From positions 209,566 to 273,565 of the forward strand of contig CAJNOJ010000137.1 of assembly GCA_905250025.1 (NCBI GenBank): a DNA stretch of 64,000 bases, given 5' to 3'. Made by a program: the position numbers and the translations under genes. Under the pieces are notes generated by a model. That model worked only from the letters and a program-made list of their open reading frames with translations. It searched no databases and had not been told where the DNA came from. Source of the DNA: Adineta ricciae (Eukaryota; Rotifera; Eurotatoria; Adinetida; Adinetidae). Shown here piece after piece: positions 1-64,000 of the stretch (its first letter is position 1; every line of letters begins with the position of its first letter).

Positions 1-430
1 TTACAACTACGGTGCAGCAAACAATTACTTTAAACTCGAAAAATAGCGAATTCTCCTACTACAACATAGTTGCCGTGAAATCAAGTAATATAATCACAAA
101 ATCTACAAATATCCAGTATAACCATGTAGTCACCGACTGGTTGTTTATGTACACAAGTATGAGAGAAAAATGTATCACATGTAAGTAACATATCATGACT
201 ATGATTCACCTCTACGTACTCTTCCAGAAGAAGTTATACCAGTATAGAATTAGTTATGCAACTAAAGAACAAAACCGATTACGATGTGCAGCCTATGCCG
301 AGATAATCGATGTATGATGAGATTCAACGAAAGACACCTCTCATGTTTAGCAAGGTGGAGAGTGTGATTTCAGCGAAAATTCTGAAATCAAGAGAATTAA
401 TATTTACAGTGTGCATGATTATGGAATCGA
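1..430. other. Intergenic; no gene seen
   Basis: No convincing coding region is visible. Positions about 190-300 resemble 7618-7735: both contain a tatcatgac...cgtactctt...gaagag stretch followed by a motif near atgtg. This may be an old coding relic shared by the two sites, but the product cannot be named. Confidence 0.4.
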
Positions 431-862
431 GTGTATATTTTCATTTTGAAAGCTTTCTTCCAACTTACAGCAGAAAGGAACTCAAGAGAAAGATTTTTCG
501 TTGTAATTGCACTATTAGCTATAAAAACACTCGGCATAAATTCTTCAAAACAAACTGCGATGTCGAAATATGAAGAAACAGTTCTGTTTTGGCTATTACC
601 AACAATTTTTGAAGAAGAAAATTTGTCCTGCAGTATTAATTCTTTTCGAAAAATCATCAACGATACTCAGGTTTTCTATGATCTTGATAAATGTATTGAA
701 AGTCTCGTATCCGTTGGCAATGAAACTATATTTTTGGTTCTTGGTCCCGATCAATTAGACCTAGTGACCGTTTTATTCAGTTTCTCACTGTCCTGCATTA
801 CATTTATTTGTACGAATCGCATGATTCGACGTATATATTTCAAGTACGATGTACTTACATGA
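431..862 (+). pseudogene. Relic of bdelloid-type N-terminal domain
   Basis: The open frame contains a segment at about 650-830 (motifs DLDKCIESL and GNETIFLVLG) resembling the N-terminal region often found ahead of ADP-ribosyltransferase or TPR domains in bdelloid proteins (pattern F-x-D-x-D-x-CI-x2-L, then E-x-IFL-x3-G). That resemblance is from memory of the family. No catalytic domain follows and the frame stops at 862. Most likely the stump of a decayed gene; function unknown. Confidence 0.35.
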
Positions 863-918
863 GTAAAAAATGTTTTTCCAGTATCATATCACATTAATTT
901 CGTCATTTTCTGCAGCTG

Positions 919-1293
919 CTACACGCCCTCGAACCGTATGTGAAAATTATGTAGATGAACAGGTTTTTCATGATCAAATAACCCTGTATTTGTTAATCTG
1001 ATCGTGGTCGTGGATAAGAATTTGTTTCCCATCGAATCATTTCCGGTGAGTTTTAGATTATATCGATATTTGTGTTCATCAAGGCTGATCAAAGCCAAAC
1101 GTATTCCATCGTTCAAAGTGTCCATACTATTTACTGTGATTGATGTCACATCCATTACATCTTCCTTTTTACCATTTGCATTGACAACTGAATAGCGTTC
1201 GAGTTCAATATTTTATGGAAGATTTATTTGAGTTTTCTTCTTTTCGTCGTTTACAACGCTAATGGATATTGTATCATTATTTGACGAGGCCAT
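919..1293 (-). pseudogene. Unrecognised gene with an in-frame stop
   Basis: On the minus strand a frame opens with ATG at 1293 (MASSNNDTISISVVND) and runs to 919, interrupted once by TAA at 1213-1215. The protein on both sides of the stop looks coherent (...KKKTQINLP / NIELERYSVVNANG... then VTSITVNSMDTLNDGIRLAL), so this reads as one short gene broken by a nonsense change, or a gene starting downstream of the stop at 1155. About 125 residues. Family not recognised; no membrane segment or known motif. Confidence 0.4.
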
Positions 1294-1882
1294 TGATCGA
1301 GCAAAATGAAAAATTCGACACCAATATCTATCAAAATGACTTTTTGCATCTGATTTAAGAGCCATACAGTTCCTTACTTGAATATATAAAGGAAGCTGAC
1401 GTAAATGAAATCAATACTGTGGTCAACCACAACGAGAGAAGTACACAGAGAAAATGAAAGTATACAACCACTGGCATGTGACTGTATATATAACATGACA
1501 ATATAGTAATCAAGAAAAAAAAGACTACAACAAGAACGAAATTTCTTTCGCCCTCAATACACATGTCGCGTACGTATTAACAGACGAACGAAAGTATCGT
1601 TCGATTCCCGAATGAGCGCTTTTTCGTTTTTCATATAATAATGTATCATTAAATACACCGTTAACGCAAAGAGAATTTCAACATATATCTTTATACACGT
1701 GCTTTTATATGCTTCAGATTCAGTTTATAATTTGAGAATCTATATAATGAAGATACATATAGGATTATCGGAGATAATTCGATCGTATTGAAATACAGCG
1801 CGATAATGAAAAGTTCATCAAATAGATTCTTTTCGTGAATATCAATATTTCTTTTGACGGGTAAAATCACCATTGAAAAAAA
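1294..1882. other. Intergenic; no gene seen
   Basis: Short open frames only (for example 1355-1564 minus, hydrophobic). No homology, splice context or repeat structure was recognised. Confidence 0.4.
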
Positions 1883-1884
1883 TA

Positions 1885-2788
1885 CATAGGGTAGTCAAAA
1901 AGTTGTCACTTTGTTATATCTGTTGAGAGACATGATATTTTATCCATCTCTCTACACTATATAATCGAGATAGTCGTTGTGATATTTCATAGAAAATTTC
2001 ACTTTTTTCGCTCCGTCTTAAGACGCTTTTTTTAACGAAATACAAGATTTTTTAAAGCGACTCGTCACTAGCGAAATTTTACTGATTTTCGAACCCACAA
2101 AAACGAGTGAAAGTATATATAAAGAGAACTGATTTTATGTGATATTATCACTGGCTATCAGACTTAGATTTACCATCACACTATTAACTTGAAATCATTA
2201 GAAAAGTTTACATAAAAACGGAAACTAGTCCATCTAACGGTATCCATGGCGAGCCTTATGTAATAACGCAGCACACATGACTCTATTCTTCGTATTCAAA
2301 TCATTTTTCGTTTTTATTAATATTCTATGGTATCGTGTGACACTAACGATACTAGTGAAAAATCTTTGAATTCAGATAGACAAAAACTATCGAACAAAAA
2401 AGACATTATTATTGATTAGCCTCTCATATGTCATTTTTTAACATCATGTAACATTAAATTATTTACAGGTTGCTTTGTCAAAAATCGATTTTAAACTCGC
2501 TACGCGTGCTCGTTTGGGCCTGAGCTTTAAGAATCTGTATCTATTTAAATTTATTTAAATTAATGCGAATGCTTAAAAACTTCATTAATGAAGCTGGTCG
2601 CAGTGACGAGAGGCGCTTTACAAAATCTAGTATTTCGTTAAAAACAGAGTCTTAAGAAGGAGCGAAAAAAGTGAAATTTTCTATGAAATATCACAACGAC
2701 TATCTCGATTATATAGTGTAGAGAGATGGATAAAATATCATGTTTCTCAATAGATATAACAAAGTGACAACTTTTTGACTACCCTATG
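1885..2788. mobile_element. Mariner/Tc1-like foldback (MITE) with long TIRs
   Basis: The ends are long inverted repeats. The left arm starts CATAGGGTAGTCAAAAAGTT and is repeated in reverse complement at the right end; the outer 27 bases (including the flanking TA) match exactly and similarity continues inward for about 170-190 bp (left about 1885-2075, right about 2610-2788). The element is bordered by TA on both sides (1883-1884 and 2789-2790), the duplication typical of Tc1/mariner transposons. The roughly 0.5-kb interior holds no transposase, so it would be non-autonomous. The superfamily is inferred only from the TA target. Confidence 0.75.
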
Positions 2789-2790
2789 TA

Positions 2791-3124
2791 TAATTGCTAT
2801 ATTGAGTAGATAGATGGTTATTCGTCAAAGTGACAAAAACCTAAGGACTGATGACTTCAGTGGTCTGCTGTCCGTATTGACATATTAAGGCCTCAGATAC
2901 ACTGTGAAGAAAGATGTCGTTTGATTATTAATGGCAACTGCTGTTTTTCTTGTCTAAAGAAAATCATTCAAACAGAACAATGCTCGTCCGACAAAACAGA
3001 TGATAGTGTATAATTAATTTGATGTCGGTTAACCAATCAGGTTACTTTATCAGCTAACATTTTCTCAATCTATGTAATTCTCTGCTATTATATATATGCA
3101 TTTGAATGTATAGAAAATCAAACT
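2791..3124. other. Upstream region of the F-box gene
   Basis: No gene seen. A TATA-rich stretch (tatatatatgca, about 3090-3103) lies roughly 25-35 bp upstream of the ATG at 3125; promoter function is a guess. Confidence 0.3.
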
Positions 3125-5228
3125 ATGAGTATATCTGCATTTGAGTCGTTACCTGCTGAGATTATTTTCGATATATTTAAATATTTATCTCCTCGTGAGA
3201 TTATTCAGTCGTTTGCATCCGTGAACAAACGATTATTAAGATGGATTATGTATGAATATTTATGGCATATTCATATTGGCGATGAGACAATGTCATTATT
3301 GACGTTCATTAATTATTGTGAAAATATTTTGACAGTAATAGGCGGTCGACTTATATCATTACGTGTAACATTAACTAATATTATCGGCGGATGGGCGATT
3401 ATTGCGTCATCTCTTCGATGTCATCCATCGTTATCTTTAAAACGTCTTCATCTAATTCACATCAAGCCGCATGAATTCGACAAATTATTAAGAAGTCATC
3501 TAATAAAGCAAATACATACCTTAATAGTTGATGTAACCGATTGTAGTCCGTTCAAAGCGCAATCAAATGAAGGATTTTATCTAACTAAAGTAAGAAAACA
3601 AAACATTTTAAATTTTGTATGTCGTTTGAATTAATACTATGCATTTTCCAAAGGTATGTTCACAATTACCTTGTTTGACAGTATGTCAACTGCCATTTGA
3701 TATCTGCGATGAAAAACCAGATGAAGTAGATCAATATTCATTCATGTCGCAAATCTATTTACCAAAGATAACGAACACGACCCATCTTCGAAAACTAACT
3801 ATCGGGATGAGTACGTCATATTTTCTGGAACGTTTATTCACTTGTATACCATTGATTGAAAATCTCTCTGTCGGTGTAAAAGACATATCGTCAAAGAAGA
3901 AATCTCTTCTCAGCAGAAAACCGTATGTAATATTCTTTGTGATATGAATAGTAAGAATATTATTAGATATTTTAGATCTCCTGTTGCTGCTCATTTTCTT
4001 CCATACTTATCTAAATTATCCATCAACTGTGAAGATAATCATAGTTTTCATCACTCTATGGTACTGTTTTCATGTGTGTTAAATCAATTGAGCCATTTCT
4101 CATTAAAACTAGAAGAATATGCAAAAATTGCTGATCCATTAATCATATCCTATGCAACTCTGCAGCAGTTATGTCTCAATCGACTGGGCGCATCAACAAT
4201 ATATGATCTAAATCTATTTTTTTGTATCACGAATGACGTTGAACAGAAGCAAATTTTCAAGACATTTATCAATCATTGTTTGGTTAATCAACAGCAACCG
4301 AAATTAATCGTTCAAGAAACAAATCATTGTGAAATTTATGACAAACAGCATAGTTTCATCGTTTATACACTACCTTATAATGGCAAGAAGTTTTCGTCAC
4401 ATTTGTTTTGTAGAAATACGCAGATGTATGTACAAACTAATTGATTTCTGTGAAAACGTGTCGGAATCTTTCGTTTTAATAGATTTTCTCAAACTGCAAT
4501 CAATCCATTGCAATTGTTTCCACATGTTCAAGAATTACATCTCGATGGTTTTTTGTACAATAATTGCTTTTCAGATCTTCGCAATTGTCAGAATCTTGCA
4601 GTTTCGATGGTTCCATGGGCACGACTACGAAAAATCTCAATATGTGGATCTGATTGTCTTAAATCGGATATTTTAATGCGAATACTCCAAATGGCACACA
4701 ATGTACGTTCATTGGAAATAGTTGATGATGTAGGTCGACTACCTCGTATGATACTCCATAACAGGAGTAATTTAGCATATCGTATAAATAAACAAGTGAA
4801 TGACAATTTACGAGTATGATGTTAATTTTAACAAGATGATTTTTTTCAATTAGATACACTCATTAAATATTCTGGATTATACAACAACGTTGTTCAATGC
4901 TGAACAATTTTGCATAAGTTTGTACAATCAATTGCCTCAACTGAAATCTGTCGCGTTTCATATTTGGGATTCATATGGCAGTGATAGATGGAAGCCATTA
5001 TGCGTCGCTGATGGAAAACATAAATCAACTATAATGATTGTTAAACTACTTCGTTTTATTGTTGATCATTTCTACGAACTGACATCACTGCATTTGTATT
5101 TTATTAGTAAACGTGAAAGGAATTCACCTTGTTTTCCTCATCTCATTCGACAACAATTACACGAACAGTCGCTTAGTCGACCGTTTCGTTTGCGATGTTC
5201 GGATGACGCTATTCATATCTGGCTTTAG
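3125..5228 (+). CDS. F-box protein, five exons, 629 aa
   Basis: The protein starts with an F-box (residues about 6-45: FESLPAEIIFDIFKYLSPRE...), the Skp1-binding motif of SCF ubiquitin ligases. The rest is leucine/isoleucine-rich (LKRLHLI, LRKLTIG, IENLSV, VQELHLDG, LRKISICG, VRSLEIV) and probably forms a degenerate LRR-type substrate-binding region. Proposed exons: 3125-3589, 3654-3922, 3976-4425, 4483-4813, 4854-5228, all with GT-AG introns of 40-64 nt; they total 1890 nt, exactly 630 codons. The start is the first ATG and puts the F-box at the N-terminus as usual. F-box genes of this kind form large families in bdelloids (family knowledge). Substrate unknown. No break seen. Confidence 0.85.
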
Positions 5229-5642
5229 TATCGATATTTCGAAATTTTTGTAATGATCAAAATAAACGCGTGGATTGAAGTGCAGATGTTGTGATATATT
5301 ATTCATATGTCGATTGTAGAATAGGGCTGAATCAGATGAAGTTGCGCAAAATCTTGTATTTATTCATCCTGCAAAGAATACAGAAAGCTAATTGTTTAAC
5401 AACTTAAGTACTATAAACAAATTGAACAAACACTGTCGGTCAAAATTCATCGCAGCGCCAAAGGAAAATTAACTTAAATCATATTTTTCCTTGCTCTTCT
5501 CATTGTATAGAGGACGAAGAAAAGCGTCTTTTTCTTTTGTTTTGTTCCAACACGTCAGTGAACCATCCGTTAAAAGAAATGTAACAGCCGACAAAAGACT
5601 GGAACATTAGGTTGGCATGCGCACGTGCTGCGTGAGGTTTGA
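5229..5642. other. Intergenic; no gene seen
   Basis: Contains an aataaa-like sequence soon after the F-box stop (tcaaaataaacg, about 5258). Nothing else recognised. Confidence 0.35.
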
Positions 5643-6369
5643 ATGAATTGCTCTTTCGTCTTTACAGAAAAACATCGAACAACATTTCCTATGGTTTTCA
5701 TCAAAAAACGTTTAGTTCATGTTGGGAGAATAATTCTATTTGCCCACGATTATTTTTACAAATCATCATCTGACCAACTGGCTTTGACCACTTTCAACAG
5801 ACTCATACCATCAAATTCGTCCCGTAGTCTACAAAATGGAACACATCTGTGGTCATTACGTCTTGCTGATGAGAATTATTTTCGCATAGCAAATTTGTTA
5901 CCGTGTCAGACTGTTGAATATGCTCGAGGATCGCAAAGATATCAAATGAGTATATGCATCAATTTCTCTACAAATGATTTTACCATAACAAATACATTAC
6001 AAGCACAGAAATGGTTATTCGATCATCGACATCCAAGAAATTGTTCGAGCAAACGATTTGCTATTATTCGCAAATTCGTATGGTCAGGTTTTGGATCAAC
6101 AATTCATCAGATTGCATGGGCATTTGGTAAAACATTGGCCGATGATCGAATCGGTGTCTATGAAACTCCAGGTGATTGGGTGAGTGACTTGTTTTTCCTC
6201 TATTCTGATCTATTAGTTTATCTTATAGCTTTATGGAAACTGTAATTCTACCAGTCCAGATTGTTATTTCTTGCCAATAGCAAACTGTTCAGTTCCGACT
6301 GTTGACCAGACGTTACTAGCAAATGGATTTTCACCTCGATCGATTGTTAAACATGGAGAACGACGATGA
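5643..6369 (+). pseudogene. Truncated fucosyltransferase-like glycosyltransferase
   Basis: Two exons (5643-6179, 6229-6369; intron 6180-6228) encode 225 residues. The second half has W-L-F-D-H-x-H-P...C (about residues 122-133), a glycine-rich segment GFGSTIHQIAWAF and, across the intron, C-N-S-x3-DCYFLP...NCS. Together these recall secreted eukaryotic fucosyltransferase-like proteins in which C-x5-CYF/FLP recurs; assignment is by motif pattern only. Such proteins usually continue for another 200 or more residues, whereas this frame ends at TGA 6367-6369 and no continuation was found downstream, so it looks 3'-truncated. No clear signal anchor at the N-terminus. It may be a dead copy or have unseen exons. 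Confidence 0.45.
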
Positions 6370-6708
6370 AATTCTTTGTGATTCGAAACAGAGCGTTAGT
6401 TTTGTTTGTTCTGCAGGAGACTAGGAATAGTGGAGACTGAACTTGCGTCAACATCTAATTCTCATTTAATTATATCCACTATCAAAACTTCAATATTAAT
6501 CTTAAAACAAAAATACTGGCTATTTTCCTATAATGGAATCAAGTGTGATTTTTCAGCGTATTTTCATCGCTTGTAAAGTTAAAAAAATCGGTTTTTCATA
6601 AATTCATATTCGACTGATTTTAATCAAAACAGATACCAAATAAAAATGAATACGTTTTGAATTGTAAAAGGATCATAGTTCTTTGTTAGAATGGCATAGT
6701 CTATTGTA
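6370..6708. other. Intergenic; no gene seen
   Basis: AT-rich DNA after the truncated glycosyltransferase-like gene; no continuation of that protein was recognised in any frame. Confidence 0.35.
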
Positions 6709-7514
6709 TTAGACAGTACAAATATTTTCTTTCAGGTTCTCAACGTCGAGAATAGCCTCATCTTCATCGCAATTTCGTAGATGGTCTTGAGCATTTCTAT
6801 TGATACAAAGTAACAGTCGTCGCCTATTCCATTTGCAATTATATAGATAACCAATACTCGTAATGTAGTGGAAAACTAAAATAGCCACAGCAAATATTTT
6901 TAATAGGATTCCATTGTTGGAATATGTTAAACAGGTCCTTAGTTCTTGAAAATCATAAGATGTACCGGCAAATATGCAAATCTGAACGATAAAAAACAAA
7001 ATGATGCAAAATTGGATGAGAACGTGCGAGCACAGTAGCAATAATTTGATCGCCAATCGATTATTTTCTGAATACTTAGCCACTTTCTCTGGCTTCCAGC
7101 TGCAAAAACGAACGCGTCAGACTTATAATTTAACAAATGACAATAATTATACCTGAATAAAACTGCAAACAGTTGGATTGCAACGATAACAAGTCCCGAT
7201 GCACCTTGTATAATCAGCAAGGGACATAATGTCCTTCCACAATGGCAACTATCGAAGAATCCTATGCCAGAGATAAAAGTAAGTGTGAATGTAATAAACG
7301 CCGACAACAATATGAGATGATCGACGAGATATTTCTTTTCAAAGAGATCAGAATTTGGTCCAAAGAAGTTTTTCGGTTCTCTGATGACGTTAATAAAAAG
7401 CCGAGGAAAATTGAACTCATCTGGATCTGTTGTTGCTTGTTCTTCACAAGTTTCGTTTTCTTTGAGGAAAACGTCATCATCATCTACAGCGTCTCTCTCA
7501 GTTTCTATACCCAT
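6709..7514 (-). CDS. Four-TM membrane protein, unknown family
   Basis: Two exons on the minus strand (7514-7153 and 7099-6709, GT-AG intron of 53 nt) give 250 residues. An acidic N-terminus (ETERDAVDDDDVF) is followed by a conserved FINVIREPKNFFGPNS motif and four hydrophobic segments: about residues 65-88, 98-121, 132-158 and 182-204. The short C-terminus is charged. No enzymatic motif was seen. The neighbour at 8136-8631 is a decayed paralogue sharing the VIREPKxFF motif, so this is a small local family. Function unknown; topology suggests a small integral membrane protein with both ends on the same side. Confidence 0.65.
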
Positions 7515-8135
7515 CGGAAAAATATATTTGATGAAATAAATTGGTTTTTATGTAATTATATATTCTTATTTTCATGATATTTCGCTTGATTAATCTGACG
7601 TCTAGCTCCGAACTTATGTATGCAATATATCATGACCGTGAGTCACTATTGCGTACTCTTTCGGAAGAGACTTTACCTGTATAACGTTATTCGATAAATA
7701 GAAAAACAACCACCATGTGTCGCACACTCGCAGAGGATGGTATATTCAAAATAAATTACTGCTCATACAGAAATTCTTACTTGTCCCATCAGGGTATAAA
7801 CTGTAAAAAAATATCATGATTTTACTTGCTTTTGTTACTACGATTCTGTCCCTCAAAATGAACACGAAAAATCATCCGTTATTTATGTTTGACATTCATA
7901 GAAAATTCTAAACAATTGAATAGAGAGATGCATGTTGAAGGATCATCTATGGCGCCAACGAACATCATGCTTTGTTATCTGTCGATTTCTCTGAATTAAA
8001 TATATACTTGCTTCCACTGAGCTTTATTCTTAGAATTTTGGTTCCAATAGCTCAAAACGTCGACGTCGTCTTTCTTGATCTATTACAAACAGGTACGAAA
8101 AGACAAACAAAAACTAACAAACCATCGATTATAAT
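7515..8135. other. Intergenic; weak ancient repeat
   Basis: No gene recognised. Positions about 7618-7735 resemble 190-300 of this window at a low level. The 7972-8157 open frame shows no features of a real protein. Confidence 0.35.
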
Positions 8136-8631
8136 CTATATGCAATTAAATAAATAACGATACAAAAACACTCTCAATTGAATTTCATCATCAGATAATG
8201 ATAAGCAGCGCTTAAAATGCCACAATTCCTCAAATTTACTCATAACTATATAAATCACAGTGATGGTTAAAATCAAAACGATACAAAGTTGAATGAGAGC
8301 ATACCAGTATAACAAAATCCATTTAGTTATTGTCAATCGACCTGATGAATACTATGCTGAAGATGCAGTTAAGCATGAACACAATAACGATATGATACGC
8401 TCGAAGTCCAGAATTCAATCTGAAGAAGTCCTTTGGTTCTCTAATGACATCGATGAGAAGCAAAGAAAAGTTGAATTGATTTTCACTGACGGTTTCCTTT
8501 TCATAATATTTCATATTTTTCGAAAGCATCTTTCCGTCTATGGGCTCGCACATGTTGATTTTCCTGATATCACACTCGGATGAACTCAGACACAATTCCA
8601 ACCGCAAGTAACAATCATGACTTACTCTCAA
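8136..8631 (-). pseudogene. Decayed paralogue of the four-TM protein
   Basis: The segment at 8631-8323 encodes FNFSLLLIDVIREPKDFF, clearly matching FNFPRLFINVIREPKNFF of the gene at 6709-7514, then part of TM1. The part at 8336-8136 carries a region like TM3 (WYALIQLCIVLILTITVIYIV) in another frame. TM2 and most of the C-terminus are missing and no splice solution restores one frame, so it is a truncated, frameshifted copy. Confidence 0.6.
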
Positions 8632-9231
8632 TCAGAGAAGAAAACAAATGCTTACATGTGAGAAACATTCCAATGTATTCAATACAATCGACTGTTTTCG
8701 GTGGGAAAAGATTTTTCGTTATTGAACTCATTGAATGCGATACAACGAAATATCATGTTTGCAGACAATCGTCATGTACAAGTGAAATTGATGAATCAAA
8801 CATACAATGTACGTGAAGTTAAGAATGCGGTCATATTCGAATGCACATTCATAAATCGAATTCCCCTACAAAAACATCGATGTCTTTTCAATATGTTTTC
8901 AATTGATTTTCAAACGATGTGAAAAGTTTCATTTATAAAAACCAATATTTATTTTTAATAGAGCATGTCTGAATATAGCCTAAATTTAATTGAGAAAAAC
9001 TATACTTGCTGTATGTTTACTAACTAAATATTCGTTTTGTTTTGCTCAGTAATGATACGGTGAAAAAGACGTAATATTCCATGCACGCAACGAAATGGTA
9101 TTCACGTTAGTAATTTTTTCCAGTTCTTTTTTCAAACCAACGTCGTATATTTCCATATGTATATATACAGCGAGTGCCGTTAAAAATAACGCAGTATACT
9201 TCGATTTTTTTTTCGTGGAAACACACGTACA
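8632..9231. other. Intergenic; unassigned short ORF
   Basis: An open frame at 8701-8922 (plus) gives 73 residues without recognisable motif. The stretch just before 9232 is the presumed promoter of the ART gene (tatatatac about 9160-9168). Confidence 0.3.
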
Positions 9232-10170
9232 ATGGATATACAACCGTTAGAAAGGTCTCCGACGAATACTTCGATGGCGACATCAGCAGTCTCTGCTACT
9301 ACCACAGATTCTGCGTTGATGGCGCACTCGACAGTTTCGGGAGATACAACAACTAATACAGCTTCCGGTAGAGCCACAACACCTCCCAATGGAAATGCAG
9401 ATAGACCCGTAACGCCACGTCGATCAAGTTCTGACAGGCCGATCACACCGCCTAGGACAAGTGTAGATAGAGCTGTGACACCACCGAGTGCAACTACAGA
9501 TAGACCTGCAACGACGCGCAGTGTTACTCCAAAGGAACAATCGACAAAGCGAAATCCAATGGATGGTTATCAAGATATGCCGTTGGTTTCGTTAGAAGAA
9601 GCAACAGAAGCGCTTGTTCCATTAGTTTCCAATCTGAAAACTTTTGTCGAAACCGCAAAAAAAGATTGCAAAAAAGATTTATACGGTTTAACCGTTGATG
9701 AATCAGCGGCTATTTATCTGTACACCATGGCGACACCTTTTGTCTATTTTATCAACGAAGCGTTTCAAAGAGAAACACGTGCAGCTTTAAAACCATGGCT
9801 GTCGTATTTGAAACTTTTCGTCACTGCTGTTGAGAAATTACCATCATCAAAAAAAACTCTTTGGCGAGGTCTGTCAAGTACTGATGTTGTCTCCTATCCA
9901 ACAGAGGATATCTGCACATGGTGGCACATAACCTCGTGTTCGACAAATGTTAAAATGACTCAATATTGTGTAGTTCAAGACGTCGCAACCGTATTGGCAA
10001 TTAATGCGACCAATGCGAAGGATATTTCAAAATTGTCAGCATTTCCAGATGAAGAAGAAATCGTTCTCTTACCTGGCACAAAACTCCACATTGTTGGTGA
10101 TCCGTTCTTCTTTCAAAATGCTTTTTCTATCATACATCTCGAAGAGCGTGATGAAATGTCTACTCAATAA
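9232..10170 (+). CDS. NAD(P)(+)-arginine ADP-ribosyltransferase, repeat N-terminus
   Basis: Single exon, 312 aa. The C-terminal part has the R-S-E signature of arginine-specific ARTs: Arg212 in LWRG, the S/T motif in TWWHITSCST (229-238), and E-x-E as Glu274-x-Glu276 before IVLLPG. These enzymes transfer ADP-ribose from NAD to arginine on target proteins. The family-typical LTVDESAAIYLYT helix is at 153-165. The N-terminal 110 residues are low complexity, rich in Ser/Thr/Pro, and hold four consecutive 11-residue units at 57-100 beginning DRPVTP, DRPITP, DRAVTP and DRPATT. There is no signal peptide, so a cytosolic or nuclear enzyme is likely. ARTs are expanded in bdelloids; two erasers (ARH) lie 6-13 kb downstream. 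Confidence 0.85.
   Translation: MDIQPLERSPTNTSMATSAVSATTTDSALMAHSTVSGDTTTNTASGRATTPPNGNADRPVTPRRSSSDRPITPPRTSVDRAVTPPSATTDRPATTRSVTPKEQSTKRNPMDGYQDMPLVSLEEATEALVPLVSNLKTFVETAKKDCKKDLYGLTVDESAAIYLYTMATPFVYFINEAFQRETRAALKPWLSYLKLFVTAVEKLPSSKKTLWRGLSSTDVVSYPTEDICTWWHITSCSTNVKMTQYCVVQDVATVLAINATNAKDISKLSAFPDEEEIVLLPGTKLHIVGDPFFFQNAFSIIHLEERDEMSTQ
9400..9531 (+). repeat. Four in-frame 33-bp units in the ART gene
   Basis: Residues 57-100 of the ART split into four 11-residue units, each starting with Asp-Arg followed by Pro/Ala-x-Thr-Pro/Thr. The spacing is exact (57, 68, 79, 90) although the codons have diverged. The region is probably disordered and phosphorylatable (Thr-Pro); that is inference. 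Confidence 0.75.
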
Positions 10171-10476
10171 TCAATCTCACGAACGTAGATTATCTTACTT
10201 TCTTTCTTTGTAATTCTTGCAACACAATAAATAAAATCTCCTCTATTACAAAAATATTTTTCCATCGTCATACTTCTTGAATGACAATGTGCAATGTGAC
10301 CTCTAGATTCGGCAGGATAAAAGTACATCATTCGATGTTTTATTGCGTGCATATACCTCGAAGAATATCGAGCAACACGATATCAGGGTTATATCGGTAA
10401 CCTTATCTATCAGAAAGAAAAGAAAAAAGACACGAGATAAAACATACAGTGAATATTTTCGTATGTTAGAGATCAA
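10171..10476. other. Intergenic between ART and XDH
   Basis: A polyadenylation-like aataaa (about 10227) follows the ART stop. Nothing else recognised. Confidence 0.35.
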
Positions 10477-13400
10477 ATGAAAGGAACGAACACGTCCGCT
10501 GATTTCTTGTTGTTTTATGTGAATGGAAAAGAAATTATTGAGCGTCACGCTGAACCTGAATGGACACTTCTTTGGTATTTAAGAAATAGTAAATATCTTC
10601 CTACATGCTCACTTCGTATTCTCATGCCGTTTTTTTTAATTTTAGAACTGAAATTAACTGGTTCGAAATTGGGTTGCGGTGAAGGTGGTTGTGGAGCATG
10701 CACAGTTTCAATTTCGCACTGTATCGATAAAAATACTGGTGAAATCGAACATCGCACCATCAATGGTTGTTTAGCACCACTATGTTCCATCGATGGATGT
10801 CATGTAATTACCGTTGAAGGGTTAGGTTCAACGAATAAATCAAATCTTCATTCGACACAAACTCGCTTAGCCGAGTTTTACGCATCACAATGTGGCTTTT
10901 GTACGCCTGGTATGGTCATGTCGCTGTACGGAACCGTAACATCAAAGGATGCATCAACCTTAACGATGGCAGATATCGAAGAATCATTCGATGGAAATCT
11001 TTGTCGATGTACAGGCTATCGCCCGATTCTTGATGCAGCCAAGTCCTTCGCATGCGATATTGATAAGTTCAACACTGAAAAATCGTCATCACCGAACACA
11101 TCAACGACATTTGATAAATGTGCGTCGTTTCTTGGTCAATCTATTGATCAAATTCCATTCCCGGAGAAGCTTCGTGATCATCAACCTCAATCGATTCAAA
11201 TCAAAGGTATGAACATATTTAATGATTCTGTAACTAAACTTTCATACAACAGGTTCGTCAATGGATTGGTATCGTCCAATTACATTAACTGAATTGATTC
11301 ATCTTCGACAAAAGTATCCCGGCAATGAATCAAAACTTCTCTTTGGAAACACATATGTTCAATTCGAAAGAAATATTCAACAACGTACGTTTCCTCGACT
11401 TATCAGTATTACGCATGTCAAGGAGCTGCAAGAAATGAAACGAACTGATGATTTGATCTACTTGGGAGCTGGTGTGACATTTACACGATTGAAAAGTCAA
11501 TTGATGGACTGGAAAGACAATCCCATCTGTCTTGCTTTGTTGAATCAGTTTAAACACTTTGCTTCGACGCAAATACGAAATGTCGCTTCACTCGGTGGAC
11601 ACATCATTGCTGCTTTACCAAAGTAAATCGATTTCTGTTAATTCGAACCAATCTTAATTTCCCGTCTCTTCAGTTCGGATATGAATCCAGTCCTTGTCGC
11701 TGCTGGTGCATTGCTCGAATTGCAACAAGCCAACAGCACCGAAGCACGAATAGTTCCACTATCTGAATTCTTTCTTGGTAGAAACCGTGTTAGTATTGAA
11801 GACAATGAAATTCTTGTAGCGGTTCGTCTTCCACTCAGAAAGTCTTCTAACGCCTATTTCATTCAATCATACAAACAAGCTTGTCGTCGTGACGATTCAA
11901 AAGGTGTCGTCAGCGCTGGATTCCAAGTTGAACTTAAACAAGAGAATGATCAATGGAAAATCACTCAGATCTGTTTGGGATTCGGCGGTGTTGCACCGAA
12001 AACAATTGAAGCAAAAGGTACGCAACAACAATTGGTTGGATTGCCATGGTCAAGAGAGACCATCAATCAAGCATATGATTTACTCTTGAAAGAAATTATT
12101 TTGAACGAATCGACTCCCGGTGGACAAATTCAGTACAAGTAACTTTTCAAAATACAATTGTTCATTGTAATCTTTTCTTTGAATTGTAGACGAACATTGA
12201 TGCAATCGTTCCTATTCAAATTCTATTCGTATGTTTCACAGCAATTGCATACATCTACCGTAAATTTAAACGAATTTTCTTTCAATCGAGCTGTTTCTCA
12301 CGCTCAACAAACGGTTCCTGAACGGCCCGAATCACAAAAGATCGTTGGTAGTTCTATGCCGCATCAATCAGCGTATTTACACACAACTGGCGAAGCGACC
12401 TACATTGCTGATATACCATTACTAGCTGATACACTTCATGCCGCACTGATTCTGAGTAAAAAGGTCAATGCTCGAATCAAAAATATCAGTAAGATTGAAG
12501 TAGACTCGGATTGTTTTACGTTTCTGGTTATTTGATTTACCATAGATACTGAACGAGCATCGAAAGTTCCGGGATTTGTTTCATTTGTAAGCCATGTTGA
12601 TGTTCCTGGTTTGAACAAACCAAATGGAGTGTTACCCGATGAAGAAGTTTTCGCCTCGTCGATTGCGTTATGTGTTGGTGCAGTTATTGGTTTGGTTGTT
12701 TGTGAAACAGAAGAATCAGCCGAACTCGCTGCGAGTCTAATTGATATCGATTATGAATGCTTATCACCAACGATCTTGTCCATTGATGATGCAATCGAAT
12801 ACGGATCCTATTTTGACAATGAGTTTTGTCTTCAACAAGGTAATGTTGAAAAGAGTTTGAAGGAAAGCGAACACTGCCTACAAGATGAATTATATATTGG
12901 CGGACAAGAGCATTTCTACATGGAAACCAATGCTTGTATTGCCATTCCATCAAAAGACGATCAGGAGATGACACTGCACGTAGCTGTACAAAGTCCAACC
13001 GCTGCTCAAGAATTAGTTGCATTAGTTCTTGGTCGTGATACAAGTCGTATAACATGTCATACCAAACGAGTTGGCGGTGCATTCGGTGGAAAAGAATCGC
13101 GAGCGTATGTCTCATCGTGTTGTCTTCAAAATAAGACATTCTTGTTATATTTAGAATTGTATTTTGTTTGGCAGCGGCAGTTGCAGCTGTGAAAGTTGAT
13201 CGTCCTGTTCGTCTTCATCTTGACCGTCATACCGATATAGCAGTAACAGGACATCGGCATCCGTTTAAAATCAAATATCAAGTCGGTTTTAATCATGACG
13301 GGCAAATTCAAGGTCTAGATATTCAAATGTGGAACGATGCTGGTTGTACACTCGATGCTTCGTCATATGTTCTTCAATTGGCAATGCTTCATATGGGCAA

Positions 13401-14810
13401 TACATATCAAATTCCGAATATGCGCATACGCGGTCGTACTTGTAAGACTCATTTGCCATCAAATACGGCGTTTCGTGGTTTTGGCGGCCCACAAGCTATG
13501 CTAGCTTGTGAGAATATTATTGAGCATATTTCGTTTTATCTTCAACGTGATCCATTGACCATTCGCCGTCAAAATTTGTTTTGTGAAGGTGATCAAACAC
13601 ATTATGGGCAATGCTTAGAGTTATGGAATGTTCCACGTATTATCGATGAATTACTTGAAACTAGTGGTTACGATGAAAGACGGCATCTTGTGGATGAATT
13701 CAATCGTGTGAACATCTATCGAAAACGCGGAATCAGTTTAGTTCCCGTGAAATTCGGCATAGGTTTTACCGTTAATTACCTCAATCAAGGCGGTGCTCTA
13801 GTTCATATTTACAAAGACGGTTCAGTCGTCATTAGTCAAGGAGGTATAGAAATCGGTCAAGGATTATATACGAAAATGATCGCAATTGCTGCTGAAGTCT
13901 TACGTTGTGACGTTAAGCGGGTGAGAATCAGTGAAACATCAACTGATAAGGTACATAATATCAGCCCGACAGGTGGATCTATCACAGCGGATATTAATGG
14001 AATGGCAGTGAAAGATGCTTGTGAACAATTGCGACAACGACTGGACGCGTTAATAACAAAAGAGAATAACGATATTTCTTGGGAAGATTTGATTCAAAAG
14101 GCATATTATGCACGAGTCGATCTATGTGGACGAGGCTTTTACGTGATGCCGAACATGTTCGATATGGATTTTAGCAAAAACAAAGCAACTTATAATTATT
14201 TTACACAAGGTGCTGCTGTAACAGAAGTAGAATTGGATGTTTTAACTGGTGATTGGCATATTCTACGTGTTGATATTCTTATGGTATGTTCAGTTCTTCT
14301 TTTATAATAACAATGTAAAAAATTATCTTTTTATAGGACGTTGGTACATCACTAAATCCTCAAATAGATATCGGACAAATCGAAGGTGGATTTATGCAAG
14401 GTGTGGGTTTATACACTATGGAAGAACTTCAATGGGGTGATGAAAAGCAACATGGATGGATTTCGCCAGGACAATTGTATACTCTTGGACCTGATACTTA
14501 TAAAATTCCATCATTTAGCGATGTTCCGATCGATTTTCGTGTTTCACTATTATCGAACTCATCGAATCCACGCGCTGTATTTTCCTCAAAAGGTATTGGC
14601 GAACCGCCTCTTCTATTGGGTACATCGGCTTTCTTCGCTCTTAAGCAAGCTTGTACTGCTTATCGAAAGCAACAAGGATTGGACGACTATTTTACTCTGC
14701 ATTCTCCTGCTTCTGTCGAACGACTCCGAATAGCTTGTGCCGATGAATTCACTCGTCGAGCATGCAACGACCAATCGCACGAAACCTTTCAACCAAAAGG
14801 TTCGTATTGA
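10477..14810 (+). CDS. XDH: Xanthine dehydrogenase, eight exons, 1322 aa
   Basis: Oxidises hypoxanthine to xanthine and xanthine to urate (purine catabolism) in the cytosol, with two 2Fe-2S clusters, FAD and a molybdenum cofactor. Exons: 10477-10588, 10646-11206, 11253-11622, 11674-12138, 12190-12488, 12546-13104, 13155-14283, 14337-14810; total 3969 nt, exactly 1323 codons, near the 1333 aa of human XDH. Seen in order: plant-type 2Fe-2S motif GCGEGGCGACTV, second cluster CGFCTPGMVMS and NLCRCTGYRPI, FAD domain (YRPITLTELI, LLFGNTYVQF), Moco domain GGQEHFYMET, VGGAFGGKESR, FRGFGGPQAML, and the catalytic glutamate in SKGIGEPPLL. In the sixth intron the acceptor ending at 13154, not the later CAG near 13173, keeps frame and restores conserved sequence. 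No break; probably functional. A partial copy of its 3' end starts at 19513. Confidence 0.95.
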
Positions 14811-15098
14811 GGCAGAAAAAAAATATACGCTTCTCTTTCAAATTTTAAACTAAATAAACATATGGGTGATTGACTACAATTATTGTGTTCAACTCTATTT
14901 TTTTGCATTCTGAATCATTATCATTGTTAATCGTGAAAAACAGTGCCACTTGAAATTCAATAAAGTATTCTGTTGAAGATTTTGCTTTTGTTGATGGGGG
15001 AAAAAAGAGTTCTTTTTCTTCCTAGTGTGTCTTGAGGTATGCGCTAGAATACCAACACAATCATTGTTTTTCTTTTCACAACGCTTCATTCTCAACGC

Positions 15099-17066
15099 AT
15101 GGCTGTGGTAAATAATAGAAAAAAATGTTTTATATGCAACAAGGATAGAATCACATATTCTTGTGAAGGTTGCTCAAATCAGTTTTGTTTAGCACACTTA
15201 ACAGAACACCATCAGAAGTTAAGTGCAGAATTGAATTCAATCATTAATGATTACGATCAATTCAAACAAACTATTAATGAAAAACAACCGAATTTAGATT
15301 TGATCAAGCAAATTGATCAATGGGAACAAAAGTCAGTTGCATTAATCAAGGAAACAGCTGATGAGTGTCGGAATAAAGTTGTCCAAGAAACAAAATTATT
15401 TATTAAGGAGATTGAAAAGAAATTCGATAAATTAATTCAACACATCAAGGATATTCGTAAAGAAAATGATTTTAATGAAAGTAATTTGAATTATTTGCGA
15501 GATAAATTAAAAGAAACGACGAGAGAATTCAATAATTCGATTAACATTACTCTCGAACAAGATACTTCGCAATCATTTATTAGAAAGATTTCAATTAAAA
15601 GTACGTAACAACCTCAATCATTTCTAGTTAGAAAATCTATTGAGATTTCATTCGAATGTGGTCACTGTTCTAGTGAGCAATGCTACTGATTCACATGGTT
15701 CTTCATCATCTCCTGTGATTTATAATTCTCATTGGAGTAAGATGACAAAGTGCTATTGACACATGCAACATGTTTGAAATTGAATAGGTGAGGTCTGGTT
15801 GGATCTTCAGTTTCATGATAACTCTAAAACAATCAAGAAACCCGATGAGTTGGGACCAATGAGTGAACCACCAGGTTCAATAGATGAACAGATTCTCAAT
15901 CGGATTCAAGGTTCTATGATTGGATTGGCATTGGGTGATGCTCTTGGTGCACATGTTGAATTCCGCCCTCACGATTATTTAGTTGCACATCCGGTAACAG
16001 ACCTTCAACGAGGTGGAACTTGGGGTCTTGAGAAAGGACAGGTATACTTCTTATTGCTATATAAAGTAAAAGCTGAGAGAGATATATGAAATTTTCACAC
16101 GCATAATTACGCGCTTCCTCAAATATCATTGGTTAGCAAGTTAATGAATGAACGCTGCGGAATATGAGTAATAAAATGTCTCTGTTAATATTCATTTAGT
16201 TCACCGATGACACTTCAATGGCACTTTGCTTGGCAAATTCTTTGATTGTTAACCGTGGTTTCAATGCTTACGATCAATTAGTTCGGTACAAATGGTGGTA
16301 TAAATATGGATACATGTCGTCAACTGGACAATGTTTTGATATTGGAGCAGCTACGATACAGTCGATAGATGAATTTAACTGCAGACAAAACAAGCTTAGC
16401 AAAGAAAAAAATATTCCAAAGGAAAAAATTGATTACCTTTCTGATCCTGAATTGTTAGATAGCTTCCCGGTGTATTGCAGCGAAGAAGGCCTAGCAGACA
16501 ACGGGGCTCTTATGCGCCTGGCGCCAGTACCACTCTTTTTCTATAGAGATCCTAAAGCGGCCGTTGAGTTTTCTGGTTTTAGCGGACAAATAACGCACGG
16601 AGATACGAAAGCGTATGATGCATGCCGATATTATGGAGCATTGATCGTTGCTGCTCTTCAGGGCAAAAGCAAAGATGAACTATTACACAATAACTTCTAT
16701 GAAAACCATAAGCCCTGGTTTAGTGGGAAAGATCTTCATCTGGATATAAAATCAATTGCTGAAGGATCGTATAAAAATAAAAAAGGTTATGACGGTGGTA
16801 TTCGAGGCAAAAAATATATAGTCAGTGCGCTCGAAGCGGCATTGTGGGCGTTTTGGTCCACTAAGAATTTTGAAGATGGTGCGCTTGCTGCTGTTAATCT
16901 TGGTGACGATACTGATACAACAGCAGCGATCTATGGTCAATTAGCTGGCGCTCACTATGGATACGACTTATTGCCCAGAAAATGGACTAGACACGTCTAC
17001 GCTGAAGGCTTTATGAAAATGTTAAGTAAATGGATTGCGTACGAAGGAGAATGTTGGACAAAATAA
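15099..17066 (+). CDS. B-box/coiled-coil + ADP-ribosylglycohydrolase fusion
   Basis: Three exons (15099-15600, 15788-16041, 16200-17066; 1623 nt, 540 aa). Exon 1 encodes a B-box-like zinc finger (CFIC...CEGC...FCLAHLTEH, residues about 10-40) and a long coiled coil (about 40-165). Exons 2-3 encode a DraG/ARH-fold hydrolase with the three metal-binding motifs: GLALGDALGA (212-221), FTDDT (253-257) and GDDTDT (487-492). ARH enzymes remove ADP-ribose from proteins or cleave related ADP-ribose bonds using two Mg ions. The join follows from the donor GTACGT at 15601 (phase 1); the alternative donor four bases later breaks frame, and reading through gives a stop. A second copy lies at 20575-22540 with identical exon lengths. 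The fusion suggests a hydrolase oligomerised or targeted by a TRIM-like N-terminus. The substrate bond is not known. Confidence 0.8.
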
Positions 17067-17402
17067 AAACACTTCGCTCGGTTGTAAACGTCGACAGATG
17101 ACATGTGTTCTTTTTTTAACTGTTTTATTGGCAATTTCATTCGTGACTCGTTGCGTCGACGGACACTATTCGCCGAAAAGCAATAGCAGATTATTTTATT
17201 TTGCCATATAAAACTACCATGATAAATCTGCATACGCATTGCTTGAGATAACGAGATTAATACGATTGCTTTATTTGCCAACGAAATTCTATTCTCTCTT
17301 AAATCTTATCAAATGCTTTAGTAAGTTATAAAATTCGATAGGGAATCTATTGTTATTGACATATAAAAGTCAACATTTGTAAAGCCCTTTCTACACAAAA
17401 TC
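17067..17402. other. Intergenic between ARH and kinase genes
   Basis: No gene seen. The sequence is strongly conserved in the second copy (22541-22878), including acatataaaagtcaac about 45 bp before the kinase ATG, a possible TATA element. Confidence 0.4.
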
Positions 17403-19349
17403 ATGGCAGAAGGTCGAAGAGACGACAGTTTTTTGAAAATAAGTTCAAGCGATCTCAAGTTTGAAAGAATATTAGGAAGCGGTGGTTTTGGAGATGTTTA
17501 CAGCGGAAGGTGGATCAGCCGATGTGAGAAAGTTGCCATAAAAAAGCTCCGTATCGATGCTAGTTATATCACATTGAACGAAAGAAATGTGTTTTTTGAA
17601 GAAATGACCATGATGCATCGTATCCGATTTCCATATGTCCTCAATGTGTTTGGTGTCTGCTTGGATCCGGGCTGTTTGGCAATTGTCGTCGAATATATGT
17701 CACTTGGGTCTTTATATGATGTGATCCGCAATAATGACTTGACCTGGCCCGATCGATGGTCAATTGCTAGTCAGATGACCAAAGGAGTGAATTATCTACA
17801 TCAGTTCAGCCCGAATCCCATCATTCATCGTGATATCAAATCGTTTAACTTTCTTATGGCTTCAGGTGTAAATGAGAGCAACCATCGATTCCATGTCAAA
17901 GTGGGCGATTTTGGTTTATCTAGATTTCGTCCGACGTCCGACTTACAACTGACAGCTGATGGGCAATTAGGAACGCTTCTGTGGAAAGCTCCCGAGTTAT
18001 TTCGTGACCACTCGTCTCACACGATGATCAGCGATGTGTATTCGTTAGGTGTGTGTTTCTGGGAATTAGTGAGTGGCCGACTCCCATACGAAGAACTCAC
18101 ATTAGAGCGTTTCTTTCTGGAAGTAGTTCTGATGGGAAAAACACTAGAAATACCATCGAATGTACCAGATCATTTCGCGACTTTGATCACCAGTGCAACC
18201 AAGTTCACTCCAGATGAAAGACCAACCTGTCTTGAACTGTTGAAGTACATCGAAAACGATCTGAGACGTCAAGGTTTGTCTGATTCGAGGTAAGAAAATG
18301 ATAGAATCAGCTTGATATTGATCTTTTTGTATGAAGTACTAGTGAGTCTCAATCTCGTGTGTCAAAACCGCTTGGTTTGCCAACTGGGGCAACGACATCC
18401 AGGTATGTCCGAATACTCAACTCTTTCATTCACATCTAGATGCATAACAATGCCTTTGCTCTTGTTTTACCTTCTTAGTGACCGCCGAACAACCAAGTCT
18501 ACACTATCACCGACGAAAACATATTCAAATCGGAAACTTGAGAACACTATCAAACACACTGAAACATTTTCAGCAATTAAATTAGAAGATCAAGCATTTA
18601 CAAATGACGATATGGTCATTATTGGCACTGCATTAACGAAAAATCAAGCTTGTCAAGATCTGGCTCTTCGAAACAGTGATATTACCGCCATAGGTGTGAC
18701 GTTTCTAAGCTTAGGCCTAGCCACCAACCGTACATTGACATCGTTGGACTTGAGTGAAAATCCTCTTGAGTCGGTGGGTGTTTCGAATCTTGCTCGTACT
18801 CTTCATTTTAATTCAACGCTGACAACGCTTCGGTTAAATTCGACCAATATGCGTGATGATGGTCTAAAAGAACTCAGTAACATGTTTCTGATCAATCGCA
18901 CACTGGAATTTCTGACGATATGCGACAATCATCTTACTTACGTCGGGGTGCGGGTTCTATGCGATGCACTGGAAAACAACACGTCTCTCCGACGTATCGA
19001 TATGAGCAAAAACAAAGTGGACGATGAAGGAGCGGCTTCTATCGGGCGATTGTTACGTCGCAATAGTACACTCTCGAGAATCTCCATGGACGAAACGGAA
19101 ATTGGTGACGATGGCTTGAGATCAATATCCCATGCTCTTGAAAAGAATAATACTCTGCGACAGATAAGCCTTGCCAACAATTTAATCACAGATGGTAGTA
19201 TCCAGATGATTATTGTCATAATTGAGACAAATCGAAGTTTACGATCACTTGAATTACAGTCCAATAAGTTATCTTCAAAGGGCAAGTCCAAAATTCGCAA
19301 AACAGCTGCACAATCTAGATGCGATGTAGTGCTCTCTGAACGAGAATAA
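17403..19349 (+). CDS. Protein kinase-LRR protein (TKL-like), 605 aa
   Basis: Three exons: 17403-18289, 18343-18402 (60 nt) and 18479-19349; total 1818 nt, 606 codons. The N-terminal kinase is complete: glycine loop GSGGFGDVYSG (25-35), VAIKK lysine (Lys47), IHRDIKSFNF (HRD Asp144, Asn149), GDFG (Asp169) and an APE motif. Overall it looks tyrosine-kinase-like (TKL) and serine/threonine specific (HRDIKS). The short middle exon is a Ser/Thr-rich linker. The C-terminal 220 residues hold about seven ribonuclease-inhibitor-type LRRs (for example LTSLDLSENPLESVG, LRRIDMSKNKVDDEG). No signal peptide or TM segment, so a cytosolic sensor or scaffold kinase is likely. The layout recalls LRR-carrying innate-immunity kinases, but the ligand is unknown. 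The kinase stop at 18291 seen without splicing is avoided by the donor at 18290. Copy 2: 22879-24827. Confidence 0.8.
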
Positions 19350-19421
19350 AAGCAAGAGACATAACAATAAAAGATATTTTATTTCTGAGAAGAATCGTAT
19401 TCAATAAATAAGATAAAATCT

Positions 19422-19511
19422 ATGGTAATGCTTTTCCTGCTCGAATTGCTTTGCCAACTTCAGATTGAGTTTCATTCTTTAAATAACGTTGATAAATATC
19501 CGTCAGATGTT
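19422..19511 (-). pseudogene. 3' tip of a GST gene, cut by the N
   Basis: The last 29 codons of the omega-GST gene (QRYLKNETQSEVGKAIRAG, minus strand) are present and identical in sense to the end of the complete gene at 24898-25668. The rest is lost at the N at 19512. This is a contig end rather than a biological pseudogene, in all likelihood. Confidence 0.8.
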
Positions 19512-19512
19512 N

Positions 19513-20208
19513 AGTTGATCTATGTGGACGAGGCTTTTACGTCATGCCGAACATGTTCGATATGGATCTTAGCAAAAACAAAGCAACTTATAATTTTTTT
19601 ACACAAGGTGCTGCTGTAACAGAAGTAGAATTGGATGTTTTAACTGGTGATTGGCATATTCTACGTGTTGATATTCTTATGGTATGTTCAGTTCTTCTTT
19701 TATATCAACAATGTAAAAATTTCTCTTTTCATAGGATGTTGGTACGTCACTAAATCCTCAAATAGATATCGGACAAATAGAAGGTGGATTTATGCAAGGT
19801 GTGGGTTTATACACTATGGAAGAACTTCAATGGGGTGATGAAAAGCAACACGGATGGATTCCACCAGGACAATTGTATACTCTTGGGCCTGATACTTATA
19901 AAATTCCATCATTTAGCGATGTTCCGATCGATTTTCGTGTTTCACTATTATCGAACTCATCAAATCCACGCGCTGTGTTTTCCTCGAAAGGTATTGGCGA
20001 ACCGCCTCTTTTATTTGGTACATCGGCTTTCTTCGCTCTTAAGCAAGCTTGCACTGCCTATCGAAAGCAACAAGGTTTGGAGAACTATTTCACTCTGCAT
20101 TCTCCTGCTTCTGTCGAACGACTCCGAATGGCTTGTGCCGATGAATTCACTCGTCGAGCATGCAACGACCAATCGCACGAAACCTTTCAACCAAAAGGTT
20201 CATATTGA
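19513..20208 (+). pseudogene. XDH: XDH 3' end, second copy (exons 7 part and 8)
   Basis: Partial exon 7 (19513-19681) and full exon 8 (19735-20208, 474 nt as in the complete gene), with the same intron position. The frame is open and the catalytic SKGIGEPPLL is intact. Only the 5' six and a half exons are missing, because the sequence begins at the N at 19512. It is best read as the end of a second, otherwise unseen, XDH allele or homoeologue. Confidence 0.85.
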
Positions 20209-20574
20209 GGCAGAAAAAAAAATATACGTTTTTCTTTCAAATTTTAAACTAAATAAACATACGGGTGTGAGTGGCGGCTAGATACACGAAATTCACTCAT
20301 ATTCCTCAGCTTGCTAGGATACACTTTTATTTGGGTATCGTGTTGGATACACTGACTCAGCTGCTTATGGTAACGTAGCGAATTGGCTCCTTTTGGACGA
20401 ATACCGCGTGTAACAGGATTATGACATCCCTCCAATAAGGTATTCTGTTGAAGATTTTGCTATTGTTGATAAGGAAGGAAAAGAGTTCTTTTTTCCTAGT
20501 GTGTCTTGAGATATGCGCTAGAACGCAAACACACAATCATTGTCGTTCTTTTCACAACGCTTCATTCTCAACAC

Positions 20575-22540
20575 ATGGCTGTGGCAAATAATAAAAAAAT
20601 ATGTTTCATATGCAACAAGGATAGAATCACATATTCTTGTGAAGGTTGCTCAAATCAATTTTGTTTAGCTCACTTAACAGAGCACCAACAGAAGTTAAGT
20701 GCGGAATTGAATTCAATCATTAATGATTACGATCAATTCAAACAAAGTGTTAATGAAAAACAACCGAATTTAGATTTAATCAAGCAGATTGATCAATGGG
20801 AAGAAAAGTCAATTAAATCAGTCAAGGAAACGGCTGATGAGTGTCGGAATAAAGTTGTCCAAGAAACAAAATTATTTATTAAGGAGATTGAAAAGAAATT
20901 GGGTAAATTAATTGAATACATAAAGAATATTCGTAAAGACAATGATTTTAATGAAAGTAATTTGAATTATTTGCGAGATAAATTGAAAGAAACGACGAGA
21001 CAATTCAATAATTCGATTAACATTACTCTCGAACAAGATACTTCGCAATCATTTATTAGAAAGATTTCAATTAAAAGTACGTAACAACCTCAATCATTTC
21101 TAGTTAGAAGATCTATTGAGATTTCATTCGAATGTGGTCACTGTTCTAGTGAGCAATGCTACTGATTCGCATGGTTCTTCATCACCTCCTGTGATTTATA
21201 ATTCTTGTTCAAGTAAGATGATAAAGTGCTATTGATACATGCAACATGTTTGAAATTGAATAGGTAAGGCCTGGTTGGATCTTCAGTTTCATGAGAACTC
21301 TAAAACAATCAAGAAACCCGATGAAATAGAACCTATGTATGAACCACCAAGTTTAATTGATGAACAGATTCTCAATCGGATTCAAGGTTCTATGATTGGA
21401 TTGGCATTGGGTGATGCTCTTGGTGCACATGTAGAATTTCGCCCTCACAATTATTTAGTTGCACATCCGGTAACAGAGCTTCGAGGAGGTGGAACTTGGG
21501 GTCTTGAGAAAGGACAGGTATACTTCTTTTTGCTATATAACGTGAAAGCTGAGAGAGATATATGAAACTCACATGCATAATTACACGCTTCCTCAAATAT
21601 CATTGGTTAGCATATTAATGAAGGAACGATACGGAATAGGAGTAATAACATGTTTCGGTTAATATTCATTTAGTTCACCGATGACACTTCAATGGCACTT
21701 TGCTTGGCAAATTCTTTGATTGTTAACCATGGTTTCAATGCTTACGATCAATTAGTTCGGTACAAATGGTGGTATAAATATGGATACATGTCGTCAACTG
21801 GCCAATGTTTTGATATTGGAGCAGCTAATAAACAGTCGATAGACGAATTTAACCGCAGACAAAACAGGCTTAGCAAAGAAAAAAATATTCCAAAGGAAAA
21901 AATTGATTCCCTTTCTGACCGTGAATTGTTAGATAGCTTTCCGGTGTATTGCAGCGAAGAAGGCGTAGCAAGCAGCGGAGCTCTTATGCGCCTTGCGCCA
22001 GTACCACTCTTTTTCTATAGAAATCCTCAAGCGGCCGTTGAGTTTTCTGGTTTTAGCGGACAGATAACGCACGGAGATACGAGAGTGTATGATGCATGCC
22101 GATACTATGGAGCATTGATTGTTGCTGCTCTTCAGGGTGAAAGCAAATATGAGCTTTTGGACGACCAGTTCTATGAAAAGCATAAGACATGGTTTAGTGG
22201 GAAAGATCTTCATCCAGATATAAAATCAATTGCCGAAGGAACATATAAAAACGATAAAGGTTATGATGGTGGTATTCGAGGAAAAGGGTACATAGTTAAT
22301 GCGCTCGAAGCTGCATTGTGGGCATTTTGGTCCACGAAGAATTTTGAAGATGGTGCGCTTGCTGCTGTTAATATTGGCGATGATACTGATACAGCAGCAG
22401 CGATCTATGGTCAACTAGCTGGCGCTCACTATGGATACGACCAATTGCCCAGAAAATGGACTAGACACGTCTACGCTGAAGACTTTATGAAAATGTTAAG
22501 TAAATGGATTGCGTATGAAGGAGAATGTTGGACAAAATAA
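20575..22540 (+). CDS. B-box/coiled-coil + ADP-ribosylglycohydrolase, copy 2
   Basis: Same structure as the gene at 15099: exons 20575-21076, 21264-21517 and 21674-22540, with exon lengths (502, 254, 867 nt) identical to copy 1. B-box cysteines, GLALGDALGA, FTDDT and GDDTDT are all conserved; differences are mostly conservative (for example DTTAA to DTAAA). An upstream in-frame extension to 20506 exists, but the ATG at 20575 matches copy 1 and gives the B-box its usual N-terminal position. Both copies keep open frames and splice sites, so selection has probably kept both. Product 540 aa, predicted soluble. Confidence 0.8.
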
Positions 22541-22878
22541 AAACACTTCGCTCGGGTGTAAACGTCGACAGATGACATGTGACCTTTTTTTGACTGTTTT
22601 ATTGGAAATTTCTTTCGTGACTTGTTGCGTCGACGGACACTCTATTCGCTGAAAAGCAATAGCAGATTATTTTATTTTGCCATATAAAACTACCATGATA
22701 AATCTGCATACGCATTGCCTGAGATAACGAGATTAATACGATTGTTTTATTTGCCAACGAAATTCTATTCTCTCTTAAATCTTATCAAATGCTTTAGTAA
22801 GTTATAAAATTCGATAGGAAATCTATTATTATTGACATATAAAAGTCAACGTTTGTGAACCCCTTTCTACACAAAATC
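22541..22878. other. Intergenic, copy 2
   Basis: Conserved counterpart of 17067-17402. No gene. Confidence 0.4.
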
Positions 22879-24827
22879 ATGGCAGAAGATCGAAGAGACG
22901 ACAGTTTTTTGAAAATAAGTTCAAGCGATCTCAAGTTTGAAAGACTATTAGGAAGCGGTGGTTTTGGAGATGTTTACAGCGGAAGGTGGATCAGTCGATG
23001 TGAACAAGTTGCCATAAAAAAGCTTCGTATTGACGCTAGTTATATCACATTGAAGGAAAGAAATTTGTTTTTTGAAGAAATGACCATGATGCATCGTATC
23101 CGATTTCCATATGTCCTCAATGTGTTTGGTGTCTGCTTGGATCCAGGCTGTTTGGCAATTGTCGTCGAATATATGTCACTTGGGTCTTTATATGATGTGA
23201 TCCGCAATAAGGACTTGACCTGGCCCGATCGATGGTCAATTGCTAGTCAGATGACGAAAGGAGTGAATTATCTACATCAGTTCAGGCCGCATCCCATCAT
23301 TCATCGTGATATCAAATCGTTTAACTTTCTTATGGCTTTGGGTGTAAAGGAGAGCAACCATCGATTCCATGTCAAAGTGGGTGATTTTGGTCTATCTAGA
23401 TTTCGTCCAACGTCCGACTTACAACTGACAGCTGATGGGCAATTGGGAACGCTTCTATGGAAAGCTCCCGAGTTATTTGATGACCAATCGTCTCACACGA
23501 CGATCAGCGATGTGTATTCGTTAGGTGTGTGTTTCTGGGAATTAGTGAGTGGCCAACTCCCATACGAAGAACTCACATTAGAACGTTTCTTTCTGGAAGT
23601 GGTTTTGAAGGGAAAAGCACTAGAAATACCATCGAATGTACCAGATCATTTCGCGACTTTGATCATCAGTGCAACCAAGTACACTCCAGATGAAAGACCA
23701 ACCTGTCTTGAACTGTTGAGGTACATCGAAAACGATCTGAGACGTCAAGGTTTGTCCGATTCGAGGTAAGAAAATGATAGAATCAGCTTGATATTGATCT
23801 TTTTTTGCATGAAGTACTAGTGAGTCTGAATCTCGTGTGTCAAAATCGCTTGGCTTGTCAACTAGGGCAACGACATCCAGGTATGTCTGAATACTCAACT
23901 CTTTCATTCACATCTAGATGCATATCAATGCCTTTGCTCTTGTTTTACTTTCTTAGTGACCGTCGAACACCCAAGTCTACACTATCACCGACGAAAACAT
24001 ATTCAAATCGGAAACTTGAGGACACTATCAAACACACTGAAACATTTTCAGCAATTAAATTAGAAGATCAAGCATTTACAAATGACGATATGGTCATTAT
24101 TGGCACTGCATTAACGAAAAATCAAGCTTGTCAAGACCTGGCTCTTCGAAACAGTGATATTACCGCCATTGGTGTGACGTTTCTGAGCTTAGGCCTAGCC
24201 ACCAACCGTACATTGACATCGTTGGACTTGAGTGAAAATCCTCTTGAGTCGGTGGGTGTTTCGAATCTTGCTCGTACTCTTCATTTTAATTCAACACTGA
24301 CAACGCTTCGGTTAAATTCGACTAATATGGGCGATGATGGTCTAAAAGAACTCAGTAACATGTTTCTGATCAATCGCACACTGGAATTTCTGACGATATG
24401 CGACAATCACCTGACTTACGTCGGGGTGCGGGTTCTATGCGATGCACTGGAACACAACACGTCTCTCCGATGTATCGATATGAGCAAAAACAAAGTGGGC
24501 GATGGAGGAGCGGCTTCTATCGGGCGATTGTTACGCCGTAATAGTACACTCTCGAGAATCTCCATGAACGAAACGGAAATTGGTGACGATGGCTTGAGAT
24601 CAATATCCGATGCTCTTGAAAAGAATAATACTCTGCGACAGATAAGCCTCGCCAACAATTTAATCACAGATGGTAGTATCCAGATGATTATTGTCATAAT
24701 CGAGACAAATCGAAGTTTACGATCACTTGAATTACGGTCCAATAATTTATCTTCAAAGGGCAAATCCAAAATTCGCAAAACAGCTGCACAATCTAGATGC
24801 GATGTAGTGCTCTCTGAACGAGAATAA
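22879..24827 (+). CDS. Protein kinase-LRR protein, copy 2
   Basis: Exons 22879-23765, 23821-23880 and 23957-24827 (887, 60 and 871 nt, the same as copy 1), 605 aa. All kinase motifs are kept (GSGGFGDVY, VAIKK, HRDIKS, GDFG, APE) as are the LRRs. A longer reading from 22855 adds eight residues, but the ATG at 22879 is shared with copy 1. The 60-nt linker exon differs at several codons (for example LPTGAT to LSTRAT), a more variable part than the two domains. Expected to act like copy 1. Confidence 0.8.
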
Positions 24828-24897
24828 AAGCAAGAGACATAACGATAAAACATATTTTATTTCTGAGAAGAATCGTATTCAATAAATAAGATAAAAT

Positions 24898-25668
24898 CTA
24901 TGGTAATGCTTTTCCTGCTCGAATTGCTTTGCCAACTTCAGATTGAGTTTCATTCTTTAAATAACGTTGATAAATATCCGTCAGATGTTGATGATCTGAC
25001 GATGTTTTTATTACACTTGTTCGTTCGTTGATGAGTTTCTTGTATTCTAACCAGCGTCCACCAACGAGTTCATCTGTAAATCCTCGATGTTCTTCCAGAA
25101 TAAACATACGACAAATCCACGGAGCAATTGTAATATCCGTCAACGAAAATTGTTCACCTAAAAACCACGGACCTTTGACTTGTTCGAGATATTTTCGAAG
25201 AATTTCAACGAGTTCATTCAGAGCTTCTTTTTGCTTGTCTTCTTCTTGAGCTTGCATAATCCGATAGAATGCAGGTGTGAACTTTTTCGTTAGATAATCA
25301 ATCCACAGTCGACATCGTGCACGTTCGAAACTATCCTTTGGTAAAAGTGCTTTCGAATCAGGAAATTCATCTTCTAAAAATTCATTGAGAATTAACGATT
25401 CATATAATGCTTTTTCACGATAGACAATGGCTGGAACTAAACCAAGAGGATTAATGTCCAAAAATTCTTTTTCTTTCTTGTATGGATTCACTTCACGATA
25501 TTCGTATTCAAGTCCTTTTTCTTCCAAGGCCAACCATGTTCGTTGTACAAATGGACAAAACCATCCAGCGTAAAAGACGAGTTCTTGATTGTTCGAATGT
25601 GCTTTCACTGTCTTTTCTGCTTCACCAGATGCATGAGGATAGATATTTGCGTCGACTACTGACGTCAT
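24898..25668 (-). CDS. Omega-class glutathione S-transferase
   Basis: Single exon, 256 aa from the ATG at 25668 (an in-frame ATG at 25707 would add 13 residues). The thioredoxin-fold N-domain carries WFCPFVQR, where the cysteine replaces the Tyr/Ser of other GSTs, the hallmark of omega and related GSTs. NPLGLVPAIVY (cis-Pro) and YESLILNEFLEDEFP follow. The helical C-domain ends with LTDIYQRYLKNE. Such enzymes act as glutathione-dependent thiol transferases and dehydroascorbate reductases in the cytosol. Convergent with the kinase-LRR gene (70 bp between stops) and divergent from the GPCR at 25950. A 3' tip of a second copy is at 19422-19511. Confidence 0.9.
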   Translation of the reverse strand: MTSVVDANIYPHASGEAEKTVKAHSNNQELVFYAGWFCPFVQRTWLALEEKGLEYEYREVNPYKKEKEFLDINPLGLVPAIVYREKALYESLILNEFLEDEFPDSKALLPKDSFERARCRLWIDYLTKKFTPAFYRIMQAQEEDKQKEALNELVEILRKYLEQVKGPWFLGEQFSLTDITIAPWICRMFILEEHRGFTDELVGGRWLEYKKLINERTSVIKTSSDHQHLTDIYQRYLKNETQSEVGKAIRAGKALP

Positions 25669-25949
25669 TCTCGAGAGAAAAAACTGATCAGACTGCACGT
25701 GACACAATCGAATACGAAACGAAAAGATAAGGTTTTTTTTTCTTTTCCTCTCGTCGGATACGTTTGTTTCGTTGCCATTGGCTGAAAGTCATCACCCAGC
25801 AAAATCCAATAATTAAATACTTTGAGAAATACTTGAATTTTCTTGCAGAAGGAAACAAGCTGACAAGATGATTTCAATGAGTTCTTCACATAATAATTAT
25901 TCGAAAAGAATTCTTTTATATCAAAGTCATTTTCCATTAAAACAACAAA

Positions 25950-26876
25950 ATGAATCAAACGCAAGTCAATACAAATGTTATTGCCACGATCGAAGATTAC
26001 TATCTTGTAGCCTTACTTTCCAGTGTCTTTGGTGTATGCGGAATAATCATCAGTACATATATAATGATTTTAATTGATCGAGCTAAATCTCGTCTACGTA
26101 CTGTTCATCGTCTTCTGGTCAATAACACATGTTTTGCATCGATCTTCTACAGTGTCATTACGATGATCAATTATATCGTCTTTATTTTTGCACAATGGGA
26201 GACCAGTAACATTGGTTGTAAATGGCGAGCATATCTCGCTTACGTGGGCATTGCTGGCGTATTACATTCGTATATGATTCAAGCGATATCATGTATCTGT
26301 TCTTGTGTGTTTTCAACAACGCATCGATGGTTGACAACAACTAAAACGCATTATTGTCTTATTGCTGTTCAATGGTTGATCGTTCTCGTCATTACGTTGT
26401 CGACGCTGATAACAGATGATGTTCAATATCGTCCTCAGAAATTATGTTTCATTCCAATCAAAAAGACTTTACATGCTATCTGCGCTATATTTGCATATTA
26501 TATTATTCCATTGGCTACTACTATCGTTATCTATGTATTTATATTTTGTCGAATGAAGAAAACCATCAAGATAAACAGTACATATCAACGTGTTAAACGC
26601 GATCTCGAAGCTCTGCGAAATATCATTTTTCTCATTGGTATTTATATTACTAGTGGACTGCCAAGTATCATCTACTTTTTTTCACCATCCAAGTATCTTT
26701 ATTTAATCAATTTGGCCACTCAATCATTGGCGGTTACTCTTGCAACATCAGCGACTCTGTTATTAGATAGAGAAATTTGTCGATTGATCAGAACTAGTCT
26801 GTGTCGAACAACGCTTGTGGTTCCATTTGATAACGCGCATAGTATCAGCAAAGGTCAAGCAAATCGTCATGGATGA
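25950..26876 (+). CDS. Rhodopsin-like GPCR
   Basis: Single exon, 308 aa, seven hydrophobic segments (about residues 18-42, 54-78, 92-115, 134-155, 174-198, 224-243 and 251-270). N-terminal NQT is a possible N-glycosylation site. A TM3 cysteine (GCKWRAY) and an extracellular-loop-2 cysteine (KLCFIP) could form the usual disulfide; the DRY position is degenerate (CVFSTTHRW). Asn-rich TM1 and a basic tail fit class A. It belongs with the many small orphan GPCRs of bdelloids; ligand unknown. An upstream frame at 25868 is out of phase and is not the gene. Confidence 0.8.
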   Translation: MNQTQVNTNVIATIEDYYLVALLSSVFGVCGIIISTYIMILIDRAKSRLRTVHRLLVNNTCFASIFYSVITMINYIVFIFAQWETSNIGCKWRAYLAYVGIAGVLHSYMIQAISCICSCVFSTTHRWLTTTKTHYCLIAVQWLIVLVITLSTLITDDVQYRPQKLCFIPIKKTLHAICAIFAYYIIPLATTIVIYVFIFCRMKKTIKINSTYQRVKRDLEALRNIIFLIGIYITSGLPSIIYFFSPSKYLYLINLATQSLAVTLATSATLLLDREICRLIRTSLCRTTLVVPFDNAHSISKGQANRHG

Positions 26877-27026
26877 GCGAGACACTCGAATCCACAAATG
26901 AACATAATTGGTTTGCTATATAGAGTTTTTGTGAATAATCGATATGAACTCAACCGAGTTCTCCTGACTGACAGAATTAAACTATTTATTCAAATGTAAA
27001 AGTAAAACATTGAAAAAAAACTTCTA

Positions 27027-28064
27027 TCAGACGGTGTTCATTGCTTCTTTAATCATTGTTTCAATTAAATTTTCTAAAGATATTCCAGCAGTTTTGGACA
27101 TCAGGGATAATCCGCCACCATCACCGAATGAACAAAATAAACCAGCTTCTAGAAACCAAGCTTCTCCGTTAGGATCGATTCGAAATTCGAATAGGCTATA
27201 GTGCCGACAACCTAAAGCCCGATGGCATATCTTCGCCATTTCTTGAACTTGCTGAGTTACCGGATCATTGGTATTCGTAATCCAATGTTTTCCAACATCG
27301 TCGTCGGGATAACCAATAAATTCACCATCATCATCTAATTCGGGAAACTTAACAGCATAATCACGAATGGGCCGATCGTTAATATCTAAAAGATATTCTT
27401 CTAATGGTAAAGCAACGAGTTGGCCATCTTTTACAATAATGCAGCATCGAACTTCTCGACCGGGTTCAATAAATTTTTCTACTAAGACTTCATCTGCATG
27501 TTGAAACGCATGTTCAAGTGCAACACTACAATCTTTCATATTCCTAACTAACGATATACCCAAGGAATTATCAGCGCTTACGGGTTTGACAACGACTGGT
27601 GGTAGAATAGTTGGGACATCTCCACGACGAAGTAATTCACCAGCGGGAACTTTAACACCTGCTGCTGCAACAACTGCCTTGGTTCTACCTTTATGAGCTG
27701 TTAACGCCATGACATCTGGCGTATTTCCGATGTAAGGTATGCGAAGAAGATCGAACAATGCACGATAATACGTCACTCCAGGTATGCAATACATGTGTGG
27801 TATGACAAGATCGAAACCTTCTTTTTTGATATATTGTATAGCATCGACCAGACACATTGGTTTGGCGGCATCAATATCGTCTTGTTTGAGCGAAGAAACA
27901 AATCGCCAATAACTATCGGGTGTTACATATGCAATTTGAAAGTTTTTTATCGACGAAACATTGGCTGTATTTTCTAAACAACCTTCCGCATATCGATATG
28001 ATAGATCACAATAAAAATCGTTGTATGTAGAGCCAACTAGATGAAGAACACGAAGCGATGACAT
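27027..28064 (-). CDS. D-Ala-D-Ala-ligase-like ATP-grasp enzyme, bacterial type
   Basis: Intronless, 345 aa from the ATG at 28064 (open upstream to 28139). ATP-grasp features: HKGRTKAVVAAAGVKVP, PVVVKPVSADNSLGISLV (phosphate-binding loop), EVLVEKFIEPGREVRC and a C-terminal metal site FRIDPNGEAWFLEAG. Ddl ligases join two D-alanines for peptidoglycan; animals do not make it, and acquisition of a bacterial Ddl is documented in bdelloids (Gladyshev and colleagues, 2008). Oddity: the usual E-x-N metal pair followed by PGMT appears here as LEAGLFCSFG, so the metal-binding Asn is replaced by Gly and substrate use may have changed. It lies among animal genes in unbroken sequence, next to another ATP-grasp relic, so contamination is unlikely. 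Confidence 0.85.
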   Translation of the reverse strand: MSSLRVLHLVGSTYNDFYCDLSYRYAEGCLENTANVSSIKNFQIAYVTPDSYWRFVSSLKQDDIDAAKPMCLVDAIQYIKKEGFDLVIPHMYCIPGVTYYRALFDLLRIPYIGNTPDVMALTAHKGRTKAVVAAAGVKVPAGELLRRGDVPTILPPVVVKPVSADNSLGISLVRNMKDCSVALEHAFQHADEVLVEKFIEPGREVRCCIIVKDGQLVALPLEEYLLDINDRPIRDYAVKFPELDDDGEFIGYPDDDVGKHWITNTNDPVTQQVQEMAKICHRALGCRHYSLFEFRIDPNGEAWFLEAGLFCSFGDGGGLSLMSKTAGISLENLIETMIKEAMNTV

Positions 28065-28447
28065 AATCTTGTTTGAAAAAAAGAACACCAAACTTTTTAT
28101 CTTCATATTTCTGTATTTCTTATATAGGAAACCGAACAAAACAAAATAACGTTATTTAAAGATTAAGGAGTATAGGCTTAGTACGTACATTCTCGTATAC
28201 GTTCGGTTATATAATCGAGTGTGGTTTGGTGTATACCGTGTGATACTATTCGCTGTTATGTCATTCGTAGCAACGGGTTAAGCCGAGTGAGATCATTCAA
28301 TATTTCGTAAAGAAATCGTTTGCACTTGTTGATCTTTTTTTGTACTTTAAACGTATATTCATTCTTTGGCGAGCGTTCTTTTTATTTGTTTTTCTATTCA
28401 ATCACGTGTGTATCTCAAACAATCACCGAAAGACTTTTCCTTTTCAC

Positions 28448-29390
28448 ATGGCTTCTTTTCAAACATCCGGTCTCTATTCGAAAATTCATCACATAATCAA
28501 AACAATCGGCTTTTTGGTCTTATTTCTACTCGCATTTCCATTGACATTTACCATTACATGGATAACATTAATAATTCATTTTCTCACACGAAAACCACCA
28601 AGAATTAATGCAAACGCTAAATGTATTCTATTATGCAACGGAGGTAAAACCAAAACTTTACAATTAGTGCGCTCATTCCGTTGTTCTTACGGAATGCTAT
28701 CCATATGCCACAAATCGATATTCTCAATGTGTGTCGAATTTTTATCTAAGTGCCGATCCGAACAATGAATTGGAATACATTCAATCGATTGTCGACATCG
28801 TCAAACGAGAACATATTGATTTTTTTCGTTCCAGTATCTCATTCATCAAGGGAATGCCTTGATGCATTAGTTAAACAAACATTAATCTTATTGAAATGTC
28901 AGACGATCCACGGCGACCTTGAACAAGTACAAATGATGTGCGATAAATATTCATTTATTGTCTAAGCACGTACATTTGGATTAACTGTACCATAATCGTA
29001 CAGAATTACGGACCCAAAGCAGATTTTAATGTTTGATTTTACCCAAGACAAATGTCATTTCATTCCAAAACGCATTGAATACGATTGTGCTAATCGGACG
29101 AAGCTGATTAAACTTCCATGTGAAACACGAGCGCAAATAGAGAACTATGTGAACGAATTGACTATTAACGAACAAAATCCGATGCTCGTCCAACTTATTG
29201 GTTATATCACGAACTGCGGAATATTTCGAAAATACGAAGTTTTCAAGACCTAATCAAACAATGTCAAATATTCTTTTAGGGAAAAGAAGCTCTATATTTA
29301 ATTGATGATCCGCTGCCCTTTTTCCTTCACTATACCGTTCATCTACCAAGAGTGGTCATATATCATCTCATTCATATGATACCTTTTGAT
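28448..29390 (+). pseudogene. Decayed carbamoyl-phosphate-synthase-like ATP-grasp gene
   Basis: The ATG at 28448 opens a frame with a TM segment (about residues 18-45) and AKCILLCNGGKTKTLQLVRS, the nucleotide-binding start of a family of ATP-grasp proteins known from bdelloids and fungi. The frame then shifts: NRYSQCVSNFYL...ELEYIQSIVDIVKREHID continues one phase over, FVPVSHSSRECLDALVK in another, followed by DKYSFIV. TAA codons follow SFIV (about 28963) and VP (about 28990), then SYRITDPKQILMFDF and TKLIKLPCETRAQIENYVN. A further piece, GKEALYLIDDPLPFFLHY, is at about 29280. At least two frameshifts and two stops make it dead. It is divergently placed from the Ddl-like gene. Confidence 0.75.
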
Positions 29391-29770
29391 AGAATTGATT
29401 GTATAATCTTTCGTTCTGTTTTTGAAATAAAAACTGAATGTGTGAGCGACGACTCCATACTGAAATTGATTTCCTTGCTCTTTTTAAGACACCCTCATAT
29501 TTTTTGTGCGTGGATGACATCTATATTACATAATTCTTTCTTTCTCTTTTTTTGTTTTACATTGGTGATGTTTACGAACGAGTTAAGGCATTTGTCATTC
29601 TATCTCAAGTACAAAAGTTAAAGAAAAGTGTTGACGAACGAAAAACGAAGATCTGGAGCAAGTTGACATAAAGATCACAGATAAGAACGCTCAAACATTT
29701 CGTGCTATCAACAGTACCAGTATAGTATTTCAGGTGTCTTAGAACTGTTGCAAGGATTCGGCGACCTTCA
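29391..29770. other. Intergenic; no gene seen
   Basis: Separates the ATP-grasp pseudogene from the diguanylate cyclase. Pyrimidine-rich around 29530-29560; nothing coding recognised. Confidence 0.35.
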
Positions 29771-31030
29771 ATGCACAGTATGCGAAACTTCCAAAGAACT
29801 TCTCATATGTCAATAGAACAAAATATCGAACTACTTCAGATGCCGAAGAAACATGTCCGATTAACATTACGACAATTGCTTCAGCGTTATTATTCGATTG
29901 TAATTTGCATGCTCTTGCTTTTCGTAGAAACAACGATCTTATTGCTTTCTCTATCTGCTATACGCCGCTATGCAGAAACTAATATGGAATTGGTAGCGTC
30001 ACTGGTCAGCTATAACATCCGGGCGGCAGTACTCGCAGATGATCATCGGGCAATAAGAGAAGTACTGTCGATAATTGATCAACGGAGGCACGTTGCTGAA
30101 AGTCGAGTCTACGATGTGAAGTACAATCTGTTAGTCAGTTGGAAGTCCGAAATCATCGGGCAAACAAGTCAAGCACAAAAGATGATCGCCAAGTGGTTGT
30201 TTCTTAAGCCGATAACCGTACCTATTCTGCATAATCAGCATGAAATTGGTCATGTTTGGTTGAATGGCGATCTTAGAGAACTCACTCATTTCATTTTCTT
30301 GATGTTGCTTTGGTTTACTGGCAGCTTATTGATAATGATTTTTGGAGCATCCTACTTATCATGTCGCAAGTATTCAGATATTAGTATAAGCCATCGAATG
30401 CGCAAACAGCAGACCTTCTCTCAACAAAGGCTGTCATCAACCGTCGCCCAGTTGAACGAATTGTCTAAGAAGAACGAACGTTTGAAAAAGGAAAATAATT
30501 CACTGGCTTGGCTATTACAACACGATCAACTGACCGGATTGTTAAATCGTTCAACCTTTCAAAGTGAATTGACCACAGTTATTGAAAGTCTATCAGAATG
30601 CAAGTATGTTGGTGTATTATTTATTGATGCTGATCATTTCAAAGAGGTCAATGATAAGTACGGTCACGCAGCAGGCGACTATACTCTAATAACTGTTGCT
30701 CAACGTCTACGCAATGCATTACGTAAGGATGACTCAGCAGCGCGACTAGGTGGCGATGAGTTTGCAGTTCTGGTTATAAACATTGAAGCTGTGCACGAGG
30801 TCGAACGAATTGCACGCCGAATAGTAGACGCCATGAACGAGCCGATTGAGTTACCCGATGGTACACGTATCTGTCAGTCTGTGAGTATTGGTATTGTATT
30901 GTCCAAAGAAATGACCAATGCGCAGAAGCTCCTTGCTCAGGCAGATGCAGCCATGTATCACATCAAACGGCGTGGTGGTGGCTGGTACTGGATTTTCAAC
31001 GCAAAAGAGCCAGATTATGCGAACGATTGA
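29771..31030 (+). CDS. Membrane diguanylate cyclase (GGDEF), bacterial type
   Basis: Intronless, 419 aa. Two TM segments (about 42-63 and 173-195) bracket an external sensor-like domain (64-172, ETNMELVASLVSYNIRAAVL..., similar to CHASE8-type periplasmic sensors). A coiled coil (about 215-247) leads to a full GGDEF domain (246-410): HDQLTGLLNR, FIDADHFKEVNDKYGHAAGD, the active-site RLGGDEFAVLV (GGDEF at 327-331) and an inhibitory-site RxxD (R318-K-D-D321) five residues before it. GGDEF enzymes make cyclic di-GMP from two GTP, a bacterial second messenger; in eukaryotes it is known from Dictyostelium DgcA. All catalytic residues are present and no stop or shift is seen. Start uncertain: Met1, Met4, Met13 or Met24 (MPKKHVRL). 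Flanked without gaps by animal genes, so horizontal transfer is likely. Confidence 0.9.
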   Translation: MHSMRNFQRTSHMSIEQNIELLQMPKKHVRLTLRQLLQRYYSIVICMLLLFVETTILLLSLSAIRRYAETNMELVASLVSYNIRAAVLADDHRAIREVLSIIDQRRHVAESRVYDVKYNLLVSWKSEIIGQTSQAQKMIAKWLFLKPITVPILHNQHEIGHVWLNGDLRELTHFIFLMLLWFTGSLLIMIFGASYLSCRKYSDISISHRMRKQQTFSQQRLSSTVAQLNELSKKNERLKKENNSLAWLLQHDQLTGLLNRSTFQSELTTVIESLSECKYVGVLFIDADHFKEVNDKYGHAAGDYTLITVAQRLRNALRKDDSAARLGGDEFAVLVINIEAVHEVERIARRIVDAMNEPIELPDGTRICQSVSIGIVLSKEMTNAQKLLAQADAAMYHIKRRGGGWYWIFNAKEPDYAND

Positions 31031-31360
31031 TTTTGTTCATATACTAGGGCATGGTTAGAAATGCAAACATCATGTCATTTTCTGTTTTGTGTATGATTTG
31101 ATTATAACCGTTTTAAACAGCACACAACGAAACAATGAACAGATACGTATCGAGGAAATTAAATAATAAATTAAGTCCTTCGATGTCACATATACAGCTA
31201 TTGCCTGAATTTGTCTCAATACGGCGATGTTTTTACAAAATCTTTCACGTAGTATTTAACTCGATTTAGAATTAAAGTCAGTCTCTATTCACATAAAACT
31301 GCTGTTGTGGAAATCGATCAAATTCACGTGCTATACTAAAATGTCGATATATTTCAATAC
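31031..31360. other. Intergenic; no gene seen
   Basis: AT-rich, no features recognised apart from short aataaa-like strings (about 31166). Confidence 0.35.
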
Positions 31361-31362
31361 AG

Positions 31363-31447
31363 CAAGCGTTGAAGTCATATCCTAAAGCTTTTTTGTTACA
31401 AGATTTCATCGCTGAATCTCTATCAACATTTCTACTTATTGTATTTG
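31363..31447 (+). pseudogene. Lone aquaporin-like exon (relic)
   Basis: Between an acceptor-like caatacag (ends 31362) and a donor-like G|gtaaga (31448), a frame encodes QALKSYPKAFLLQDFIAESL followed by STFLLIVFG. This closely resembles the start of aquaglyceroporins, where the first membrane helix begins with F-x-AE-x-x-x-T-F-x-L. No further exons (no NPA motifs) were found before the ART at 32032. Probably a fragment left after deletion. Confidence 0.5.
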
Positions 31448-32031
31448 GTAAGAATTATACGAAATGGCTTTCGAAAATTCAAAGAATCAAAGAGGAGGCG
31501 AGAGTATGCACGTTCTTCACTAATTCACATCCTCCTTTCTTGTTTATGTATACAAAATCATTCACACTCAACATGTACGTCATACGAAAAACAGTTTTTT
31601 TAATATATTCATACTGAGTCATGCATCACTAGAGATTAAACTACACGAATGAAATGTTGCAGTTATGAATAACTTGTTAGATAAATATATTATATGTGAT
31701 GCACTCATATTCATCCGTACATACGAAATTCATTTCTTTTCTCTTCGATCGTATACTATGTATGAAGGTAATTTTCAGAGAAATTGATAAGGATTTCGAA
31801 TGAATATCATGACATCGCGAAAATATCTATTTATAGGGACGAAAAAGAAACGAATTGATGGGGAAAAAACTCAATTACCTCACAGTAAAAAATCAATATT
31901 CACACGTGTTTCTGTGCGTCCTTCATTTGCTTACTCATTCAACTAGAGATAAAACGACCGATTTTGTTTGACTTCTCGAGCTAGAAGATACGTGCATTAA
32001 TGCTAAGAGTTCCTTTCTCCTAGTTTTCAAG
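31448..32031. other. Intergenic; no gene seen
   Basis: No continuation of the aquaporin-like exon and no other gene recognised. Confidence 0.35.
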
Positions 32032-32943
32032 ATGAGTATTCCATTAATTAGAAGAGATAAGTCTATTGACAATGAACAAACGGACACGTATTCACCATAC
32101 ATTATCGGCATGACACAACTCAACACGAGCGGGAAGGATCTCGATTATAAGACAGAAGATGTGTCCGGTGCGGAACGTAGTCGTCGAATCGTAGATTCCA
32201 CTGTCGAAAAAGCATCAAAGCCCACTTCCAACGATGATCCTTTTACACAAGACGAGCCTATCATCGGTTACGCACAAGAACAACTTCTACCGCTCATCAA
32301 CGCATGCGAGCCACTCTCTCATATCATTCATAACATCTCACATTACGCACACATCGCACTCACTCGTACTCCACAACTACCACCCGACGGACTAACTATC
32401 GACGAGAGTGCTGCCATTCGTCTCTACACCATGGAATGGCAACAGCCACACCAGAGTCTCTACACCATGCTCAACTATACACTCAAAAATCAAGATCGAC
32501 AGCATCTTCGACCCTATTTCAAGTACATGAAACTGTTCATTACTGCACTGGCCAAACTGCCTTGTTTACCACCGTTGACCATCTGGCGTGGCATAACCAA
32601 AGATGTAAGCAAACAGTTTCTGCCCGGTTATTCGACGACGTGGTGGTCATTTTCATCGTGTACGACTGAACTGACTGTACTGGAAAACAACATCTATTTA
32701 GGTATTGATGGCAAACGAACACTGTTTTCGATCGAAGCGATCAATGCTCGAACAATTCGTGATCATTCTGATTTCACAACTGAAGATGAAGTTCTTCTGT
32801 TACCAGGTAGTCAGATGGTGGTTCAATCACAGTTCATGCCAGCAACTGATCTACATGTGATACATCTGAAACAAGTCGTACCCGAAGAAGTGTTGCTGGA
32901 ACCGCCGTATTTTGGTGCTGATCTATATCCGAAAGCAAAGTGA
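32032..32943 (+). CDS. NAD(P)(+)-arginine ADP-ribosyltransferase, second gene
   Basis: Single exon, 303 aa. Arg186 in IWRG, the S-F-S-S-C-T motif at 206-211 after TTWW, and Glu251-Asp-Glu253 before VLLLPG make the R-S-E triad of arginine-type ARTs. LTIDESAAIRLYT (121-133) matches the corresponding helix of the ART at 9232. The N-terminus (1-75) is polar without the DRP repeats, and no signal peptide is seen. About 140 bp after the stop the assembly flips into an inverted copy of the 5' half (33085-33607). Confidence 0.85.
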   Translation: MSIPLIRRDKSIDNEQTDTYSPYIIGMTQLNTSGKDLDYKTEDVSGAERSRRIVDSTVEKASKPTSNDDPFTQDEPIIGYAQEQLLPLINACEPLSHIIHNISHYAHIALTRTPQLPPDGLTIDESAAIRLYTMEWQQPHQSLYTMLNYTLKNQDRQHLRPYFKYMKLFITALAKLPCLPPLTIWRGITKDVSKQFLPGYSTTWWSFSSCTTELTVLENNIYLGIDGKRTLFSIEAINARTIRDHSDFTTEDEVLLLPGSQMVVQSQFMPATDLHVIHLKQVVPEEVLLEPPYFGADLYPKAK

Positions 32944-33084
32944 GTTGTGTAGTGTTGTTATTTTTGGAGTGAGATTTAATTATCGTTGTCAGGCGTGCAT
33001 GGTACCGGAAGAAAAGGATGTTGGTTTCAATGGGTGTACTATTAATATTTGGCATTGCAGGAATCATTATTGGTTCGGTTTTAN

Positions 33085-33607
33085 TGATGAATAGTTTCAT
33101 GTACCTGAAGTAGGGTCGAAGATGTTGTCGATCTTGATTTTTGAGTGTATAGTTGAGCATGGTGTAGAGACTCTGGTGTGGCTGTTGCCATTCCATGGTG
33201 TAGAGACGAATGGCAGCACTCTCATCGATGGTTAGTCCGTTGGGTGGTAGTTGTGGAGTGCGAGAGAGTGCGGTGTGTGCGTAGTGTTCGATGTTATGAA
33301 TGATATGAGAGAGTGGCTCGCATGCGTTGATGAGCGGTAGTAGTGGTTCTTGTGCGTAACCGATGATGGGCTCGTCGTGTGTTGAAGATTCGTTGTTGAA
33401 TGCGGGTTTTGATGTTTCGACAGTGGAATCTACGATTCGACGACTATGTGAGACGCCAGTTTCGACTTGTGTTTTATGGTTGGTATCTGTTGCATTTGTG
33501 TTTAGGAGTGTCATGTCGATGACGTAGGGCAAATAGCTGTTTGTCGCGCCATTGTTCGTAGTTTTTTTTTGTTTTATCAAAGGAGTATTCATCCCTAAAG
33601 AATACAA
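33085..33607 (-). pseudogene. Inverted 5' half of the ART gene, cut by the N
   Basis: On the minus strand, from ATG 33607, the N-terminal 174 or so residues of the ART at 32032 are repeated with scattered differences (MNTPLIKQKKTTNN versus MSIPLIRRDKSIDN; identical LTIDESAAIRLYTMEWQQ). The copy stops at the N at 33084 near YFRYMKLFI, before the catalytic Arg. The two copies face each other as an interrupted palindrome. Whether the gene is really truncated cannot be told from this sequence. Confidence 0.8.
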
Positions 33608-34157
33608 AGGGAAATGTGAAGATAGTATGATTATTTTTCTTGAAAACTACATGCGAAGATGAGAAGTGAAATATTTGAGTTTTTTTTAGCTCGTATATTC
33701 AGATATCCTAATTAAAATACGCTTTACCTTTATGACGCAATTAGAAATATAACTGACGATAGATAAAAATGAATGCAATACGCAGAACATATTTATATTT
33801 ATTGTGTATCTTATTGAATAAGTGAGTCATGCGTAGGTAGTTTTTCTTCATCCTTCGTGCAATATTCTTCTTTCGGCTTTTGAGGCATACATGATGATTA
33901 TGACTAATTATTTATAGATATAGGAAACTCAAGGTAAGAATAATATGACACGCACGTAAGTTATAATATTGTTATATTTATCTTCGGTCGTGGAATATCG
34001 TGAAACGGATGAAATCACTGGAACAAGATTATTTATTTCTTCTGATACTTATCCATTATTCCTTTCTTCCCCGTAGGAGCAGAAATAAATGGTCATCATT
34101 AACGAGTGAAAAACGTTACTCTCATATACGTAACTCCGTAAAGCAGTCAAACCGTAA
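33608..34157. other. Intergenic; no gene seen
   Basis: AT-rich, nothing recognised. Confidence 0.35.
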
Positions 34158-34790
34158 CTAAGGTCTAAAATCCGTTAAGGTCCGATGGTCATTCATTTGG
34201 GCAGAATGCAAACGATCTTGAACGTGTTTAAATTGAGAGACATTTTGAGGATGGGATTGTTTGTTACAATTCATTCGATTGATATCAGGAAGATAATGGC
34301 AATTCGAATAGTATCGATCTAATTGCTCAGGATCGCGCCAGTAATTCGCTGGACTAACCGCATTTTGTATCGCCGTTTCGTACGCGTATTTTGTTAGCAA
34401 ATCTCGAAGTTCGATCGGTAATTGCAGAAGATAAGGAACACCGAAAACACCTTGATGAATACCACTTAGAGTTATGAGATTATAGACAGACAACGTTCAA
34501 CAGCACCACGAGCGATGATACTACCTTGAGAATAACCGAGAAGATTGAAACCTTCACGAAGTCATGGTTTCGAATTGATTGATTCACAAAATTTTTCAAC
34601 TTGAACATCTAATGGAAGAAAGTATGAATCGACTTTTCCATTTCCGATTTCGATTGAAACAACGTAGATGTCGGGATAAAGAGAACGAACCCATCGAGCG
34701 ATGCCTTCCATGGCAGAAGCTGTTGAGGTGATACCGTGCATTAAGACAACTGAACGATAAATTAAACAGAATACAAATGGAATTTGGATG
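34158..34790 (-). pseudogene. Palmitoyl-protein thioesterase 1-like pseudogene
   Basis: Read on the minus strand, fragments follow PPT1 in order: VVLMHGITSTASAMEGIARW, YPDIYVVSIEIGNGKVD, VEKFCESINSKP, then TGA at 34562-34564, LREGFNLLGYSQGSIIARGA with the nucleophile serine (G-Y-S-Q-G), a one-base shift after ERC at about 34495, then YNLITLSGIHQGVFGVP, YWRDPEQLDRYYSN and LPDIN with the catalytic Asp. PPT1 removes palmitate from proteins in lysosomes. The stop, the shift and loss of the C-terminal part that holds the catalytic His (frame ends at 34158) mark it as a pseudogene. The signal peptide region is also not recognisable. Confidence 0.75.
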
Positions 34791-35610
34791 AAAAAAGAAC
34801 AACTAAAAGAAGATTATCAACCATTCTTATTTCTCTTTTATAAGAAAAATATCGATTTTTTCAGTTGGATTTTATGTCAATCGATTAGCAAATAACATAT
34901 GATATGTACTCTCACAATTATTAATGGAAAATAGGACAACATTTTAGTTTTTGAGCAGATTTTCACCTGAATGTTTTCTGTATTCGTTTTATGTCTCAAA
35001 AAATCATTGTTTATCTGAGCGAATCTTTCCGATATTTGTGAACGTTAAATATGCAAATGTTTTTGGAAGCTTTCTCTTCACACCAACAGTTTCTTTGATT
35101 GTTTAAACGATCTTTATCACCAATTAGTTCTACAGAAACGTTCTAATTGTTTCCTTTGAAATGTTTTCCAATTTCATTCTACAATCGCTCTTTGAAACTG
35201 AAATAGGAATCGAGAGCAACAATTCATGATCAACAAAGATGAAACCAAGAGTTCTGAACTGATTGAATCGATTCTTCATTTCCTCGAAATAATCAAAAAG
35301 TTCTTTGCACAAACGAAATAAGATCAGTTAACATATTTACCAATATTTTCACTGCAGTTTTATCAAAAGATTTTGTTTTCCTCTTTGGACAAAAATTGTC
35401 TCTAATAAATCGAACTCATTTTCTTGTTGATGAATCTGCTTGACTTTCTTATGCGTTCGATTTCTGAACTGATAACAATTATTCTTCAAGGCATTTTATT
35501 CCTCATTGAAGTTCGGTTGTTGTATTTATATAAGTTAAACAAAAATCTTTTTTTTGCAAAGTTTTTTTTGTGTAAACATTAATTTATGTTGAAAAGGAAT
35601 TTGCTTTCAA
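34791..35610. other. Intergenic; no gene seen
   Basis: AT-rich DNA with short open frames only (for example 35130-35312 minus, 60 codons, no motif). Confidence 0.35.
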
Positions 35611-37144
35611 TTATAAAATGTATTCTACATTCAGCCTTTTCCAACTAATTAGACCGAATTTCTGGATTCTATAATTTTCTAAATCACCAACATAAAGATT
35701 TCCTTCACCATCAAATGATAAACCACGAGGATAAGACAATTGATTCGGTTCATTTCCTTGACCATTTCCACCAACAATTATTTCACCGTTTTCATCTCCT
35801 TCACACCATCGCACTATTCGGTGATTGTATATATCTGCAACATAAATTTGACCCTCATGATCAACAATGATTCCTTCAGGACAATTTAATTGATTCAGAT
35901 TCTCTCCTTTTCCATTTCCACCAGCAACAACAATTCCTTCCTGCGCATCTTTTCTCCATTTCATCACACGATGATTCCCAAGATCTGAAACATAAATTGA
36001 TTGTTTGTCATCGACAAACAGAGAGGTTGGAACGTTGAACTGATTGAGTTGATCTCCTTTTCCATTTCCACCAGCAACTAATGTTCCTTCACCCTTTTCT
36101 CCCTTTTTCCATCTTCTCACTTCATGTTTCTCACGATCAGAAACATAAACAAATCCAAATTTATCCATTGTTAACCGCCAACAGCTAATATTGTGAATGA
36201 GAATCTCCGACTGATTTGTGTTCAAAAACCATCGCATTACTCGTCGATTTCCGAAATCAGCAATGATGATTGAATTATTTTGTTCATCAAAAATCACATC
36301 CGTTGGCTCATTCAATTGATTCAAACTGTTTCCTTTTCCATTTCCACCAGCCACAACTGTTCCTTGATTTTCATTTCTTTTCCATCGAACAATTCGATCA
36401 TTCCCCCAATCCGCAATGAAAATATTTCGATGTTTGTCGATAAATATTCCACCAGGATATGAAAGTTGATTTAATTTGTCTCCTCTTCCATTTCCTCCAC
36501 AGATTGTTGATCCACTTTGTTTCCATTTCTTCAAGTTTGATTCTGCAACGATAAAAATTAACTTGATCTTTCGTATTTGAATTCATTGTTTAACAACACT
36601 GTGTATCAGAGAAATGGAAAATTTTCGACTTACTTCTTGTTGATTTCACTGAGATTCTTTTGATAAATGTTTGCGAACCTTGTTTAAGAAAGATTTCCGA
36701 TGAATCGTTGAACTCCTTTGTGATTTCTCTTAATTTTTCTTTTAGATCTTTCAAATTCATTTCGTTCACTTCATTTTCTTCTTGAATTTCTTTCATTTCT
36801 CTAATCAGTTTATTGAATTTCTCTTCAATATCGACGAGAAATTCTTTATTTTCTTTGAGAAATGTTTGTCGACATTGTTGAGCTGTTTGTCGAATAATTT
36901 CGATCGAATTCTTTTCCCATTGATCAATTTGAATGAAGAGAGAAGAATTTTGTGGATTTTCTTTTGTTTCTTGAAGATTTTCTCTGAATTGATTATAATT
37001 GTTGATAATCGTGTTGAATTCTTCAGTCAAATCTTGTCGATGTTTCGTTAAATCCTCAAAACAGAATTCATTTGAACAACCTCGACAAGAATAGGTGAAT
37101 TTGTGTTTTTTACAAAGAACACATTGTGTTTAATTTGTTGTCAG
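35611..37144 (-). pseudogene. B-box/coiled-coil NHL-repeat gene, copy A, start lost
   Basis: Exon 1 (37144-36634) and exon 2 (36542-35611) join in phase 1. Exon 2 encodes about six NHL repeats (units like GGNGKGDQLNQF...P..L.VD....YVSD.GN.RVMKW), expected to form a beta-propeller. Exon 1 encodes the remnant B-box (CVLCKKHKFTYSCRGCSNEF) and a coiled coil homologous to exon 1 of the ARH fusion gene. Where copy D has ATG (54305) this copy has CTG (37142-37144), and the fifth codon is TAA (37130-37132), so the normal start is gone. Translation could begin only after the B-box, for example near 37030, giving a coiled-coil-NHL protein. NHL proteins of the TRIM type bind RNA or protein; the target is unknown. 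Confidence 0.7.
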
Positions 37145-38521
37145 TTTGTCAATCAGAGTGAATTTCTAAAGATAATTTTGAAGTCAAAGTGAAGAAAAAT
37201 GTCGACATTTGTTGGACATTTTTCAATGAATTAGTCATCTGTTTTTTCCTTCGAATCGATCACGATTCACGAACAAATGGGAAAATATTATGAAAAATAA
37301 ACCTGTGTGTCTTTTATAGTGACATCTGTTCCGAATCGTTCTAAAGGTATTTCATCGTTTTCTTTTACATTTCACAAAATATGAATAATTTGTTCGATCT
37401 TAACAATCAATACGATACGAAAAAAAGAATTCTTCTTTTTCACTCTGGAATTTTCTTCATAAACACATGAAAAAGTTATTTTGAGAGAATTCAAATGAGT
37501 TCGTAAAACGATCATCGTCTCATCTAAATTTTCCTTTTCATTTCTGAACAATTGATGTTTGACTGAGACAAAAATCTTTTTATTTTCAAATGATTCTTTT
37601 CATTGATAAGAAAATGATTTTCTATAGAAAATATTTTTCTTCTTTGTTTTTGAGAAATACTTCAAAATCTACAAACTTGTTTTGCATATACTAAATATCT
37701 TGGATATTAAATAAGAACAACTATGAAACAGAAGATGAATTACGTCAAATCACGACTAAGTGTCATACGATGTTAAATTAAAACAAAAGGCAATTGCTGT
37801 TTTTGAAAAACTTCAATTAATATTCAATATCAGATTGAATTGCTTTCAGGAAGAGTTTTGTCTATTCTATAACTTTGTTAAACCAGATAACGTTCATTTC
37901 TTTTTCCAAAGTAATGCACTGAAAAAGCAGAAATATCTTCTATCAGTCGATGGTATTTTTGACAAAAATCGAAGTAAATGACAAGTTTTACGTTCGAGGA
38001 TATTTTATTCAACTAAAAATACATTTATCGATGATTTCTGTTCGAAAGATTCTGAGTAGTTCATCATCATGATCCATTTTGTTGTCACAAAGAGTCTTTT
38101 ATGGAAAGCTCTCGTAGAGTAAAACGTTTATTTTTAAGAGATTTGTCTTCATAATTACGAACTGCAATATTATTGTAAGAGGTAAAGACCGAACAATCGC
38201 TACTTGAATAACTTAGAAAAATGAAGGAGAGATGCTTGTATTTTATAAGAGAAAGAGTCAAGTCTTAGTAGTGCATGAAATCATCTACTTGATTTGTTGT
38301 GTCATTTTCATTTCGGAATCAAATTTTCTCCGTATTTTACACTGATTATTAATTTCATAAGGTGGATTTAGTGAAATCTTTATTCGTGAATTGATAAACT
38401 AAACAAATTCCGATCTTCAAAGTTAATTTTGTCATTACGTGATCTGATCGAACTGCCATTTCTTAGTATCGATTGGAATCTGATGTGTATAAATCATCAA
38501 AGTTCGACAAAAACACAATAT
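37145..38521. other. Intergenic, homologous to the flank of copy D
   Basis: Positions 37145-37480 align with 54306-54560 plus 55459-55540 upstream of B-box copy D. At about 37407 this copy is the empty site of the transposable element at 54579-55458. No gene recognised further on; 37760-37981 (plus) is a 73-codon frame without motif. Confidence 0.5.
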
Positions 38522-39442
38522 TCAACTAATTGCTGGTAAAGGTTGAATAGCTTTTCTAATGTTCATTGGATGCGATGAAATTTGATTTCGTTTTCGAAAT
38601 AAAATCTGTCTAACTTGTCGATTTACGCCGAAAAGAAATATCGAATGAATTGCCGAAGTAAATGTCAGTGACAAAACTTCGATGGAATATAAAGAAGCAG
38701 GAGCTCGACCAAACCGATTCATTAAAAGACAAATTATATATGGAATACCACCGAGTACGTGAAGACTAACTGTAAAGATAATATAATGGAATAATTTTCG
38801 ATTTCTTCGATTTCTACTACGTGAATTGAAATCAAATTGATCAATTGTTTGGTAAAGAATAATTCCATAGAGAATTATCAAGGTGAGAGCAGTAATGAAT
38901 ACGAAAAGGATGCTTATTGAAAATGATGTGGGGAAATAATGAGTTGTTAAGGTACAAAAATGAGATTCGGGATCATATTGATAAGCAAATGGAGAAATGA
39001 ACATTCCGACAGCAATGAGAAGATTTATTAACCAACTGATGAGAATAATAATCGAATTTGTACGAAATGTTAGAAGATTTTTATGTTTTGAAAGAATGAG
39101 AAGAAAAAAACGATAAATTGCTTGAACGAGACAAGAATGAGCGACTATTCCTGTACTAAATGTCGCCAAACAAGCACTAATTTGACAGAATAATCGACTT
39201 GATTGCGATCCATCGAAATAAATCTGTCGAATAAATGAAGGTGTTTGAATGGAATAAGTAATTGCCAAGAAAATCAAACAAATACAAGAATTACACATGA
39301 GAAGATTACTAACCGATCGAAAATGATTGTGCCAATTATATAGAATGATAATCAATATCGTTAAAGTTGGAATTACGATGAATAAACAAGATATTAGAAA
39401 AAGAACATTAACAATTTCATGAAAAACTCGATCGGACATCAT
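38522..39442 (-). CDS. Rhodopsin-like GPCR
   Basis: Single exon, 306 aa from the ATG at 39442 (MMSDRVFHEIV); the frame is open 23 codons further up. Seven hydrophobic segments are clear: FLISCLFIVIPTLTILII, LLMCNSCICLIFLAITYS, CQISACLATFSTGIVAHS, IIILISWLINLLIAVGMF, FSISILFVFITALTLII, HYIIFTVSLHVLGGIPYI, and a weaker TM7 near SAIHSIFLFGV. LF-C in the first extracellular loop and HFC in the second can form the class A disulfide. It resembles in layout the GPCR at 25950 (similar length, orphan). A broken copy follows at 40237-41032. Confidence 0.8.
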   Translation of the reverse strand: MMSDRVFHEIVNVLFLISCLFIVIPTLTILIIILYNWHNHFRSVSNLLMCNSCICLIFLAITYSIQTPSFIRQIYFDGSQSSRLFCQISACLATFSTGIVAHSCLVQAIYRFFLLILSKHKNLLTFRTNSIIILISWLINLLIAVGMFISPFAYQYDPESHFCTLTTHYFPTSFSISILFVFITALTLIILYGIILYQTIDQFDFNSRSRNRRNRKLFHYIIFTVSLHVLGGIPYIICLLMNRFGRAPASLYSIEVLSLTFTSAIHSIFLFGVNRQVRQILFRKRNQISSHPMNIRKAIQPLPAIS

Positions 39443-40023
39443 TTTTAGATACGATGAAGAATCTAAGATGAAGTAATAGTAGAAATGAGTCTGGGATCTG
39501 ATACAACACAATGAGTTAATCCATGAGGGTGTAAAATGAAGTTCTCAGAACAGAAACCTACGCATTAGACTTCTATGTTTGGATAAAAATAACTTTTCTC
39601 TAAGTAAAAGAGTACGAATTGAAGACTGTTGAATAAATGAGAAGCTCAATAATAATGTGGAACATGATTCTTTAGAAAAAAGAGTTTACTAAGTCTTTGC
39701 ACTAATATCATTTGTTGCCAAAGTTTGCTTGAAAGAGCTCAGACTTGTATAATAAAGGAAGCATATGATAATTTAATTAAACATCATCATTAAAAGTGCT
39801 TTAGGATTTGATAAAGAGATATACCAGGTGGAGCATAGCCACTGGCTATTGAGAAACGTCGGCATAGAAAACTATAGGAAGTGCGCAGATGAATAAACTT
39901 CAAACTGAAGAACCATCCGATTCTTTTCTTTCCGATCAAGTTCTAATTCATTATTTATTGGAGTTTATTTCTATCAACCAATGTTTTTCTTCACATTGTA
40001 CCTTCATTCATTAGAAACATTCC
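39443..40023. other. Intergenic, repeated at 41033-41556
   Basis: Repeated almost fully in the next copy. A 32-codon frame (MNKLQTEEPSDSF..., about 39891) occurs in both copies but differs by missense and spacing and is not convincing as a gene. Confidence 0.4.
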
Positions 40024-40235
40024 TGTCTTTTTTAAATGGCAGTCGGACGGGTCACTTCATGATAGATAAAACATTGATTTTCACCTGGTTTACGTTCAAA
40101 ACGTGCAAAACCATTTTCACCCCATCCTGCACCCCATGAATTTTTCACACGCCAAAACGGAACACCTGTTTGTGCATCCGTACCCCAACCCGTCAGTAAA
40201 ACAGCATGATTGACATGTGGTGGACACGGACCACG
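40024..40235 (-). pseudogene. 3' end of a second cathepsin-like gene, cut by the N
   Basis: Encodes the last 67 or so residues of the papain-like protease, including the catalytic His region (PPHVNHAVLLTGWGTDAQTG) and KNSWGAGWGENGF. It stops at the N at 40236, where sequence of a GPCR begins. The copy has Ala after the catalytic His (NHA) where the full gene has Gly (NHG). A contig end rather than proven decay. Confidence 0.8.
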
Positions 40236-40236
40236 N

Positions 40237-41032
40237 GTAAAGGTCAGTGATAAAACTTCGAAGGAATATAACGAAGTAGAGGCTCGACCAAACCGATTCA
40301 TTAAAAGACGAAATAATGAAATAATTTTCGATTTCTACTACGTGAATTGAAATCAAATTGATCAATTGTTTGGTAAAGAATAATTCCATAGAGAATTATC
40401 AAGGCGAGAGCAGTAACGAATACGAAAAGGATGCTTATTGAAAATGATGTGGGGAAATAATGAGTTGTTAAGGTACAAAAATGAGATTCGGGATCATTTT
40501 GATAAGCAAATGAAGAAATGAACATTCCGACACCAATGAGAAGATTTATTAACCAACTGATGAGAATGATAATTGAATTTGTACGAAATGTTAGAAGATT
40601 TTTATGTTTTGAAAGAATGAGAAGACAAAAACGATAAATTGCTTGAACAAGACAAGAATGAGCGACTATTCCTGTACTAAATGTTGCTAAACAAGCACTA
40701 ATTTGACAGAATATTAGACTTGACTCTGATCCATCGAAATAAATCTGTCGAATAAATGAAGATGTTTGAATGGAATAAGAAATTGCCACGAAAATCAAAC
40801 AAATACAAGAATTACACATGAGAAGATTACTAACCGATCGAAAATGATTGTGCCAATTATACAGAATGATAAACAATATCGTTAAAGTAGGAATTACGAT
40901 GAATAAACAAAATATTAGAAAAAGAGCATTAACTATTTCATGAAAAACTCGATCGGACATCATTTTTAGATACGATGAAGAATTTAAGATGAAATAATAG
41001 TAGAAATGAGTCTGGGATCTAATACAACACAA
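40237..41032 (-). pseudogene. GPCR copy with internal deletion
   Basis: Copy of the GPCR at 38522-39442. Frame and sequence match closely from MMSDRVFHEIVNALFL through TM5 (ILFVFVTALALII), but about 60 bp encoding TM6 (the HYIIFTVSLHVLGGIPYI part) is replaced by a short junction near 40310-40325, which shifts the frame. The C-terminus then stops at the N at 40236. With TM6 gone it is a pseudogene whatever the assembly gap hides. Confidence 0.75.
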
Positions 41033-41556
41033 TGAGTTAATCCATGAAGGTGTAAAATGAAGTTACCAAAACAGAAACCTACGTGTTAGACTTCTGTGTT
41101 TCGATAAAAATAACTTTTCTTTAAGTAAAAGAGTACGAATTGAAGACTGTTGAATAAATGAGAAGCTCAATAATAATGTACAAAATGATTCTTTAGAAAA
41201 AAAGAGTTTACCAAATCTTTACACTAATATCATTTGTTATCGAAGTTTGATGCTTGAAAAAGCTCAGACTTGTATAATAAAGGAAACAAATGATAATTTA
41301 ATTAAACATCATCATTAAAAGTGCTTTATGATTTGATAAAGAGATATACCAGGTAGAGCATAGTCACTGACTATTGAGAAACGTCACCATAGAAAACTAT
41401 AGGAAGTGCGCAGATGAATAAACTTCAAACTGAAGAACCATCCGATTCTTTTCCTTCCGATCAAATTCTAATTCATTATTTATTGGAATTTATTTCTATC
41501 AACCAATGTTTTTCTCGACATTGTACCTTCATTCATTAGAAACATTCCTGTCTTTT
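41033..41556. other. Intergenic, copy of 39443-40023
   Basis: No gene seen; aligns with the previous spacer. Confidence 0.4.
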
Positions 41557-43118
41557 TTAAATGGCAGTCGGACGGGTCATTTCATGATAGATAAAACATT
41601 GATTTTCACCCGGTTTACGTTCAAAACGTGCAAAACCATTTTCACCCCATCCTGTACCCCATGAATTTTTCACACGCCAAAATGGAACACCTGTTTGTGC
41701 ATCCGTACCCCAACCCGTCAGTAAAACACCATGATTGACATGTGGTGGACACGGACCACGATAAACTCCACCACCATATCCACCCATAAAATCAGCATTA
41801 ATAGCAATAGCGACAGGACCTTTGGATACAAGTCGTATGAGTAAATCATCATTGACTGTGTCCCAGGCATCGTGATATGTTTCTTTATTATCAAAGAAAT
41901 GTGTCGCACCCATACGTTGAGCAAAACGTTCGCTACATGCATGTGCATTGAAATTGGTATCATGAAGACCTTGATATGGATAACGAGCTTCAGTTGCCAA
42001 AGCTGTTTTAGGCGATCGAATCAAATAATTGATTGAATCATCGAAATTCGATGACCAACAGCCGCCTTTGCCTGGAATAGAACAGTCGATCAGTTGTTGT
42101 TCTGACAGAGGAACAGCATCCCGTTCATGTCGAATGGCATAAGCACTTTCTAATGCAGCGGCGACCCTAAACATTAGAAGAAGATGAAAATATTGTGAAA
42201 TTTGAATTTATATCCATACGCAAAGAATGTGCAAGTTCCACATCCACCTTGATTTTTCGCATTAGTAACAGTTTGGTAGGTCATTGATGTCCAATCGAAA
42301 TCTTTGGGATAACCATTCGGCAAAAGATCCCCGCGTCCACCCCACCAAGTTGATTGACGACAATACGCTCCATCGTAAAAATCAAAACCAAATACTTCAC
42401 AACATTTCTGTGGCATTGTACTTTCTGAACAACAGTGACTGTTTGAAGCTTGGCATCCATCTGGTACATTAGCAGGATGAGCACCACGGCACCATTCTCC
42501 ATCCCACCAGGCAAAACCAAGTGCTGCACAACATTCACTTGGATTTCCTGATGATCGACAACATTGTGAATCATGGTGAATACATCCATTTGGTACGACG
42601 CCGTTGACTCCACTATCGTAACTACATTGACGACGATTCCAACTACCTAAACCAAGAGCTGAGCAACAAGCATTAGGATTTGATGATGAGATACAACAGT
42701 TGCTCGCGTCACGACGACAATTCATTGGAACTGTGCAAGCGGTTGATGATGATGAACGAGTTTGCACAGGTGTTGGTGGTGAATTTGGAATAGGAGCAAA
42801 GGCTAATTGTGGCGTGAGAATTTCGGTTTCGAATTCCAATTGAGTTAAATCAGAAAACTGATTGACGGCCTTTGTGTAAGTTCGGTTAACTTGGGCATTA
42901 TGTCGTTCAATTTCATGTAGATTGAAGACAAAAATCGATTTGCGTAGTTGATTTTCTGCATCTGTCACGTATTTTTTACCATATCGTTGGATGTAATTCG
43001 ACCATTCTTCATCTACACTATTACTACTGAAGATCGATTGACAGAGAGATAGAAAAATCAACGAGAATACTGCAGAATGAGCCAACACCTTCATATTTTG
43101 TCTGAATATATTTTTCAA
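41557..43118 (-). CDS. Papain-like cysteine protease with three Cys-rich repeats
   Basis: Two exons (43118-42220, 42166-41557; 502 aa). Signal peptide at about 9-31 (a start at Met9 is possible), I29 inhibitor propeptide (about 37-97), a Pro/Ser linker, then three six-cysteine repeats (134-165, 179-210, 222-253), then the C1A peptidase. Catalytic residues: Cys296 (QGGCGTCTFFA), His445 (HVNHGVLLTGW), Asn467 (KNSWGTGWG); the oxyanion Gln is in NQGG. Unusually, the Trp that normally follows the catalytic Cys is Thr. It is a secreted or lysosomal protease made as a zymogen. The Cys repeats each follow C-x6-CC-x8-CC-x12-C exactly and sit where other papains have none. A second gene copy's 3' end is at 40024-40235. 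Confidence 0.85.
42360..42719 (-). repeat. Three tandem Cys-rich repeats in the protease gene
   Basis: Residues 134-165, 179-210 and 222-253 of the protease. Each unit has six cysteines with identical spacing C-x6-CC-x8-CC-x12-C, and shared residues (P after SSxN, A/V-x-G-F/L before the last stretch, W/Y near the end). Six cysteines could form three disulfides per unit. I do not recognise the pattern as granulin or another named domain. Confidence 0.8.
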
Positions 43119-43420
43119 TATATCGTATTAGATATTTATAGTCTCAAACATGACGAGGTCAGTTAAAGTGTATTTATTCACTGAAAGACAGAGGTGGTAA
43201 GATAAAACAATCAGACTTCTGATATTTGATAGTCATGATCTACAATATATCTTTGACTTTCATCTTCGCTAATCGATTTTTTAAAAGGAAGTACGTAAAA
43301 GTATAATTCGTATATGAAATCTGAGAGCGAGAATCTACTTGCTTTGGCTTACGCCTTCATTCGTTGATGAGAATCTTTCAAAGTGGTTTATTAATGATAA
43401 ATAAGAGAAAAAGAAAATAT
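43119..43420. other. Intergenic; no gene seen
   Basis: Short spacer between the NHL-LamG gene and the protease gene. Confidence 0.35.
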
Positions 43421-45799
43421 TCAAGGATTTGATAAATAACAAATATCATTCGGTGCTAATGCTTGACTAAAAATGTATAATTCATCAACAACACCAACAA
43501 ACTGTTTCATTGAAATTGATCCTCTTTGACAAGAACTTGTATTTGTTGGTGACGAACCAAGAAAAACATAAGATCCAAAGGGCGAATGTGTTGATAATGA
43601 TGTATTTGATATAATCACAGTTCCATTCACGTAGAAATCAGTTCCACTTGATGGATCATATCTTTGAAGAAGATGAGTCCATTGATTCAATGAAAATGAA
43701 CTTGAAATCATCATTGAAGTAAGTTGATTTGATGAATCAATGAAATTTACATTGAATGAACCATTCGAAGAAAATCCCCACAAGGAAAAACAAACACCCA
43801 AACCTAAACAAACCAACAACAACAAATAATGAAAATCATCTTCAAAAGTGAAAGAAAATCATCACCATTAGATTGAGTTGATGTATGAAGAAGTATTCCA
43901 CCACCAGTCAAATTCATTGGTTTAATCCACATGGAAATTGTAAATGGATAATTTAACATATTGAAAAGATTAATTCCTTCAATTGTCACATATGACAATG
44001 AAGATGAGAATTGTATTCCTTGATTTACTTGTCCAATTGTTTGAATTCCATTTGAATTGATGGCATTGATTAGATTTGGTCCTGAGTCGATCAAAGGTGA
44101 TAAAGATTCGAATTGAAAATAACAGAAAAGTATTGCATTTAAGTAGATTTCACATGGACTTTTAACTCGATAACTGATTCCAAAATGATCAATAGAACCA
44201 GAATAATAAACAAATGGTGATGAATCTCCACCAGCCCGTCCACCACCAATTGTAAATAATGCAACTGTTGCAGACAAATGATTACTCACAGTTCTATTCC
44301 CATCTAATAAACCATTTAAATAAATCAATTGTTGTTTTACTGTCGAATCGTACACAAATGTTGCATGATACCATCGATTTATCATTAAATTTGTTTTGGC
44401 AAATGTATCATCGCCAAAAAATACTATGCGAAGAAGTTTATAACGAACATTGAGACATAAACATTGATCGTTTGTCGATGATTGACATTCGCCAGCAAAA
44501 ATCAAATCTTTAAAACCTGTGAGATTAGTTGTATAAAACCAAAAATCAATTGTAAATGAACGATTATTCAATGGAATATGATTTTTAGTCGAAAGATATT
44601 TGTAATCAGTATATGTAAAGTTAATAGCTAAACCAATCCATCCAGAAACATAACTCACCGGAAATGTTTCATTCATTGAATAATTACCAACATTATCAAA
44701 TGTGTTATTATCAAATGTATAAAATGCAATTGTTGATATTTTTGATATTGTTGTATTTAAACATGAATATTCACATGAAACATTTTCTAAATTGTTATTC
44801 AAATTGAATTTTTGAATTCGATGATTTTGTTGATCAACAACAAAAAGATTTCCAAACGAATCAAAACTGAGACTCGATGGATAATTCAATTGATTTGTAC
44901 TTATTCCAACTGATCGATTACATCCGACTAAACAACGAAAACCTTGAGCATTTTGTCCAAGAATTCGATGATTAGCCGAATCAACAACAAATAAATAACC
45001 TTGTTTATCCAATGTAATTCCACTTGGACAATTCAGATCAAATGTTTGATTTGTAAAGATTGTTTTTCCAAGAAATGAATCTAATTGAAATGATTGAATT
45101 CGATCATTTCCACAATCTGCAACAAATAAAGTTGAATTGATTTCATCAATAAAGATTCCTCGAGGATTTCGAAGTGTTGTTGATGTTGTTCCTGCACTTC
45201 CTGTTCCTGCCACGATTTTCAAATGATTCCATTGATTGAATAATGATTTGGAAATGATTTGATGTTGTTCAGATAATGAACAATAAAGAATTTGATTTTC
45301 ACTGATGAAAATATCAAAACATTCTTTACACAAATTCAATCGTGGAATTGAAATCAAATTTGTTGAATTTCTTTCAATTTCACTTATGACACTCGTTAAC
45401 GATGAATAGAATGTGTTCACATAAATCTTTTCTTCTTTTGTTACGAATAAACTTGATGAATTTATTAAATAAACAGAAATATTCTGCATTAAACTTAAAT
45501 TTCCTTGGGGAAAAATGAAAATCTGTTGATTTAGAATATAAATTGTGTTATTTTCATTGATAAACAAATCAAATAGATTTGATCCGATGAGAGTTTGATT
45601 AATAATTGTTAATCCATTTGTATTCCATGTTGAATTCGAAGAAAGATTTGGTCGATTGTATGAATAACCTCAATTTACGAAAAAATCATTTGTGTGTTAA
45701 TTTAATCAATTTTCACTGAAATTATAAAGATAATTTACCTGATATATGTGTTATTAAGAGTAAAAGAAGGAAGAAATACAACTTTTGAGTGAAGAACAT
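43421..45799 (-). CDS. Secreted NHL-repeat + two LamG-like domains, 748 aa
   Basis: Exons 45799-45739 (signal peptide MFFTQKLYFFLLLLLITHIS), 45668-43866 and 43803-43421; total 2247 nt, 749 codons. After the signal peptide there is a beta-rich region, then at about 185-310 at least three NHL repeats (NPRGIFIDEINSTLFVADCG, CPSGITLDKQGYLFVVDSAN, YPSSLSFDSFGNLFVVDQQN), then two LamG/concanavalin-like domains (about 335-505, FTIDFWFYTTN...W.HATFVYD; about 520-745, FTISMWIKPMN...DELYIFSQAL). Many N-glycosylation sites. Such proteins are extracellular, adhesive or carbohydrate-binding. Splicing at 43866 removes a frame-breaking stretch and restores SNG-LGVCFSLWGFSSNGSF. Copies at 47814-50132. Confidence 0.85.
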
Positions 45800-47135
45800 T
45801 GTGAACAACTAAGTTTTCTCATCTTCAAATAAATTTTTCTTTCAAATCTTTGTTTATTAAAAAGAAAAAATAATCAAATAATGAAATCATCAATGAATTT
45901 GAAAAGATATTTGAGACAAATGTTCAGATCAGAAGAAATCATGATAAAAAGAACTTTTGATTTTTGTCAGGAATTTCTTTATGATTTCTTAAATTGTCTT
46001 TTAAAGAGATTTTCTGTTTGCTTAAATATCGGAAGAATAAATCATATTTTATCGACTTTTCTTTATTAATTGTGTCCTGAAATTCTCACAGTTTCGATTC
46101 AAAAATAAAGATTTTTACATTTTCATTCGATCTTCTTTAGAACGATGAATTTTCTGTTTTTGAGAAAATCTTCGTAACAAAATGTTGTTTTCACATATCG
46201 ATGAGTCGAAAATCGAATTTTAATACAAAACAAATTGCGTTTTCTTTGTATGAACAGAAGAGCAAATCGATTTGTGTTCATTTACAGGTTTTCTATCGTA
46301 TGAAAACTATCGATTGTTCTCAAAAGAAAAGACAAATTCAAAGTCTAATTTTGGTAATTTCACTCGAATTCTTACTTTTTTATACAAAGGAACAACAGAA
46401 AAGAATTGGGAAATCTTTCTGTCAACAAAAACTGATTCTTTTCCGTCTCAGAGAAAAGTCATGAGACAAAGGCAGTGAATTTCAGAATAAGTTCATATAA
46501 AATAAAGCAATTGGAATAGATCACAGAGGAGAAATCATTTCTGATGATCTTTCGTTTTATTGACGATAGTTTTTGTTAACTAATTTACTAGATAAAGTGC
46601 GTATACGCGTTTAAATAGAGAAAATAAAGTAAAACATAAAAGGTTCAAAATGTTAAAATGATCGTTTATTGATGATCTTCGTCTTTTGATAAAACACCTC
46701 TCGATATTTTTGGGTTTGATCAAATATTTTATTCATTATGGAAAAATATTTTTCTTTGACAACGAAGATTTTAATTATTGGAAAGAAAATCTTCTCATCA
46801 AAAAATATCTAACGGATTAATAAGTCAATGAAGAAATTTTTCAGTTACACAATGAGGATTGGACTACGCGTATTATTTTCGATACAAAAAAGATTTTCAT
46901 TCAAACTTTACTTTTTCCTCTGAAGTGAATTTCAAATTTTCTTCATTTTTGGGTTCCGATTCTCGAGAAAAGATGTTCTACAAAGTATTCAGCCGAAAAG
47001 TCGAACTAATTTCATTCTTTAGTGTAGAAAGACTAAACGAGATGTTCTCTTTATTTTCGAAATTTATTTTTCTCAAAAGTTTTCTTTGCACGACGTTTTT
47101 TTAACTTCAAAAATTTTGAAAAACTTTATCTTTTC
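45800..47135. other. Intergenic, repeated at 50133-51361
   Basis: AT-rich spacer between the LamG gene and NHL copy B. It aligns with the later spacer with many small indels; open frames differ between the copies, so I see no gene. The conservation reflects duplication. Confidence 0.5.
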
Positions 47136-47812
47136 TCAAACAATTAAATCAAATCGTTGAATTCGATGATTTCCCCAATCAACAACATAAAGATTTCCTT
47201 CACCATCAAATGATAAACCACAAAGACCAGCCAATTGATTGGGTTCATCTCCTTCTCCATTTCCACCAACAATTATTTCACCTTCTTCATCTCCTTCACA
47301 CCATCGCATTATTCGATGATTCGCACAATCTGCAACATAAATTCGACCCTCATGATCAACAATGATTCCTTGAGGATAATACAGTTGATTCAGATTCTTT
47401 CCGCATCCATTTCCACCAGCAACAACAATTCCTTTCTGCGCATATTTTCTCCATTTCATCACACGATAATTCCCAAAATCTGAAACATAAAGAGATTGTT
47501 CCTCATCGCCAAACAGAGAAGTTGGACAGTTGAACTGATTGAGTTGATCTCCTTCTCCATTTCCACCAGCGACTAATGTTCCTTCACCCTTCTCTCCTAT
47601 TTTCCATCTTCTCACTTCATGTTTCTCATCATCAGAAACATAAACAAATCCAAATTTATCCATTGTTAATCGACAACACCTAATATTGTGCATGAGAATC
47701 TCCGAGTGATTTGTGTTCAAAAACCATCGCATTACTCTTCGATTTCCAAAATCAGCGATGATGATTGAATTATTTTGTTCATCGAAAATCACATCTGTTG
47801 GTCGATCCAATT
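47136..47812 (-). pseudogene. NHL-repeat gene copy B, cut by the N
   Basis: Last 225 or so codons of the B-box/NHL gene: about four and a half NHL repeats (from LDRPTDVIFDEQNNSIIIAD to the end HRIQRFDL), all in an open frame. The 5' part (B-box, coiled coil, first repeats) is absent because the sequence changes at the N at 47813 to a LamG gene. Incomplete through assembly; not necessarily dead. Confidence 0.75.
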
Positions 47813-47813
47813 G

Positions 47814-49136
47814 NGAAGAAGATGAGTCCATTGATTCAATGAAAATGAACTTGTAATCATCATTGAAATAAGTTGATTTGATGAATCAATGAAATTTACA
47901 TTGAATGAACCATTCGAAGAAAATCCCCACAAGGAAAAACAAACACCCACACCCTCAAATTCATTGGTTTAGTGCACATGGAGATTGTAAATGGATAATT
48001 TAACATATTGAAAAGATTAATTTCTTCAATTGTCACATATGACAATGAAGATGAGAATTGTATTCCTGGATTTACTCGTCCAATTGTTTGAATTCCATTT
48101 GAATTGATGGCATTGATTAGATTTGGTCCTGAATCAATTAAAGGTGAGAAAGATTCAAATTGAAAATAACAGAAAAGTATTGCATTTAAGTAGATTTCAC
48201 ATGGACTTTTAACTCGATAACTGATTCCAAAATGATCAATAGAACCAGAGTAATAAACAAATGGCAATGAATTTCCACCAACCGGTCCACCACCAATCGT
48301 AAATAATGCAACTGTTGCAGACAAATGATTACTCGTGGTTCTATTCCTATCTAATACACCATTTAAATAAATCAATTGTTGTTTTACTGTCGAATCGTAC
48401 ACAAATGTTGCATGATACCATCGATTTATCGTTAAATTTGTTTTGACAAATGTATCATCGCTAAAAAATACTAGGCGAAGAAGTTTATAACGAGCATTGA
48501 AACTTAAAAAGTGATCGTTTGTCGATGATTGACATTCACCAGCAAAAATCAAATCTTTAAAACCTGTGAGATTAGTTGTATAAAACCAAAAATCAATTGT
48601 AAATGAACGATTATTCAATGGAATATGATTTTTAGTCGAAAGATATTTGGAATCAGTATATGTAAAGTTAACAGCTAAACCAATCCATCCAGAAACATAA
48701 CTCACCGGAAATGTTTCATTCATTGAATAATTACCAACATTATCAAATGTGTTATTATCAAATGTATAAAATGCAATTGTTGATATTCTTGATATTGTTG
48801 TATTTAAACATGAATATTCACATGAAACATCGTCTAAATCGTTATTCAAATTGAATTTTTGAATTCGATGATTTTGTTGATCAACAACAAAAAGATTTCC
48901 AAACGAATCAAAACTGAGACTCGATGGATAATTCAATTGATTTGCGCTTATTCCAACTGATCGATTACATCCGATTAAACAACGAAAACCTTGAGCATTT
49001 TGTCCAAGAATTCGATGATTAGCCGAATCAACAACAAATAAATAACCTTGTTTATCCAATGTAATTCCACTTGGACAATTCAGATCAAATGTTTGATTTG
49101 TAAAGATTGTTTTTCCAAGAAATGAACCAAATTGAA
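47814..49136 (-). pseudogene. NHL-LamG gene copy 2, C-terminal part
   Basis: Matches the middle and end of the gene at 43421-45799: two NHL repeats, first LamG, and most of the second (to FTISM). At about 47945-47960 a stretch of roughly 110 bp found in copy 1 (including the end of exon 2 and the whole intron) is missing, joining MNLRVWVFVFPC in a shifted frame; the LamG continuation at 47814-47940 is therefore out of phase. So this copy looks damaged by deletion. It ends at the N at 49137. Confidence 0.65.
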
Positions 49137-49137
49137 N

Positions 49138-50132
49138 GAATTTTTTGAATTCGATGATTTTGTTGATCAACAACAAAAAGATTCCCAAACGAATCAAAAC
49201 TGAGACTCGATGGATAATTCAATTGATTTGCACTTGTTCCAGCTGATCGATTACATCCGACTAAACAACGAAAACCTTGAGCATTTTGTCCGAGAATTCG
49301 ATGATTAGCCGAATCAACAACAAATAAATAACCTTGTTTATCCAATGCAATTCCACTTGGGCAATTCAGATGAAATGTTTGATTTGTAAAGATTGTTTTT
49401 CCAAGAAATGAACCTAATTGAAATGATTGAATTCGATCATTTCCACAATCTGCAACAAATAAAGTTGAATTGATTTCATCAATGAAGATTCCTCGAGGAT
49501 TTCGAAGTGTTGTTGATGTTGATCCTGCATTTCCTGTTCCTGCAACAGTTGACAGGTAGTCCCATTGATTGAGTAATGATTTGGAAATAATTTGATGTTG
49601 TTCAGATAATGAACAATAAAGAATTTGATTTTCACTGATGAAAATATCGAAACATTGTTTACACAAATTCAACCGTGGAATTGAAATCAAATCTGTTGAA
49701 TTTCTTTCAATTTCACTTATGACACTCGTCAACGACGAATCGAATGTCTCCACATAAATCTTTTCTTCTTTTGTTACGAATAAACTTGATGAATTTATTA
49801 AATAAACAGAAATACTCTGCATTGAACTTAGATTTCCTTGTGGAAAAATGTGAATCTGTTGATTTAGAATATAAATTGTGTTATTTTCATTGATAAACAA
49901 ATCAAATGGATTTGATCCGATGAGAGTCTGATTAATAATTGTTAATCCATTTGTGTTCCATGTCGAATTCGAAGAAAGATTTGGTCGATTGTATGAATAA
50001 CCTCAATTTACGAGAAAATCATTTGTGTGTTAATTTAATCAATTTTCACTGAAATTGTAAAGATAATTTACCTGATATACGTGTTATTAAGAGTAAAAGA
50101 AGGAAGAAATGCAACTTTGGAGTGAAGAACAT
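49138..50132 (-). pseudogene. NHL-LamG gene copy 3, N-terminal part
   Basis: Starts with ATG 50132 and the same signal peptide exon (MFFTPKLHFFLLLLLIT), intron and exon 2 as copy 1, and runs through three NHL repeats until the N at 49137. Its last 300 bp (49138-49430) overlap in content with 48840-49136 on the other side of the N, so the two parts come from different copies or from an unmerged overlap. The frame is open throughout. Confidence 0.7.
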
Positions 50133-51361
50133 TGTGAACAACTAAGTTTTCTCATCTTCAAATAAATTTTTCTTTCAAATCTTTGTTTATCAAAAAGAAA
50201 AAATAATCAAATGATGAAATCATGAATGAATTTGAAAAGATATTTGAGACAAATGTTCAGAACAGAAGAAATCAGAATAAAAAGAACTTTTGATTTTGTC
50301 AGGAATTTGTTTTTGATTTCTTAAATTATGTTTTTTAAAAAGACTTTCTCTTTGCTTAAATATCGGAAGAATAAATCATATTTTATCGATTCTTTTATTA
50401 ATTGTGTCCTGAAATTCTCAGTTTCGATTCAAAAATAAAGATTTTTACATTTTCATTCGATCTCCTTTAGAACGATGAATTTTCTGTTTTTGAGAAAATC
50501 TTTGTGACAAAATGTTCTTTTCACATATCGATGAGTCGAAAATCGAATTTTAATACAAAACAAATTGCGTTCTCTTCGTATGAACAGAAGAGCAAATCGA
50601 TTTTTTCACAGAAAGGAACAACGGAGAAGAATTGGGAAGAGTTTTCGATCAACAAAAACTGATTCTTTTCCACATCAGAGAAAAAGTCACGAGACAAAGG
50701 CAATGAATTTCAGAATAAATTCATATAAAATAAATCAATCGGAATGGATCCCGGAGGAGAAATCATTTTTGATGATTTTTCGTGTTATTTACGAGAGTTT
50801 TTGTTGACTAATCTACTCGATAAAGTGCGTATACCCGTTTAAATAGAGAAAAAAAAGCAAAACATAAAAGATTCAAAACGTTCAAAATGATCGTTTATTG
50901 ATGATCTTCTTCTTTCGAGAAAATACTTCTCGATATTTTTGGTTTTCATGAAATGTTTTATTCAATATGGAAAAAGATATTTTTTTGACAACAAAGATTT
51001 TAATTATTGGAAAGAAAATCTTCTCATCAAGAAATATCTAACGGATTAATAAGTCAATAGAGAAGTTTTTCAGTTACACAATGAGGATTTGACTGCGCGT
51101 ATTATTTTCGATGCAAAAAGATTTTCATTCAAACTTTACTTTTTTTTCTGAAGAGCATTTCCATTTTTTTCATTTTTGGGTTCCGATTGTCGAGAAAAGA
51201 TGTTCTACGAAGTATTCAGTCGAAAAGTCGATCGAATTTCTTTCTTTAGTGTAGAAAAACTAAACGAGATGTTTTCTTTATTTCAGAAAGTTATTTTTCT
51301 CAAAGGTTTTCTTCGCACGACGTTTTTTAACTTCAAAAGTTTTGAAGAACTTTTTCTTTTC
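50133..51361. other. Intergenic, copy of 45800-47135
   Basis: Duplicated spacer without a recognisable gene. Confidence 0.5.
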
Positions 51362-52436
51362 TCAAGCAATTAAATCAAATCGTTGAATTCGATGATTTCC
51401 ACGATCATCAACATAAAGATTTCCTTCACCATCAAATGATAAACCAAAAGGACAAGACAATTGGTTAGGTTCATTTCCTTTTCCATTTCCACCAACAATT
51501 ATTTCACCTTTTTCATCTCCTTCACACCATCGCACTATTCGATGATTCTCATAATCTGCAACATAAATTTGACCTTCATGATCAACAATGATTCCTTGAG
51601 GATAATTCAATTGATTCAGATTCTTTCCGCATCCATTTCCACCAGCAACAACAATTCCTTTCTGCGAATCTTTTCTCCATTTCATCACACGATCATTTCC
51701 CCGATCTGAAACATAAAGAGATTGTTCGTCATCGACAAACAGAGAAGTTGGCCTGTAGAACTGATTGAGTTGATCTCCTTTTCCGTTTCCACCAGCAACT
51801 AATGTTCCTTCACCCTTTTCTCCTATTTTCCATCTTCTCACTTCATGCTTCTTATAATCAGAAACATAAACGAATCCAAATTTATCCATTGTTAACCGAC
51901 AACAGTCGATATTGTGAATAAGAATCTCCGACTGATTTGTGTTCAAAAACCGTCGCATTACTCTTCGATTTGCAAAATCCGCGATGATGAGTGAATTATT
52001 TTCTTCATCGAAAATCACATCTGTTGCCCGATCCAATTGATTCAAACTGTTTCCTCTTCCATTTCCACCAGCCACAACTGTTCCTTGATTTTCATTTCTT
52101 TTCCATCGAACAATTCGATGATTCCCCGAATCCGCAATGAAAAGACTTTGATGTTTGTCGATAAATATTCCAATAGGATATGAAAGTTGATTTAATTTGT
52201 CTCCTCTTCCGTTTCCTCCACAGATTGTTGATCCATTTTGTTCCCATTTCTCCAACTTTGATTCTGCAAAGACAAAAATTAACTTGATCTTTTGTATTCG
52301 AATTCATTGTTTAACAACACTGTGTATGAGAGAAAGATATTTTTCAACTTACTTCTTGTTGATTTCACCGAAATCCTTTTGATAAATGTTTGTGAATCTT
52401 CTTCGATGGAGATGTCTGATGAATCGTTGAATCAAG
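51362..52436 (-). pseudogene. B-box/NHL gene copy C, 5' end missing
   Basis: Exon 2 (52263-51362) is complete and open, with about six NHL repeats and the last codons HRIQRFDLIA. Of exon 1 only the end (52436-52354, coiled-coil C-terminus DSSDISIEEDSQTFIKRISV) is present, with the same phase-1 donor as the other copies. Upstream of 52436 the sequence flips to plus-strand NHL sequence for about 26 bases and then meets the N run. Incomplete through assembly. Confidence 0.75.
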
Positions 52437-52462
52437 GAACAGTTGTGGCTGGTGGAAATGGA

Positions 52463-52495
52463 NNNNNNNNNNNNNNNNNNNNNNNNNNNNNNNNN
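52463..52495. other. Run of 33 N (assembly gap)
   Basis: The only multi-base gap in the window; the other six gaps are single Ns. Just before it (about 52437-52462) lies a short plus-strand piece encoding NQGTVVAGGNG, in opposite orientation to the adjoining NHL gene. Confidence 0.95.
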
Positions 52496-52497
52496 AT

Positions 52498-52683
52498 GGG
52501 AAAGTAATTCACATAGGACGAGGATATACTCAATCCTGTACGGAATACAACCTCGTTCTTTTTAGTAGTGGCTACTTTCAGAATTGCTGCACAGGCGATG
52601 GATGTAATGCAGGTGTCACTCTTTCAAACAGCTTTTATTTATCCTTGATTTCAATTGCACTGGGTTGGACTTTTACACATTGA
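52498..52683 (+). CDS. C-terminal fragment of a Ly6/uPAR-like GPI protein
   Basis: An open frame starting at the gap edge encodes 61 residues: GRGYTQSCTEYNL...YFQNCCTGDGCNAG, then a hydrophobic tail SNSFYLSLISIALGWTFTH and stop. The CC-x4-CN ending followed by a hydrophobic tail is the signature of three-finger (Ly6/uPAR) proteins anchored by GPI at the cell surface. The N-terminal two thirds lie beyond the gap. The only gene piece here not repeated elsewhere in the window. Confidence 0.6.
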   Translation, partial: GKVIHIGRGYTQSCTEYNLVLFSSGYFQNCCTGDGCNAGVTLSNSFYLSLISIALGWTFTH

Positions 52684-53320
52684 GTCATTGGAATGTTCGT
52701 TTCTTCCGAGAGCGCACGTAAACACACGGAAGATAAACTGAAAATGCATTTGTCTAACATGCTTTTAAAAATAAACATTCTCAATGGATACATTTCGAAA
52801 ACTTTATTTCCGAATATCTCGCAACGCATGAATTACTATACGCGATTCTATTTTGTTATTATTGAGGATATACGGTACGATCATTTCGAACTTCCGCCTT
52901 AAAATTGCTCGTTGTTAGTCGATGCGTTCGATGATCGTCATCTACCACGGCTACAATGTCGAAACATCGGTCTCGGACGATCTGTGAATACTTATCATCC
53001 ATCAGTCACATTAAAATAACGTTTGACACGGATTTGACCTGTTATCCATGGAACGAACGAACTGATGACGCGCAAATGAACTTAATCGTTGGTCGATATT
53101 GACAAAATAGAAACTTTTGAATTCCGTTTGAAAACATCCGCACTTTTCGACGATTATCAACAAACCTTCGGCGAGAATTGAACACGTGACGATAGGATCC
53201 ATATGACTTATCCAATTTTGAGAACATATCAAAGAACAAGTAACTGCGCTTTGTAAACAAATGTTCTCGAAAGCTATGTTGTGTAACTGATCCTAATCAT
53301 AACTAAACAACACCGCACAC
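52684..53320. other. Intergenic with weak coding relics
   Basis: A plus-strand stretch at about 52890-52990 (NCSLLVDAFDDRHLPRLQC) looks like part of an F-box/LRR protein with stops, and a minus-strand stretch at 53042-53260 has a weak protein-like look. Neither can be assigned. Confidence 0.3.
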
Positions 53321-53649
53321 TAGGGATGTAACAATATCAATAGTATTGGTATTTTTAGAAACCTATAGGAATATAAGCGCTATTTGGCATTTCTTTATTT
53401 TAAACATAGTACTCGCGCCCACACTCAGTGCTGTGCGTGTATATACTGTATTTAAACTTTAAAGTAAGGTAGTGCCCTTTCGTCATTGACACTTATCAAT
53501 ATCTCTTGTGAATCTCTGAAAGAGATTCTCTTCTCATGCTCGCCAGCACGCAGCAGTCTGAATTCTTTGAATTTATTCAGTTCTATTTTGTTTAGTTCTA
53601 ATAAAAAACACCAATACTCCAATACTGTATTGGTATTGTGACATGCCTA
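53321..53649. mobile_element. hAT-like MITE, 329 bp
   Basis: Left end TAGGGATGTAACAATATCAA and right end (reverse complement) TAGGCATGTCACAATACCAA form imperfect terminal inverted repeats, each followed by an inner palindromic TAxTATTGG motif. TAGGG-type ends are common in hAT transposons. No coding capacity. The right end abuts exactly the point (ctaattag) where the NHL homology of copy D starts. No 8-bp target duplication was found, so the left flank may be rearranged. Confidence 0.55.
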
Positions 53650-54305
53650 CTAATTAGATCGAATTTCTCGATTCTATCATTTTCCTTATCACTAACATAA
53701 AGATTTCCTTCACGATCAAATGATAAACTACGAGGATAAGACAATTGATTGGTTTCATTTCCTTTTCCATTTCCTCCACAAATTGTCGATCCATTTTATT
53801 TCCATTTATTCAACTTTAATTCTGCGAAGAGAAAAATTCAGTTGATCTTTCGTATTGAGTCCGTAGTTCAACAACGTTGTGTATGAGAAAAACATATATT
53901 TCGACTTACTTCTTGTTGATTGCACTGAGATTCTCTTGATAAATGTTTGCGAGCCTTGTTTAAGAAAGATTTCCGATGAATCGTTGAATTCTTTGGTGAT
54001 TTCTCTTCAATATCGACAAGAAATTCTTTATTTTCTTTGAGTAATGTTTGTCGAATAATTTCGATCGAATTCTTTTCCCATTGATCAATTTGAATGAAGA
54101 GAGAAGAGTTTTGTGGATTTGTTTTTGTTTGTTGAAGATTTTCTCTGAATTGATCATAATTATTGATAATCGTGTTGAATTCTTCAGTCAAATCTTGTCG
54201 ATGTTTCGTTAAATCGTCAAAACAGAATTCATTTGAACAACCTCGACAAGAATATGTGAATTTGGGTTTTTCACAAAGAAAACATTGTGTTTTATTCGTT
54301 GTCAT
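53650..54305 (-). pseudogene. B-box/NHL gene copy D, internally deleted
   Basis: Begins with intact ATG (54305) and a good B-box (CFLC...CRGC...FCFDDLTKH) and coiled-coil start. It then loses two parts of the coiled coil (a short AQQCRQTF segment and a longer piece after DIEEK), which shifts the frame. Exon 2 is reduced to fused first and last NHL repeats (GSTICGGNGKGNETNQLSYP then LSFDREGNLYVSD), with a TAA just before them (about 53796). A deletion between NHL repeats explains the loss. Dead copy, and the only one that shows the original start. Confidence 0.8.
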
Positions 54306-54578
54306 TTTGTGGATCAGTGTGAAATGTGAATTTCTAAAGATAAATTTGAAGCCAAAGTGAAGAAAAATGTCAACACTCGTGAGAAGTTTTTGATGAATTA
54401 GTCATCGGTTTTCTCCTTCGAATAGATAACGATACACGAGCAAATGAGATAAGATTACGACGAATTTTCGTCTATATTTTCACTAGTGACATCTGTTCCA
54501 AATCGATGTAAAGGTATTTCTTCGTTTTCTTTTACATTTCACAAAGTACGAACAATTCATTCGATCTCAACAATCAAT

Positions 54579-55458
54579 CGGCTTGTCCACGCAAAGTGAC
54601 GCTTCCATAATCAAGTTTCGAAAATTTTGTTTTTCGAGTTGGCGAAGTTTGAATAGATTAATGGTTGTAGTTTTTAGCGCTGTTTACCAATACGATGTCC
54701 GTTTTGTGTAAAAATCAATTTTTTTCATCCAAAATCTAGTTTTCGTCTTTTCACAAATCGTATTTTTGGTTTTTTACCAAATAAAATTTCTTAAAGAAAG
54801 CCTGAGGATACATCATTCGATGCAGAATTCAGTTCTCTACAAAATGAGATATTTGGGTTCCACTTTGATAACTAGGATTGCTTCGTACTTTTGTGAGTAG
54901 TTTCCTCGATTACGGCCACGTTTTGAGCTCCGACTTCCATCAGTCGATTTGATTTTTGTATATACCACTTAGCTACACATAAAGACTTAGTCTTCAAAAA
55001 ATGAAATCATTTTGATCATCCTAAGTATCTGAAAAATGGCTCAGAAAAAACTGTGTCACATCGTTACAAAAACTGTCACACCGTTACGTTTGTATCGTGG
55101 GATTTATAGCCTAAGGCAAAAAGATAGGTAACTTTTCTTTTTACCATCGTGAAGCGCTTGAAAAGCTCTACAAAATTCATTCTTACCAAATTGTATTTTC
55201 ACTTACAGTTTGGCAAGAAATCACGGATTAATTATAAGTACTCGAGCTTGAGGGTCGGTTTATGTCACACCGTTACGTAATCTCATAATCGTTCTAGAAA
55301 TTCGAGCGAGTGATGGAAACTATTCATCTTTGCAGTGAACATAGAGTATGCCAAGCTGCGTCGAATAACGTTTGAATGAACTCTCTAGCGTTTCTAGTTG
55401 TTGGGATATTGATAAAATAGCGTGTCAAAATGTCACACAGTTACGCTTGGACAAGCCG
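54579..55458. mobile_element. 880-bp element with TIRs and 4-bp CAAT duplication
   Basis: Ends CGGCTTGTCCA and TGGACAAGCCG are exact 11-bp inverted repeats. CAAT is duplicated at 54575-54578 and 55459-55462, and copy A (about 37407) shows the same flanks with the element and one CAAT missing, i.e. an empty site. The right part has several GTCACA-x-CGTTACG motifs (about 55055, 55075, 55264, 55431). No transposase frame. A 4-bp duplication fits Chapaev, Sola, Ginger or piggyBac-like groups, but the ends do not decide. Confidence 0.75.
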
Positions 55459-55462
55459 CAAT

Positions 55463-56029
55463 ACGAAACGAAAAGAAAAGAGAATTTCTTGTTCACTTTG
55501 GAACTTTCTTCATAAACACATGAAAAAGTTTTTTTGAGAAAAGATTTCTTTTCTTTTCTTTTTAATTTTTAATAAATTCATCAGAAATTTTCTTAGAAAA
55601 TCTTCACAAATTATTTTCTTTAGCAAATATTTCCAATGTTAATTGGATTTTCGGTTGAAATTAATTTCATTTTTCTCATTAAAAATCTTTTTTTCGAACA
55701 TGAAGAAATTCTTCATTTATGAATTTCGAAATCTCGTTTGAGTCAACGATCGCACCGTGTTATTTCCAAAAAAAAACATCTTTCTATGAAAGAATTTCTC
55801 TTTAGATCGATAAATTAATGAATATTTCTCGATGAAAATCATTTTTATTCAACTATTTGTCTTTGAAAGATTCTTTTCTTTATCTTCGTTCGAATTTTTC
55901 ATCAAAATTCGTTTTTTCTTTTGTGTTGAATTTTCCTTTCAAATGATTTTCTATAAAATATTCATTTGAAAAATCCAACGAATTTTCTTTTTTTACTGGA
56001 AAGAAAACAAAAATGAAATTTTTCTTTTT
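55463..56029. other. Intergenic; flank of copy D and NHL copy E
   Basis: First 80 bp align with 37412-37490 (upstream of copy A). The rest is AT-rich (many TTTTCTT runs), resembling other spacers upstream of NHL copies. No gene. Confidence 0.4.
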
Positions 56030-56375
56030 TCAAATGATCAAGTCAAATCGTTGAATTCGATGATTTTCCTTATCGCCAACATAAAGATTTCCTTCACCAT
56101 CAAATGATAAACCAAAAGGAGAAGACAATTGATTAGGTTCCTTCCCTCCTCCATTTCCACCAACAATTATTTCACCTTCTTCATCTCCTTCACACCATCG
56201 CACTATTCGATGATTCGCAAAATCCGCAACATAAATTCGACCCCCATGATCAACAATGATTCCTTCAGGACCATCCAATTGATTCAGATTCTCTCCTCTT
56301 CCATTTCCACCAGCGACAACAATTCCTTCCTGTGCATCTTTTCTCCATTTCATCACACGATCATTTCCCCGATCT
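56030..56375 (-). pseudogene. NHL-repeat gene copy E, cut by the N
   Basis: Last 115 codons of a B-box/NHL gene: two complete NHL repeats and part of a third, open, ending IQRFDLII. Sequence changes at the N at 56376. It is closest in wording to copies A-C (EGIVVAGGNGRGENLNQ). Confidence 0.75.
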
Positions 56376-56376
56376 N

Positions 56377-57035
56377 TTAGATCAAGATGTTTTCACTTGG
56401 CAAATTATTCGTTGAATAACGAATAGAAATTCATATTCTTCAAATTGAATTTTTATTTGTTTTTCAGATGAACATGAAAATGTTTCTAATGTACCAAGAT
56501 TTTCGTTTATTCTTCTCTTATAACATTAATAAATTTATATGGATCAATTGATAAGATTTTCTCTCGTTTGTCGATCTGAACAAAACACGACATGTAGAAA
56601 TATTTTTCTCTCTACATTATTTTCTCTTCAGACATCAAATATAGTTCAGGTATTCTTCTCTTATTTACCCCAAACATCCTCTTCTCTTTCTTCTTATATT
56701 CTCTTGTTTGTACTTGTCTGTCTGTACTTTATCGGATCTTGTACTTCTATTCTGTTTTTTTTTTCACCTTTTACCCAAATAAAGTTTTATCCAATATAAA
56801 TTTTCGTTTGTTCACTTGATCTGAATTCTCTTCTCTTTATTTTCCTCGTAGTTTACAAAATGATTTTACATCAATTCAAAGTTGACTGTTTCAAAGTTTT
56901 CATCGTTCTGAAAAATATTTTTGAAGTATGTAGTTAATCACATATTGAGAAACTTATTTTCCTTGTAGAGTGCTCAACACACTTTCTCGCACTTTAGCTC
57001 ATAGATATTTATCAGTGGAAAAAATTCAAAATTAG
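56377..57035. other. Gene-poor sequence after the join
   Basis: No gene recognised; the 86-codon plus frame at 56539-56799 is hydrophobic and T-rich without motif. Confidence 0.35.
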
Positions 57036-57875
57036 CGTTACTTTGTCGGTGGAGGATTAGTTGGATTGTCAACGGCCCTTTTTCTACGATGCTAGTTGCC
57101 CAATTACGAGAGTGTAGTGGAAAACAATATACTCTGTCTGCTGACTATTTGGTATAGCGACAGATGGTCATGATAGTCCCATTTGTAGAATATTAGGTAT
57201 TAATCGTAGTAGAAGTGGCCATATTCGTTCTGTACGAAGTGTTCTGTTTCGTGTTCAACTTGAAGAATATCTACAGTCGGGAGTCAGACAGTTCAAAATA
57301 AAACAGCCGGATTTTGATCTTTTCGGATGACAAAATACGTGACAAAAAAAAAACATTAAAAACAATGACTTTTAAAACAATTGATAGATCACATTTAGAA
57401 ATCAAAATCTTGCGACAAGTCATCGGAAAAGTAGGGCATCAGTTGCAGATAGCTTTTCATCTGGTCAGGTGTTTCTTGCCGATGATGCTGCTGATAAAGA
57501 CGAAAATGTTCTTATGATCATTGTCGATCAGGCGATGGAATTCGGTCAATTATATTCAGTTCTTGGTGTCAGTGATGAACTTTCATCTGCTTAAAAATCT
57601 GATCAATGGAATGGTCAACTTGGAACACGACCTCCACATATATTGGTATCAAAAAATAACAAACAAATTTCGACATTTGATCTATTCAAAACTGGTTGAG
57701 AATTGTTTACAGAAGATAAACATTGGTGCACATCTGCAACATTAGAATGCGTGCAAATCAATGTCGATATGATACCGTCGGACTTGAAAATATTTCGTAA
57801 AGCTTTCGGTAGAAAAGTAACAGGTGTATCGTTAATTCGCCCCGGTGGTTTTATAGTGAATTTGATAATTGATGA
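57036..57875 (+). pseudogene. FAD-dependent aromatic monooxygenase, decayed
   Basis: In-order fragments match the phenol-hydroxylase/TfdB-type flavoprotein monooxygenases: FVGGGLVGLSTALFL (FAD Rossmann loop, about 57043), ATDGHDSPICRILGINRSRS and VRSVLFRVQLEEYLQSGVRQ (about 57160-57290), a degenerate third FAD motif LADDAADKDENVLM (about 57477), PPHILVSKNNKQISTFDLFK (about 57632), and the C-terminal thioredoxin-like end VTGVSLIRPGGFIV (about 57815). Stops and shifts separate them and the part between the first and second fragments is mostly deleted. Such enzymes hydroxylate aromatic compounds in bacteria and fungi, so a foreign origin is plausible. No longer functional. Confidence 0.7.
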
Positions 57876-57902
57876 AAAACAAAATGTTAAATTTAATATG
57901 AG

Positions 57903-57921
57903 AAGAGAGAGAGAGAGAGAC
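57903..57921. repeat. Short GA microsatellite
   Basis: A gagagagagagagaga run just after the decayed monooxygenase. Confidence 0.8.
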
Positions 57922-59425
57922 AACAATTAGTTTAATTAATTAATCGTATTTCGACACTGATGAGATTGCAATTGATCAATCAATACTCCTGATCTTCCTG
58001 TAAGACATTATCAAAAAAGGTATTCAGGAAATTCTTTGGTAGAAAATACACCAATGAAATGATAAACATCTTCTAAAAATAAATTTATTTCTCTTAGTGA
58101 TGAAACTAATTTTCTTATATCATCAATATAAAGATGTGGATGAAGACTTTGAAAATTCAAGAAAACCCTTCATCCGTATTCTTTACGGTTGATACACAAA
58201 AAAAGAATCCAATTGTTAATGTCTTTATTTAGAAATCAAAAAACAGAAATCCAAGGTTCACCTATATAACTGAAAAAAATTTTGTTGTTTTTAGAGTCAC
58301 AATAGATCGAAAGTAGAAGTCAAGAAATAATATCATCCGACGCCATTTTTATGATTTATCTAATTTATTGAATAACTATATAAAATGATATACAAAATAC
58401 ATCTCATTTTCATTGTATAGGTACATCGAATTCAAAAGGCATATTCACATGTATTGTTTAATCAGAAAAGCTGACAGGAAATCTTTTCTTTTCAAGCAAA
58501 AATTCCAAAGTTTTCCCCAACATCGTTTTCTCGAGCGTAGTCAGCGCATAAAAGTCAACGCGCATCTATGAATATATCCAAGTAAATTAAAGGTAATCAC
58601 AGTCAACATTGAAAATGGTTAGAAGATAATCGCGTGTTGAGTTTGATTTATTTCACTTTCAAAAAAAGTATTTTTTTAATGAGATATCAACAGATTTGGA
58701 AAAACACGTTGATAATACTTATAGAGTTTATTCTCAATGATTTCAACAAGGCAAAACTCCGAGTCCACATGAGAAATCTACATTTTGATTTGTTTAAAAT
58801 CTGAGAATTGCCTTTAAACATATCGATAATAGTTGCTTTTCTTTGGATTATACAAGAAGTACCCGTACGCTATGTAAAAGATTTTAAACAACAACAAAAT
58901 CTAATCAAAAGACAAAGAAATGCAATGAAAATGCCCTGCGGAAGAACAGAATGCAAAACTAATTGTTACAGATATGAGCAATAAAATATTTCATGGTATT
59001 AATAACAAATGTTAATGCTAAATTAGATTTTTTAAAAACATAGTTAATTTTTTTTTTATTGGAGATATTCTACCAAATGTTTTTCTCGATTTTTGAAAAC
59101 AAAATGCTATAACGAAGAAGATATGGCCTGGATCATGATGAAACATAAAAAAGCAAAAGAGAATCCGGATTTTTTGTTCAAGAAAAAGAAAAGATAGACT
59201 TTTAGAGAATCAGAAAATAATTAAGAAAGTAGTATAGTTGCGAGACATGAGAATTATTTTTAGCTAAAGGAAATAATGTGCTACAAAGAATAAAACATCC
59301 GATGAGAAAAAGAAACTCATTATTTCGAGTGAAAGTGCATATACGAATAAATGGGTTCAAGAAAGCATACAAATGAAATTGTCTTACCGTTAATCTTTTA
59401 TTTATTCTATTAAAACTTCTAGAAA
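57922..59425. other. Gene-poor AT-rich DNA
   Basis: No gene, repeat or RNA was recognised in 1.5 kb. Tracts of A/T are frequent. Confidence 0.35.
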
Positions 59426-60427
59426 ATGATCGTTGGATTGTCAAATAATTCGACAAATAGATGGAGTTCAATAGTTTTATATGAAAATGATTTTCTTCTC
59501 TCGATTGTATGTTTCGGTATATTTCTTCATTGTTTATTATGGATTCAATTTTTTCTTCATCGAATTAAATTTGATTTGAGTTTTATATTTCCTGTGTGTT
59601 ATATTTCAACAGATATGTTTATGTTTATTGGATATCTTATTCAATATGTTATTCGTAGTACAATGTCAACAGGAACATGGAATGCTTTATGTTATTTCGA
59701 AGGATATTTTACATTGTATTTCAATATGCTTGAGCCATTCTTTTTAACTTCTCTTAATATTTGTCGTTATTGTCAAATTGTTTATAACAAAAAGATTTAT
59801 TCAGTTCATCGTCATTTGATATTATTTATTTGTTTCATCATTCCTTTCTTAATATTGATTAATATAGTTGTTCAAAATCAAATGAATTGGTGCATTGTTA
59901 TTGGAACAGCAGGATCAAGTTGTTCTTTAACTTATACATCGATTCCGATTCGAATATGGAACATGAGTGTTTTGTTTGCTTTACCAATTGGAATTACTTT
60001 TCTAACATCGATTAAATGTTTGATGTTTCTTAAACGAACTCAATCACAGCAAATTATAATTCAGCGAAATCATTATCGTCGATTAATCTATCGTTATGTT
60101 TGTTTCTATACGATTTGGTTGATTCTATGGACACCATTGATGATATTAAATTTTTTATGTATCGAGACAATTGATGGAAAAATTAATTTCATTGCGACGG
60201 CTGGAAATACATTCGAATCGTGTTTAGATGGTGTTATTCTTATTTTTTTGGACAAACGTTTTGAAATGGCATGGAGAAAATCGTTTGATGCAATTCGACA
60301 GAAGTTTGCTGGGCAGAAAAAGAACAAAGTCACTCCGACATGTCAACAAATATTAGTTAGACAGAACGAAGTTCATCTACGGAAAGAGGAAGTTGTACGG
60401 GCGACACGAGTCATTTTAGCTTCATAA
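59426..60427 (+). CDS. Rhodopsin-like GPCR, third family
   Basis: Single exon, 333 aa with NNST glycosylation site at the N-terminus and seven hydrophobic segments (about 22-43, 52-74, 92-118, 132-152, 175-197, 220-243 and 258-275). The first extracellular loop has Cys (NALCYFEGYF) and the second Cys (GSSCSLTY). TM6 contains WLILWTPLMIL, a CWxP-like motif in which WTP stands for the toggle-switch tryptophan and proline. The C-terminal tail is long and basic (KKNKVTPTCQQ). It differs from the other GPCRs here (different TM2 and tail). The start at 59426 is the first ATG; ligand unknown. Confidence 0.8.
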   Translation: MIVGLSNNSTNRWSSIVLYENDFLLSIVCFGIFLHCLLWIQFFLHRIKFDLSFIFPVCYISTDMFMFIGYLIQYVIRSTMSTGTWNALCYFEGYFTLYFNMLEPFFLTSLNICRYCQIVYNKKIYSVHRHLILFICFIIPFLILINIVVQNQMNWCIVIGTAGSSCSLTYTSIPIRIWNMSVLFALPIGITFLTSIKCLMFLKRTQSQQIIIQRNHYRRLIYRYVCFYTIWLILWTPLMILNFLCIETIDGKINFIATAGNTFESCLDGVILIFLDKRFEMAWRKSFDAIRQKFAGQKKNKVTPTCQQILVRQNEVHLRKEEVVRATRVILAS

Positions 60428-62780
60428 AGAAAAGTCAATATTCACACTCTTAGCCTCAAATTCTAAGAAAAACTCAGATCTCAAAAGATTAAATTGTATT
60501 CCGCGGATATTCTGACACTTTCACCATCAAGATTAAAGATTGTTCAGTCTGATTTCGCTTGAGATCGTTGAAGTGAAAATATGTTGTTATAAGATATTTC
60601 TTTCGAACACATCTTCAAATCGAATATCATTCAATGAAGAAGCATTTATTCGATCGATTGATATCCGTTCAACATAATTCATCTAACTTTTTTTGCGATT
60701 TGAAGTTTCGCGTATTTCTTCTATGTAGATCTATTTTAAATACAATTTCTTTCACGTTTGATTAAATCGGAGCTGAGAAATTTACCACTTGTTTAGTCTG
60801 AAGTGAAGAAAATCGAATGAAAAAACCATCCGATTTGCAAAAACAGTCAATGGACTATTAAAGCCTTTTTGACTTGAAGAGAATTGAATCAAAACAACAT
60901 GTCGACAAAGATGTATCATATCTTTTCATATTCTCCCTCGAAGTTTTCAAGCTCAAGAAACTAGAAGTGATCATTTTTTCGAATACAAATCATTTATTAA
61001 CAATCCAGGGAGAATTAAAGAAACACGGAAGCTGCATGGCGAAGAATTTGCTCTTTCTGATATATCACTTGAACTTCGAGAAACATGCAGAAGCGACAAC
61101 TTATACTAATATTCAAGTTCTCTATTACGCAGAGGAGAAAAAAATCCCAATTTGTTTGATGAACCAATGAAATTTCAAACAATCGATTTGTCAACACGAA
61201 AGGTTTATTAGAATATAAATGGATATGTTGAAGAAGAACAATGAACTATTCGAAGATATTCATATTTTACTAATAATGAACAACATACTATTGAAAAAGA
61301 ACGCGTTTATCGAATACCCGTCCGCTCTTTCGGGTGTTAATCGTTCGTACCGGTAGAAGTGATAGTAATCCTACACTGTCGTAAAATCATTTGCTGAAGT
61401 TTGATTTTTATTATCCTATATAAATTGTTTCATCATAAAACACTGAGCCATATTTTTTTATGTACGATACCTTAGAATTAAAGATTTGATTTTAGAGTGT
61501 GGCGTAAATCTTACTATTCGTTAACTTAGATAGACGAAGAATCGTAATGAGAGACAATTATAAAACAAATCATACGTTGGAATTTCTCCTCGACATGACC
61601 ATTGGTCAAGTTTTTCAGAAATATTAATAATAAATCGATTAATTAAAATTGATCTCAGATTTCCATTCTTCATCTTCAATTATTTTTTGTTCTCTGATTA
61701 TTTAGACCGGTCAGGAGAGTGTGAACATCTAATCAAATCGCTAGACGGAATATAATGAAAAGAAAATGTGAATTCAAACGCTACTCGTCGAATAACGTTC
61801 AATTAAATTCGGTCGACATTTTAAATGAAGTATATACAGATTAAAGAGAGGTCATGCCAAGATATCAACGATTCGAATAAAAAAAGCAAACCATTTAGAA
61901 CATCAGAATCGATTTCAATTAAATTTTTTTCAGTCTCATCATCGTGTATCGTTCGATTTGATGCATCGCGGTGTTCAAAAAGAATCAACATAAAACTCCA
62001 TCCAATTACATTTAATATGAAGCCAACAACGATTTCAGTTATTGTAAAATAGAAATCATAATGATTTCGAAAAATACATTTGATATCGTTTCATAGTTTT
62101 CACTGAATTTACTTCGTTTTTAGGTCAATCGAATGCAATACATTACAACTATTCAAACGCAATCTTACAGGCGGGTTTGAAAGGCGATTCGCCAACATCT
62201 TTATTTTATCAAACACCTTTAAAGAGAACTTTTCTTCATTCCTCTATACTACATGTTACGATTTGAATAATTATCAAATCTACATATTAAAAAGAAAGAT
62301 ACTGATAGCGATCTACCCTTATGCAAACATCTTTCGCGATGTTCTCGATCTCATGAAAGTTGTTCATATACTGAGATTTGAATCTTCCATAACCACTATA
62401 CAAGCAATAACTTAAACAGAAAGTTGAAATCAATTCCGAGCTCGTTGCCAGACACTCCTCTCATAGTCCTCTATTGCTTCAGCTGGAAAGAATTGGAGAA
62501 AAAATTACTATTTCCGGTGAATTTCTTTACTTTATTAAAATAGTATAGAAGTATGGATTTCATATGAGAATGATGCGATTGTTAAGTGAAACATAGATAA
62601 ATGAAGACGCAGTTTCATCGTATCTTCATTAAGATTCGAATCCAAGAAACGGTTGTAATTTCATTCGCAGACATTTTGAGTGTAAATTTTACGATTTAAA
62701 CATTGAATAACCTCAAATCGAATACACATTTTCTTATTTCTTTTTATAGAAAAAATAAACGCACAATCAGAGTGTTTTTT
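60428..62780. other. Gene-poor DNA with one unassigned ORF
   Basis: Only a 98-codon plus frame at 60874-61170 stands out (KHAEATTYTNIQVLYYAEEKK...), and its reading seems to continue past the stop for some 20 codons. It vaguely recalls a TIR-type end (YAEEKKIPICLM) but cannot be assigned. No other gene was seen. Confidence 0.3.
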
Positions 62781-62894
62781 TCGCATGTTATTGTTCTTTG
62801 CTACTTCTACTTGGAAATGTTCAGATAATCACGTGGTCAATATCGGTTTGTGCAAGAATTTAGGTGGTTGTCGGCAGAACGAACGATTTTCATC

Positions 62895-63195
62895 TATGAC
62901 CAAGAAGAAAGTGAGACTATTACTCTTGATCATGAATGGGAAGAAAGATTATAGAAGGTTACTGGTGCTCCTACAGATCCAACTACAAGAATGGAGTTTA
63001 ATTGTAATACATGGGAAGATGTGACATTTGGTGATTTTAGATTAATTCGTGGTTTTTCAAAATATCTCTATCTAAGTGCTTCTCAGCAATATAAAGTTAA
63101 GGATTCAAAGGAAATACCAGTACTTGCTGCAACAGAAGAATGGACAGGATCGAGACATGAACGGTTAGTTTCATATTATCGACAACATCTTTCAT
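62895..63195 (+). pseudogene. Unrecognised coding relic
   Basis: A coherent frame reads IYDQEESETITLDHEWEERL, then TAG (about 62950), then KVTGAPTDPTTRMEFNCNTW, GDFRLIRGFSKYLYLSASQQ and AATEEWTGSRHERLVSYYR. The composition looks like real protein with one stop, so it may be a decayed gene. The family was not recognised. Confidence 0.35.
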
Positions 63196-63835
63196 GTGAC
63201 CATAGGCTCATATTATCAATAGTAATCATGAAGGTAGTTAAGGAACTAATAGTAAAGATCTGTCTATTGGAGAAATGTAACGTTATTCCTTATTATTCTT
63301 ACTTTTATCGCTCGAAAAAGTCGATAATCTTGAGGGCTTCAGTGACGCCAGTGAATCAATGTAGGAAAGAAACTAACATTTACCTTCACCCTCATCGATA
63401 ATTCAATCAGTAAAAGAGTTAATAAAATTTCAAATCTGATATTCTCGAACAACAAATTCATATGTATCAACTACCCGAATGTTCACTTGAAATTATTTAA
63501 AATAGTAATCGGTACAGGATGAACATTTTTTCCAATTCTTTTTCTCAAACCACTGTGAAATCTTATATAAATATTATCCTTATCAAGAGATCACATGAAA
63601 TGTCAATGTTACTGCAACTTTTATTTAAATGATGTTTGTGTATATCTTGATCGATTTAGTTCTCTTAGTGATTGTTATTCTGAGAGTTATGATTGTAATA
63701 GTGATACATGACTGTCCTGGTTATAATCATTGTTTTTGCTGAAGTTTATCATGTTGATAAAATCAATGGTCTTGACAATATCTCCAATCAAATTTGATGT
63801 CATTTCGTTTTCAAATATTATATTCAGAATATTCT
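63196..63835. other. Intergenic; no gene seen
   Basis: AT-rich DNA between the coding relic and the 3' end of the LamG gene. Confidence 0.35.
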
Positions 63836-64000
63836 TCATTTTGATTGAATTGTTAATTTTTGAACATTACTCGCATTTAATTCACGCGTATACACACGAA
63901 ATTCATCAATAAAACCATTATATGAAGTTTCATTAACGTCACATACGTAACAATTTTGTGAACAATTGCCAACAGTGATTGTATATGATGGATCGATTGA
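63836..64000 (-). CDS. 3' end of a LamG-like domain gene (partial)
   Basis: The last 54 codons plus TGA (63836-63838) read on the minus strand: SIDPSYTITVGNCSQNCYVC...NGFIDEFRVYTRELNASNVQ. The G-x-IDEFRVYTREL signature is the final strand of LamG/concanavalin-like domains and resembles the end of the LamG gene at 43421 (VDELYIFSQAL). The gene continues beyond the window edge. Extracellular protein expected. Confidence 0.65.
   Translation of the reverse strand, partial: SIDPSYTITVGNCSQNCYVCDVNETSYNGFIDEFRVYTRELNASNVQKLTIQSK

Follow-up and report, generated by a model that had tools for sequence, protein, structure and literature searches.

An intact gene for a probably active but rewired diguanylate cyclase of the DgcN/YfiN type in the rotifer Adineta ricciae

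The stretch of Adineta ricciae DNA analysed here (64,000 nucleotides, referred to below as the window) carries an uninterrupted gene for a bacterial-type diguanylate cyclase, and we regard this gene, with a probability of about two in three, as a horizontally acquired member of the DgcN/YfiN type whose product is probably active but rewired. Its place on a rotifer contig, the intact frame, the constraint between its two copies, the complete set of catalytic residues and the partial loss of the HAMP region are established. A preliminary description of this DNA had announced an intact bacterial-type diguanylate cyclase in an animal genome, which is borne out by the frame, the catalytic residues and the rotifer contig, but it had overlooked the HAMP loss that is common to both copies. 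Since HAMP is partly missing, enzymatic activity appears likely rather than given.

The gene consists of a single frame on the forward strand, in which 419 codons are followed by one stop, and translation of 29771-31030 agrees with the earlier claim of a 419-aa frame free of stops and shifts. Counted from the in-frame upstream stop at 29723, 434 codons are stop-free, while 500 mononucleotide shuffles of the 3 kb around the gene gave a frame of 166 codons at most. The protein database places the start at codon 13 (29807), which gives 407 aa for the window cyclase and for the second copy alike. A sequence resembling a polyadenylation signal follows the gene, and ATTAAA is also present downstream, at 31158.

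29771..31030, forward strand: CHASE8-stalk-GGDEF protein, intronless frame, 419 aa (translation, shuffle test, protein database)
31165..31170, forward strand: AATAAA, polyadenylation-signal-like, 135 bases 3' of the cyclase stop codon (motif match only)
27027..28139, reverse strand: D-Ala-D-Ala-ligase-like ATP-grasp gene of bacterial type (Pfam, protein search)

To the left of the cyclase lie the ligase-like gene, a GPCR-like gene and a GST gene, and to the right lies an ADP-ribosyltransferase (ART) gene. Near the cyclase the window holds a single N at 19512 and another at 33084, with none in between, so that the cyclase is joined without any N to the GPCR-like gene (25950-26876) and to the ART gene (32032-32943). 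The gap-free GPCR and ART flanks described earlier therefore stand as far as the absence of N is concerned, but the nearest neighbour on the left is the bacterial-type ligase gene and not an ordinary animal gene.

Several further observations concern these neighbours. The GPCR-like gene gave no Pfam match at E 0.01; many of its relatives carry PF00001, the 7tm_1 receptor family. The relatives of the ligase comprise an A. ricciae copy on a 9,799-bp contig (92%), an A. vaga protein (77%), two 59% paralogues on contig C142 and, among the 120 matches listed, a 60% relative from A. steineri; its named bacterial relatives among the matches listed are mostly cyanobacterial, at about 60-63%. Directly upstream of the cyclase, at 28479-29065, there is an apparent frame-broken gene remnant with two 63% DNA relatives on C202 (L088 and L089). 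Farther to the left, a four-gene block encoding a Cys-rich coiled-coil-like protein, an ADP-ribosylglycohydrolase, a protein kinase and a leucine-rich-repeat-like protein is duplicated in tandem (15099-19349 and 20506-24827, delimited by eye), and a block with ART and xanthine-dehydrogenase-like genes (9200-14306) has a repeat with 94% identity a little farther upstream on the window's own contig (C137:202876-208016). Arginine ADP-ribosyltransferases, the writers (9232-10170 and 32032-32943), and ADP-ribosylglycohydrolases, the erasers (16218-17066 and 21692-22540), lie within about 24 kb. An inverted partial ART copy on the reverse strand (32834-33607) adjoins the ART gene and holds the single N at 33084, as judged by eye. 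The telomere repeat motif TGTGGGTGTGGG has 0 matches in the 64-kb window.

A protein search returned 6,273 matches, and the best 120 of them consist of the window protein, then the second A. ricciae copy, and others that, where named, are bacterial; no cyclase from A. vaga or A. steineri is among these best 120. The best full-length bacterial match among the same 120 is that of Erwinia billingiae (42%), and identity to bacteria within GGDEF alone reaches 51%. For the phylogeny, the window protein in its 419-aa form (replacing the 407-aa entry) was aligned with the second copy and with 47 further hits, which were chosen from the remaining 118 in the list by manual thinning that left out 71. In the resulting 49-row tree both rotifer copies fall in a 12-row set with support 100/100, and the ten non-rotifer rows of this set comprise six named ones (two Erwinia, Pantoea, Xenorhabdus, Edwardsiella and Cedecea), all enterobacterial, and four without a name. 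The sister of the rotifer copies is a 7-row clade including Erwinia and Pantoea (support 91/85, not a starred branch). The stem leading to the rotifer copies is long (1.0 changes per column), and the tree tool flags long rows and an odd letter make-up in both copies, so that the identity of the sister is known with moderate certainty only. The nearest bacterial relatives over the full length obtained by protein search and phylogeny, both of which had been proposed in the preliminary description, are enterobacterial DgcN proteins of the Erwinia/Pantoea type at about 42%, and the source lineage was probably enterobacterial and Erwinia/Pantoea-like. A scan of genome contigs, from which 80 loci were kept, yielded listed matches that begin at residue 212 at the earliest, with a best segment of 49%; these loci are outside the tree.

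The combination of about 42% identity to bacteria, a second copy at 86% and the sole GGDEF match in 130 Mb argues for an old transfer and not for contamination. A bacterial contaminant or a chimeric contig is a very improbable source of the gene, even though the protein is of bacterial type and the protein database lists it on a 7,116-bp contig instead of the 273,565-bp contig on which the neighbouring GPCR protein is listed. Against such a source stand not only the low identities given above and the single GGDEF match in the searched genome, but also a base composition of rotifer type, a loss of 19 residues that is common to both copies and present in 0 of the 47 bacterial rows, and a second copy which, to judge from the 9,799-bp contig of each, has the same ligase neighbour. 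A foreign gene is also less odd in this animal, as bdelloid rotifers are known, according to published abstracts, for many foreign genes.

The second A. ricciae cyclase copy, which bears the database name 'GGDEF domain-containing protein', is 86% identical to the window copy over 407 residues in the protein search. As the second copies of cyclase and ligase are both on a 9,799-bp contig, the pair appears to exist twice. A DNA search with flanks found no second cyclase locus in genome contigs of at least about 10 kb, and a search with the GPCR (28 matches in all) found no A. ricciae orthologue on a contig of 9,799 bp and gave 44% identity for the next match from this species; the ligase alone appears to provide the genomic linkage of the second cyclase copy. 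The ligase copies are 92% identical to each other and 77% identical to A. vaga, and this speaks for divergent haplotypes or for a late duplication. Published values of synonymous divergence in A. ricciae are 0.14 between homologs and 1.27 between ohnologs (PMC5916493, in part).

The two cyclase copies align without any gap over 407 sites and show 56 differences, which comprise 14 of 153 sites in GGDEF and 20 of 100 in CHASE8. They are located at positions that vary in bacteria: across the 398 scorable sites, the mean column entropy of the differing sites is 2.19 bits compared with 1.70 by chance, and 0 of 20,000 draws were as high (28 of 20,000 for GGDEF alone). Among 67 conserved sites, the copies disagree at four (A76E, I206T, L249S and L326I). 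When neutral change was simulated up to 56 differences in 4,000 runs, the mean number of stops was 3.7 and no stop occurred in 83 runs (2.1%); the observed BLOSUM mean was reached in 324 runs, a result that is weak when taken alone, as few conserved sites were changed in 103, and all three criteria were reached in none. Taken from the placement of the differences, constraint is indicated between the rotifer copies, and it covers the time since the copies parted and not the whole time since the transfer. The same data bear on the possibility that the gene is a non-functional relic whose decay is not yet visible. Decay does occur at this locus, to judge from the apparently frame-broken gene copy just upstream, and CHASE8 in particular has diverged between the copies; nevertheless, 56 differences that are placed non-randomly and include neither stops nor gaps make a relic improbable.

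In the predicted protein, Pfam assigns residues 250-402 to GGDEF (E 2e-43, 148.4 bits against a cut-off of 23.8) and residues 65-164 to CHASE8 (PF17152, E 4.3e-23), and the window cyclase and the second copy score 352.8 and 356.4 bits, respectively, with the NCBIfam model NF007423 for DgcN/YfiN (cut-off 325). In the AlphaFold2 model, long helices (33-82 and 169-217) flank CHASE8, a stalk helix spans 224-250, and the GGDEF part is confident; the GGDEF fold is present, and its best PDB fold match is DgcN/YfiN. CHASE8 is thus situated between two predicted membrane helices, whose membrane nature was assigned by inspection, and the two TM helices, CHASE8-like sensor and GGDEF domain recognized earlier are recovered with Pfam and AlphaFold2.

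29897..29959, forward strand: first membrane helix, about residues 43-63, within the AlphaFold2 helix 33-82 (assigned to the membrane on inspecting its hydrophobic run)
29963..30262, forward strand: CHASE8 sensor domain, residues 65-164 (Pfam PF17152)
30275..30358, forward strand: second membrane helix, lying inside residues 169-196 and belonging to the AlphaFold2 helix 169-217 (assigned to the membrane by inspection)
30359..30517, forward strand: shortened linker, residues 197-249, in which a stalk helix with N235, L238, N242 and L245 remains (alignment)
30518..30976, forward strand: GGDEF domain, residues 250-402, with D286, N294, D303, R318/D321, GGDEF 327-331 and K399

The motifs are DQLTGLLNR at 252-260, FKEVNDKYGHAAGD at 290-303, RKDD at 318-321 and GGDEF at 327-331, and translation places all four where the preliminary description had put them. 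D286, N294, D303, D329, E330 and K399 are identical in both rotifer copies and in all 47 bacterial rows; by the roles that they have in PleD, they are the metal-, phosphate- and guanine-binding residues, and D286, E330 and K399 are those with a catalytic role. Degenerate GGDEF proteins usually lack the catalytic residues. In Hypr GGDEF enzymes, which make cGAMP, Ser replaces the guanine-binding Asp; both rotifer copies have Asp303 at this position, and by that rule GTP is predicted to be favoured over a mixed substrate. Of the RxxD inhibitory site described earlier, the motif itself (RKDD) is present, but its inhibitory role is putative, since YfiN reportedly retains RxxD and yet lacks product inhibition owing to a degenerate second arginine site (PMC3838380, in part). 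The rotifer cyclase has S273 and R350 where YfiN has D273 and N351, with the equivalence counted by hand and the YfiN residues taken from the same partial source.

The region between the membrane and the GGDEF domain is altered far more. Eight residues that follow position 204 in all 47 bacterial rows are missing from both rotifer copies, and after position 234 these copies show a second gap of 11 residues relative to 44 of the rows and of 18 relative to the other 3, seven of these gap columns being empty also in the 44. Relative to the 44 rows, the total loss in HAMP is accordingly 19 residues (8 + 11), and relative to the other 3 it is 26; the linker measures 56 residues in the rotifer and 75 or 82 in bacteria. 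The missing 11 residues form the middle of the HAMP core (FN..LL.E..W in Erwinia), which in YfiN has the conserved pattern ELxxLxxDFNxLxxElexWq (PMC3838380, in part). A HAMP profile run at E up to 1 matched 0 of 2 rotifer copies and 6 of 6 bacterial proteins, all six being under the Pfam cut-off of 25 bits. Thirty-one columns show no variation at all among the 47 bacterial rows; both copies keep 28 of them, and the three lost are all in HAMP/linker. At a 95% conservation threshold, 38 of 40 GGDEF positions are kept in both copies (one is changed in both and one in a single copy), as are 5 of 6 in CHASE8, compared with 4 of 14 in HAMP/linker, where six are deleted and four changed (Fisher p 2e-6 for HAMP/linker against GGDEF). 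On these alignments, the rotifer protein seems to keep the chemistry and break the relay.

This imbalance, with ten of 14 conserved positions lost in HAMP/linker and two of 40 affected in GGDEF in one or both copies, speaks for a reading in which the protein is expressed and constrained but forms no productive dimer and does not cyclise GTP, serving instead as a membrane sensor, a binder of GTP or c-di-GMP, or a scaffold. Such a change of role is unlikely, although it carries some weight: D286, E330 and K399, which have a catalytic role, are unchanged in both copies, and the membrane helices, CHASE8 and a potentially dimerising stalk all remain. HAMP is reportedly needed for dimerisation and catalysis in Pseudomonas aeruginosa YfiN. 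The isolated YfiN GGDEF without HAMP is reported as inactive, binding GTP but not catalysing (PMC3838380, in part), which speaks for such a change of role and against an active cyclase.

The loss of 11 residues corresponds to about three helical turns, so that the helix face would stay in register, and a stalk helix of 27 residues (224-250) remains in the AlphaFold2 model. Rotifer residues 225-271 align without gaps with the coiled-coil stalk of 6et7, at E 0.24 for the short piece alone. The coiled coil of the preliminary description is retained as a predicted stalk helix, but its heptad score is modest, being matched by 23 of 2,000 shuffles and equalled by several bacterial stalks. A GCN4-like zipper newly created by the deletion was considered and dropped, given a heptad score no better than that of several bacteria; as the score is unexceptional, our claim is limited to the stalk helix that remains. 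Dimerisation through this stalk is plausible.

For an active but rewired cyclase, the following mechanism is suggested. The protein would span the membrane with CHASE8 outside or in the lumen and GGDEF in the cytosol, where the charge distribution would also place its basic ends. The membrane and CHASE8 part, together with the shortened stalk, may bring two GGDEF domains together, and the paired domains would make c-di-GMP from two molecules of GTP. Given the broken HAMP and the absence of a YfiR match in the searched contigs, the on/off relay of the bacterial system would be lost, leaving an enzyme that is constitutively active or answers a new signal. Besides the broken HAMP and the inactivity of the HAMP-less YfiN domain, the modest stalk score, the four differing sites among 67 conserved ones, the 91/85 sister placement, the long stem, the odd letter make-up of both copies and the lack of any match for a degrading enzyme or a receptor in the searched genome count against this reading. 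The more specific proposal, that the animal makes its own 3'3'-c-di-GMP with a HAMP-less enzyme that is constitutive or newly gated, and uses it as an internal signal or acts with it on eaten or co-living bacteria, we consider an even bet.

Other components of a c-di-GMP system were searched for in 130.46 Mb of genome on 1,033 contigs, the smallest of 10,113 bp, with 14 control genomes. GGDEF gave one match, the window cyclase (8 of 14 controls match). At E up to 1, EAL, PilZ, HD-GYP (HD_5) and YfiR (PF13689) each gave 0 matches in these contigs of at least about 10 kb; they were matched in 7, 5, 5 and 1 of the 14 control genomes, respectively, the last being E. coli. The STING ligand-binding domain had 0 matches in the searched genome and likewise in 0 of 14 controls. 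Mab-21/cGAS-like sequences gave six matches, one of them containing TAG, which indicates that an animal family is detectable exon by exon. Beyond GGDEF, no known part of the bacterial c-di-GMP network was detected in the searched genome, and the absence of EAL, HD-GYP and PilZ matches there raises the question of the receiver.

To our knowledge, c-di-GMP has been seen as a signal made by bacteria, with animals confined to sensing it. If our reading is true, A. ricciae would be the first animal to produce c-di-GMP and would add a second eukaryote group to the producers. An animal synthesis gene with an intact active site and a broken switch would be the second eukaryotic case after Dictyostelium, and it would offer a direct route to studying the takeover of a second messenger by another domain of life. 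No report on this cyclase gene was found among the open-access literature matches, within the part of them that was covered, and the word 'cyclase' occurs 0 times in PMC3499245 and 0 times in PMC11258130.

The closest known system is DgcN/YfiN (TpbB) of Enterobacterales and Pseudomonas, with which the rotifer protein shares two membrane helices, CHASE8 and GGDEF with RxxD; unlike it, the rotifer gene is encoded by an animal, lacks 19 HAMP residues and has no YfiR-type partner in the contigs of at least about 10 kb. By its sequence, the rotifer cyclase can be described as a DgcN/YfiN descendant that lacks two hallmarks of its bacterial counterparts, the intact HAMP and YfiR. In the Idiomarina phytochrome-linked cyclase (6et7, 5llw) and in the GCN4-WspR fusion (3i5c), which is among both the sequence and the fold matches of the rotifer cyclase, a stalk helix likewise leads straight into GGDEF; in contrast to these, the rotifer protein has no phytochrome or response-regulator part, and the short alignments (E 0.24 and 0.73) are weak alone.

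Among eukaryotes, the comparison is with Dictyostelium DgcA, also a prokaryote-type diguanylate cyclase received by horizontal transfer (PMC10559540, in part). The preliminary description had called c-di-GMP synthesis a bacterial trait known in very few eukaryotes, and the consulted part of PMC10399225 is in accord, naming Dictyostelium as the only eukaryote known to synthesise it; its gene has been described as the first putative diguanylate cyclase to come to light in a eukaryote (PMC4686194, in part). DgcA differs in belonging to Amoebozoa and in having a reported product and stalk-inducing role (PMC4686194, in part), whereas the rotifer cyclase is likened to it by description and as a gene only. 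Other foreign genes of bdelloids (DNA ligase, trehalose and biosynthetic genes), as far as the partial sources describe them, are similar in being non-animal genes fixed in a bdelloid genome, but they serve metabolism or repair, whereas the rotifer cyclase would make a bacterial second messenger.
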